From assembly GCA_033439265.1 (NCBI GenBank), contig JAVTVX010000030.1, positions 2,358,501 to 2,422,500 on the forward strand: 64,000 nt of DNA. Direction: 5' to 3'. Below, piece after piece: positions 1 through 64,000 of the stretch. Source of the DNA: Dillenia suffruticosa (taxonomy: Eukaryota; Streptophyta; Magnoliopsida; Dilleniales; Dilleniaceae). A program made the translations under genes and the position numbers. The stretch's first letter is position 1, and every line of letters begins with the position of its first letter. The notes under the pieces were generated by a model. It made no database searches. It was not told the DNA's origin and saw nothing but the letters and a program-made list of their open reading frames with translations.

Positions 1-359
1 TGGATATGAATATTCAAATTTGGAAAGTAACATAAGTAGGGTCGGAGTTTTGGAAGAAATAAATTGGGGTGAGGGCAGGTGGGCGGGCCATAAGAGAGGA
101 AGCAGTTAGGGCCAGATGCTTGCTGGGCCGAATCGGGTCTCATCTCCGGACTCCAATCCATTCCTCAAATCCAATTCAATTTCAATCATAAATCCCCGGA
201 TCCAAAGCAAACCTCTCTCTTCCCTCCGCTGGAAACATTTTCATCCGGACACCGAAACCATTTCTCCCTCTCTCCCTCTGCTCACCCCCACTCTCTCTCT
301 CCCCCTCCGGATCCCAACGCAGAGTCTCGCAATCGTAATCAGCATTAGAAGAGAGAGAA

Positions 360-407
360 ATGAGGGAAGTGAAATGCATTCACATTGGACAAGCAGGGAT
401 TCAACTC
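360..407 (+). pseudogene. alpha-tubulin N-terminal fragment
   Basis: The ATG at 360 opens MREVKCIHIGQAGIQL, which matches the invariant alpha-tubulin start (MRE..SIHIGQAGIQ) for 16 codons. Directly after this the frame reads unrelated residues and stops at 516-518, so the rest of tubulin is absent. The CT-rich upstream 300 bases look like a plant 5' UTR. It is probably the 5' end of a tubulin gene duplicated or captured and left upstream of the Rab2 remnant. There is no sign that it makes tubulin. Confidence 0.7.
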
Positions 408-747
408 TTTTATAATTTATCAAAAACGAAACCCCCAAAGAGGACTCTCATTTCTCTCTCTCTCTCTCTCCAGGCCTTTACAGTTCAAGCCCCATCTCAG
501 TTCATTCCCCAAAACTAAAACCTACCACCAAAACCAAGATGTCTCTCCCTCTCTCTCTGGGCCGATCGATCGATTGTGTAATCGAATAGGTATGACCAAA
601 TCGCTCGCGATCACCAAATAGGTATGACCACTTTCTTTTTGCTTTGTTTGTTTAATTTTCTTGGGTTTTTTAATAGTTTGAGGCTCTACTTCGACGATCA
701 TTGGTCCTTTGTTGATGATCCCTATCTGAATTTTTTATGTTAGGTTT
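408..747 (+). other. CT-rich 5'UTR-like leader and start of an intron-like stretch
   Basis: A CT-microsatellite-rich leader (450-560) is followed by T-rich sequence resembling an intron, starting near a GTATGACC at about 591 and repeated at 620. It leads into the target site of the retrotransposon at 748. No convincing coding sequence is seen. Confidence 0.35.
743..747. repeat. Left target-site duplication of the Athila-like element
   Basis: GGTTT at 743-747 is repeated at 4124-4128, flanking an element that begins TGG and ends TCA on the plus strand. A 5-bp duplication is typical of LTR retrotransposon integration. Confidence 0.75.
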
Positions 748-833
748 TGGTGTGTTCTCAAACAACCAAAAATAAAATACCTACTTCATTAAAGTAGTGT
801 CGAATACATAGGAAATGACGTATTTATCTCTTT
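748..833 (-). repeat. Truncated 3' LTR of the Athila-like element
   Basis: These bases match the end of the 5' LTR at 2580 onwards (shared TCAAACAACCAAAAATAAAA and TTTATCTCTTT), but with about 20 bases missing in the middle. The similarity stops near 833, where the pol remnant begins. Most of the 1.5-kb LTR is therefore absent at this end. Confidence 0.75.
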
Positions 834-985
834 TAAGCGCTTTTGTTTCATATCTTTGGCTCGACATGATCTCCTCGTTTTAACCCGCTCAAACATCGGT
901 CCAGTCCATTTTGACTTCAATTTACTTGGCATGAACTTCAATTTTGAATTAAAATAAAAAATTTTTTGGTCTACCACAAATTGTT
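789..985 (-). pseudogene. Retrotransposon pol C-terminal (integrase tail) scrap
   Basis: The minus-strand reading includes NSKLKFMPSKLKSKWTGP, which resembles the conserved end of Athila-type integrase (N-S-R-L-K-x-F-P-G-K-L-K-S-R-W-x-G-P). It lies between the gag remnant and the 3' LTR remnant, so the deletion removed everything from late gag to the integrase tail. Confidence 0.7.
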
Positions 986-1099
986 TTCAATATAGGTGTT
1001 TGTCTTGAAAAAATTTCTCTAATTTTACAAAATTATTTATAAAATTCTTCTCAAATACAAAATCTAGTTTATTTTGCACAAAAGAGTCATGAACAATGA

Positions 1100-2488
1100 A
1101 CTCATCTCCTTCCCATCATCTTGTTCCTCGGAATATGCCAACCTACCAGGAAAATGAGGAGAGATAGTTTCAAATTTGAGTTGTTCGGTTTCTCGCTTAC
1201 CTTCATGGCCGATTCATTCAATATTGATGCTTTGTTTTGTTTGGTCTCTTTATCTTCTTCAGTTGTCGATGAATTGTCCTGCAATTTCCTTTCATTCTTG
1301 ACCACCATAACACTCACGTTTTCTCTCGGGTTGATCTCTACTTGAGAGGGTAGCTTTCCATTATTTTTCTTCATTCAACTCACGGTCGTTGCCAATTACG
1401 ACACCTGATTTTTCAAGTTTTGGATGCTGGTTCTTGTCTCTAGTTGAAATTTTTTAGTGTTAGCTAAACTTTTAACAATCTTTTCTAAAGATGTACCTTG
1501 ATTCAAAGAGGGTTGCTGAGATTGAAATTGTGGTTGGTATTGTGGTTGTGGGAACTCTTGTTGTCAATTTTCATAACTGAAGTTTGGTTGAGCCCATCAT
1601 CCTTGGTTGTAGATGTTCGAATATGGATCATCATAAAGAATGTGACATTTATCGGTTGGATGATCCATCTTTGAATAAATTTCACAAATTTGTACCGATT
1701 GCCTTTGTCCTACAATAAAATTATGCATAAGAGAAGTTAGTTCTTTCAATTCTTGACCAGGGGAAAAATCACTTATCTCGTTGACGCTCTTTGGAATTTC
1801 TTGCCTTATTCCAATTTGTTGGGCATTGGCTGCCATGTTTGAGATCAAATTTCTCGCGTCATCGGATATCTTGTTCACCAATGCTCCTCCATTTACAGTA
1901 TTGATCATGTTCCGTTCCATTGGGGATAGGCCTTCATAGAAAAATTGGATCAACAACTGTTCTGGGATCTGATGTTGAGGACAGCTAGCACAGTTGTTCA
2001 AATCTTTCCCAATATTCATATAAGGTTTCCCCATTGTACTGTCTTATTCCACAAATTTCTTTTCTAGTAGTAGTTGCACGGGAAGCTGGAAAATTTTTTT
2101 CTAAAAACATCTTCTCCATGTTAGGCCAAGTAGTAATAAAACCAGAAGACAAATACAAGAGCCAATCCTTGGCCTTATCTATCAAAGAAAAAGGAAAAAC
2201 AAGAAGTTTAAGTTGCTCTTCGGTTATCCCTTGTGGTCTCATGGTGGAACAAACAATGTGGAGCTTCTTAAGGTGTTTGTGAGGATCCTCTCCAGCAAGA
2301 CGATGAAGTTTAGGCAATAAATAAATCAATTCAGATCTTAATTCAAATGAGGTTGTAATATTGGAAAAATTAATACAAAAAGATTGTTGATCAAATTCAG
2401 GGGTTGCCAACTCCCTTAAAGTCCTTTGGGCTGCCATATCCTCGTGGTTGATGTCTTTCTCTTTTAAGCCATTGACAATTTTCGGCAA
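1100..2488 (-). pseudogene. Athila-type gag, frame-broken
   Basis: The first part (2488-1985) contains LAGEDPHKHLK and KEICGIRQYNGETLYEYWER, hallmarks of Athila-group gag. A frameshift near 2000-1985 moves the reading to 2034-1597, with CASCPQHQIPEQLL and IANMAAN-like motifs. A zinc knuckle follows in which the second cysteine is tyrosine (C-E-I-Y...H-P-T-D-K-C). A further shift near 1600 leads to a Gln-rich part, and the block from 1374 holds LPSQVEINPREN, the conserved late-gag motif. At least two frameshifts and the lost zinc ligand mean no functional Gag. Confidence 0.88.
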
Positions 2489-2555
2489 GTTCCCTACAAA
2501 GAGTTAATCTTGAAAACAAGGAAAAAAATTTAAAAGAAATAAATCACTAACATCG

Positions 2556-2574
2556 TTCCCCGGCAACGGCACTA
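2556..2574 (-). other. Primer-binding site of the Athila-like element
   Basis: On the minus strand, a few bases inside the LTR end, the sequence TAGTGCCGTTGCCGGGGA is one or two changes from the TGGCGCCGTTGCCGGGGA site complementary to the tRNA-Asp 3' end used by Athila/Calypso-type elements. Confidence 0.75.
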
Positions 2575-2579
2575 AAATT

Positions 2580-4123
2580 TGGTGTATTGTCAAACAACCA
2601 AAAATAAAATACCTACTTCACTAAAGACAAGTCTAGGGTGAGCAGAGTCGAATCCACAGGGAATTGTGGATTTATCTCTTTCAAGAAAATGAAAATATGG
2701 GGATTTTAGCAATTATCTAAACCTAACAAAAATAAATAACTCAATGAAAATTAACTAAAATAAAACAATTAAATAATGCAATGAAAAGAGAGAATGTCAA
2801 TGAGAGAAAATCTAGCCAAAAGAGTTATTTCCACCTTAATGTGTTTGATTGATTATCAATACAAAAATTACTTGATATTATATGAATAAATTGGTTATAG
2901 CCGTTAAGTATCACGAAATGACCGATCTCTCTATTTTTTCAGCATTTATGATACCATCGTTAATTATTTCCCTAATCAACAGACAACCCAAGAGACCCTG
3001 TTGGATTTAATGTTCCGACAGCATTAAGATCTAAATAGAGCTAATTCTAATCAGTAAATTGCAATCTGGATTTATTTAAATTAGATTACTTAATCTCTTG
3101 ACATAAATCCTACAGCTTGCGAGACCATAAAACTATGTCAATTACCATTCTATTAAAAACACATAAACCTTGCTGCTTTTAAATGGTTGTAGACTATTTT
3201 AGGGTTATTAAACATAACCTTCTATTTAACAATTCCAAAACAATCATAAATATTAAATATAAAGATTAAATAAATATCCACAAATATCAAGCAAATAAGA
3301 TCATTTAGATCTCACAATCCTTATTCATCAAGGTTTCAATAATTCTTTGACTAGAAAAGAAACTAAAATGAAAACATAGGAAAAGAGATCTCACAAAATA
3401 AATGAAACATTGCCTCAATTAAATAAATGTGCTGCTGGAAAAGGAAAATGAAATCCTAGGGTTGCCGGCTGCACCTGTTTTCTTCCACAAAAGAATACCT
3501 CTTCTAATTATTATGTCTTCCCAAGAAAATGCACCCGGCGGCTATGCTCTCCTGGAAAAGAGGTGGCTGCGGCCCCCTTGGGGCTGCCTCCTAGAGTTAT
3601 GAAACACTCCTATATATATATAGCAGTGTAACCCTAATAAAAAAAAGTGAAATTTTTCTTATTTGCAAAAGGTAAAATTTCTATCCCTAAATAACTACTA
3701 AATAAATAAAAAGAAAATAAAAAGTAAACTTTCTAAAAATAATATTCTAAGTGATTTATATATTTAAAAATTCATTTCCCTAAATATTAGGAATTGAATA
3801 AAATTTTTTAAAATCTTCAATATCTGCGATTCCACTCCAATTTCCTCTTGAATGTGTAATTGGAAAAGGAAATTTTTACTGCAGTAAATCTTGCATTGCC
3901 TCTTGAGATCCATATGCCCTTGTGCTAATGAAAGGACATTGTTGTCCAATTTTGCAAATTTTTCATGCTTTGCAAAATTGCTCCAATTTAGCTTATTTTT
4001 TTTCCTCTTCCATAATAAGTCTCCTCCTAAATCAAATGTCACAAAACATAAATACTAGTGTAATATTTATTCAAAAATAATGCAAAATCAATGATAAATA
4101 TTACACTCATTTAATCCCTATCA
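2580..4123 (-). repeat. 5' LTR of the Athila-like element (about 1.54 kb)
   Basis: Bounded by TG at 4123 and CA at 2580-2581 on the minus strand, next to the PBS. The interior is AT-rich with a short GC-rich stretch near 3460-3600. The LTR start abuts the GGTTT target duplication. Confidence 0.8.
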
Positions 4124-4128
4124 GGTTT

Positions 4129-6242
<2,114 letters not shown>

Positions 6243-6359
6243 AAGAGCAAGTTACTTTTACGGACATCTTATTCTTATTGATGTGAGCTGGCATCTTTCT
6301 ATCTACCAAGAGGATGAAAAGGAGTTCAGATTTGCTCTCACATTGCCACATGGACAACT

Positions 6360-6980
6360 TAAGAGAAAACACCAACTCTTTTGTTGACGTGGACAATATG
6401 AGGGAAAACACCACATCTTTTGATTGTTTTTGCTTGTTATATTGGGATTTTGGATTTTACTCCTTATTTTTGAAATAAGAAAAATATATACATATATATT
6501 TTAGAGGTTATAAAAATTCCAAATCATAAACCTTAAATTCTAAACCTTAAACTATAAATCCTAAATTCTAAAACTCTGAAATCTTATATCCTAAATACTA
6601 AATTCTATTAGTATATTGACCCATTTTATATATAGTAGGATTCATGAAAATCCCAAACTCTAAACGTTAAACCTTAAAACCCTATTAGTTGCATTTGTTA
6701 TTGCTTGCTATATTCGGTTTTCGGTTTTTATTCCTTTCTCTGAAATAAGAAATATATATATAGCAGGGGCTTTTAAAATCCCAAATTATAAACTTTAAAG
6801 TCTAAACCCTAAATCCCAAATGCTATTAGTACATTGACTCCTACTATATATAGTAAGAGTTCTAAAAATCCCAAATCCTGGATCATAAATCCTAAATCTT
6901 AAATTCTGTTTGCTGTACATTGACTAAACATCAACTCTTTTGTTGATGTGGACAATATAAGAGAAAACACCATATCTATT
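6360..6980. repeat. Degenerate telomere-like and duplicated AT-rich repeat block
   Basis: Degenerate AAACCCTAAAT-like units recur between 6530 and 6910. The segment around 6365-6465 (ACACCAACTCTTTTGTTGA then GTGGACAATATGAG) recurs at about 6928-7005, and a TTGCTATATTCGG-type stretch recurs at about 6700. It is a two-to-three copy decayed local duplication. No gene is seen. Confidence 0.6.
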
Positions 6981-7520
6981 AATTTTTATTGTTTGTTATA
7001 TTGGACAGTAATTATAAATGTTATTTAATTAGTGTACTGCATAAAATTAGTTATAATTAGTAATGTATTATATAAATTTTAAGTTTAATTATTTATTGGG
7101 CCCAAATAAAAATTGTAAAAAATTACAAAAATTTTTGGGCCTTGGCTGCACAAGTGCGGCCAGAGCCCACCTAGTGTTTTAAATATGATCAAAATATCTG
7201 CTGTCATATGAGACAGCATATTTCAAAGCTAATAGAAAGCTATATGAGACAATATCTGTTGTCATATGAGACAAAATATCTGCATTATATAAATTTTTGG
7301 TAAGATTTAATTGCATTTGCTGTTTATGCTCGTAATCATTCATAACTATGTTTATGAACTCTCTTGGCAGGAGCCAGCATGCATAAAATTTTTAAAGCTA
7401 ATAGAAAAATATAATCTCAGAAGCCCTAGGATATGAGTGCAAAAATTGTTTTGTTTCACTTTATTTCTCACACATTGTTCTCTATAAGAAATGGATGACC
7501 CTTTTCCATAATTGCACTTA
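6981..7520. other. AT-rich intergenic DNA with short direct repeats
   Basis: The phrase CATATGAGACA(G/A) occurs three times between 7205 and 7275. Nothing else is recognisable. Confidence 0.4.
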
Positions 7521-7584
7521 AACCTAAAACAATTTTTTCTTTTTCTTTTTTACTAATATATTTTTGTCATTGTCAATGCGATTC

Positions 7585-10500
7585 AAAAATGGTCTGATGG
7601 GAAGAATCTGGAAAAGAACAAATTTAATAGTGGTTAGTAAAATCTTTGATGCAAAATAGCTGGCGGAGAAGTTTGATTTCTCCCAATTGTAGTCCTTCCA
7701 ATCAATCCTTTTCTTATTAAGATCATAGATGACAACCTTTTCTTTTAAAGCATCATCTGCAAAAGGAAAAATAAAACAATATAAGAAAAGAATTTCTTAA
7801 TAAAGGAGATGTTGCACATCTCATCTAATGCTAGACGACAGATATAAAAGATCATAGTAGAAAGAACACCAAAGGGTAGCAACATTAACAAATAAATGAT
7901 AAAACAATCAAAGTTTCACACAACTGAATTAGGTCTAAATTTATCAACAAATCACAGTTCAATCAAGAAATCTGCTAGAAAGAAACTCTGCTACCCCAAA
8001 GACATAACATCAACAATTAACTCTTGAACAATCCTATGCACAGAAAAGTAATCATGGATGTCTGATTGCATTAACAAACCGGATCAAATATGTCCGTCAT
8101 CACATAGATTCTAATAACAAAGATTTCCGCATGCAAAAGCATAAATCATTCCCATAGAATCCTTTTTCACTTCTTAATTCACTAACACACTTATTTAATT
8201 ATTATTTCATTTTCATCAACCAACAATTTAGAATTTACCTTCTTAGTCTAAATACCACCGACTCCCAATCAAGCAAGTGACCATTGAAACTAAAAAAATC
8301 GAGAAATATTTTCTGTAGGGTGGTTCAAATGGTTAAATGATTCATTCCTCCTATTATTGTTGCCCTTATACATCATCTTTCTTATACCAATGCATTTACT
8401 AAGGGGAAGATTATAATGCTGAGAAATTAGCATGTGGTCTAAAAATTCTAATGGTCAAAATGAGATTTTTTTTTGGTCTCCTCTAAGTAATTTAAAAGAA
8501 AACAATTATGAATTATATAAAATAGAATTGTTAACTACGACAAAATAATTTTGACCTTAAATTCATTGTGGTCTCACTAGCAAATTTAAATGAGATGATG
8601 AGAATGTTCTCATGTTTGTTGTACTTAAACATGTTTATTTGGAAATTTTGTTAATACTAAAGATGGAAATAACACAACTATAATGTAATATATAATATTT
8701 AGTAGAGTTCTTATAACAAAATTCGCCATTGGAGGAAGCACCACGCCCTAACTTAGAAAGAGAAATCTTTACCTTGGTTTAATAAAGAGCTTATGCTAAC
8801 ATGAAAGACATCATTATTATGAAAAGATAAATAGAAATATACACTTGAATTAGATATAAGAACTTACAATTCGTACAAAATAATGTATGTCTCAACAATT
8901 AGGGACACCAAGGTGGAATCTGTATCAAAAGTAGCACATGTTTTAAACACTTCAGGATCAATAGAAAAAGTTGTTCATTGATTGTAGTACACTCTATATC
9001 AATATTATAGTGGAGCTTGAGAATGTTTTAGACAAAAAAGGAAAAAAAGGATTATGAATGAGTCAATAATATTCGTGATAGAGATATGGATGACCATTAC
9101 AAATGCAACACCAAATAATAAATTTAAGATTGTTTTTTACAAATTTTACAAGTAATTAATTGTAAATAATTTAATTTTTAATAAAAATTACAATCACAAT
9201 ATGGAGCGATACCAATAAAAATTATAAAAACATCCTAGAAGTGAGGTAATCAAAAGTTAATTTATAACAATACCTATTAATATAACATACTATAGCATGT
9301 CAAATCAAAAGTTGAGGTCATCACATGTATCACATAGTTATGTATTAAAACATCATATTTTTGGTGATCGAAAACAGCCAAAAAAGTGTTTATATAAATC
9401 ACGAAAAATAATATTTATAAATTGAAAATAAAATATTTATAAATTAAAAACAAATATTTATAAATTAAAAACAAATATTTATTGAATCAAGCAAGTAGTA
9501 ATAAAAAGAACAAATTTGGATGACACCATAAAATTGTAAATAAGATTCAATTCTGAGATCTCATAAAAAATGAGGACACTTGCGTCAAAGTCATCTTCCG
9601 TAAGACAATGAAAGAATATTTTTGGTACCTTTTGGTGCGATGCAAGATAAGATAAAATTAAAATAAATATTTCAAAAAACTATACACAAACAAAAAAAAT
9701 GTACCAGTCGTTTGATAAAAAATGCTAATTTTTTTTTGTGTAATTATTTTGTAACATGTGATGATTACTTATTACACTTTTTTTTTAATTGAATAGATTG
9801 TGAGTTTTTTAATACCAAGACGTCCTAGACAACCTCTTCCTTGGATTGTAGTCAAAATTTTTGTTCTCATAAAAGTTTAGGGATAGCTACTAGTTGTCTT
9901 CAAGAGAACCTTTGTAGTTTACTTTAATATATATCGATGTAATTTAGTTATCAAGTTATTTTGCATCAGACGTGATGAGTTTTAATTTGATTTATAAGAG
10001 TGGTGTAGATGTCACGTTTTCAACTAATTTAACCTTTGAATAAGTTTGTGATGATTCTATTTATCTATAGTTAATTGCTAATAAAACTATAATTAGATAA
10101 AAGTTTAACAGAATTCGAGATTATTTTTTGTCACATAAATTAACACTTTCCATTTTTTTGGTTCATTCAAATTGGTTGTTTTTTTTCACAAATTGTCAAA
10201 TCAAGTGCATCACAAGTCTCACAATATTGCTCATAGATCAAGTTGACGATTTTATTGGTTTAGGATACTTGAAGTTTTCAATTTTATCTCACTTTGCATC
10301 ACATCAAAAGTTACCGTGGGTATTGTTCCATTGTCTCAAGGGAGAATTGGCGAGGTGTCCTCATTTGTGGTGAGATTTCAGAAGTGAATCTTGTTTATAC
10401 TTTTATGGTATCATTCAAGTTTGTCTTCTTTTTATTATTGATTGCTTAACTTATTAAATATTTGTTTTCAATTTATAAAAGTTTTGTTTTCAATTTATAA

Positions 10501-11640
10501 ATATTACTTTTTGTGATTCATATAAATACTTGATTATTTTTTATAACTTAAAATATGAATGATTTATGTGATGACCGTAACATTTAGTTTGACACGCTAT
10601 GGTATGTTTTATTGTTGGGTATTGTTACAAATTAGTTTTTGATTATATCTTCCACTAGGATGCTTTTATAGCTTTTATTGACATTTTTCTGTGTTGTGAT
10701 TGTGGTTTTATTGAGAATTAAATTGTTGTCGATTAGTTATTTGTTAAATTTGGAGAAAAATTGTTGAATTCCTTATTTGGTATTTGCATTTGTGCGTATT
10801 GAATGGACATCTATTTCCCTTATCACATAATGTTATTGATTTATTCATAATATTTGCTTTCAATTTGTTACCAAATGTTTTTTTTTTTTTTTTCTAAAAA
10901 ATTCTTGAACCCCACTATAACATTGATATGGAGGGTATTGCAGTCAACGGGTAGCTTTTGTCTATTGATCCTAAATTGTTTAAAACAGATATTACTTGTG
11001 ACATGAGTTCCATCTTAGTGTTCTAGTTGAGCCTTAATTTTTTTGTACAAATTGTAAGTTTTTATAGTTATTTCAAGTGGATATTTGTATTTGACTTTCC
11101 ATAATAAGAATGTCTTTTTTGTTAGTAGAAACTTTTAACTAGCTTTTTTAGGACGTTTGATATCTTTTGACCTTAGATTGTTGGTATTAATTACTCTTGA
11201 TGGTATTTGTATTGTAATTGTGTTATTTTCACATTTCATTTTAAGAAAAATTGAAAATAAACATGTTTAAATATTGTTTGAATGCAACAAACTAGAAATT
11301 TCCATTATCTCATTTAAATTAGCTAGCGAGGTTACAATGAATTTAAGACCCGAAGATCATATTGTTGAAAGAATAGTAATGAATAATTCTATTTTATATA
11401 GTTCTTTTTTTTTTTTTTAATTATTTGGAGTAAGTCCAAAAAAAAAAACTCATTTCAATGCCTAGAATTTTTGAAAACACATTAATTTCATAGCATTATA
11501 ATCTTTTTTTTGGTGTTACAGAATCTAATTTCAGTAAATGTATCGGCATAAGAAAGACGGAGTATGAGCCATTTGGCAACAATAATTGGAGGTATAAGCC
11601 ATTTGGCCGCTTGAACCATCCCACAAAAAATATTACTCAA
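7585..11640. mobile_element. Giant foldback (inverted-repeat) element A
   Basis: The left arm (about 7585-9720) is repeated, reverse-complemented and diverged, in the right arm (about 10130-11640). Paired landmarks include TAACAATACCTATTAATATA (9267) with its complement near 10615; the TTTATAAATTGAAAATAAAA block (9413) with the complementary TTTTCAATTTATAAATATTA (10487); and the GTAGGGTGGTTCAAATGG end (8317) with the complement near 11615. The right arm lacks roughly the outer 0.7 kb of the left. No transposase frame is visible. The same family occurs at 17.7-21.0 kb. It could be a non-autonomous DNA transposon with very long TIRs; the superfamily is unassigned. Confidence 0.78.
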
Positions 11641-11991
11641 TAAAATTATAATAATTATTTAAAAATTATATGAAAATAAATATTTTTTTGTATAACCTTA
11701 AATTTATAAAACTTCTATCGAACCAAAAAAAAAAATTATTCTGGGTAGGCATTCGGGTTCAAACAGTCGCAGGCGAGTCCAGTAAAAAGCGGGCTGGGTT
11801 TGTGGGGCCGGGTGAGATGCAAAATTTTAATCTGCGAGATGATTATGTTTGAAGGGGTTCTCTGAATTTTAATGTTTTTTCTGGTACCATTCGACAGTGA
11901 CCAGAAGTTGATCAGATTTCAGATCTTCATTTGTTTTCTTTTTCTGAAATCTCACTTTGCATCAACAACATTGATTTTTTTGGGGGGGAAG
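11641..11991 (+). other. 5' flank of the RmlD-like pseudogene
   Basis: A GC-richer stretch (11740-11830) and a TC-rich run to 11970 sit just before the degenerate ATG at 11992, consistent with an old promoter and 5' UTR. No independent gene was recognised. Confidence 0.35.
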
Positions 11992-14900
11992 ATGGCAAAG
12001 AAAGTGTTGTAGTAGGAGGCAGTGGTTACTGAGGATAACATCTCTTACAAGGATTATCAGAGGTGGATGGGAATCCATACGATGTTGAATTCACCTGCAA
12101 TTCAACCCCACCTCAATCTCTGCTTCAAGCCTTCCCTCATTTCCTCAATTTCCATGTCTACATGAAAATTGATCAAGGTTTCTATGCCATCTCCAACACT
12201 TGTGGTCAGTTGATGTTTCAAATTCCTCTTGCCAAGTTCTTTAACTGAGGTTTCAGGGGCATTTTGAAGTGAAAGAATCTTAATTTAAGAAAATATGGTG
12301 CAATTCATGTGTGTTTTGATGATCTCAAATCTGGGTTTGGAGTGTTTGAGAGGGAAACAAATCTCTTTTATCTGCGAAGTTGATTATGTGCTAAAGTGTT
12401 TCGATACTATTTTCTTTTATGGTACACTTCAAATTCATACATTTTATATTGATTGAAGGTTTTGACAACATTTTGAAGTGAGTGCTTTTGCGTTCATGCA
12501 AATTTCTTGAAGAATGCTTCTTCTTTTTTCTGAAATTGATGTCTGAATTGGGGTGTTTGAACAATTCATTTCTGTCCACAATGTTAATTATGTGCCGGAG
12601 TATTGTGACATTGCTCTGTTTGGGGTTCTTAAAAATTCTGGCCTTCATAGTATCAGGGTGGTTCTAGGGTTACCTAGAAATATGAGTCAGAAGATAGTTT
12701 TTCTTTTTTGGTTTTTTTTTTGTTGAGGGGGGGGAGGAAGAAGTTCTGATGATGCTCATAATGTTTGGAGTTTCAGCCACGTGGTTGTCAACTATGCGGC
12801 ACTCTCTGTACCTCGTGCTTGTTAAATGGATCCAGCAGCCGCAATTCTATTAATATTCCTAAGACTCTTATGGAATGGTTGTCAAGATTTGCAGAAAGCA
12901 GCACTCCTTTGATTCATTTATCAACTGATCAAGGTTTGTCATACTGAATTCATTCCTTGCATCTTGTAAGCTTGATTATCAAATTTGAGAGCTTAGCATT
13001 TTACCAGTATTACAAGTCATATTACTTCTGAAAATAATTTGTTGAGGCTTTAGAGCTTTATCAGTTTCTCAAGTCTGAGGACTTCCAATCCTTTATTGTC
13101 TTGGATCAGGACTTAAAACCAACTCAACAAGAGGCTATTTTAACTTGACAGCAGACATAGTTACTTTTTTTTTTTTAATTTATCTCTCAATCTGTGCGTT
13201 AATCAATTAAAATGCCATTTCTATTGTCAGGTGCATGATTGATGTGCATCTCAACCTCCACATGCAGAGTCTCAAGCTAACAAAATTCTATGTCCTCGCC
13301 TAGTTGTATTTAATTTGTTCCTTGTTCGGTTCCATGCCATGTTCATTTGTTTTTGCGTATAACTCCTGGGATCATGTGACAATTTGGAGGGACAATGGGC
13401 TGTGACAAAACTAAGGGCAAATGTCCACATTTCTTCTGCTATTGATGCACCAAATTTGTTCATCCACTGAAAAGAACAATTTCATTGTTCAGAGAAATGA
13501 AGGAAAGAGTGTCATGGGAACATGAAAGAAAAGTTATGTTCAAGCAGTAAGGGCATAATGTGCAGTTCACCTGGGAAGCCGCAAGGAAATAGTCATTATA
13601 TGGGATGAGTCTCAAAACTGATGTTCAACGTGTGCATTTCTTTTTCATCTATCCTCTTGGTCATCTTTCTCCAGTTTTGCCACCAGTGGATGCTACTTGG
13701 AAGCTACAGTTAACTCCTGATTCATCCATGGGCGGTGCCAATATTGCTTAGTGGGCAGTTGACCCCACTAAAATGTGGATGACTAGAGAAATTTTGTCAA
13801 TTTTATTACATTCTTTTAGAAATTTTATTTACAATTATCCCATTAAACAATCTTTAGAAGTCAGTAATTCAATGAGAAAATCTTGTACGACAGAGCTTAA
13901 TTAGTTCTCTATGTTAAAAAATTTGTTACGTGCTTTCTAATATTTGATAAATTTGTGTAGTGCAATTATTTTGGTTCTAAGTTAGAAATTGACCCTACTG
14001 AGGCAAAACCCTGGCTGTGCTACTGGATTCGTCCTGCACTTCTCAAATGTTGCTTATGGTTTGTTCTGGTTTGAGGTTCCCATGTCAAGCTATTGATTTG
14101 ATGGGGACCCACAGCCTGATTGGCATGGCATCCAAGGTGGATATACAGTGTTGAGGTGCTAGTGTAGATACCTTTTCGAGAGCATTTAGCATTGTTTCTT
14201 CCGGTAATTCTCTGATACAGTGCTATGAACAACTAAAAACTGTGGAAAAATTGAGGAACAACCTATGAACTAGGGAAAAACAGATGAACAAACTCCCACT
14301 CCCATTCTATGTTATCGGTTTGGTTGGACAAGGTGTAATTGATATCTTTCACTCCTACCATTATATTGAATTCTCTCTTTGCTCTCTATTTTGTTTTTCA
14401 TTTTGTGATCAGCTTATCTTTCTTATATGCCTCATTGGGATAGTCATAGTCAATTCACAACACGAGAATTTTAGTGCATGAATAATTATAAAAATTCACT
14501 GGAAAAACTGTTTCGCAGCATAATCGATTGTGACTATATAGTCTCTGTCTGTTTCAGCAAATGATAAATTCCATTGTTAACAAGATCATGGTAAGTATAG
14601 GACCAAAATTGTAGAATTAATAAAATTGTCACTTTTTAGAAGCTACTTGTATTCACTAAATCAATGATTTTACTATTGGAAAAATGCCGGTGGATTGATG
14701 GTGTCCTCTCCAAAGGAGATGGGGTGGAGTTCTTCCACGATGAGTTTTGCTGCCCGGTATATGTTAAAGATGCGCTGTCATAATAGCTTTAACAAAATGA
14801 TGGATCTCATGTGTGTTACTTTTAATTCCACGTGCTTGTCTCTCAAATGATCGACCCTAAATTGTTGGAATTAAAATTCAGGTTGTTGTATATTCTATGC

Positions 14901-15878
14901 ATGCAAGATTTATGCCTTGTCAGTAATTCAAGCATTAGCTGGATATTTAATGTATTGACATGACAAAATCTGCATTATTACCACCCTTGATAAGAAACAG
15001 ACCCCAGTTTGGTTTGTGAAAATCAATATTGTGTTCATGCTCCATCATTGAGCATATCATGTTTTACTTCAAACTTCCTCTGTAGGGGTCATTTGCGTTT
15101 ACTTTCTTTGTTGGATTACCAAAAAAATCTGCAACAAGCATTGTTTAGTGGCCTTTTCCATCTTCATCACCTGCATTCATTTTGCTTAGTAAAATTTAGA
15201 CTTCGTTGGTTGCTCCACACTGCATGATTCTTGCGTTGATGTGAAAATTGCATGTCCTTCATTTATTTTCACTCTACTGGCATTGATTCTGTTTATCTCA
15301 GAGCATAAACAAGTGCAACTCCTTTTGAACATGGGTGGTCCTGATATATCGCATGCACAAATGGCTGAGGCTGTGCACGTGAGGGGATACAACATGTCTC
15401 TTATCAAACAAATATATGCATCATCGGTACATCTTCATTCCTGATATATTTCTCCTAAAAAGTTGTTTAGATCCAAATGAACAGAAAATGCAGCTAATAC
15501 TCATAAAAATGAGAATAATGAAATTCAGTGTAGAAATGCATGCTTGAAGCTTGAAACCAAAGGAAAACCTAAACTTTTGTACTATTTATATACACAGAAT
15601 TATTGCTTAGGGCTTGAATTTGCCTAAATTGTTCGCTGCTTAGAGGAGATTTCATTTTACTTTATTTCCAAGCAAAAGATTTCAACCTTGTCTAATTCAT
15701 CAATAGATAGATGTATTTTCCTGCCTTGATCTTGCTTGATTGTACTATTGTAATTTTTCAGGTTAATTGTGGAGTTATGTCCCCGGTTGACATAGCAGTG
15801 GATATCTCAAAATTAATTCAGATGCTCATATCTCCCATTCACTTTATAGATAGTGTCAGATTAACTCCCGGTGCGTAA
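11992..15878 (+). pseudogene. RmlD/MAT2B-like NAD(P)-binding reductase pseudogene
   Basis: Exon remnants resemble the plant dTDP-4-dehydrorhamnose-reductase-like (RmlD substrate-binding, MAT2B-like) Rossmann family. Exon 1 (11992-12206) reads VVVGGSGY-stop-G-stop-HLLQGLSE, in which the Leu and Gln codons of the expected GSGYLGQHLL are TGA and TAA, then VDGNPYDVEFT. Exon 2 (about 12777-12932) reads VVVNYAALSVPRAC-stop-MDP, then in another frame INIPKTLMEWLSRF and LIHLSTDQ. Later exons are about 14688-14790 (WIDGVLSKGDGVEFFHDEF, with a stop in IIALTK-stop-WIS), 15302-15426 (LLNMGGPDISHAQMAEA) and 15762-15878 (MSPVDIAVDISKLIQ to a stop). The exon with the family's YxxxK-type region was not found. 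Several stops and shifts show it is dead. Confidence 0.88.
14815..14893 (+). mobile_element. RTE-like LINE 3'-end remnant
   Basis: GTGCTTGTCTCTCAAATGAT followed by CGACCCTAAATTGTTGG and an AAATTCAGGTTGTTG end matches the 3' UTR of the LINE copies at 39.4 kb and 43.0 kb. It lies in an intron of the RmlD-like pseudogene. Confidence 0.6.
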
Positions 15879-16328
15879 AATGGGATTGGTGTTCCAAGAA
15901 GTGGATTGTTTCCCTTTTGATTGCTATTTCATGTGTTGAGAAAATAAGCTTGTCATACTGGATCATTGTGTGTGGTATTCTCTGAAGCTAAAGAATCCTA
16001 GGTCATGATTCAACGGCTTTCTTGTGTACTTTTGAAATTAAAAAAAAAAAAATCTGGTAATATAGAGTTTGGAAATTCAGGCATTGGGTTGTCAAAATAT
16101 GAACTTCACGCATTTTTCTGGAAAAATGACTAATTAAGATATATTATTATGCACATATATGGCTTTTAAAATAGGCAATGCTATTATTAAGCGTGAAGTT
16201 ACCTCTAGAATTTTATTATTATTATTATTATTTGGTTCTCTTCTTTTCCAAATCTGGAGGGGATAAAGCCCAAAAGACTGAACAAGTGCTTAAAGCAGCA
16301 AGGGCTACATAAGGGTTAAACACCCCTG

Positions 16329-16517
16329 ATGAAGGTACCTCTAGATATTATGCCCTTTAAAACTGATTCACTCCTTGTGGTTGCCGCCTCCATTGTTCTT
16401 GGTGTTCAAAATCTTGCTGTTTGGCCAAAGAAATTTTTACATATGTTATGGACTTGCTTTCTTGTTGCTAATCTGGAGTCAATGTTCATGAGGTATACAT
16501 ATTTATTCAAATTATGA
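16329..16517 (+). pseudogene. Short frame conserved between duplicated segments, unknown
   Basis: Encodes 62 codons starting MKVPLDIMPFK and including VVAASIVLGVQNLAVWPK, a hydrophobic stretch. The inverted copy, read on the minus strand from 46380, begins MKLPLDAMPFK and has VVAASIVLGVQNLVVWPK, so reading frame and amino acids are well kept over about 40 codons. It could be a remnant exon of a small membrane protein. I do not recognise the family. The region beyond about codon 42 is not conserved as protein. Confidence 0.45.
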
Positions 16518-16521
16518 CCTT

Positions 16522-16703
16522 ACTTTTTTTTTTCAGCGTTGGTATCCGAGTTTTACTCGATTAATCTGATTCAACCACTATAGGACCCATTTTGGGATTA
16601 GTTTTTCTAAAATCTTTTTTCGTCATTTCCGGGTTCAAACTTGAGAGCTATTGTTAAGAGGATAAAATGTCCTTGACCACTCAACCAAAAAGAGTTTGGT
16701 ATC
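16522..16703 (-). mobile_element. tRNA-derived SINE, minus orientation
   Basis: On the minus strand it has an A-box-like GGTTGAGTGGTCAAGGA, a B-box-like GTTTGAACCC, and a 3' end with TTAATCGAGTAAAACTCGGA before an A-rich tail. An ATGACCTT duplication flanks it (16514-16521 and 16704-16711). The duplicated locus near 45.98 kb has the empty site. Confidence 0.82.
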
Positions 16704-17116
16704 ATGACCTTCCTCTACATATATATTCACTTATAGTTTTTTGTTTCTTTGGTTGGCCGCCATAATTGACTCTGCTAAGACCTTAATTCCAATTCTAAAA
16801 TGTTGAGATAGATGAGATCTACAATATAAGAAAATTATTGATATAAAAATAATTTTAATATTTTTATGAAGAAATTTTGGTTATATTTACAAAATTTAAT
16901 ATTTTTATGCAGAATTATTTATTTTTATTAGAAATAAAACAAATTCACCATATCTAAATCAAGAATACACAAATGGGTCTTAGGTGCTCAACATTTTTAT
17001 GAGTATGTTATAAAGGTTGAGAGAACCCTTACTCTAGAATATGTACAAGAGATTTGATGGAAGCAACTAAAATAGCTTTGTCCTTTTTACCAGTTACTTA
17101 GAACCCTTCTTTTCTG

Positions 17117-17200
17117 GCCAATGAGTTTCAGCTCAAGTGGCACCAATTCCCCTCCCCCTTGTAATAGGCTCGAGTCACTTTGAACCAAAAAAAAAAAAAA
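17117..17200 (+). mobile_element. Short tRNA-like SINE (about 84 bp) with perfect target duplication
   Basis: The body starts GCCAATGAGTTTCAGCTC and carries a TCAAGTGG-type A box and a GGCTCGAGTCAC B-box-like stretch, ending in a run of A. A perfect 17-base direct repeat, AGAACCCTTCTTTTCTG, flanks it at 17100-17116 and 17201-17217. Similar elements lie at 47027-47109 and 54239-54313. Confidence 0.85.
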
Positions 17201-17217
17201 AGAACCCTTCTTTTCTG

Positions 17218-17702
17218 TAGACCTCCGGGGTTTTCTTTTGTTTTTTTTTTCATTTTTGTTGGTCTTGGGAGGAGGGGATAACATCTTGGGGGAGGGGGAC
17301 ATGGTGTTATGAATCCTTATAATTTGCATCTGCATCAATTAATAAAAGTAGACTCAGGTTCATTTCTTGGACAACCAGCCAAGTGATAATTCTTAACTTC
17401 AACATCAATGTTGATTTGGCGTTGTTCATATTCACTGGTTTTATCTTCTCAGTCTACTCATGTAATGGCTCTCACTTAATTTAGTGCTCTATTTAAATAA
17501 TTTCATAATAATTAATGCTTGAAAATGTAATTTTATTTTAGAGCTAAAATAAATCATACTAACATGTTCACTGAATTGTATAAAGGCATAGAATTAGTAC
17601 ATTTGTACGAGTTCATTTTTGTTTTTAAAAGACTAATATATTAAAAAAAAGTATAATAAGAAAACATGCACAAAATAAAATATAAAAACTATTACAAGTG
17701 CA
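17218..17702. other. AT-rich intergenic DNA
   Basis: T-, G- and A-rich homopolymer-bearing sequence between the short SINE and foldback element B. No gene or named repeat is recognised. Confidence 0.35.
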
Positions 17703-20700
17703 ATTATTATAAGAGCTATTGTTTCCATGGGACTAGGAGCACCCCCATTAAGCCAATATTAAGTCGCATTAACAATGACAAAAATATGAAAAAAAACTTG
17801 AAAAAGAATAAATTCAACGGTGATTAATAAAATCTTTGGTATAAAATAACTAATATATAAGTTTAATCACTCACAATTGTATTCCTTTCAACCAATTCTT
17901 TTCATTCTAAGATCATAAACAATATTTGCAAAAGAAGAAATCATAAAAACTTTTAAAATATTTTCTATGGGGTGATTTAAGTGATCAAATAATTCCTATA
18001 TCATATTATTGTTGCCCTTTTGACATCTGTTTTTCTTATGTCAATGCACTTTATTGAAATGAGATCATACAACAGCACAGAAAAAATTATACCCGTAAGA
18101 AATTAATACGTGCTTTAAGAATCTTAAGAGCTAAAATGAATTTTTTTCCCCCAAGTTTTCTCCAAACAATTTAAAAGAAAACAAGGAGGAACTATATAAA
18201 ATATAATTGCTCACTACTATTCCTTCGACAAGATAATTTTATGACCTTAAATTCATTGTGATTTCACAAGCAAATTTAAATGAGATGATGGGAAAGTTCT
18301 CAACTTTGCTGTATTTAAACAAAAGTTAAACATATTTATTTAGAAATTTTTTTAAAAGTAGTGGTGAAAATACCACAATTGTAATGCAATATATGATATC
18401 TAATAGAGTTCTCACAACACAAATCACGAGAAACGACATGCTCTAACTGAAAAAAAAAAAAATCAACCTTTACCTACAACATAATAATTAGTATATATCA
18501 ACAATATAGGATAATTTCAGAAGATATCACATCTTAAGGGAGCTAGTTACGAGTTTATACTAGCAGAAAAGACATTATTATTGTGGAAAGGTAAATAAAA
18601 AGTATCAATGGATTGGTTATAGAACTTACAGTTCTTACAATAGAAATGTACGGCTCAATAACTAGGGATATCAAAAAGTAACACCTATTTTAAACATTTC
18701 AGAATCAATGGGTAAAAATTACCCATTGACTGCAAGACCTCCATATTAATGCTACAATAGGTTTGAGAATGTTTTTAGACAAAAAAGAAAAAAACATTTT
18801 TGTAACAAATTAAAAAGAAAAATTATGAATAAATCAATAACATACATAACAAGGGAAATTAGTGACTATTCAATATGTACAAACACAATACAAAATAATG
18901 AGTTCAAGATCTTTTTTTTTTCAAATTTTACAAATCATTAATTGACGACAATTTAATTTTCAATAAAAAGCACAATCATAACATAAAAGAATGTTAATAA
19001 AAACAATAAAAATATCCTAGAAGTAAATGTAATCAAAAATTAATTTCTAACAATATCCATCAATATAACATACTATGGCGTGTTAAACCAAAGGTTGAGG
19101 TTATCATATAAATCATATAGTTATGTATTAAAATATCATATTTTGAGTGATCGAAAACAACCAAATAAGAGTACTTATATGATTTACGAAAAATAATATT
19201 TATAAATTGAAAATAAAATATTTAATAAGTTAAACAAACAATAATAAAAAGAAAACAAATCTAGATGACACCATAGGAACGTAAATAAAATTCGGCTATG
19301 AGAACTCATAAAAAATGAGAACACCTGCCAAAGCCTTCTTTCGTGAGACAATGGGAGAATATCTCAATATCTTTTGATGCAATACAAACCAACATAAAAT
19401 TGAATTATCTAAATGACTTAAACCAACAAAACTGTTAGTTTGACATACAAGCAATCCTGTGAGATTCGTGATGCACCAGTTTGATTGATCAGATGTGTGA
19501 GACACTTGCCAAATAGTGAAGAAATCAGATGTATGAGAGAAAGATCGTACCTGAATAACGTTGTGAAACAACAACCAACTGATGAAGAATTAAAATTTGA
19601 TATGCTAGTAAGAGATTTCTTTTTTGGGAAAACTGCTATTGTGTGTTTGAATTTCTCTTGATTCAGGTCTTTTCTCTTTTTTTTATCGTACTTATATTCA
19701 TTCTCACTTTACTCGACTAATGACACGCTTAGTAATAGCAAAAATTATTATTTTTGTCTAACCTTTTGTACTTGATAGCAATTTCATTAGAGCATTACCT
19801 AACGAAATAATTAAAATTTGTCAATTCCATGCCAGCCAAAAACATTTAGACATGGATAATGGTACAGTAGTATCCTGATTCAATCTAAGTCATAGTATTA
19901 CTCTTGAGTAAATTCTCTCTCATACTTCAATATATTTTCTAGCTTATTCATGACACGGCTCAGATTGAAATAGGAAAGAGAACTTAACCAAAAGTAATGT
20001 CACGGTTTAGATTCAATTGGAGAACTATTACCCATGCCTAAATTTCTTTGGTTGTCAAAGGCATGAAATTGAGAAATTCTAATTCCTTTGTTAGGTAATG
20101 CTCTATATAATATTAGAGATTCCACTAAAGGAAATTAATATCGGATACAAAACACAGATGAAAATGATAATTTTTGTTATTGCTAAGCGTACCATTTGCT
20201 GGGTGAAAAATGAATACTTGTACAATCAAAAAGGAAACGAAGAAAAGATTTGAATAAATAGAGGTTTAGACACAGAGTAGCAATTTTCACGAAAAGGAAA
20301 TCTTCCTACAAAATCAATCAAACCCTAATTCTTCAATAATTGGTTGTTATTTCACAACGTTATTCAAATACAATCTCAAGTGTCTTTCACATTTGATCAA
20401 TCAAACCCTAATTCTTCAATAATTGGTTGTCGAAGGAATGGTGGTCAGCAATTCTATTTCATATAGTTTCTACTTATTTTTCTTTAAATTATTTGAAAAT
20501 ATCAAGAAAAAAAAAACTCATTTTGTCCCTTAAAATTCTTAGAACACATGCTAATTTTTTATTGGTATAATCTCTCATTTGCTACTATAGCACCTCATTT
20601 TAGTAAGGTGCATTGGCATAAGGAAGACAAATATTCAAAAGACAACAATAATACAACGTATAATTTATTTAACCACTTGAATCACCCCGCAAAAAATATT

Positions 20701-20976
20701 TCTTAATTTTTTATAATTTCTTTTTTTGCAGATATTACTTTAAAGACAAAATCGTTGTCTATAATCTTAACACAAAAGGGATTGGTTAGAAAAATTACAA
20801 TTGTGAATAACCAAACTTATCCATTAACTATTTTGCACCAAAGATTTTATTAATTACCATTAAATTTATTCTTTTCCAGATTTTTCCCATATTTATATCA
20901 TTGTCAATGAGAGTTAATACTAACCTAATGAGGAGTGCTCCTAGTCACATGAAAACAATATAGCCCTTATAATAAT
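17703..20976. mobile_element. Giant foldback (inverted-repeat) element B
   Basis: The left end (ATTATTATAAGAGCTATTG) and the reverse complement of the right end (ATTATTATAAGGGCTATATT) match, followed by the shared ACTAGGAGCAC. The symmetry continues inward to a centre near 19.94 kb. The left arm is about 2.2 kb; the right arm is shorter because a segment equivalent to about 18230-19430 is missing. The outer arm is homologous to element A (shared TTTTAAAGAAAACA-type and TAATAAAATCTTTGG-type blocks). The inner arms carry sequence like the 5' end of the gene at 48.9-52.5 kb. No transposase is visible and target duplications were not resolved. A transcript through it would form a very long hairpin. 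Confidence 0.8.
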
Positions 20977-21204
20977 GCCGCCAGCTGAGTAGGACCAAAC
21001 CTGATAAGAAGAGAGAGAGAGTCCCATGTATGCTACTAAGAACCTCGCATTTACAATTATACCAAAAAGTTTAACAAAATAAAAAATATAACTTAAACTG
21101 GGAGGTCCCAAAAGTTTTCAGATATTTTACATTTGTTCATATATTATTCACTTTTCTTCTTCTTTTTTTTCCCTTTATGAATAATTAAATAGGTTTTGAC
21201 AAGT

Positions 21205-21405
21205 TACAAAAGGAAGGGCTTTACCAAACTCTTTTGGGGTAGCAACGTAAATCTTGAGTTCAAGCCATGTAAATAGAGAAATAGGATTTACAAGAACCAA
21301 CTCCTTAATGGGCCCCACAGTGCTCGGACCGAATTAGTCGAGCGGAATCCAAATGCTGGTTGATGGCAATTAATCCACTTACACCAAGAAAAAGGGGAGG
21401 GGTTT
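21205..21405 (+). mobile_element. tRNA-derived SINE
   Basis: A-box-like CAAACTCTTTTGGGGTAGCA, B-box-like TTGAGTTCAAGCC, and the family 3' module ATGGGCCCCACAGTGCTCGG followed by GACCGAATTAGTCGAGC. The same order of motifs is seen at 46065 and 29971. Confidence 0.7.
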
Positions 21406-23562
21406 AAAGATTACCTGTAACCTTTATTCTTTTCTTTATGTTATGTTTGATACGCAAAATTCAATTCGGATATATGATATTATTATTGAGGGATAAAAAT
21501 ATTATCAAATAGATACCAAAAGCATGCCCATTTTTTAAGAGCTTAAAAACATTATCCATCCATAATAAAATAACAAACTAAATACTGAGTTTAATCTTAG
21601 AGAGAGGGAAAATCAAATCTAATTCTTTTAATGAGAGAAAATTAAAACTAATATGTTTAATGAAAAAACAACGAATTAAATTATTTTTTAGAGAAAAATT
21701 AATTTACATAGTTTTAGGGGAAAAATTAAAATTAATGTATTTAAGGCAATCATGGTCTACCGCCCCAACACTCATGGGACTGTCTCAGATGATCTCTCTG
21801 TCGGGTCTTCTTTGGCCACTTTTGTTCATTGATTGCTAGTTTTGGATTGTAAATTCGCCTCAGAATCAACCTTTTGAGCTCGATTATGTAAACTTTGATT
21901 TTGACAGAATTTTGTTCTAATCTATATGAATGCAATACAAAAATTGAAGTCGAAAGCATGGTTATGTGTTTGTGTCTTTTTTTTTTTCATTTTTCTATTT
22001 TCTTTTTTAACGGTTGATATGAAAATATGTGCTTTTGTGATTAGAATGCGAAAATTTTCATGAGTTTACAAGTCTTCCATTGTGGTGATGTTAAATCATT
22101 CAAAGTTATGTTTACAAATGCTATCATAGATAATTTTTTATACTAAATTTTTATAAATATTATCATAGTTGATTTTTAATTGATACGATCATATGATCTC
22201 ACATGGGCAATATATGCATGATGATTTTTGGCTTTCATTATATAGTTATTGCATCATTCAATTGAAACTTTGTTGTTCATGTTGAAATATGGTTGTTTAG
22301 ATCTTTACTCGTTTGTATGGTTTGGACACATGAACAGATTGATTATAATTGAAATCAAATCTATCTCCTTTAATGTTGTCTTTCCATGGTTTTTCTAACT
22401 TCCTAGTAATATATTTCATAATAGTGTCTATTAGATTTAGGGTATTGATGTTTCTTGATTGTCCAAGGGCTATTAGATTTCTTTTAACAACTTGAATTTT
22501 ATCTCTTGGGTTGATTTAATAATGGTTGTAAGTTTACTGAATTTTACCTTTTGATATTAACTATAAGACAATTGAAAGACACCATAATGTCTTTTAAAAC
22601 CCGTCAAATTTATATGCATTGTAATTGAAATATGTATGACAATAATTTATCATGTTGATTTTCATTATTTAATAATATTTCTATAACTAATAATTTGAGA
22701 AGTAGAATAGAAAATACTGCACCACACTTCCTCTTTACTAGTTAGGATCTTTCAATGACAACAAAGATGGTTGTTGTTTTGGAAACACTTGAATAGCTTT
22801 CAGGAAACCCAGTTAATCTATTATGTATAATCTTTGTTAACAAAACCCAATAGATGTATAGGATTTACAGAAGGTTATGGTGTTCAATTATAGAGACAGA
22901 GCTCATTTGAAATTTTCTTGTGTGGCATTACAGTTTTACTCAAATGTAAAATTGTGCAGCATTTGTGGGTGAGATTCGTAAGACACTTAAATTTTGATGA
23001 ATTTGGTTTCCTTAATTCTTCTACCCATTTGACTTCTTGATGCAGACTAGCAACATAGTGAGTTTGAAATTGAACTCTTGAAGTGTAAAGAAAGCAGAGG
23101 GTTGTGAGAAAGGGTAAGAAGTGGGAAGCAAGGGAATGCTATGGACATGAATTTTCTATAATTTGAATTTGAGAGGATTTATGTCCACATAGGACAAAAG
23201 AATGTTTGGATTGCAAGAGTGGGTGAATGGCCTCTAAAGGAATGGTCCTCATTTTAGCTTTTCTCAGTTAATTGTGAATAAAATGAATTTTGTGGATACA
23301 AAGATTAAAGTTCAAAAGTAATAAAATCTCCAAGATTTTTTCAAATACGTCAATTTATGGCTACTCATAGGTTGGAAAAACTTTCATTTCAAACTATTGA
23401 GAGTGGGTTTTTGAAAGCAGAGAAGATTTGAAATTAATTATTATTGAGATTTTAGAATAACATTTTAGTTAATAAGACTATTATTTCACAAAATGGTTTG
23501 AATGTATTTGATCGAGGAAAACCCAAAGCACTGGATGGGTAACATTCTCCTAATTAATCTCA
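21406..23562. other. AT-rich intergenic DNA, no recognised gene
   Basis: About 2.1 kb with only short open frames, none with recognisable similarity and none with plausible splice-linked coding exons. I see no named repeat apart from generic AT-rich stretches. Confidence 0.4.
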
Positions 23563-24533
23563 TTTGCCTAGTGTTTTAGAGAGAGAAAGGGAGAGAGATG
23601 AAAATCGAACCCCGAAAAAGATCCATCGATTGGCTTGAAGCGGTCCAAAGCAGCAGATCAGTGAGAATCAGAGATCGGACGGAAGATTGCAAGCTCACTG
23701 CAGATCTAAATTGCAAGAATCATACCCAGAAATCTCACATAATTTCTGGCCACATCTGCAACCAATAAAAAAGAAAAAAGAAAAAAGAAACAAGAGATCA
23801 AAACAATGTGCGAAGCGAAATTGAAGTGCGTGAGAAATTTAGGGTTTTGAAATGAGAAGAGGACTAACCTGGGAGTCTGGAGAGAGTAGTTTTGCCTAGT
23901 GTTTTAGAGAGAGAAAGGGAGAGAGATGAAAATCGAACCCCGAAAAAGATCCATCGATTGGCTTGAAGCGGTCCAAAGCAGCAGATCAGTGAGAATCAGA
24001 GATCGGACGGAAGATTGCAAGCTCACTGCAGATCTAAATTGCAAGAATCATACCCAGAAATCTCACATAATTTCTGGCCACATCTGCAACCAAAAAAAAA
24101 GAAAAAAGAAAAAAGAAACAAGAGATCAAAACAATGTGCGAAGCGAAATTGAAGTGCGTGAGAAATTTAGGGTTTTGAAATGAGAAGAGGACTAACCTGG
24201 GAGTCTGGAGAGAGTAGTTTTGCCTAGTGTTTTAGAGAGAGAAAGGGAGAGAGATGAAAATCGAACCCCGAAAAAGATCCATCGATTGGCTTGAAGCGGT
24301 CCAAAGCAGCAGATCAGTGAGAATCAGAGATCGGACGGAAGATTGCAAGCTCACTGCAGATCTAAATTGCAAGAATCATACCCAGAAATCTCACATAATT
24401 TCTGGCCACATCTGCAACCAAAAAAAGAGAAAAAAGAAAAAAGAAACAAGAGATCAAAACAATGTGCGAAGCGAAATTGAAGTGCGTGAGAAATTTAGGG
24501 TTTTGAAATGAGAAGAGGACTAACCTTGGGTCT
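23563..24533. repeat. 328-bp unit in three tandem copies
   Basis: Units start with TTTGCCTAGTGTTTTAGAGA at 23563, 23891 and 24219 (exact period 328). They are nearly identical except in an A/G-rich tract, so the amplification is recent. On the minus strand each unit looks like a gene 5' end: a CT-rich leader, CAG|GTTAGTCC as donor, an AAAACCCTAAATTTC stretch, and TTGGTTGCAG as acceptor before ATGTGGCCAG. On the plus strand copies 2 and 3 have an identical 85-codon frame that looks fortuitous. The third unit joins SDR-promoter-like sequence at about 24534. Confidence 0.9.
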
Positions 24534-25170
24534 TCAAAGAGTTTGCTATTGCAATCAGAATGCATTATTCTACCGGTGTTTCCTTAACTGAGTGTGCGTA
24601 TGTGTGTGGCTTCTGCTCTACAAAAGTCTGCCCGCCCAAAATTTATAGAGGCTAGACAACAACCTGAGCATGTAATAGCCACAACTCTTTAGGAAAATCC
24701 TTCTTTTTTTTTTTTGGGTATCTTCTGATATATATATATATATATTTACATATTCAATCACTTCATTAAAACAAAAGGAAAAAGAATATATCAAAATTAG
24801 GATTATAATGGTAACCAAATTAAAATATTTAAGATTTAATAAGAAAATTAAAAGCTTTTAAAGTAAATTGAAAAATCCATGAAAAGGGTAGAAATTCATA
24901 TATTATTATTCTTAATATTTTTTAAAAAAAAAATTAATATCAATTTTTCATATAATACATAAAACAAATTTAAAGATTTTTCTTTATGTTACGACAAGAG
25001 CTTTTCCTCTTCGTTGGCTTGTGTGAATGGTCCTGAATTCTTGACTTAGGGGTATTGAGAATTATTAGGGCAGCTCACCCCCCCCCCCAGTAAGTTTAGG
25101 GTTTAGTGTAGGCAACTTAAACGGGTAATCCAAGTCTCATTTTCTTAAATTTTTTTCTCATTTTGTTCAT
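24534..25170 (-). promoter_or_regulatory. Orphan copy of the SDR gene 5' flank
   Basis: On the minus strand this matches the region upstream of the SDR gene at 57752 (57010-57700). Shared landmarks are the CATTCTGATTGCAATAGCAA-type piece, the CACACACATACGC stretch, a GCCTCTATAAATTTTGGGCG-like TATA region, and CTCTTGTCGTAACATAAAG further upstream. No SDR coding exon follows; the 328-bp tandem units are joined instead. Confidence 0.75.
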
Positions 25171-26040
25171 TTTTGTTTCCATCTTTGGTACTTTTACTCA
25201 TTTTGGCTTTTACTATTCAACACCCTATTCGCTTTCTTCCTCTTTGAGCTGCTTCAGACTTACGAACAACTCAACTACGAAAATATACCATGAATGTATT
25301 ATTTTTTTTGTTAAAATTATCGGTATTTAAAATTATATTCTAACTATTTTGATGACACAGTTCCCTAACGTAATTTTTTTTATTTTTAAATTTTAAATTT
25401 AAAATTTAATTAAAAAATTTAATACTCTATTTTATTTGATTAACCGTCCATTGATATTATAAATGTACGTAATAGCCTAATATAAAAAACAATAACCAAA
25501 AATATAAAGACGGGTATTAATTCAGGATATAAATTGTACATTTTTATTTATATATAAATAACTTTAGCATAGGGTGGGGGTAGGTTTCATTCGGTTTTGA
25601 GCCAGTGAGCAAGTGTCAGATGGTGTCATGAGAGTTCAAACTAGGGAACAATGGAAGGCCTGAATCATGTTGCCGTATTTAGTTTGATGACAATAAAGCA
25701 CCATAATCAATGTCATAAAACTGCAGGCAGCAGAGCAGAGATGCCATAATTGCAGGAGGGCCCAAAGCATTAATCCTCCTTCGTCTTGGTTCCACCACAA
25801 GTCAATTTAATTACTAAACCTATCCGTTCACAGACTCAAAGGGCCAAGTGTGGTACAACATGAAGTTGCAAAGCAAAGCTACATCATGAGTTGTCAGAGA
25901 ATCTAGAGAATTATAGTCGGTCATACCATCTAAAAAAGATTATTAAAAGCATAAGATTCTGAGGGAAAAAAAAGGGAGATAGGGAGGGAGAGAACAACAC
26001 CAAAATATCAAACCTGCCAAACTTGGTTTTGACAAAATTT
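25171..26040. other. AT-rich intergenic DNA
   Basis: Contains A/T homopolymer runs and no convincing gene. A tRNA-like GAGAGTTCAAACTAGG near 25630 could be a weak SINE remnant. Confidence 0.35.
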
Positions 26041-26044
26041 GCTA

Positions 26045-26240
26045 ACAGTAGATGGGTCAGTCACATCAAACTGATGAAAAATCAAATAATCAGAGAGACC
26101 AAATTCTTTCAATTTCTCAAGAGCTCCAACCCCCTCCCCCCAAATCTCGGGCAGTCAGTACCACAGTGACTCCATTTGTGGCCAGTTGGTTACATATCTC
26201 AAAGCCAATCTCCTTGTTTGCTCCTGTCACAACTGCATAC
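26045..26240 (-). pseudogene. SDR exon 2 remnant
   Basis: On the minus strand, directly after a CT-repeat and AG acceptor, it reads [20 protein letters not shown], then [12 protein letters not shown]. This is the TGxxxGxG cofactor-binding region of the SDR genes downstream, with the first Gly of the motif changed to Glu. After ARD a frameshift and stops break the frame, although the DNA can still be followed to the DVTDPST region near 26045. No other exons are seen. Confidence 0.85.
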
Positions 26241-26279
26241 CTGAGAGAGAGAGAGAGTAATGTGGTTTGAAGATAAAGT

Positions 26280-27115
26280 TGGAAAATATAATTTTGATGA
26301 TACTATCTGGGAAGAATTGAGGCACCCCATTAACAACTAATTCACTTCTATTGTTGACTTTAAAATTTCACAAGATGACAGTTTAATTTACTCTTCCATG
26401 GCTCAAATTTAAGTTAATTTGCTAATCATGCTGAAATAATAGTCGCACATGCCAGAAATAATCTCCATTTGTTAATTGGAATAATGATCTTGTGAATGTA
26501 TTATGTCAAATTTCAGGCACAATTATTTCCACCAAAATTGGCATAAGGCGCGCGGGAGGCAAAATCACAAGCATTTGGTCCCATGATCTGAGAGAATTTG
26601 AGACTACACACGTTTGTACGATGAGCCATAAGAAACTTTATAAAATTTTATGAGCAAATGACTAAGAAAATGGTAATGTCATTTAATTTTGTTAATTTTA
26701 ATAATTATAATTTTTTTTCAATTTTGTTATTAAGAAAAACAAGACAAATAGGTATCAATTCTATTATTTGTTGTCAATAAAAATACACTGCAAGAAACAT
26801 TTTCACTAAAAATATGGTACTTCATTTTATGAAAAGTACAAGCTAGAAGGTCCACCAGTCGGTCGAAGTGCTGATCTGATGGCACATTCACCCCCAAAGA
26901 TTACAAAAATAAAAACGAAAAAAAAAATGAAATGAAATGAGTTCAATGAATATACGGCATGAATAAGCCAGGAAACACATTGAAATACGACCGAGAACTT
27001 ACCCAACACTCCCACCACAGCTTATATTGCATCGGGGAGCTTTTCTTATTTTATTCTTAACGAGTCTCGAACCCGAATCTATTATAAGGGTCGGAGGATT
27101 GATGTCACTTGAATG
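26280..27115. other. Intergenic DNA between SDR remnants
   Basis: The first 60 bases still match the SDR intron 1 region. The rest is AT-rich, with a CGAGTCTCGAACCCGAATC stretch at 27061 that looks like part of a SINE B-box. No gene is seen. Confidence 0.35.
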
Positions 27116-27124
27116 CTCACCGGC

Positions 27125-27420
27125 ATTTTGCATCGGGGAGCTGCTGTATCATTACCCCGAAATGTCTTTGGCTATCAAAGGTATGAAGTTGAGACATTCC
27201 AATTCCTTTGTTAGAAAGTGCTCTATGTAAAATCAGAGATCTATTAAATGAAACCACTAACTGGTAAAAAAAAAAGAAAAAAATAATGTTGGCTAAGCGT
27301 GTCATGAAGTGGGAATGAATATCGAAGAAAAAGGAAGAAAGCAGAAAACTTGAATCATAGAGCAGCGGTGTCGTTCGATATGTGGAATATATGGGAAAGA
27401 GACGAAGCAGAAGCAAGTGT
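27125..27420 (+). repeat. Fragment of the foldback element B inner arm
   Basis: CTTTGGCTATCAAAGGTATG, then AATTCCTTTGTTAG, GCTCTATGTAAAATCAGAGA and GGCTAAGCGTGTC follow the same order as in 20050-20200 of element B (CTTTGGTTGTCAAAGGCATG onward). The similarity fades at both ends, so it is a dispersed fragment. Confidence 0.6.
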
Positions 27421-27587
27421 GCAAGTGTAAAACCTTTTTGAGAGAAAAAGAGAAAGAGGCTTTTCGGACATTGGGGTAGATAGGAGGATGACTCGTCCGA
27501 CTCAGGTATCTGACCAACCCAGGAATTAACAGGGACAGGGCGAGGCAGATCGGTACTAAGAACCTTCACCTACTGTATTAAGAACCT

Positions 27588-27996
27588 TTTGATTTTGTGT
27601 AGATACTAGAGAGAGAGAGAGAGAGAGGCAATTTGGACGTTAGAGTCGGACGGGGCGAGGCAGGCTAGCACTGAGAACATTCGCCTATAGTATTGACAAC
27701 CTTTTGATTTAGTGTAGAGACCAGAGAGAGAGAGAGAGAGAGAGGCTATTTGGACATGAGAGTCGAAAGGAGAGGAGGACGACTTGTCCGACTAGGTTTC
27801 TAACCAAACATAGAACTAATAAGGACGGGCGAAGCGGGCCGGTACTGAGAACCTTCGCCTACGGTACTGAGAACCTTTTGATTTTGTGTAGAGACTAGAG
27901 AGAGAGAGACTAGTTGAACATTAGAGTCGAATGGGGCTAGGCGGGCCGGTACTGAGAACCTTTGTCTACCGTATTGACAACCTTTTAATTTTGTGT

Positions 27997-28031
<35 letters not shown>

Positions 28032-28060
28032 GCTATTTGGACATTAGAGTCATAAGAGAG
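27588..28060. repeat. GA-rich minisatellite, four irregular units
   Basis: The phrase TTTTGATTTTGTGTAGA followed by a (GA)n tract recurs at about 27588, 27702, 27866 and 27984. Between these are variants of GGGGCGAGGCGGGCCGGTAC and TGAGAACCTTCGCCTA. Unit lengths are about 114, 164 and 118 bases. Confidence 0.8.
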
Positions 28061-28083
28061 GACGAAGGTTTATGTGCATGTGC

Positions 28084-28190
28084 ATGTGTGTGTGTGTATT
28101 CTACTAAAATATCAACCAATCAAATATTTTACAATTTTAATAAAAATATACATGTATATGTGCATGTGTGTGTGTGTGTGTGTATTCTAC
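28084..28190. repeat. TG-rich microsatellite pair
   Basis: Two (TG)n runs at 28085-28098 and about 28161-28183, each preceded by ATGTGCATG. The open frames across this area follow the repeat and are not taken as genes. Confidence 0.8.
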
Positions 28191-28194
28191 TTTA

Positions 28195-28458
28195 GTCTTG
28201 TGTTACATCAAGCCGATTCAACCCCCTCCTTCATATCTGGTGGTCAGTACCACAATGACTCCATTTGTGGCCAATTGTTTAATATCTCCGATCCAATCCC
28301 TTTGTTTGCCCGTCACAACCGCATACTTGAGAGAGAGAGAGAGAGAGAGAGAGTAATGTGGTTTGAAGTTAAAGTTGGAAAATATAATTTTGATGACACT
28401 ATCAGGGAAGAATTGAAGTACCCCATTAACAAATGACATACCTCTGTGTTGCATCCAT
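28195..28458 (-). pseudogene. SDR exons 1-2 remnant with upstream flank
   Basis: On the minus strand exon 1 (28458-28442) encodes MDATQR with a donor, as in the intact genes (MDATKR, MDTTKR). After a (CT)n tract, exon 2 (from about 28326) reads YAVVTG, then a missing codon shifts the frame (expected [11 protein letters not shown]). It recovers as [15 protein letters not shown] and stops. The acceptor has lost its first exon G. Upstream DNA to about 29050 also matches the SDR promoter at 57.2-57.75 kb. Confidence 0.85.
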
Positions 28459-29554
28459 GAGTATGCTGAAAAAATGATCATTAATGAAAATGTTTACTTT
28501 GGGGTCTTCAAAGAGTTTGCTATAGAAATTAGAATGCTCTATTCTACCTATCTGACTTTCATAACTTTGTGTGCCCATGTGTGTGTTTTTGCTTCGCTCC
28601 CATGCTTTACAGAGGCCAGACACACACGTGAGCATGTAATAGCTGCAAATCTTTTAGGAAAACCATTTTTTTTCTAACCAAAAATAATTTTATGATAAGT
28701 TAAATAATTTTATTTTTGGGCTAATTAAGTTATGTGAGATTGGGTATCTTTTAATCTATTTTTTACATATAAAGTCAATAAAAGAAAAAGAAAAAGAAAA
28801 AGAAAATGTCAAAGCTAGGATTACAATGGTAACCAAATTAAAATATTTAATATTTAATATTTAATAAGAAAAATTAAAAATTTTTGGACTAAATTGGAAT
28901 TTTGCGTATTGTTATTCGTAATTTTTTTAACAAAAAAATTAATATCGATTTTTCTTATAATACATAAATTGAAAACAAAAAAAAAAAATATAATACATAA
29001 AATCAATGTAAAGATTTTTCTTGATGCTACAATATGAGGTTTCCTTTTTGTTGGTATATTCATATTTGTTCGGGTGGTAATATCTTTTAAGTAAAATTTG
29101 TTGTTATATTCATATGTTTGCATGATTTAATTATTTTTTTGGGTAAATTACAGAAAACACCCATATGGTTCTATCCTAGATACAAATAACTACCTTTTAG
29201 TATATAGTTCCTTGTGTATTTTTTTAATAATTTAATTTTTTATTAGTATTCATAATGTTAATTTTTCTTTAAATTCCTTTCTCTTTTAGATAAATCAATA
29301 AAAAACATTAAATTCAATTAAATTTAATTCGAATTAGATTGAACTCATAAGAGATAAAATTCTCATAATACTTATTTTCTTTATATATAAAATTTGAATT
29401 TAAAATTTTATTTAAAATATATCAATACACAACCACTTCATTAACTAGACCATGGTATTTTCTTTAAATTCCTAGGGAAAACAAAGCTCTTGTAATTCAA
29501 AGGACAGGGTATATTCAAATTCTTTTGAATTGAGTGATCAGAAACTTTACTCTT

Positions 29555-29700
29555 TTAATTAAAGGTCTCGAATTCAAGTTTTGGGAATGACAAAAAAGAA
29601 TTTAAAAAAATCAATCCCTAAAATAAGTCTCCACAATACTCGAATCGGATTAATCAGACAAAATACGGATACGGATAATAACAACACAAAAAGGGACAAG
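29555..29700 (+). mobile_element. SINE, old copy shared with the duplicate locus
   Basis: B-box-like GGTCTCGAATTCAAGTTTTG and the 3' module CTCGAATCGGATTAATCAGA mark the usual SINE family. The inverted duplicate at 53995-54115 has the same insertion, so it predates the duplication. Confidence 0.65.
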
Positions 29701-29751
29701 GCTTAGGGCCCCAATTGGTTGGCCCAACGTCATGGCAAATCCTAACTTTTA

Positions 29752-29950
29752 TTTTTTATTATTTTTTTTATCCTTCAAACCTGACCCACCGTCGAGTATT
29801 TGGAATTTTACTCTTACTAATCTCGGCCGAGCTGCTATCGGGTCCTAATCGAGAAGAAGATTTCCCAATATCTTTTTTACAACTACCAAGACTCAAATCC
29901 CAATTTTTAGTGTACAGTATTAATACCCTTCCCACTAAACCAATGAAACA
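29752..29950 (-). mobile_element. SINE, minus orientation, first of two at one target
   Basis: A T-rich start (its poly-A tail) is followed by CACCGTCGAGTATTTGGAAT, CTCTTACTAATCTCGGCCGA and a GACTCAAATCCCAATTTT B-box complement. It is flanked by AAATCCTAACTTTTA (29737-29751) and AAAACCCTAGCTTTTA (29956-29971). The empty site is kept at about 53945. Confidence 0.75.
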
Positions 29951-29971
29951 TTAGTAAAACCCTAGCTTTTA

Positions 29972-30168
29972 ACCAAAACTTGTTGGCATAAGTGAGTGGA
30001 TACCTTTGTCCCTTAACCAGGTCAGGAGTTCAACTCCCTTTAAACACGGAAAAAAACAATATTGGGAGATCTACCCCCGATCAGGCCTTACAACGGTCGA
30101 TCTAGATTAGTCGGGACAAAACTCTGAATACTGGACGGTGGCCAAGCCAAGGTACCAAAAAAAAAAAA
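29972..30168 (+). mobile_element. SINE, plus orientation, second of two at one target
   Basis: An A-box-like GGCATAAGTGAGTGGATAC, a B-box-like CAGGAGTTCAACTCC, the module TAGTCGGGACAAAACTCTGA and a long A tail identify it. The target repeats are AAAACCCTAGCTTTTA (29956) and AAAACCCTAACTTTTA (30169). Confidence 0.82.
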
Positions 30169-30292
30169 AAAACCCTAACTTTTATTCAGTAAGACTTTCT
30201 CAAGAGGCAGTTCAATTCATATTCAACCCAATCATTTTTATTATAAAAAATAAAAGAAAAATTACTGGCAAAATCCATAAATATGACTCTTT

Positions 30293-30293
<1 letters not shown>

Positions 30294-30328
<35 letters not shown>
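30294..30328. repeat. (GT)n microsatellite
   Basis: An uninterrupted GT run in the 3' flank of the malic enzyme gene. The corresponding place in the duplicate at about 53.8 kb lacks the run. Confidence 0.9.
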
Positions 30329-30602
30329 TCAAAAAGAATATTTAGGAAGCCATTAATTTGAGACAATATACAATAATGGGATAAATAACACAATTCTGGT
30401 GGGATTAACAATACAATGTCTGTGTTTGATACAAAAATAATAATCATGGGATCAGGCAATGCATCCGTATAATGAGCTGTTTTGCCCCGCCTTTAATGGC
30501 CAAAAGAGCTAGACTATCAAATTATCCGATGCAGTTCAATAGATATGATCTCCCAAATAATAATAATAATAATAAATAATAGCCTCCAAAAACCGTTAGC
30601 TG

Positions 30603-30779
30603 CTAATGGGAACCGAGCTTCTCATGAACAAGAGGGCTGTAAACCGGAAACCACATGTTGTGAGCCACATATTCAACCATCTCCTCCTGCATTCATTCAG
30701 TACATAAAAAGTAAATTCACCATTTAGGATCTATGGTTTCCTGCTTGTGTTCATGCTGTGCATTTTGTGGATTCAAGGA

Positions 30780-30816
<37 letters not shown>

Positions 30817-33800
30817 AGAGACAGAGAGACATTAATAATTTGCCAATAAAATATTTAACAAGAAATTCCCTACTTTTGACATTTGCATGAGTTCTTTGCG
30901 TCCAATTTCCCCATGCCCTTCCGCCAGTTCTTCAGCAACGGCAGCTTGGGCAACAGCTGCTCCAACCTCTGCCGTAACATCCCGAATCCTGCAACAACAA
31001 TAACATTTTCGGTAATTGCTGCAATTTGCTTGAGCTTTTAGTTACAAAGTCTTGACTAGTTGTACAAATTTGATAGGTCCAAATACCATATCAAAAACTA
31101 CAACTCCAGAACCATTTCAATGGGCATTGTTAAGGGCAGGTTAGGGACAGGCTACAATAGCTACTTTGGAACACTGCAGTTGATGGCACTGATCAATTTA
31201 GGTTACAACAGTCAACAGTTAATGCTAACAAATTGATATGCCAATTTAGAAGTGGCCATAATCTCCATAAAAACAATTTAAGCTTCCATACCAATGGATT
31301 TCTGCAGTAGATAAGCAATAAGTTTGCCTCCAGATAGGCCTATAGTAAATTCCTGGAATATTCAAATAAATGAAATGCAGGGAAAAATATATATATTATA
31401 TGTATATATACAAATTTACCTTGAAATAGACGGAAACAGGATGCCATTTTGAGTTTCTTCATCTGTCATATAAGATGCAAGGCTGTCCAGGTAAAACATC
31501 AAGTCAGACAAGTTTTTTGCAGGAAAAGCAAATAACACCATAATTGAACAAGATTTATCATCTTTCAGAAGCAAGAACATGCATTGGAAAGAAGAGAATA
31601 AATACAATCGAGGGAACCCTATTGTCATTTATACTTAACAATGAAAAGACTTCAGTGATGGTGGAAGAAAAAGGTTGAGAATGTATTCATTTTCTTGGTG
31701 TGCAATAATAGTAACTCAACAATGGAGGAGGTTGTTTTAGGGCTATAGAATGACACTTGGGGGCCATTGAGGGTCATGACCCAGAGTTAAGGTGTTGCCA
31801 CACACCATAGCAAAGGGTGCAGGGATGTAAGGCCTAGTCACCATAAGATGTGAGGGGACACGGTTGTTAGTAACCAACTACTGAGGTTTGTGCATTAAGT
31901 GGTGTTGTTATGATGTGATGAGTGATACAGTTATATAAGATGTAGTTAGACAATTTGTAGATTATTGACTAATAGATTTTGCTAAATTATGTGCAAGGAT
32001 ATAATTCAATTCTGGAATGGTTATGATTCGTGATACTTCAAAGGGATTTGGTGTCACAATCCCCCAACCTATAATCCAATTCCGGAATGGTTACGGTTAG
32101 TGATACTTCAAAGGGATTTTGTGTCACAGCATGTTAGGTATTTTCTACTACGACCCAAAAGCCTCACAATTTTGTTCCAAAAAGCGTCTCAATGTGTAGC
32201 CTTATATAGCCGAGCACCAACCAATGAGGGACAGAACACATTCACCCTTTCCCTTTTATACCCTTGCCCACACCAGCACCCTATCCCATGCCGCTCAACC
32301 AATGCTGAATGTTACATTTGGTATGTGTAAGGATGATTATGGGCATAATGGGCTATGAGGATGATTTATTGCAAGATTTGGAACGAATGACAGTAAAGCT
32401 ATCTATGTTTGTAAGCACATTTGGCTGAGCCACATTAAATTCGGTTTCCACATTTGTAGCCTTTTATACCCTTGCCCTTTTATAGCCAAGTAAAAGTGAA
32501 GCCTCTTTCTTGCTAACCAACATCTAGGAAAAACCTTACCCTTTTAAACCCTTGCCCTTTTACTTGCCCACACCAGCACCCTATCCCACACTGCTCAACC
32601 AATGCTGAATGTTACATATGGTATGTGTAAGAATGATTATGGGCATAATTTATTGTAAGATCTGGAATGAATGATAGTAGAGCTATCTATGTATGTAATC
32701 ACATTTGGCTGAGAAACATTAAATTTGGTGCCCCAAATTTATGTTGTTTTGAAATTATTTCCACTATGCTTTATATATATATTTGTGGTAGACCAATTTT
32801 TTTACCACAACCAAGAAAAAAGCATGCACGCAAGGGAAAAAAAAAATTATCAATAAAATACACCAATCTTGATGTGCTTTGGCCAAACATCCCTACATCC
32901 AGAGATGACACTACTAGATTATCAAATCATCCTAATCCTCACAATGAAATCACCTTCACAACCCAGAGCCCATTACACTTGTTACTGTCATGTGTCAATA
33001 TTTTCAACATTCACAAATTGAACCATCCCCCAAAACCCACATTACACCTACCAAGACACAATCACATAGATTTATAGAGCACATAGCTTGCCTAACAAGA
33101 TGGCAGATTTTTTCCCAGCACAACTTACAGGAAAAACCATGGCTTCTATACTGCAACCCCCACAAACTAAACCAACCTGCAAACTACATTTCCTTCTTTC
33201 AAGCAAATCTAATTGTTTCCTAATTTTAACCAGATCCTACAACTTAATTAGATTATGTCACTTTCCGAACACTGAACAGTTACCACTAATGCCACTTTCC
33301 ACATAGACCCAACTGATAGATAAGGATTGTTAGTATCTAATGTGATGAGATCATCAAGATTGCAAGGAATTCACGAGACCCAACTCAAGTCCCAGTTGGG
33401 CCGGTGACAAAGGCCCGAGTTAAAAGATTCAAAGAAGCACTGAATAACTTAATTCAAGGAACTTTACAACAAGAAATTGGAGCCCAAATAAATATAGAAC
33501 CAAAAGGGGCCTTAATTATGCTTATACAAGCCCAGTTGGAAGAATAAAAGGCCCAAAACTATCCAAGACCAAGAGAGGACGAAAATGAAGAAAAATAGTA
33601 GCAAGACTTGGTCAAAATAGTTTGATTTATTTAGTTTCCTAATTTTTATTTTTTTGTAACTTATGTTTAGTTTCCTAATTCTTTATTGTTTAGAGAGTTT
33701 CTAAATTTTTAGTTGCCAATTATGTTTTTACCTTTAGGCTATAAATAGGCCATTATACATTGTGTAAAACAACACTTTGGAGAGAATTAATAAAATTGTG

Positions 33801-36800
33801 AGAATTCTTCACATAGGTTTTGTTCTTTTGAGAACTTTGAACTTATTCAAGATATGAGTATTGTTTAGTTCTTTGACTTATCAATTTAAGTTTCGAACCA
33901 TCTAGATTGTGGCGTCATTCATTCCATCTTTATACCAACGTTCTTGATCTAGTGAGAAACGGGTCTAAGATCATATACCTTAAGTTCTTCCTCCCTTAGG
34001 GCAAGGGTTGAGGTTTTTTAATTCCACCGGTTCAAATAATTCGTCGGGACGATTTTTGGGCTAAATTAACTTGTTCGTGGGTTCTAGGGTTTTTATACCC
34101 AACGGGTTCACATCATAATGCAAAGGGGTTTCTACATTATTTTTCTTTTTTTGTTTTTGTTTTTTTTTTGGGGGGGGGGGGGGAGAGAGTAGATCATTTG
34201 GTACAAAGCAGAGTCCTTTGCTTAGGCATGCTTATCTTATGTGCATAATCAAGAAGAAGATACAACTATCAACCTTCCAAGTTTCAGTTTCAAGGATCTA
34301 TTGTCTCAATCAATCTCAATTTTATTTTGTTTTTCTCTTTGTTTACTTATTCAAGCCTCTCCTCTTTAATGGAATCATAATTTAGCAGTTGAACAAAAAT
34401 GATGTTTTAGACTTCTTTCCTTGATGATTAGGTGTGCTCCATGATAACAGACAGATACAAATTATATGTAGGGCACAAGCATGTAAGAATTTTCATTCAT
34501 ACCGCTCAGAAGCAGCTTGCAACATTCCATCTGAAATGATCCGAGCACCTGAGAGAAGAGATCCCAAACCAATCCTAAATACAAGGAAACAGAAAAGTTA
34601 GATGCATATGCAGGAATAGGTCACTGGTAACTTTTCAGTAGAGGCAATCTGGTGATGAATCCAGATCACAAAACAGCAATGGATTAGGATTGATACTTAC
34701 CCTGGAAATAGATACATGTTGTTTGCTTGGTTTACATGACCAATTCGTCCATTGCCTACAGAGACATAAATGGCAGTTGAAGTTCAAGAGAGTGGAAACA
34801 GAAGAAATATTTGTGAGCAAAATGGCTCCCTATAGATAAAAATTTAAAAGCCATTCCGAAACAGATAGATACCATAAGCAACTAAAAAAACAAACAGCAT
34901 AGGAAGCATTGGAAGGTTAGCATACCAAGATCAACATTCTCGAAAGGACTCCCACCGGCAAAAACAATATGGCCACCGGCATGCTTAAATGCTTGGGCAG
35001 CAGTGCACTCAGCTGTTCAAAACATAATTCAGTCTTGAAGATTGAAAAGGAAATGGGGTCAACATGGTCAAAATGCATAAGCTTGATCTGGAAGGTAAAA
35101 ACGAACCATTTGAAGTAGGATTTGACATTGCAAATATAGCAGGCTTTGAGGACTCCGATTCTCTCATAGCCTTCAGCACCTATCCCATATGCCAACAAGC
35201 ATCAAATACAGATCCAGACCTACGGAGTAAAACTTCATGCAATAATTAACATTCGTTTCACTTCAATTTAATAAGAAAAACATAAATTACTACAGCAATG
35301 TAAAGTACCATCCTAATATCAAAGAGCAAGCTAGTTGAGAAATGTTGGAATATCCTTGCTTCAAAGAAACAACTGTTCTAAGGTGAACAGAACCTCTGAT
35401 CAGAAGACACAGTGAATGTATGCGGAAGATAAGCATATTATCATCTCAACAAACCAATGCTTTTCAGAAAACCAGCAATTTTTAAGACATAGAGAAAGTT
35501 GGGGACACAAAATTTTCGAAATACTTGCCTCCTCATTAAAGACACCACCAACTCCAGACAACCCAAGAAGCACATGAGGCTTGACCTTCTTTACCTGAAG
35601 ATTGATTTTGCACCAAGTAATTAGGATTTTTAAACATTGAACACATAGAAGCAAAATGCTTAATCTATAAGGAGTATGGATCTTAATAAGTTATTCAGGG
35701 GAATAGATAGCTGTTGTGACCACATAGAGCTAATACATTATTATCAAAAAAGCAATACAGGCTGCCTAGGAGGACCGTGTAAAAGGATTTACCACTTCAA
35801 TGAGACTAGCGCCCTCCCTGAGTCCATCAATGTCACCTGGGTCTTTTGCAAATGGAGCTGCTGCTGGGTCAATATTCTTCCTGTCTTTTGTGACCAGACC
35901 CTACACATAGAAAGAAAGTTTTTCTCAGATACAGAAAAACTAAAAGCTGAATCCTTTAACTTGTGATGTGTATTAGAAACACAGCCTAATTAAATCACAG
36001 GTTTAGACTCAACAGTGTCTTTGTCATTATGACTTATTTCTTTCCTCTCTTAAATTCCCATTTCCATTTCGATGCATGTCAAACAACAGTAAACTATTTC
36101 AAAGATTAATGCCCCAGAGTGTTAGTATCATTCTTAACCACTCATATAAACAAAATCAAAGTTCATTAAACAAGTATAGAAACACACATCTTTGTCAATT
36201 AGATAAAAATTACGATTTGCTGCTGTTTCACTGCTCCCTGCCATTCTTGAAACAGCCTGCACAGCCATGCTCAGTACACCAAGCCCTGCACTGAAAGTCA
36301 GCAGATGAATTAGAAGGTGTCATAGGTGCCAATGGCAAGCACATGATAAAATGTAAGATTGTTCACAGTTCAAAATATTGGAGAATGTAGTTTGCAAATA
36401 CCTTCCAGCTCCAACTACAACTATCTTTTGTTTAACAAAGTCAGACAATGGTCGACCTTGTGCTCTCACTGTACCCAACAATCCCGCTAGAGCAACACCA
36501 GCAGTTCCCTGTTAGAGAAGTCACAAGGAAAGAAGTTCATATTAAGAAGGACACCAAAAAAGTTTTAGTTGCTTCGAATGCTACCGTAACATGTAAGAAA
36601 GCAGAATAGGACTCTAAAGTGTGGACCTGTATGTCATCATTGAACATGCAAAACTTCTTACGGTAACGCTGCAGTGTTTCAAATGCCCACTTCATTTGGA
36701 AATCTTCAAACTGTATAAAGTTGGAAAATCAACACTGCTAATTTGAAGGCTGATGATTTTTTTAATAAAAAGAAGTTGATTCATAGAAGAAAAGAACCTG

Positions 36801-39800
36801 CACAATAGCCTTAGGCCATCTTGCATGCACAGCTTCCATGAATTCATCAACAATTGATAGATACTCTTCTCCTTCGAACCTGGGTTCCCGCAGTCCTAAA
36901 TCTGTCAAATTCCCATTAAGATGAAATAATATAAAGTCAATAAAGCTATAAGAAAGGGGGAAAAAATTAAAGTTCAAAACAACGTGAATATGTGAAGAAA
37001 TAGTAACATGGTAAAGTTTGAGAAGAGTGTAACTAAATTTAATCAACTTAGCCACTTCTCATATAAATGCAAGAGGAAAACAGAAAAAGGGAGAGGGAAT
37101 AAGGCCACTTTCATTTTCATCTTAGGAAGCTCATGGCACATTTTTTGTATTAATGGGACACATCATTCTCAATCTCCTCATTCTTGTAAGACTTGCCGAT
37201 CTTTGTTCATTGGTTCTTTTTGTTTAAGATATTCATTAAAGGAATATAAAATGGTAGCTCTTGAATATTTACTTGCTTTTCATCATGACAACTCCAGTCT
37301 TCATCAACTTAAGGTTAGAATACTATTCTTCAGACAGTCGAGAGAGCACCACCACATATAGCATCTACCATGAGCCAAAATCTGTAGAAGCCTCATTCAT
37401 AATTAGCAAAAGTTGCTAAATCAGCTTGCAGTCCCAATGTGGTTAAATTTTCCACAGTGAGTATATTGGAAGAGATTTCTTATTTCTCGTCAAATCTCTT
37501 GCTTATATAAGCTAGAGGAACTTTCTAAATGATGGTATATATTCAATGATCCAACAAAATTCGAGAGCTTCAAAAGGGAAAAAAAAAATCACTTATGGTT
37601 CCTTAGCGTCTAATTTTTAACAGCATAGCATTTCTTTGTCATGCCATGCCTCCAAAAAATTAATAGCGACTGACCATTGCCACACTTGCTTTTATTGTAC
37701 ACAGAGCCAAGTAAACTATATCATGGTTCCACAAGAAGCACACAAAAATAATAAGCCAAGAATCTTCCATTGAAGCTTTCACATTTTAACCAGGCATTGC
37801 TAAACAGAAAATGTCCCTCAGAATTATTAGATTCTATGTATCCCAAAGGTTCAGGAAAAGGGGAGAAAAAAAAAAGACCCAGAAATAAGGTAGGAAAAAT
37901 GGATTACTGTGTCTATTTGGAGTAATCTAGCTGTTGTTTGCAGCTTTGTACTCACATAGAGGATCTTGAAGAAGTTTTTGGTTGTTGGTGCCAACATCTA
38001 GCATAACTGGAAGTGTCTGTCAGAGAAGGACTACATTAATCAGTAAGAAGAAGAAAACAAATTACAGTAATGGAAACTATATGATATTGAAAGTAAAATG
38101 AGAATCTTAAGACCATATGCTGACACAACATTTTAATTTGATTATAACAAGTACATTTGAGATCATTTGAGTACAGCTTTCTTGTTTTGTATGGATGTTT
38201 CGTAATTTATACTTCTAGCTATAAATTCACAGGCACGACCTCACAACTTGGCAATCCAAAACCCAACAAATTCACGATGGAGACATGCATGGTGATAAGA
38301 CTTACATGTGATCTACAGTAATTATGAACTTCAGATTTGCTTTTTGTTGTTATAAGTTCTATAATGGCAAAATTCTCTCTCTAATACTTCCTGATAAACT
38401 TATACTGAAAACTCTTTTAGACATCAATTTTTCTAGCCAGTGCATTGTGTTGATGTGTCGGTGCACCAACACAAGTGGCTGGGTCACATTTCAGCAAATC
38501 ATTAGATTTCTTGAGTTTATTTCTACATGGTCATGAATAAAACTGTCTTAGACCATATTGGCATGCAAGATACATAAACATGGAAAAGTGTTTGTAAAAA
38601 GCTGCATCAGCAACAGGCTTCAAGATGCATGAATATGTCCATATCAATAGAAAGCATGCTAGCAATTGCATGATTGAACATGGAAAGAGCAGCAGATAAT
38701 ACCCTCTGAGGGTTAATGCCAGCTGCTGCTACATAAATATCAAGTTTTCCGATCGGAATTCCAATCCCTTGAACTCCAAGGTCACCTAGGCCTAGAATAC
38801 GACTTCCATCTGTTATGACTATCATGTCCACCTGTAATTTAGAGTATTAGTCAAATAACCATTGTCCTGTTAGTCATGACAAGAGTGCAAGTATAAGCTA
38901 TTAGGATTGCCAGAGAAAAACAAAATGCTTAATCAGACATCACAAACTATGATTGCAAGAATGCAACTCTCTACATGAGCAAGGAAAGGTGTTCTATAGG
39001 TTCAGTAATGACCTATGGAGCATGTAATAAGATACCACACACCTGATTATATGGTAAAGTTAAAAAAGATTTCCATTATTTCAAAGTGTTGTGTGTGGCA
39101 TGTCTAAGCACCATATCTGGTCGTGGATACAATCATTTCTAGAATTGTTAATGGAAGCCTCTGACAAGAAGGAATTAAAGAGGACACTCAAAATTAGAGA
39201 GTGAAGGTTAGGGCAGAATTCTACCAAAACCTAAACAAAAATTTTGAATCTTTTAGAGGCTTCTAGATTCCTCAACTGGACATGTAAAATGTGAGTGTTT
39301 CAGAAGATTTGGGACTTCACAAGGTAAAGTCCAATAGAAAGTATACTTTGCTCTAGCCATTTAAGCACGAAAGTCAAATCCCTTGGATGGCACACATCGA
39401 GGGATGTTGCCGGTGTTTCAAAGGTACAAATTTAGTTATGTGATTACTTGTGCAATATGAAGAGAAAGTTCTATAGAACCGTGGTTAGACCTGCACTATT
39501 GTATGGTACTGAGTGCTGGACTATTAAATAACAACAAAAACAAAAAATGGTTGTAGTAGATATGAGGATACTTAGGTGGATGTGTGACAAAACTAGAAGA
39601 GATAGAATTAGAAATGAAGAGATTCGTAACAAATTGAGAGTTAGTTCAATTGTGGATAAGATGCGAAAGTGTTGTCTGAGTTGGTTCGGGTATGTGCAAA
39701 GAAGACCCAAAGATACACTGGTTAGGAAAATCGAGAACTCAAAAATATAGGAGACCTAGTAAAACGTAGAAGTAGATCGCTAAAAACTTGGATACAAATT

Positions 39801-42800
39801 ATCCGTAAAGACATAATCATTAAGGGTTTAGACGAGAAGATGGTCCTGGATAGGAATGGATGGCGTAGAAGAACTCACACAAATTAAACCAACATATTTT
39901 AGATTTTTTTATCTTTCCAAATTTGTTTCTCAAATGGACGACCACAAATATTGAGATTAAGACTCAGTTTTTTGTTGTTGTTGTAATATTTGTGCAATAA
40001 GTTGTGAGTGGAGTTTTTCTTATCCTATCAAAAAAAAAGAAGAAGAAGAAGAAGTTATGGGCCGAGTTTCACTATTTGAACCAAGTGCAAGATCTCAAAC
40101 GACACAAAGCGTTAGAATCATATTTCATCACAGTCACCATGATGTTGTGCAAGGAAGAAAAGAAATTTAGGCATACTACCTGATGAGCTGGCCAATTATA
40201 GATCATTGACATCATCTCTCCTTTATCCTTTGCACTGAAATACATTCCACGTGGACGCCTGAACAACCCAGAATAGTTTTGACAGACTAATCCTACTGTT
40301 GGAGTATATACTATAGGAGCAAAGTCTTTAATGTTATCAATAAGGACCTGCACAGGAGAGCAAGGGCAGTAATTTGTAATAGACGACATCTACAAAATGC
40401 TTAATCAGTTAAATATACAAATGGCAGCAAAGTTACCCTGTAGTACAAAGTCTCATTCCTGTCATGTAATCTATTTAAGATCCTCCATTTTGCTAAGGAG
40501 ATAATACCATCCGGTTGGCCCCGGGTGTTTTTCTCTAGTGAATGATATGAATCCACTAACAATTCAAGCAACAAAATAATGACATCAGATTCCACAGAAT
40601 CAGGGTCAATAAGTTCGAAAAAATAAAGATTCAGAGAATGCCAGTGAAACATGGAAATGCACAGAAAATAACAATAAAAGGATATAACAACAACTAGAAC
40701 TACAAATATTCAGCCAAATGATATGCTGTTTACATTTCTATTATGGTTGTCTGTGGTAAGAATTGATTATAATAGAGATTTTGAAGACATCTCTCAAACA
40801 TTTCATTCTCCCTTTCCATGAAACAGAAACTTAGCCACATTTCATAACCTCCCCCACATCTGGAAAGTAAATTGACAAAATGTTTATAAACAACCGAAAC
40901 AGTTTTTTTCTGTTCAATTCAAGCATATGATGTTATAAGGAAGGCGAAGAAATCTAACAGTGTGAAGAAGCCCTGCCATTGAGAGACAAATATGGCTGCT
41001 AGTCTATGTTCAAGTGGGATATCAAATAGATCAAGAATGTAAGAGAAAAAATTGGCAACCGAAACAACTACAAGCACTATGGAAGTATTAATCATGTATG
41101 AACCATTAAGCACTTCTACAGTTTAATCTCTTAAAGGCAATAAAAAAATCATTTAGCATAAGTTGTTGCACCAAGTACAGCGACATCTTTCACAGTTCAA
41201 AAAATTGGTAGAGTGATTGGTATCATTGAGAAAAAATGGATACAGCTTTCATTAAGGCTGTGTTTTCGTTTCAGCAACAATGAGTTTATTTCTTTGTTCC
41301 TTTTTCTACAGGCACAATAACAATATTATAAAACAAACAAGTAAAAAAAAAAGTCATTTACAATTACAGACTAATGTGAAAACCAATGACTTCAGATTTC
41401 AAAAGATGATGGTTACAATAGTTACATATTTGGAAAATATCTTTCAAAACAAACAAAGAAGCTTACTGAATCGATCATATTGCTGCTCAAAAGAAACCAC
41501 ACGAGGAGGAAGGAGACCACGAAGCCCAAGTCTATCTCTTTCTGTCATAGGGAAGCCAGTGTCCTGCTTTCAAAAATCAAATATGAAACCAAGCAAAGCT
41601 AAGCACTCAAGAAGCATCTGTGCATGGGATTTGGGGCAGGAAGGGGGGAGGGGAAGCAGGTGATGGCCCATCAAAAAGCTTTCTTGATTAGATAGGGCAA
41701 GTGACCTAATAAAGGGCCGAATGGTGAAGGTGATTTTGTAGCTCTACTAGTTGACACTTTATCCTGGCAAAAAGGAAATGTTGTCTCAGTCCTGGGTTTA
41801 AATCACAGAACAACCTCCCTGCCCAAGAAGTAAGGCTACATACATCTAATACCCACATTGACAGAAGCAATGTGCTATGTGCCTTCATTTGTACACTTCT
41901 ACGGCAACAATATTCCATTGCCAATCTAACCAGTAAGGCATCTAATACAAACTTACAGATCCTTGTGGAAGCTGGTTTCATATCTTAAATATGAGAAATA
42001 ATTTTGGCTGCAGCATATACTAATCTCATTTTCTTTTTTCTTTTTTCCTATCAAGAAAGAAAATCTCAAAATTCATCCAAAATCCCACAAAAAAAAATAA
42101 GAAATTGAGAAACTCCAGAAGTGGTGCATAGATAAAATTTGCATAAACTTGCTGAATAAGTGTACATAAAAAATGAGCCACCTAGAATCAAAAGAAATCT
42201 TGTTGCAGAGGAATGCCAGAACAAGCATTACACTATACAATATATACCACCAAAATAAAGCATGTGAATCCCAAATATGAGTGCATATACAATAAGAGAA
42301 GAAACTATTGTTGCTCTGATCTCCCACCTGCACAGTTTTCAATAATATCGTGATTGGGTTAACATGTTATTGTATTTCATTTTATTCAAAATTTTTATAA
42401 TTTTATTTTAATTCCATCCATATAAATTTTACCACTCTCCTTACCACACCATTGTGCTTCTTGATATGGCATTTAAAAAGATTGAATTTGAATAAATTAA
42501 ATTCCATCCACATAGGGGACAGTGTCTCCGAACACCTCCTCCAAAGTTTTGTTTACCTGATTATTACATATTGATTTTTTGCAGTCCATTTCAACATCCA
42601 TTAGCAAACTATATTCACAAATATAAAAGAAAAATGTACTCCCATTCTCTTTTTACCATAAGAAAATGCTCATGAAAGGTGAATCACAAAAAAATAGCTT
42701 TTGGGTGCATCCTTCTATTTTCTTTTTCATGTTAAACATTATCAAAGGCATTGCAAGATTGCAACAGTAAGTAGACAAACAATGTGGTGTGTACAGTTCC

Positions 42801-43168
42801 CTTGGTCATTAAAAAGCACAAGAAAGAAACTTATTGCGTTTTAACATACTACATCTATAAAGAATAACACAAGAAAGATGAAATGAAGTAAACAACAATT
42901 GCACCTCAATTCTACGTGACAGTCCACCTTAACATATTTTAATTTTTTTTTATATGATTTGAAATCAAGTATTTAGAAAAGTATAAAACTTGAATATAGG
43001 AGATCTAGTAAAACGTAGAGGTAGACCGCTGAAAACTTGGATGCAAATTATCCGTAAAGACATGATAATTAAGGATTTAGACGAGAGGATGACGTTGGAT
43101 AGAAATGAGTGGCGTAGAAGAATTCGTACAAATTAAACTATCATATTTATTTATTTTGTATCTATTCA

Positions 43169-43207
<39 letters not shown>

Positions 43208-44043
43208 CATTATTATTATTTTTTATTTTTATTTTAATTAATTAATTAATTATTATTATTATTATTTTAAATCCCCATACTTGTCTCTCAAAAGGTCGGC
43301 CCCAAATTATTGCGATTAAAACTCAGATTGTTGTTGCTGTTGACTTTTTACTAATATAGACTGTCATGTCGAATTTTTGGTCCATTTGGCCCTTATTCAT
43401 TTAGTCCATGTAGCATTACTCTCCCATGAAACTGCATTATAGGACATTCTTTGGTGCTCCCAGAGGAACACAATGAAGTTGGTTCTCTTTCTTTTCTTCA
43501 AAATCATTATATTTTTTTATGCACTTTTTCATAGACATCATTATGTTTTGAACTTTTCATGCACTACAAACAAGAAACATCGTGTACACAGACAAATTCT
43601 AAACAACAATTTCTGCATTAATCAACCTAGGTACAACAAATCAATCTTACATAGAATTCCCATGTTCCGAAAACGTCATCAAGTGCATAACATACATTAA
43701 GAAACAGCTGTGTCATAAGAATTCACCAATACTCAGCACCAAAAACCTTATTTACATAAACAAAATTTTCAAAAGACACCATCCTATTCACGGTCAAATC
43801 AACAACACTGGAAAACAGTAATCAACGGAATTTGCAAAAAAAGCAAAAAAAACAAAAAAAAAAAAGAAAATTGGAGGAGAGGTGGTTGACCTTATTGAAC
43901 CAAGGATCGTGAAGAATATCAGCACCCCGCTTGTGGACGATGCAAGGACCAGGAATCGCCGCCGAAAACCGCCGTTCACGGCCGAAATTCCGCTTCCCCA
44001 CCGCCGCAGCATTAGCAGATTTCGAAAAAATATTCCTCCACAT
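30603..44043 (-). CDS. NAD-ME2: NAD-dependent malic enzyme, 59-kDa-type, mitochondrial (19 exons)
   Basis: Converts malate to pyruvate, CO2 and NADH in mitochondria. The 59-kDa subunit usually pairs with a 62-kDa partner. Exons (minus strand): 44043-43891, 41563-41467, 40555-40437, 40347-40180, 38831-38703, 38016-37956, 36901-36798, 36710-36627, 36508-36402, 36290-36188, 35900-35793, 35594-35529, 35179-35107, 35012-34926, 34755-34701, 34574-34503, 31482-31420, 30988-30874, 30686-30603; 1848 nt, 615 aa, phases consistent. The first 30 residues look like a targeting peptide, then [19 protein letters not shown] identifies the 59-kDa type. Further landmarks: YTPTVG near residue 137, [20 protein letters not shown] in exon 5, FNDDIQGTAG (300-309), NAD-binding GAGSAG (338-343), [11 protein letters not shown], and the end [13 protein letters not shown]. 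Intron 12 uses a GC donor (GAG|GCAAGT). No stop or frameshift found, so probably functional. Family and compartment are established knowledge; activity is inferred. Confidence 0.95.
30781..30811. repeat. (TG)n microsatellite in the last NAD-ME intron
   Basis: A TG run between exons 18 and 19. Its flank (CATTCCTTGAATCCACAAAA on the minus strand) marks one breakpoint of the deletion seen in the duplicate at 53.5 kb. Confidence 0.9.
31998..32130. repeat. Tandem pair of about 73-bp units in NAD-ME intron 16
   Basis: Two copies of a unit with GGAATGGTTA and GATACTTCAAAGGGATTT lie end to end (from about 31998 and 32071). Confidence 0.75.
32225..32740. repeat. Diverged tandem duplication (about 300-bp offset) in NAD-ME intron 16
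   Basis: TTGCCCACACCAGCACCCTA at 32264 recurs at 32566. Both are followed by CAACCAATGCTGAATGTTAC, GATTATGGGCATAAT, GAGCTATCTATG-like and CACATTTGGCTGAG stretches. The short frames across this are not convincing genes. Confidence 0.8.
33343..34115 (+). mobile_element. Solo LTR of a gypsy-like element in NAD-ME intron 16
   Basis: A 773-bp unit starts TGATGAGATCATC and ends TTCACATCA, with TAATG duplicated on both sides (33338-33342 and 34116-34120). It contains a CTATAAATAGGCC TATA-like site near 33740. Its first 150 bases can encode [19 protein letters not shown], which resembles the conserved end of plant Ty3/gypsy polyproteins (R-x-K-R-F-K-E-A-L). No internal region, PBS or second LTR is present. 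Confidence 0.85.
34163..34188. repeat. T/G homopolymer run
   Basis: A poly-T run directly followed by about 15 G residues, just after the solo LTR. Such a run is also prone to sequencing error. Confidence 0.8.
39446..39975 (+). mobile_element. 5'-truncated RTE-like LINE in NAD-ME intron 4
   Basis: The plus strand encodes the C-terminal end of a LINE reverse transcriptase: [20 protein letters not shown], then after a stop [19 protein letters not shown] and [16 protein letters not shown]. Further stops follow before a degenerate [10 protein letters not shown]-type end. The 3' UTR has TTGTTTCTCAAATGGACG and ends in (TTG)n. It lies antisense to the host gene. Confidence 0.88.
42990..43342 (+). 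mobile_element. Second 5'-truncated LINE copy in NAD-ME intron 1
   Basis: GTAGACCGCTGAAAACTTGG to GAGTGGCGTAGAAGAATTCG matches the end of the LINE at 39446-39975. A (TTA)n run (about 43167-43265) interrupts the 3' UTR, which resumes ACTTGTCTCTCAAAAGGTCG and ends in (TTG)n near 43342. Confidence 0.85.
43167..43266. repeat. (TTA)n microsatellite
   Basis: A long imperfect TTA repeat with an internal (TTAA)n part, inside the LINE 3' UTR. Confidence 0.85.
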
Positions 44044-44665
44044 ATTGTGAGTAATAATAGTAACCCTAAAGAAAAATCAAAAACTCAAACCTCACCACAG
44101 ATCAGAGCTTCTAAAATCCGCAGCACTTCATTACAAAATCTTCATTCTCTCTCCTCAAAATTCGTAGAGAGAGAAAGAGAGGATCGGAAGTAGCTGAAGA
44201 TGTGATTTGGTGTACTTATACTGATTCTCATTTTTTTTTTTTTTTTTTTTTTTTTTTACTCTTCTTCCTTTCACTGAATTCTTTGATTGCGACCAATGTT
44301 TGAAATGTTCTTTGAAGACTCACTGTGAGACCAATTTTTTACCCGAAATTCACGGGCAGGAGTGTCGGGCAATATGATTGGCGACCTGAGAGAGAGAACC
44401 GCGCGGATGGCATTTTCGAGATTATTGTGTTTTGCCGGGTTAAATTTATTGCCGTATTTGACAAACACGTCGACGGTTCTTGCAGAGAGATGACGAAAAG
44501 GGAATCCGTGCGTTGATCACAGGTGCAGGGATAGGCGATGGGTCTACGTTGTTGACTTTACCAGATGGTATATTTACTAAAAATGAAAATTGTTGTCTGG
44601 ACTTGATGTCGTCACAAATTCTGCAGTCTTCTTGAAGACAATTATCAGAGATGATGCTAACAAAG

Positions 44666-44707
<42 letters not shown>

Positions 44708-44715
44708 CCCGTTTT
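44044..44715 (-). promoter_or_regulatory. NAD-ME 5' flank
   Basis: The 5' UTR and promoter of the malic enzyme gene should lie here. It includes a long T run (44230-44259, poly-A on the coding strand) and a (CT)n tract at 44667-44704. No exact TATA position is claimed. Confidence 0.4.
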
Positions 44716-44882
44716 CATCATTCGAGTTTTACTCGACAAATACGATTTATAAAGTTCATTTTAAAAATTAATTATCTCAAATCCCTTTTTATCATTTTTA
44801 AAACTTAAACTCAAGAATTCTGATTAAGAAAATAAAATATCCAATCATTTAACTCAAAAGAATTTGATTCTGTCTCAGAAAT
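44716..44882 (-). mobile_element. Degenerate SINE, minus orientation
   Basis: CATTCGAGTTTTACTCGACA, TTAAACTCAAGAATTCTGA and CATTTAACTCAAAAGAATTT occur in the order seen in the better preserved SINE at 16522-16703. Target duplications were not resolved. Confidence 0.6.
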
Positions 44883-46064
44883 ATCACACTTCGAAGTGCG
44901 ATACAAATAGAACTCATAGAAACCAGGGAAAATGACGAATTAGTTTCGCAAAAACATAAGCACAGTTATTCCCCTCTCAATTCCAGAACGGTATGAATAA
45001 AAGATGGATATAGACACAGCTTACCTTCGTATCCTCAAAATATACCAAAAATTGATTGATGTCATGAACTATTTCTAGGCCCCAACATGTTTTCTTTAGC
45101 TTTATCGCCATCCGTTGGTTCTCTTTTACAAAACAATAGACAAAGCCAAAAGGGTACAAGGACTTCACAGAAATGAGCCCTAGCAACTAGGAAAAATTGG
45201 GGTCTCTAAATTATCATGGTCACCACCCTCCCAGAATAAGAATAAATGCCATCTGTCATAGATTTCAAGCAAGCTTGACCAATAATTTGCTTGAATTGAG
45301 ATGAACTAGATGTTCATAGAAGATTGAAAATAGTTATATGCTCAAAAGTTCCATTGATATGGGGAATATATTTTCCTTAGAACACAATTCTCCTACTTTT
45401 AGAATCATCAGTGCTGTTCTCGCATGTCCAACCAATGAAATGGAATTTATTCTTAGTTGAAGATTTTCAAAAGATGATAAGCCAAATCCCTTAGCCCAAC
45501 TTTCTGTGCTTTGCAGGAAACAAAAAGAAGGGGGAAAAATCTAGTGAAATTAGGGTTCAATCGCCTTTGGTTTCCTAATTATTAATGTAGCATTTTATTT
45601 TGGTTTATTAAGGCCTCCATAAGAATAGTTGTAAATAACAAGCTCAAAAAAATGTTGAGCACCAAAGACCTGTTTTGTGTATTCTTAATTTAGATATAAT
45701 TAATTTGTTTTATTCTATTTGTAGTATTTCTAATAAAAATAAATAATTCTGCGTGAAAATATAAAATTTTGTAAATATAACTAAAATTTCTACAGAGAAA
45801 AATTAAAATTGTTCTTATATCAATAATTTTTTTATATTGTAGATTTCATCTACCTCAACATTTTAGAATTGGGAATTAAGACACCATAGACTGTGACCAA
45901 GTTTTAAGGTCTTAGTAGAGTCTATTATGGCTGCCAAACCAAAGAAACAAAATACTGTAAGTGAAAATATACGTAGAGGAAGGTCTTGATTTGAATAAAT
46001 ACGCATACCTCATGAATTTGGACTCCAAATTAGCAACAAAAAAGCGAGTCTATTTGGGCCGATG

Positions 46065-46258
46065 TAAAAAATTTGATGATTATAATGGTAGAACGTTATA
46101 TTTCTTTAACTATAGGTCTTGGATTTAAACAATGAAAATGGAGAAATGAGATTTAGAGAAGTCAATCCCTTATGAACCCTATAGTGTTTGGACCGAATTA
46201 GTTTGATAAATTTCAAATACCGATTAATGATAAGAAAAATTCGCTTACACAAAAAAAA
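46065..46258 (+). mobile_element. SINE inserted in duplicate copy 2
   Basis: Has a GGTCTTGGATTTAAACAATG B-box region, the family 3' module ACCCTATAGTGTTTGGACCG followed by AATTAG, and an A-rich tail. On the minus strand AATTTTTTCCATAG and AATTTTTTACATCGG flank it. The orthologous position in copy 1 (about 16430-16445) is an empty site. Confidence 0.82.
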
Positions 46259-46828
46259 ATACTATGGAAAAAATTCTTTGGCCAAACAACAAGATTTTGA
46301 ACACCAAGAACAATGGAGGCAGCAACCACATAAGGAGTGACAATCAGTTTAAAGGGCATAGCATCCAGAGGTAACTTCATCAGGGGTGTAACCCTTAAGT
46401 AGCCCTTGCAGCTTTAGGCACTTGTTTGTTTTCTAGGCTTTATCCCCTCCAGATTAGAAAAAGAAAAGAACCCAAAAAATAAAAAAATAAAAAATTCTAG
46501 AGGTAACTTCATGCTTAAAAATAGCATTGCCTATTTTAAAAGCCATAAATGTGTATAATAATATATACTAATTACCCTTTTTTTTTTTCCAGCAAAAGAG
46601 GAAAGTTCATATTTTGACAACCCAATGCCTGAATTTCCAACCTCTATATTCCCAGATCTTTTTTTTTTTTTTTTTTTGGATTTCAAAAGTACATGAGAAA
46701 GCTGTTAAATCGTGATCAGGGGTTCTTTAGCTTCAGACAAGACCACACCACACACAGTACTCCAGTATGACAGCCTATTTTCTCAACACATGATATAGCA
46801 ATGCACTTCCTGGAACACCAATCCCATT

Positions 46829-46904
46829 TTACACACTGAGAGTTAATCTGACGCCTTCTATGAAGTGAATGGGAGATATATTGAGCGTCTGTGACAGCTT
46901 ATCA
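46829..46904 (-). pseudogene. RmlD-like terminal exon, second copy
   Basis: The minus strand reads DKLSQTLNISPIHFIEGVRL, then TLSV and a stop. This fits the family C-terminus better than the copy at 15762-15878 (DISKLIQMLISPIHF). Upstream exons were not found, so only this exon remains. Confidence 0.75.
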
Positions 46905-47026
46905 ACTAAAGAAGAAACAAAATCGAAACAGGTATACCTGGAACGTCCTTTCCTGTTTAATTACTCTTAATCAGTAGGCACTTCTGAGTACTTCAAGACA
47001 GTTAACTAAAATTGAGGATAAGGTGT

Positions 47027-47109
47027 GACAACCTGGTAATTACAGTTTTCTCCCACAACCCAATCTACTGATTCAGGTTCAAATCTCTTATAACAAAAAA
47101 AAAAAAAAA
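47027..47109 (+). mobile_element. Short tRNA-like SINE with perfect target duplication
   Basis: An 83-bp body with a CAACCTGGTAATTACAG A-box-like start and a GGTTCAAATCTC B box, ending in a run of A. AGGATAAGGTGT is duplicated at 47015-47026 and 47110-47121. Confidence 0.82.
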
Positions 47110-47619
47110 AGGATAAGGTGTAAGGAAATGAATAAAAATGGTATGATGTCATAAGGAAGATTTCTGATGTTCTTAGAAGGGGCACAAATCAGTTCAATAT
47201 AGATGCTCGAAGAACTCAGAAAGGCCTAGAAAAAAAATGAGATAATGCATGGAGAAACCTGCCACGTAATTATTGAAATTTTAGTAATGTTGCTTTTATG
47301 TGGCAGTAAATTAGTTTTTAAATTATTGAAATGTTATTATAAGAAAATATATATTTTTACTTTATTATTAATTAATTGATCTTTTCTACAAAATTTCGCA
47401 AATCAGGAAAATGTCCAAATATGGAGGAAAAACACACTTATAGTATTATATAAGAATAAAAGAGATATACAAGATTACTCCAATTATAGAAAAATTAAAC
47501 TTATAAGTCATACCATAAAACTACGAGAGAGAGTGATAAAGTATAAAGTAAATTTCGAGATAAGTATATTTCAAAATCAATTTGAATTTATACCATAAAT
47601 ATCTACCACCGAAATTCTT

Positions 47620-47702
47620 GCATTTTTTTGCGATGTTTCCCAAATGGTCAAGTCTAAAATTTAAAATTAAGATACAGATTGTAGTTGCTGTTATTGTAGG
47701 GT
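47620..47702 (+). mobile_element. LINE 3'-end remnant
   Basis: GATGTTTCCCAAATGGTCAA, AATTAAGATACAGATTGTAG and a TTG-rich end match the 3' UTR of the LINE copies in the malic enzyme gene. Confidence 0.55.
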
Positions 47703-48477
47703 ATATTTTTATTAAAAGAGAGTTTGAATTAAATAAAACATGTTATTTAAAATTATTAATCGTAATACTAATCAATAAAATAAAAAAATAAAAAAGGAGA
47801 GATTAGAAAAAGAAAATGTGACATAATTAATAATTTTTTATGCACTACCTGCTAAATAAAATAATGGCTCTAAGCGAGGATGTAATGACGTTAGCTACAC
47901 CGCAGGAATTAGGGTTTCCATTTAAATTTTTTTTAAAAAAAAAAAATCTCTTCTAATATAATATGATAATTAAAAACTACGATCAGGTGGATTCACAAAC
48001 TCTTACAGAGTTTATTTGTAATTTTTTTTTTTCTTATTGTAGATTTAAAAATGAAAACTGCATTATCTTTTGAGCTCTAATTAAGAAAATTTAGCTTTGA
48101 AACACAAAATTTTAGAATCAAACAAACCCATATACTTGGCTGATTGAAAAAGACAAAATTAAATTTAATTCTATATTTCCAAAAAAAAATGATGAGTTTG
48201 AAATAAAATAAAAATTTTAGAATAAATTAAACTAAAGAATTTAATTTTATCAAGAAATTAAAAAACCCTAATAAATTATTTAAGATAATAGAACTTTTAA
48301 ACTCTTTTACCAGCAATGGCACATAAAAAGAAGGCAAAGTCTCGTTACAAAGTCATAAAAGAAAAAAGAAACCCCATTTATTGCGTAGGCTTTGTGATTA
48401 ATGAGAGGGTTTTGCCTGTGTTATGCTTGCTACGAGGGCAAACTACGAGGGCTTTGCCCTCTTTAAAGATCAAAGAA

Positions 48478-48517
<40 letters not shown>

Positions 48518-48900
48518 AATATCAAAATCCAGTTAAAATACTTGCAAGAGAATAAGAATGAAAGAGAATAAATTTCATTTACAAGAAATTTCTGATCCTT
48601 GTTCTGGTTACATAAATGTAGCCTCTAGCATCTCAAGCCAAAATAAAAAGGAAAAAGTCGGTGCACATCATGTACCATCAATTTCTCCTCCCTTTCCAAC
48701 CAACAGGACACTTTAAAAATATAACATACAATATATATTCTCTTTCATAAAAGGAATGACTTCGAGAGGGAAAAGAGAAATACGATTATCAAAACCATAA
48801 CTAGACTAAATACAACTTGGGATCTTATCCCACTAAGGATTTGCAGGTTATATTTTGCTATTTCATGTACAAAACCTCGATTTGCAGCGGCCAACCAATT
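47703..48900. other. AT-rich intergenic DNA
   Basis: Includes a (TA)n run at 48482-48514. A short plus-strand frame at 48316 runs into this microsatellite and is not considered a gene. Confidence 0.4.
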
Positions 48901-48949
48901 GGAATCAAATTCAATGTCCAAAATCTCAACTTTGGTGAAATAAGTAAAG

Positions 48950-51174
48950 CTATAAAACAGAAGAATCGGGTTCAGCTGGGTTGCGATTTTTAATCGGTGC
49001 CTCAAGTTTCTGTGCATGAAGCAAAGAAAGTCAAGCTGCTGCAATAATGAATAACAAATTCAAAATGCACATAAAAATAAAAAATATATATATTTGAAAA
49101 CAAATAAAAAATCGCAATAGGGAATTATACGGTTAACAGGATGAGCAAGATGCATGCACCGGGTAATGTCATTGCAACCAGAACATGGCGGTGGGTTGTA
49201 AGGAACAAACTTGCAACTGTGGAGTATAAGCTCGTTTTAGCAAATCAAGTAATGATATGCAGGGCTTCTGGTAACTAGTTTCAGATGCTATGCCAAGGAA
49301 TGCACTGCATAAAAAATCCAATTTCATGCAATTTTCTTTTTGTAGGTAATATTTTCCTTTTACTGAGGGGAATCAGTGGCCATTTCGTTAGTGGAGTAAA
49401 AATTCCTTACCTTCACTGATTTATTAACCTCTTCGAGTTTATGCAATAACAAATCCCCTGGTACTAGGCCTCTACGTTCCAATGAAGCATAGCACGGCGA
49501 ACCTGTCACCTGCAAGATGTCAAGATGTTGTAGTTCATCCTCAGAGCATGACAAAATATGTATCAAAAACAAGGGCAAAGACAGAAGGGAAAGCAGTATT
49601 TCATTGTTACTAGCAAACAAAGGAAAGCCAGGACAATTTTACAGTGACATCAACACCTAACATGAATAATTTATACTCTTAAGCAGATCTGAGATCAGTT
49701 GCATAAGTCTTTCTTGACTACCAGGTGTCAAGGCTGTTGGTTTGGGACAAAAGAGCTCTTAACATTCAATTCAAAGTAAGTTAATATCTAAGTGTGGGCA
49801 CGAAGTAATCATCATTGCTGTCCTTAGAGAGGCTGCTTCAAATATTTGAACCACATTATATCTGAGTTCAGAAGAACCATTAACCACGCAAATAATGAAA
49901 TTACCATCCAGCCTTTGGAAGGTGATCTCAGAACAGAAGGTCCCTCAGTCAAAGATGTTGAACGAGACACAATTTCTCCACCATTTATGTGACCAGAAAG
50001 TTTCAAGCTTCTTCCAACGTCTTGTATACTTTTCAAAGCTTCTGAGATAATGACCTGCATTAGGCAGACAGACTCATTTTTCAAATTTAGAAATTGATAT
50101 CCACAACTCCAAGACAAAGAAATTGAAGATCTGTATATGATGCTCTACCAAATTATAAGTACCATTTTCTAATACTGTGAAAAGAATTGATTAAGCAACC
50201 TAGTGTGTAACACTAAGAAGACCCAGTCTACCTTTCTCAGAAGCGCAGGATTCAAAACCCCTTGAATCTGTAATTCATCCACTGGTGCAGCTTTTCCATG
50301 TGCTATGCTTTCCACTCTGATGGTATGGATTCCATATATTGTTGCAGGCAACCTATAGGCATTCAAAAATAACAAATACAAAAAACCATGGGTTCTTTTT
50401 GGTGAATATCGACCACAAAATGCCTCTTTGCAGAGGTATAATGTTTCCAAAGCAAAATCAAATATAATCATTGTATCAAAGGTCCCCTCAACACACGTAA
50501 CTATTTGTGGAAACATTGACATAATAGTTAAGGCTAATGAGATCAGGAGAAGGAGAAAATTTATTTGAAACTGAACAATCATGGAATATCCGTAACAGAG
50601 AGAAATGGTTGCAAAATAATAATATCCATAACACAGAAAATTTATCTAATGCATACCTTGTTCAATAATAATATCAATCACAGGATTAAGAGGCACATGT
50701 CTTTCGATTGTTGAGACTCCCCAGAAGGGTATAAAAGAAGGTCTTGAGACCTTGCCCCAACAAAAAAAAAAAAAAAACAAAAATAACATTACAACCGTAG
50801 AAATGCCAGTCATATTTCTCAAATGAAAACAAAACGTCTTTGACCATATATACCTTGTAAACAATTTCATCAGGGGTAACATATAGCTTCCGCCATGCAA
50901 TATCTTTCTTTAGTATATATCTTTTAAAAGGAAGGTAAAGCAGCATGAAAATTCCCACTCCCCAAGCTAAAACCAACAACGCTGATTTAAGTACCCATAT
51001 AATGGTATCATACCGAACAATGTTTTCTGCAAGTTCATCAAAGGATGCTGTAGACAGAACTAGTCCAGAAGTTTCAGCTTCTTCATCCTCGTCTTGTTCT
51101 GATACAGGGTCCGAGAAAAGTAGTTCTCTTGACGTGTGCAATTCTTGTAGCCCATCAGTATGACCCATCAACAT
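48950..51174 (-). pseudogene. Unidentified membrane-protein gene with frame break in exon 3
   Basis: Six coding exons (minus): 51174-50854, 50750-50657, 50352-50232, 50054-49905, 49509-49411, 49009-48950, about 281 codons, all with plausible splice sites. Exon 1 has an acidic segment (SEQDEDEEAE) and one strong hydrophobic helix (WVLKSALLVLAWGVGIFMLL), then WRKLYVTPDEIVYK. Exon 2 reads SRPSFIPFWGVSTIERHVPL. Exon 3 begins GCLQ and continues IYGIHTIRVESIAHGKAAPV only after a one-base shift: exons 2+3 total 215 nt, but exon 4 is read in phase 0, so one base is missing. The pattern could fit a bacterial-PH-like membrane domain (weak inference); I do not recognise the family. A 5' UTR exon ends near 52467. 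The frame break makes it a recent pseudogene, an assembly error, or a gene with an unrecognised acceptor. Confidence 0.7.
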
Positions 51175-51338
51175 TCTCCAAGTAAAATGCTGGAGATAAT
51201 AAAATGAATCTGATCAATAATACTACCACGAGAAGACTATACCAACTAGGTGGCTAACATCTCCGTGCATATAAATCCATGCAACACCTGAAATTTTACA
51301 AAAGGAATCCTAAATCCCCAATGGTAGTTCGATCATTT

Positions 51339-52025
51339 CGAGGACATGAATCATTTATCCAAGTCATGTACAGACCTAGACCAAAAAAAAAAATTTTTTA
51401 AATGACGTCCGACAAAAAATAATTCCGTTTGCGATCCCTATTTGTCACGAGTTAAACACGCGACAAGCTATGTCCGAGTTCAACCCGTGATATGGGGTAT
51501 GTCGCAGGTTCAATCCGCTACATGGGAGCATGTTGCGGGTTCAACCCGCGACATGGGGTATGTTGAGTCTTCAAGACGCGACATCCCCCCGGCGGTTCTC
51601 TCGCTCCCGCGGCACTCCTCTCTTTCTCTCTCTCTCCCACGGCACTCTCCCGGGGCACTCCTCTCCCTCTCTCTCTCCCCCCGCGGCACTCCTCTCTCTC
51701 TCTCTCACTCCCGTGACACTCCTTTCTCTCTCTGTCCACCCGCAGCACTCCTCTCCCTCTCTCTCTCCCCCTGAGGCACTCTCTCTCTCCCCCTCGTGGC
51801 ACTCCTCTCTCTCTCTCTCTCTCCCTCCCCCCTCCACAGCACTCCTCTCTCTCTCTCACTACCGCGGGGAATGTCACATCTTGAAGACGCGACATATCTT
51901 GTCGCGTGTTCAACCCGATGTCGTGGGTTCAACTCATGACTAATGGGGTCACAAACGAAATTATTGATCATTTATTTATTTATTTTTTGGGTCTAAATCC
52001 GTACATGTCTCCATTTATCCTCGGA
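51339..52025. mobile_element. Foldback MITE-like element with palindrome and CT minisatellite core
   Basis: The outer ends pair in reverse complement: TGTACAGACCTAGACC (51368) with the complement of GGTCTAAATCCGTACA (51990-52005), continuing through AATTCCGTTTGCGATCCC with its partner. Inside are repeated palindromes such as TGTTGCGGGTTCAACCCGCG (51533) and GAGTCTTCAAGACGCGACAT (51566), mirrored at 51870-51900. The centre (51600-51860) is a GC/CT minisatellite of CGGCACTCCTCTCTCTCTCT-type units. It lies in the 5' intron of the unidentified gene. Confidence 0.8.
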
Positions 52026-52466
52026 ATTGCAATGCATAAGGCTCAATTTTTAGCTCAAATCTTTGAGTACCACTGCCAATCGGTACAGCCCATCGACATC
52101 ATTCAAGCTCGAAACCGGGTAATCAAATCTATACCCAAAATTTCTGCACAAATTAATATCAGGGTGCAAAATTAAACTAGCAGTAAGCTTTGATTTCCAC
52201 TCAAGCACAAATTAAAAGGGGAGAAAACCCAAAACCCCGGTAAAGTCCTCCGAGTTCCAACCCTTGAAAGCAAATTTTATTCTTTTTTAATTACTGATCA
52301 TTCTATTAATACACAATCTTCAAAACCCAGTATTCATTCCACAGATCTAACGGGTATTTTCCAATTTCAATGATCACATCAACAATTTCAGACTCATGGG
52401 ACAAATTTTTTTTTTTTTTCTGAGCAACCAAACAGTGAATAAATCATATGAGAGAGAGATCACACC

Positions 52467-52570
52467 TGAATAGGGTCGTGAAGTAACAATCAATTGATGG
52501 AACTAGGGTTTGATTGATTTGATGGTAAGAGGTTTCTTTTTTTGGGAAACTGCAGCGCTGTGTTTAATCC
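52467..52570 (-). other. 5' UTR exon of the unidentified gene
   Basis: On the minus strand CCTATTCAG|GTGTGATC gives a donor near 52467, and TTATTATCTCCAG at about 51192 gives the matching acceptor 18 bases before the ATG. The exon side contains ATCAAACCCTAGTTCCATCA. Related sequence occurs in both arms of foldback element B. Confidence 0.55.
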
Positions 52571-52599
52571 CTTTTGATCCAAGACTTCTTCCTTCCTCC

Positions 52600-53505
52600 A
52601 CCTCGATCTGTTTGGCTCGGCGGATGTTAGGTCTGGGTTCGGGCCCCAACCTCTGATGGGTCAGTGGATTTCAAATTTGACCCGATCGAGTGACGGGGTA
52701 GGTGTTGACGAGCACAGTTAAATTTTAGAAAAAGAAAATATTCATGAATTAAAATAAAATATAAATAAAATTTAAAAGTAAAGTTTTTAAACTATTTTCA
52801 GATATATAATTGAGTTAAATAACAAAATAAACAAACTCAACCTTGATTTCAAATTTTAAAATAATTTTAAAATAATTTTTAATTAAATTCATATTATTTC
52901 TAAAATATTCAATTTCCTATATACAATTGATTCATTCAAATATTTTAATGGGTTTATTCAAATTTTTTGATAAAGTATTATATTCGATAAATATATTAAA
53001 TTTGATTAAATTCGATTCGAGTCGAGATAGATTTTTAAAAATAAAACTCTCCTGCCCCTCTTTTGACGTGGGTAGAAATTACCAAAAATACATTTCTCTT
53101 ATTGCATTTACTATCTCTCTTTTTGGGTAAATCTCTTTCGGGGTAAAAGGGCATTTTGCAAGGGCATTTTGCAAGGGCATTTTGCAAGTCCGTAATAAAT
53201 AACGAATTTTTTTTTTTTTTTTTAAATCAGTTGTGTATAAATAAGCAAGACCAAAAAATTTCATTTGTGTATAAATAAGCAGCTCAAAAAAATTCATTTG
53301 TGCATAAATACACTTCTCTCTTTTTTGGTGACATGGAATACTTTTCCATTACCGATATTCGTAATTATATATTTCAATTAAATCCGAGTCGTGGTCCGGT
53401 CCTCTTTTGAGTAGAATCCTTATAACATAATTTTTTTTATTATTTTTAAAATTCAAAATTTTAATTAAAAGATTGAGTGTCTTTTTCATTGCATTGTCTC
53501 TCGTA
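52600..53505. other. AT-rich intergenic DNA with a 15-bp triplet repeat
   Basis: GGGCATTTTGCAA occurs three times in tandem at about 53148-53188, and TGTGTATAAATAAGCA recurs at 53231 and 53267. No gene is recognised. Confidence 0.5.
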
Positions 53506-53509
53506 CACA

Positions 53510-53960
53510 CATTCCTTGCATCCACAAAATGCTAACCGTGATGAGTCTTGTTCACGAGAAGCTCGGTTCCCATTAACAGCTAACGCATTTTGGAGGATTC
53601 ATATCTATTGAACTGCATCAGAAAATTAGATAGTCGTCTGGCTCTTTTGGCCATTAAAGGCGGGGCAAAACAGCTCAATATACGGATGCATTGCCTGATC
53701 TCATGATTATTATTTTTGTATTCATCCCACGAGCACTGTATTATTTATCCCCTTATCCTATATTGTCTCAAATTAATGGCTTCCAAAATTTTCTTTTTTA
53801 TCATATATATGTAAGGAGTCATGTTTATTTTATGGATTCTGCCAGTAATTTTTCTTTTTCCTTTTTATATATATATATATAATAAAAATGATTGGGTTGA
53901 TCATGGATTGACCTGGATCTCAAGAAAGTATTGTTAAATAAAAGTTAGGGTTTGCCTTGA
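53510..53960 (+). pseudogene. Inverted partial copy of the NAD-ME 3' end
   Basis: Reads [10 protein letters not shown] and a stop (53550-53579), then follows the 3' flank of the malic enzyme gene in reverse complement (GGAGGATTCATATCTATTGA, then CGGGGCAAAACAGCTC and GCATTGCCTGATCTCATGAT). The piece between CATCCACAAAATGC and the last ten codons is deleted (about 110 bases relative to the intact gene), so most of the last exon and its acceptor are lost. It preserves the empty target of the two SINEs at 29.75-30.17 kb. Confidence 0.85.
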
Positions 53961-53994
53961 TGTTGGGCTAACCCTAGGCCTTCTCCTTGGAAAT

Positions 53995-54115
53995 ATTATT
54001 TTTTTTATTTTTATCTGTCGGTATTCGGGTTGCGCCGACTAATCCAACCCAAATATTATGGGGTTGATTATGGGGTTGGTTCTCCCAGATCATTTTTCTT
54101 CTTAGATAAGTGCTT
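53995..54115 (-). mobile_element. SINE remnant shared with 29555-29700
   Basis: GTCGGTATTCGGGTTGCGCC, then GACTAATCCAACCC, occupies the same place in this inverted duplicate as the SINE at 29555-29700. Confidence 0.6.
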
Positions 54116-54238
54116 TGTTTTCCTCTTAGGATTTTAAAGGAAAATATAAAAGACTTAGTTCGCCGAGTGACAAACGTTGATATTTAAAAAAAAAAATTTA
54201 ATTTGAATTTTATATATGGAGAAAGCAAACATCGAAAG

Positions 54239-54313
54239 GCCAATGAGTTTCAAGTCAAAGTAGCACAAATCTCCCTTCCTGTTTGGATTCGAGTCTCGTT
54301 ACGAAAAAAAAAA
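54239..54313 (+). mobile_element. Short tRNA-like SINE
   Basis: GCCAATGAGTTTCAAGTCAA to GATTCGAGTCTCGTTACG plus an A tail matches the element at 17117-17200. CAAACATCGAAAG upstream and CAAACATCGAGAG downstream form the target duplication. Confidence 0.8.
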
Positions 54314-54719
54314 ACAAACATCGAGAGATTGATCTTTTAAAATCTAATTGGACTCAAATCAAAATATGATTATTGAATAATACTGATTTATATATTAAAA
54401 ATTTTAAAAGAAAATTATATTTTCTATCTTCTATCTTCAAACCACGTTACTCTCTCTCGGGTATGCAGTTGTGACAGGAGCAAACAAGGGGATTGGATTG
54501 GAGATATGTAAACAATTGGCCACAAAGGGAGTCCTGCTGACCGCTTGAGATGAAAGAAGGCGGCTTGAAGTTCTTGAAAAATTGAAAGAATATGGTATAT
54601 CTGATTTTTTGATTTTTCATCATCTTGATGTGACTGACCCATCCGCTGAAAGGCTTGATAATTTGGTATTGTTCTCTCTCAATCTTATGCTTTTAATAGT
54701 CAAAGTATAAACAACTATA

Positions 54720-54905
54720 TATATATTTTTTATCGATAGATATATGAGTTTTATTCGATTAATTCGGTTCGAGTATAATGATACCTATTTTAGGAATCGA
54801 CTCTCTTAAATCATTTTTCTCTATTTTTAAGATTCAAGTTCAAGATCTCTGATTAAGTGAATAGAGTGATCGATCACTCAATCTAAAATAATTTAGTATA
54901 AACTA
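54720..54905 (-). mobile_element. SINE, minus orientation, in SDR pseudogene intron
   Basis: GAGTTTTATTCGATTAATTC, GATTCAAGTTCAAGATCTC and GATCGATCACTCAATC follow the order of the 16522-16703 SINE. Confidence 0.72.
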
Positions 54906-55256
54906 TTATAATCCTATAAATTCCTTAACAACTCATGAAAAATTAAGAACTTTGCCAACCGATTCTCCTCCCAGTTTGGGGCCGTTTTGGAGGAGTTGTG
55001 GCCCAACTAAATTGGGATTAGAAATTATATGATGTTATTGAAATATCTTTTTGAAAAGAAATTAGTTTAATTAAAAAATATAAATAAAATATAATATTAA
55101 AAAGAAATAAGTCGATAGATGCTAAAAATTCCCAAACAAGCTTAACAACCTTTGTGGGCTCTCACATCATGGGCATTCTTACTTTTTTGAATGTCAGTCA
55201 ATAGACCGAAGGCCAGAATTAATTCAAAAAGGACAATATTGTGGCATGGGTTGTTT

Positions 55257-56246
55257 AACTATTAAAAATCATCGTATCAATTATGAAAATAACTGATACT
55301 AAAAATTTTATCATTAATAAGTATTAACGATAAAAAATTTTCATCGATAAATCTATCATTAAAAACTTTTTTATTAAAATTTCATCACTTATAATTTTAC
55401 ATAATCCGTTAGCGCCTGCGCCAACCCACTTGCCCACGTCTTGCCTTCTTATTTTTTTGCTTCGAAAAGTGTCATCACACGGAGTCGAATCTAGACATAC
55501 AAGGAAAATTTGAGTTATGACAACCACTATGTCACAATGTCGTATGTAATCTTTTTTTTATTATTATTTATTATATTATGCTTATATATTTTTTAAGAAA
55601 AATAAAATAATATAAAATAGTAATTTGTTATAAAATAATTAAATAATAAAATGTTAACTTAAAAAAAAATAATAAAATATTTAAAAAATAAAATAAAATA
55701 ATAAAATATTTTAAAAAATAAAATAAAATGCTAATTTAAAATATTATAAAATAATAAATATGATAAAATAATAAATATAAAATAATAATAAAAAATAAAA
55801 AATAAAAAAATATAATATGATATGATATAAAATGCTAATTAAAAAAAGGATTAAATATCAGTGACGGAAAATTCTTGTCACTAAAAATTTCATTGCTAAT
55901 CTGTCATTGATAGTTTTAGTCTCTAAAATTAACAACGGATTAGCGATAGAAATTTTCTGTTGTTAATTTTCATCGCTAATCCGTCGTTGATAGTTTTAGT
56001 CTCTAAAATCATGAACGGAAAATTTTTCGTCGTTAAAATTTCGATACTAATCCGTCGCTGATAGTTTTAGTCACTGAAATTAGCGACGAATTAGTAACGA
56101 AAATTTTCCGTTACTAATTTGTGTCCCTGAGCTCTTGGTGATGTTTATTTTTTTAATTTTGTAATGTCTTGCGTTAATATATCGCTGATCTCTCACTATT
56201 TCCAATAAATATTTTTCCGTCACTGATACCATATTTTCTTGTAATG
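55257..56246. mobile_element. Degenerate CACTA (En/Spm-like) non-autonomous element
   Basis: The right end in reverse complement is CATTACAAGAAAATATGG then TATCAGTGACGG, close to the canonical CACTACAAGAAAA terminus. The left end, AACTATTAAAAATCATCG, is a decayed match. A 3-bp TTT duplication flanks it (55254-55256 and 56247-56249). Subterminal repeats around 55860-56120 alternate AGCGACGAATTAG-type and complement motifs with a period of about 90. The paralogous intron at about 58528-58535 shows the empty site. No transposase frame is present. Confidence 0.85.
55400..55535 (-). mobile_element. Possible SINE head nested in the CACTA element
   Basis: On the minus strand, GACATAGTGGTTGTCA and, about 30 bases on, TAGATTCGACTCCGTG resemble tRNA A and B boxes. 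Tail and target duplications were not resolved. Confidence 0.4.
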
Positions 56247-56439
56247 TTTGTTCACATTTTAGTACTAAAAATTGTATAATCAGAAATCATCATTTTTCGA
56301 TTTGTTCTTGGGCCCTTGTTTGATTATGCAGTTGCTTATGTTCAGTGTGTGTCTTGCCATAAGCAGGTGAACATTACTGGAATACCTGGAGCTACACTTG
56401 ATTGGGATGCCTGAAGAGCTCAGCAACTCTTAGCCCGAA

Positions 56440-56775
56440 ATCTTGGAATGCTCTTATAAGAAAACTAGGGTTTCCTCACCCTGCTTACACACGACTCTTA
56501 CATACGAAAACCATATAAGTTCTAACATGTATACCGTCCACATAAGTCCTCTTGAGCTATATAAAAGCACACAAAAGTATACAGAGTTTCGCTTATTCTC
56601 TCTTGACATCAATCTGTTTCCTTCATTTCGAAAAATGCATTCTAAATTGGATGTCGGAGCCTCTCTCACCGGAACACTCTCATGTGGTCTTTTGTTGGTC
56701 TCATCAATTGAGATCATTAGACAGTCAAGTCATCCCATTCGAGTTAGTAAAGCCATCATTTATATAGTCTAACCC
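56440..56775 (+). repeat. LTR-like fragment (gypsy-type)
   Basis: A CTATATAAAAGC TATA-like site and the phrase GATGTCGGAGCCTCTCTCAC CGGAACAC resemble the U3/R region of plant gypsy LTRs. Ends and target duplications are not clear. The open frames here are probably not genes. Confidence 0.45.
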
Positions 56776-57009
56776 ACTTCCAACATTATAAAATTGACAG
56801 CATATTTTACTGTTCAATTTAACAAATATAACTCAATAAAATTGTAATTCATATCCTTAATCGCAAATAAGTTAAAAGTCAATATTTATAATTGTAAATC
56901 TTTTTAAAAATTGTAATCCAGTAAATTCCAAAAAAGTAGACATGAATTGCAATTCACATCATTAAATTGGATCAGAAACAAGTGAAATGATGAAAAATGG
57001 AAATAGAAT

Positions 57010-57751
57010 GAACAGGATGAGATAAAATTGAAGAAAATGAGACCCAAATTACCCATTTAAGATGCCTACCCTAAACCCTAAACTTACCCCGGGTTGAGCT
57101 GGCCTAATATTTCTCAATGCCCCTAAATCAAGATCAAGAAGGATCAATCTCAGACCATTTCCACAAGCCAATCAAAAGGAAAAGCTCTTGTCGTAACATA
57201 AAGAAAAATTTTTAAATTTGTTTTATGTATAGATATTAATATTTTTTAAAAAAACATATTTAGGATTATAATATACAAATTTCTACCATTTTCACGGAGA
57301 TTTCAATTTACTTTAAATGCTTTTAATTTTCTTACTAAGTCTCAAATATTTTAATTTGGTTACCATTATAATTCTAACTTTGATATATTATTTTTCTTTT
57401 TTTTTTAATTAAGTGATTGTATATGTAAAAATATATATTAGAAGATACATGATCTCATGTAAGTAAATTAGAAAAAAAGAAAATCATATAACTTATTACA
57501 AAGTTATTCTTGGTTTGGAAAAAAAGAAAATTTTCCTAAAAGAGTTGTGGCTATTACATGCTCACGTCTTTGTCTAGCCTCCATAAATTTTGGGTGGTGA
57601 AGATTTTTGCAGAGCAGCAAAGCAAAGACACACACATACGCAAACAAAGTTAAGAAAACATAGGTAGAATAGAGCATTCTGATTTCTATAGCAAACTCTT
57701 AACACCCAAAAATAAAACATTTTCATTAGTGATCATTTTTTCAGTTTACTC
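57010..57751 (+). promoter_or_regulatory. 5' flank of SDR gene 1, conserved in two orphan copies
   Basis: Matched in reverse complement by 24534-25170 and in part by 28460-29050. Conserved parts include AAGCTCTTGTCGTAACATAA, GCCTCCATAAATTTTGGGTG (a TATA-like core) and AGAATAGAGCATTCTGATTT about 70-90 bases before the ATG. Confidence 0.6.
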
Positions 57752-60345
57752 ATGGATGCAACAAAGAGGTACGTCCTTTGTTAATGGGGTCCTTCTATTC
57801 TTCCTTTTTTATTATCATCAAAGTTATATTTTCTAAATTTTTGCTAACTTTATCTTCAAATCACATTACTTTCTCTGTCTCTCTCTCTCAGGTATGCAAT
57901 CGTGACAGGAGCAAACAAGGGGATTGGCTTGGAGATATGTAAACAACTGGCCACAAATGGAGTCACTGTGGTACTGACTGCTAGAGATGAAAGAAGGGGG
58001 GTTGAAGCTCTTGAAAAATTGAAAGAACTTGGTCTCTCTGATTATTTGATTTTTCATCAGCTTGATGTGACCGACCCATCTACAATTGCTTCCTTGGCTG
58101 ATTTTGTCAAATCCAAGTGTGGCAGGCTTGATATTTTGGTATTGTTCTCTCTCTCTCTCAATCTCCTTTCTTTTCTCGGAATCTTATACTTTTAACAATC
58201 TTTCTAAGAAAGTATAAACTTACTATAATTCTGTAAATTCTTTAACAACCGATGAAAAATTAAGAAATTTGCAAGTCAATTCTCCTCCCAATTTAGGACC
58301 CTTTTGGAGGAGTTGTGGCCCAACTAAACTGGGATTACAAATTATATAATGTTATTGAAATATTTTTTAAAAAAGAAATTATTTTAATTAAAATATTATA
58401 AATAAAATATAATATTACAAAGAAATTAAGGTCTTTAGTTCGAGCCCATTTCAATTTCATTTTTGTTACGGAAAGAGACCCAAAATTAATGCAAGAAGGC
58501 CAATATTGTGGCATAGGTTGTTTGTTCGTATTTTAGTACCAAGAATTGTATAATCAGAAATCATCATTTTTCGATTTGTTCTTGGGCCCTTGTCAGATTA
58601 TGCTTTTGCTTATAATCAGTGTGTGTCTTGCTGTTAGTAGGTGAACAATGCAGGAATACCAGGAGCTGCCGTTGATTGGGATGCCCTTAGAGCTCAACAA
58701 GTCCCAGCTGGTGGAGTAAGACATTGAATTACTTTTGTTTCCATCTTATTTAAAATGGGTTGAGTTGGTGATATGCTTCTGCTTTTGAGCAAGCACTATT
58801 AAGCATTGATCAAATTAACCAACTTCTATCTTTCCTTCAAAAATCAAGCATTATGTTTTCAAAGGCAGTGTTTGCTTTGGATTACGAGATGGCGGGATGC
58901 TGTATTAAGGGGCAAAATAAGATAAAAAGTGTGAGACAGAAATTTAAAAAATATACGAAAGCAGAGTTGAAAAAAATTATTAAATTCTTGTCTTTGTTTT
59001 CATTCTTTCATGTCCCCTCAAAAGGAGGTATATACATTTCGATCATTTTTGTCCCAAAGACGGAAATTGTCTCCGTCTCCCTAAAACAAATATGAAGTTT
59101 TCTGTCTTGTGGTCTTCCCTGGAGTCCCATAGTTGCACAGAAATGGAAACAGGAACCGGATACAAAAATTATATAAAAAAATGACATTTTGTAAAATAAA
59201 GAAGACGAAAACGTGGATAAATACGTAAATATAAAAAATATAAAGATTTTTATGTAAATATTAATTATTTTATAGAAATAATAGAATCAAATATTTTATA
59301 ATAAAAAATTAGAATGGTCAAATATGTAATTATTAAATATAAGAAAATAATATAAAAATTATAATTATAATTAAATAAATAAATAATTCATTAAATTTGA
59401 AAAAATATATAAATATAAAAATATAAAGACTTTTTATATAAATATTAATTAATTTAGTAAATCGAAACATTTCAAAAACGAAAAAATATTAATATTGAGA
59501 AGTTTTCATGTACCATAGTCCCATATACCATTACAAATGATACCAAAATGTGTGCCTTGTTCTTAGTAGCTAACTGTAATAGTTTTATGATTGTATTAGA
59601 TAGATGTCATACAGTTTGAGGCCTAGATAATAGCTGATTTTGAAGCAGATGCTAGAGTGAAATTTTGTTGCAACTTTTGCAGCAAGTTGATTGGTCAGGA
59701 ATCGTGAAAGAGAGCTACAAATTGGCAGAAGAAAGCATAAATACAAACTACTATGGTGCAAAAAGAATGGTCGAAGCATTTCTTCCCCTGCTCGAGTTAT
59801 CAAACGCTCCAAAGATAGTTAATGTTTCCTCCTCCATGGGAAAGTTAAATGTAAAGACTAATCCTGCATTTTTTTTTTTTTTTTGATTCTTTCTTTCATC
59901 TGCATTGAGGAAGCTTACTTGCAAGAAATGGTTTCAGAGTGATTTGATTTTGTTATTTCAGAAACTAAATAATGAATGGGCCAAAGGGATTCTAAGTGAT
60001 GCTGAAGGCCTTACGGAGGAGAAGATAGATGAGGTGGTGGCCAAATACCTGAAAGATTTTGAAGAAGGTTCATCCGAAACCAAAGGCTGGTCCAAGTTCT
60101 TGCCTGCTTATGTTGTCTCAAAAGCAGCGATGAGTGCATACACACGAGTTCTGGCCAAGAAGTACCCAAATTTCTATATTAACTGCATCTGCCCTGGCTA
60201 TGTCAAAACCGATATAAATGGAAACACTGGCATCCTAACTGTGGAAGATGGTGCTGCAAGTGTTGTCAAGTTAGCACTCCAGCCCGATGGGGGCCCTACT
60301 GGCTGCTTCTTTGTTCGAAATGAAGTATCATCTTATGATGAGTGA
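57752..60345 (+). CDS. Short-chain dehydrogenase/reductase, menthol/salutaridine reductase type (gene 1)
   Basis: Five exons: 57752-57768, 57892-58138, 58641-58715, 59683-59850, 59962-60345; 891 nt, 296 aa, all GT-AG with consistent phases. Cofactor motif TGANKGIG (residues 11-18), DVTD (about 63-66), NNAG (90-93), catalytic Ser in VSSSMGKL (about 162-164) and YVVSK with Tyr219 and Lys223. The roughly 55-residue insertion between Ser and Tyr is typical of the SDR114C group ((+)-neomenthol dehydrogenase, salutaridine reductase, carbonyl reductase-like), NADPH-dependent cytosolic ketone reductases. Substrate cannot be told from sequence. CT-repeat sequence forms the polypyrimidine tract before exon 2. 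Intact, and in tandem with the next gene. Confidence 0.93.
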
Positions 60346-60676
60346 TAAATTATGTAGGTTAGGACCCCATTAAGATGTTGCTTTGAGTCTGAACGGACAG
60401 ATTTAGTAATATCAGATGAAAGGGACGTTGAAAACTGTGTATATTGTAGATACTCTATGTTGCATCCTTGCAATCATAAAGGTTTGAGTGCCGGCAAGTA
60501 ACAGCATCCCAGATTTTGTCCTTATATCTTGCTGAAGTATTTGTTCAAATTTTGCCCTCCATGTCTCAGGCCTCAACCATTTATCCTTCTATAATACTAG
60601 TTGCCACCAATATTGCAGTAATTTCATTTTGAAAGCATCTGATTTTCATTTTCTGATCTTACTCACACTTAGTGTT
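60346..60676. other. Intergenic spacer between the SDR genes
   Basis: About 330 bases holding the 3' UTR of gene 1 and the short 5' flank of gene 2. The 57.0-57.75 kb promoter is not repeated here, so gene 2 must use a different or much shorter promoter. Confidence 0.5.
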
Positions 60677-62776
60677 ATGGATACAACAAAGAGGTAAATC
60701 AATGGCAAATTTCAGTTCATTTGTTGTATCTGATAAAATTTTTTAGAAAGAATGTATCTTTTTTTCTATTCAATGAGAAGTACAATTTATACAAGAGCAA
60801 AGCTAACATCAAGGATCTAGATCTGCGAGTAAACAAACTAATTCTGGAAATACAAACTATAATTCCAGAAGTAAAAAATAAAATCCCATAACAATTGGGA
60901 TATATACAAAGGAAGAATAAATCTCTTCCTAAAATTACTCTACCTAATTTACAGCTCACGGCAACAGTATCTTTTATTTCTAACTACATCTTCAGACTTC
61001 ATCTCTCTCTCTCTCTCTCTCTCTTTCAGGTATGCAGTTGTGACAGGAGCAAACAAAGGGATTGGTTTGGAGGTATGCAGACAGCTAGCTGCTAATGGAG
61101 TGATGGTGGTGTTATCAGCTAGAAATGAAAAGAGGGGTCTTGAAGCTCTTGAGAAAGTCATAGAGTCTGAGGTCTCAAACAATGTGATCTTTCATCAGCT
61201 TGATGTGACAGACCCATCTAGTGTTGCTTCCCTTGCTGATTTTGTCAAAAAGGAGTTTGGAAGGCTTGATATCTTGGTACGCTTTTTATCGCTTTTTCAA
61301 CTTTTGAAAGGCTTGATATCTTGATTTGAGATTCCATAAACTCCCAAATCATCTTTTTTTCTTAGTAATTTTTGAATTCATCTTAATACTAGTTATGGTT
61401 TCTTTGAGATTCCATGAGACCGTTCTTGTTTGTTTACGTTTTTCAAGAGACTGTCCGTGACCTAGTGATATGTGTGTATGCCTTTTAGCATACTTGCTCT
61501 GCCGCTGATCCTGTTAGGAATGCTGAAAAATGCCTTGAAATTCTCATGCAGGTGAACAATGCTGGAATTGCTGGAGCAGCTGCAGATTTTGATGGTATGA
61601 GAGCTCGGCAACATGCAGCTGGCGGAGTAAGTGTTGAAACATAATTTGTTTCTATAACAAAACACTGGTTCAAGGTTTAAAAAAGCTTCTTGGCAGTATG
61701 CTTAAGTAAACTCTATGTAGCCATAGTAGTCATTCCAAAAATGCTGCTCTTCAAAGCCTTTTAAACCATGATTTTTTTTTTTTGTAAGCAGATTATTACC
61801 ACTGACCTGTATTCGGGTTTCACCCGACTAATCCGTTCATAAGGAATTGGCTCTCTCAAAATCCTATTTTTTCATTTTCATGACTCGAACTGAAACCTAT
61901 GGTTAAGGGGAGGCCTTTTAAACCATGATTTTAGATAACCTAACATGTTTAATGTTAGAAATATTAAATTTTTATGGGAACATACAGAATTTTCTTTACT
62001 GATGCAGCTAAGTGATAAATTTGATTGGTCGGGACTCTTGGAAGAAACTTATGAGATGGCAGAAGAATGCATAAATACAAACTTCTATGGTGCAAAACGA
62101 ATGGTAGAAGCATTAGTGCCACTGCTTGAGTTATCAAAATCTGCAAATATAGTTAATGTTTCATCCTCTGCCGGAAAGTTAAAGGTAACAAATCGTTCCC
62201 AGTAGTAGTCTTTGCCTATTAAGTGCTAGACAAGTTTCCATGACTTACGAGATTGCTCAGACAAACTTTTTTTCTTTCTTACTTTTTTGGCAATCTTACG
62301 AAATTGTCCGATACTTATAATGCACATTAGCTCATGAAAGATCATTTCGTTCTAGAAAAAGCTTTTAGAGTGATCTTATTCTGTAATTTCAGCGTATACC
62401 TAATGAGTGGGCTCAAGGGGTTCTAAACGATGTTGAAGGCCTTACTGAAGACAGAGTAGACCAAATAGTGATGAAATACCTACAAGATTTGAAAGAAGGT
62501 CCACCTGAAACAAAAGGCTGGCCCAAGTTTTTGTCTGCTTATTGTGTCTCAAAGGCAGCAATGAATGCATACACAAGAATACTTGCCAAAAGGTACTCCA
62601 CTTTCTGTGTTAACTGCATTTGTCCTGGCTATGTCAAAACCGACATAACTGGCAACAATGGCATCCTTACCGTTGAGGAAGGTGCGCAAAGTATTGTGAA
62701 CTTGGCACTCCAGCTTGATGGGAGCACTACTGGTTGCTTCTTTTCTCGAAACAGAGTTTCATCTTACAATGAATGA
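60677..62776 (+). CDS. Short-chain dehydrogenase/reductase, menthol/salutaridine reductase type (gene 2)
   Basis: Exons 60677-60693, 61030-61276, 61552-61626, 62008-62184, 62393-62776; 900 nt, 299 aa, same exon plan as gene 1 with exon 4 nine bases longer. TGANKGIG (11-18), [10 protein letters not shown] (89-98), [24 protein letters not shown] (Tyr222, Lys226), then [14 protein letters not shown] near the C-terminus. Starts MDTTKR, parallel to MDATKR. Same predicted chemistry as gene 1; the substrate pocket differs ([20 protein letters not shown] instead of [20 protein letters not shown] in exon 3), so specificity may differ. Intron 3 carries a SINE. No frame damage. Confidence 0.93.
61785..61920 (-). 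mobile_element. SINE, minus orientation, in SDR gene 2 intron 3
   Basis: CTGTATTCGGGTTTCACCCG, CTAATCCGTTCATAAGG and CATGACTCGAACTGAAACC match the family order. TTTTAAACCATGATTTT occurs on both sides (about 61757 and 61917), which probably marks the target duplication. Confidence 0.75.
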
Positions 62777-63610
62777 TATCTGTTCATGTTCCAATCATGT
62801 TAACATAACAGTTAATAAATAAGATTTTGTAAGTGTTGATTTTGTATTGACGCAACCAATTCAACTTTTATCCTTGTTGAATTTTAAAATGATGATGATA
62901 CGGTGAGTTGAACTCTTCACTGAAAATAACTTTATCCTAGCAGAGATCCCAAATCAATTTTTTTTTTTTTCATAATCCCAGTTTGAATTTTTCCATGGGT
63001 AACTGAGGGAAGCAGAAAAGAGATGTTATGGAGCTAATAAAGGTAGTTTTTCTTGATGATAACGACAGACCAGGTAGTGAATGGTATTACAGGTATCTGA
63101 AACAGTTTATAGTTCTCTTGATGCAAAACAATAGCTGACAGAGGAGAGGAGCATATGCAGATTTAAACATAGGGACAAACATCACAAATATTTTTTAGGA
63201 CATGCATATATTGTATATCTGTTGTCAATATTAAGGCCATGCCAGATGCTAGATTCTCTGTATCGAAGACAACATGGAGAACCTTCTCTACAATCATAAA
63301 AAGGCTTGAACGCAGCCATGTAACAGCAACCCATAATTCAAATTTTTTACCCGACCTATTTGTCATTCCTATTCTAATTTTTGTCTGCTAATATTTTGGA
63401 AAGCAAAAATTATATAAACATTGAGATTCGTTTAACATAACATAGACAATGACAAAGGTGAAGGTGAATTGAATGCCGCAGACTCTCATTGAGGTGGGAC
63501 TCTTCTTCATGTTTGCGATTGCAACCTTGCTCTATAAGCATTCTCATTAATTTTCTCCCAGACTCATGATGATCCTTTTGCTCGAATAGACAGTAAATTT
63601 TCCTAACAGC
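62777..63610. other. Intergenic DNA downstream of SDR gene 2
   Basis: 3' UTR and AT-rich spacer. No further gene is recognised until the SDR remnant at 63616. Confidence 0.4.
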
Positions 63611-63615
63611 AATAC

Positions 63616-64000
63616 AGCTAAGTAAAGTTGATTGATCAGGAATCACGAAACAGTAGTAGAAGACTTTGTTCTGGTGCTGGAGTTATCAAAATCTGCAAAG
63701 ATAGTTAATGTTTCAACTGGACAGAAAAATTGAAGGTAATAAAACAGTATAAAATCATGATTTTTTTTCTCTTTTGTATGAATATGCCATGCCTACCCAT
63801 AAAAAGGACACAGGCATTTTCCTACTTTTGGAATTCTCATATTAAATAGGCTAAAGGGTACTAAGCGATGACGAAGACTTTAAGGAAGAGAGAATGGACA
63901 ATGTAACCAAATACCTAAAATATTTCAATAAAGGTCCACTGGAAACCAAAAGGCTGGTCCAAGTTCTTATCTCCTTATATAATCTCAAAAGCAGCAATAA
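63616..64000 (+). pseudogene. SDR exon 4-5 remnant, runs off the window
   Basis: Reads LSKVD-stop-SGITK, then VLELSKSAKIVNVS with the NTNFYGAKR part deleted. After an intron the second part (about 63849 on) reads AKGY-stop-ALSDDEDFKEERM, VTKYLKYF and, after a shift, a GWSKFLSPYIISKAA-like stretch. Stops and shifts show it is a third, dead tandem copy in this window. Confidence 0.88.

Follow-up and report, generated by a model that had tools for sequence, protein, structure and literature searches.

The window, which is the whole stretch of 64,000 nucleotides of Dillenia suffruticosa DNA analysed here (C30:2358501-2422500), contains a gene for a DUF7642 membrane protein, referred to as gene X, together with degenerate or fragmentary copies of an aspartic-protease (AP) gene, most of which make up the arms of two inverted-repeat elements, A and B. 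A 100-kb stretch of C19 was compared with the window, and C19 positions are given as relative (rel) positions, i.e. position minus 20270000. The features on which the analysis is based are as follows, with rc denoting the reverse complement.

7597-11641, no single strand: element A, inverted degenerate AP copies, the left on the minus strand and the right on the plus strand with exon 3 at 9833-10038 (sequence matches)
17478-19484, minus: left outer arm of element B, a degenerate AP gene from exon 4 to the 3' end (four pieces against C19 rel 38510-42654, 67-76%)
19485-19508, minus: filler separating AP exon 4 from the gene X piece and similar to the adjacent piece of gene X intron (junction sequences)
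19509-19695, minus: left copy of gene X exon 1 with intact donor (rc 19549-19550) and intron 1 start (BLAST limit 19671-19678; outer limit approximate)
19720-19950, plus: left copy of AP exon 1 (ATG 19720) and AP intron 1 start, the frame being stopped after 13 codons (approximate centre at about 19950)
19951-20195, minus: right copy of AP exon 1 (ATG rc 20195-20193), its frame broken by stops (alignment to C19 AP exon 1)
20228-20376, plus: right copy of gene X exon 1, which no longer has the donor (BLAST match confined to 20250-20366; outer boundary approximate)
20377-20430, plus: filler, the inverse of 19479-19508 followed by a 35-bp exact repeat (sequence match)
20427-20976, plus: right outer arm of element B, consisting of just the AP 3' part, with TTGT at the join by eye (17703-18231 in inverse, 73.9%)
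27140-27305, minus: lone AP exon 1 copy with open frame, ATG rc 27305-27303 (AP exon 1 alignment)
48900-52600, minus: gene X, DUF7642 membrane protein (PF24649), first coding exon at about 50857-51180
52428-52592, minus: source segment, comprising exon 1 of gene X, predicted to be non-coding (about 52466-52592), the donor GT at rc 52464-52465 and the start of intron 1 (BLASTN to element B; C19 homeolog alignment)

Gene X carries a DUF7642 match at 50169-50645 on the minus strand (Pfam 2e-11, above the cut-off) and a further one at 50686-51213 on the same strand (7e-4, under Pfam's cut-off); a literature search on this domain found no papers. Relatives of the first coding exon were identified by genome search on C19 (87% at the amino acid level), C35 (58%) and C13 (62%), and in 8 kb from each of the C35 and C13 loci the search for gene X 5' similarity returned a single 21-bp match (E 0.002). 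The C19 relative lies in a homeologous region, as window 30.2-52.7 kb is largely collinear with C19 rel 0.6-32.2 kb, and the 5' segment of gene X (window 52450-52678) aligns to rel 31955-32204 at 72.5%. Gene X is predicted to be spliced at the exon 1 donor.

The initial annotation proposed that both arms of element B hold the 5' UTR exon and donor of gene X, and that such a hairpin might either silence the gene through small RNAs or be a captured fragment. BLASTN within the window aligned 19509-19671 with 52428-52587 at 73.7% over 167 columns (E 2e-21), and 20250-20366 with 52582-52467 in reverse orientation at 74.0% (E about 1e-12). Smith-Waterman scores to the gene X segment were 416 for the left arm and 320 for the right, with shuffle maxima of 138 and 124, and 0 of 300 dinucleotide shuffles reached the real score for either arm. 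The C19 homeolog of the segment likewise matches B left at 19535-19678 (74.7%, E 4e-18) and B right at 20269-20375 (71.6%, E 8e-8). The exon similarity in both arms is real and extends past the T-rich runs, and the left arm spans the predicted exon, the donor and approximately 40 bp of intron 1. The donor was confirmed in the left arm only, where CAG/GT at rc 19551-19553 and 19549-19550 corresponds to rc 52466-52468 and 52464-52465 of gene X, whereas the right copy has lost it and reads CAA/AT. Because the left arm holds intron sequence beyond the donor, we conclude that the gene X piece was captured at the DNA level.

Element A, and element B outside the gene X pieces and filler, derive from a second gene. 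The arms of both elements match C19 rel 38.5-42.7 kb, where an AP gene lies upstream of the gene X homeolog. This C19 copy has open exons with a DTGS motif and TAXi_N and TAXi_C domains, and its exon 4 frame has two PDB relatives, conglutin gamma and a xylanase inhibitor. Among the AP copies examined it alone shows exons 1-4 in order, its 3' exons being partly traced; it is less broken than the copy in element B, adjoins the gene X duplicate in the homeologous region, and has a 3' flank (rel 38218-38449) that matches the left flank beyond the window (L035, 70%), in a stretch that is repeated within C19. In element B, 19484-19246 aligns with C19 AP exon 4 (70%, E 1e-22), 20027-20177 with exon 1 (72.5%, E 4e-14), and 20427-20703 with rel 40015-39746 (69.8%), and the AP last exon was located at 20734-20810. 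With cut-offs of 1e-3 for BLASTN and 0.01 for tblastn, AP exon 2 was not matched anywhere in the window, while exon 3 was found only in element A; element B thus lacks a complete open AP exon set, and both of its inner exon 1 copies contain stops. No gene X match was reported in element A. The lone exon 1 copy at 27 kb was considered as a gene X promoter and rejected, being AP exon 1 on the minus strand with no significant gene X exon alongside: beyond the AP part, 60 of 300 shuffles scored as well against gene X of the window and 27 of 300 against its C19 homeolog, neither being significant. Against B left and B right, the corresponding counts for this copy were 2 and 23 of 300.

From left to right, element B therefore reads AP exon 4 to 3' end (minus), filler, gene X exon 1 (minus) and AP exon 1 (plus) up to the centre at about 19950, and from there AP exon 1 (minus), gene X exon 1 (plus), filler with the 35-bp repeat, and the AP 3' part (plus). 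The arms form an inverted repeat of 67% identity over 892 gapped columns (19542-20376). The central part of element B, 19479-20430, is an inverted duplication of a composite unit in which the start of AP intron 1 and AP exon 1 stand head-to-head with gene X exon 1 at a distance of ~25-55 bp, the left copy adding the donor and the start of gene X intron 1. The two units join tail-to-tail within AP intron 1, and on either side of them lie AP gene bodies, inverted and degenerate, of which the left starts at exon 4 and the right further downstream. Both halves have the same join of gene X exon 1 to AP exon 1, which must therefore predate the inverted duplication of the unit. At the left outer join, on the border of AP intron 3 and exon 4, TCAAAC is common, by eye, to the AP intron 3 end and the gene X exon; TTGT is common, also by eye, at the right outer join, and these short identities would fit end joining or template switching. 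At the right join, 20396-20430 is a 35-bp exon piece 100% identical to 20313-20347 in direct repeat, which may represent a recent templated insertion, the flanking arms having diverged by a quarter.

The long inverted arms of the neighbouring elements A and B and their gene-fragment content would be expected of a foldback or Pack-MULE-like transposon that had captured the 5' end of gene X. Pack-MULEs and other gene-capturing transposons move gene pieces as DNA, introns included, and the gene pieces of element B were likewise moved with introns; however, its arms are made of exonic and intronic sequence from a protein-coding gene, one that stands in order in the homeologous region, and no target-site duplication was recognized by eye at 17703/20976. 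Copies are few: a genome search with the left arm gave at least 11 matches from 8 scored candidates, six in the window, four on C19 beside the gene X homeolog and one at C30:21.396 Mb, all at AP loci. The last is a second AP relative in which exon 4 and a later exon were seen and exons 1-3 were not found. Dispersed copies with common termini were not found, the matches being confined to the window, the C19 syntenic region and this AP-related locus. The search of the 596-Mb genome with the palindrome gave at least 5 matches from 3 scored candidates, all in the window, and did not recover the two first exons, of gene X and AP, on C19, although pairwise BLAST detected them there; all of these counts are therefore minimum values, and there may be further copies. 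A transposon identity for elements A and B was accordingly rejected, their arms being AP gene pieces, and capture by such an element is extremely improbable. The earlier suggestion of a captured fragment thus survives in that a piece of gene X was taken up as DNA, but apparently by local rearrangement rather than a mobile element, and fused with AP exon 1.

The order of parts on the minus strand also admits a chimeric transcript, in which the left gene X exon 1 and its donor (CAG/GTACGA) would drive the AP body at 17478-19484 by splicing and replace AP exon 1, as that strand carries the exon, the donor and then AP sequence starting in the exon 4 acceptor region. This is very improbable: the AP exons 2 and 3 that would follow were not found in element B, the exon 4 border reads TGG where C19 has CAG, the exon 4 piece is at 33% amino acid identity, and upstream of the exon no gene X sequence is recognizable.

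Divergence was used to place these events in time. For the gene X segment, K2P distances from the gene in the window are 0.30 for B left and 0.34 for B right, close to the distance between the two homeologs (0.30 over all shared sites, or 0.38 over 124 gapless columns); distances to the C19 homeolog are larger (0.35 and 0.49), and B left and B right differ from each other by 0.27-0.28. Judged by this divergence from gene X, which is about that between the homeologous copies of the segment, the fragment in element B is old. Among seven homeolog blocks, divergence is 0.28 for the one at the gene X 5' end and 0.11-0.17 for the six others, which implies either that the capture dates from around or before the homeolog split, or that the segment evolves fast. 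A split of the two B copies from the two gene X copies has 70% bootstrap support, with informative columns divided 5, 5 and 2 among the three splits, which favours no single order of events. The four AP arms of elements A and B, at 0.30-0.45 among themselves and 0.37-0.41 from the C19 AP gene, group as a clade (100%) apart from the AP copies of C19 and of the second C30 locus, the branching order within it being weak.

Decay of these sequences has been extensive. Of 424 aligned sites, 26% differ between the inner arms of element B. Changes of the C>T and G>A type affect 16-30% of inferred ancestral sites in each of the four AP arms, compared with 3-7% for the reverse changes. GC content of the arms is 0.26-0.28 versus 0.35 in the C19 AP gene. 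Observed/expected values for CAG plus CTG are 0.46 in element A, 0.58 in the left arm of B, 0.44 in its right arm (3 sites) and 0.83 in the inner palindrome (13 sites). Beyond A and B, the values of 33 AT-rich 2-kb windows that overlap one another range over 0.52-1.49, so that no clear depletion is seen in the inner palindrome. The C>T/G>A excess, low GC content and scarce CAG/CTG of the outer arms would suit long methylation, with some other AT-rich windows coming close.

Taken together, we consider 19479-20430 to be debris of local rearrangement (probability roughly three in four), and a selected function for the palindrome is improbable. At or before the homeolog split, an inversion or inverted duplication would have set the 5' ends of AP and gene X head-to-head; the fused unit would then have been duplicated in inverse, by end joining or template switching as the TCAAAC and TTGT joins suggest, among AP pseudogene copies that were already inverted, with the 35-bp templated repeat added later and the palindrome decaying since the duplication. 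Read-through from outside could still yield an RNA hairpin with arms of about 450 bp. Support for the rearrangement comes from the AP identity and exon order on C19, the few arm copies, the common exon 1 join in both halves, the K2P distances of the gene X segment and of the AP arms, the stops in the inner AP exon 1 copies, the C>T/G>A decay and the neutral pairing test of the inner arms described below. Counted against it are folding far better than that of shuffles, the survival of the left-copy donor, informative columns that favour no single event order or ancestral arrangement, the larger distances to the C19 homeolog of gene X, the smaller ones of the six other homeolog blocks, and a strand asymmetry of the outer arms.

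The folding in particular would suit a small-RNA or proto-microRNA hairpin, in which a read-through foldback is cut by Dicer-like enzymes and gene X, perhaps also AP genes, is repressed in trans. Folding of 19479-20430 gave -349.9 and -355.9 kcal/mol on the two strands (z -18.4 and -29.5), and none of 20 shuffles matched this on either strand; the palindrome also has the extended similarity to a candidate target, gene X, that marks inverted-duplication MIRNA or siRNA loci. A minus-strand 21-mer of the right copy (20311-20331) has one mismatch to the gene X exon, and guide/site pairs at up to 4 mismatches number 24 (plus) and 31 (minus), counted without a shuffle control; 21-mers with 1-3 mismatches exist, as homology alone would produce, again without such a control. 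Pseudogene-derived inverted duplications are moreover a published route to microRNA genes (PMC3237417). Conversely, the gene X-type starts in element B both face outward, so that their transcripts would hold one arm each and not the hairpin; a promoter outside the element could still read through both arms. Inner-arm transitions are 37 of G.U type versus 41 of A.C type (p 0.73), with no pairing-preserving bias, and Rfam over 17400-21100, searched to an E of 1, gave 3 matches, each of them far short of its gathering score and none within 19479-20430, a match to a described microRNA family being no requirement for a new locus. Engineered hairpins with many G.U pairs or evenly spaced mismatches leave RNA interference working, as summarized in PMC9263138, so divergence by itself would not exclude hairpin activity. 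Nevertheless the outward starts, the 26% inner-arm difference and the neutral pairing test speak against a maintained silencer, and we regard the small-RNA hairpin as unlikely. That a single rearrangement-born hairpin with two unrelated gene 5' ends could act as a bivalent proto-silencer, co-repressing gene X and AP relatives, is very improbable.

In the outer arms, G.U-type versus A.C-type transitions (plus transcript) number 131 versus 75 in element A and 28 versus 68 in B, in all four quarters of each. Such G.U-biased decay was rejected as proof of hairpin selection: it also occurs between the left arms of A and B, which are non-pairing partners (151:102), and is absent in the inner palindrome. 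It was not seen between the right arm of A and the left arm of B. Past transcription of A rightward and B leftward could have produced the asymmetry.

The locus can be compared with known systems. In the Ws strain of Arabidopsis, PAI1-PAI4 is a tail-to-tail repeat of two genes read through from a heterologous promoter upstream (PMC3203196). Element B resembles this arrangement in that sequence of an endogenous gene is duplicated in inverse and linked to a promoter from elsewhere, and in that read-through RNA would be palindromic; it differs in having divergent, fragmentary arms, in combining two genes in one unit, and in foreign 5' ends that lie inside and point outward. The inverted-duplication (Allen) model of MIRNA origin (PMC3237417) shares a foldback similar to a candidate target and adjacent inverted pseudogene pieces; in element B, however, the similarity is to a predicted 5' UTR exon and a second, unrelated gene fills the inner hairpin. 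Literature on head-to-head, inverted-repeat and pseudogene arrangements contained nothing closer among the matches listed. Element B is thus ordinary in kind and unusual in its two-gene make-up. An apparent gene-capturing transposon here becomes a syntenically traceable palindrome of inverted gene fragments made by local rearrangement, which under the inverted-duplication model is raw material for new plant small-RNA genes, and the less rearranged homeologous region in the same genome would allow any effect on the parent gene to be assessed.

Other features lie elsewhere in the window. The C19 gene region at rel 19.5-25.9 kb is found inverted at 11749-16996, with a remnant in the collinear place at 45647-47273, a pattern that suggests segmental inverted duplication and later loss. 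An inverted match in two pieces at 22799-23325 corresponds to the spacer upstream of the gene X homeolog (C19 rel 33576-32994), and pieces of the spacer between gene X and AP may have moved with the rest. Genes for short-chain dehydrogenases, and fragments of them, lie at 25884-28432 and 54411-63998, with inverted relatives on both sides of the window, and a retrotransposon gag fragment (PF03732) lies on the minus strand at 1985-2503. Three tandem ~328 bp copies at 23563-24542 are 98-99% identical and are probably much younger than their surroundings.
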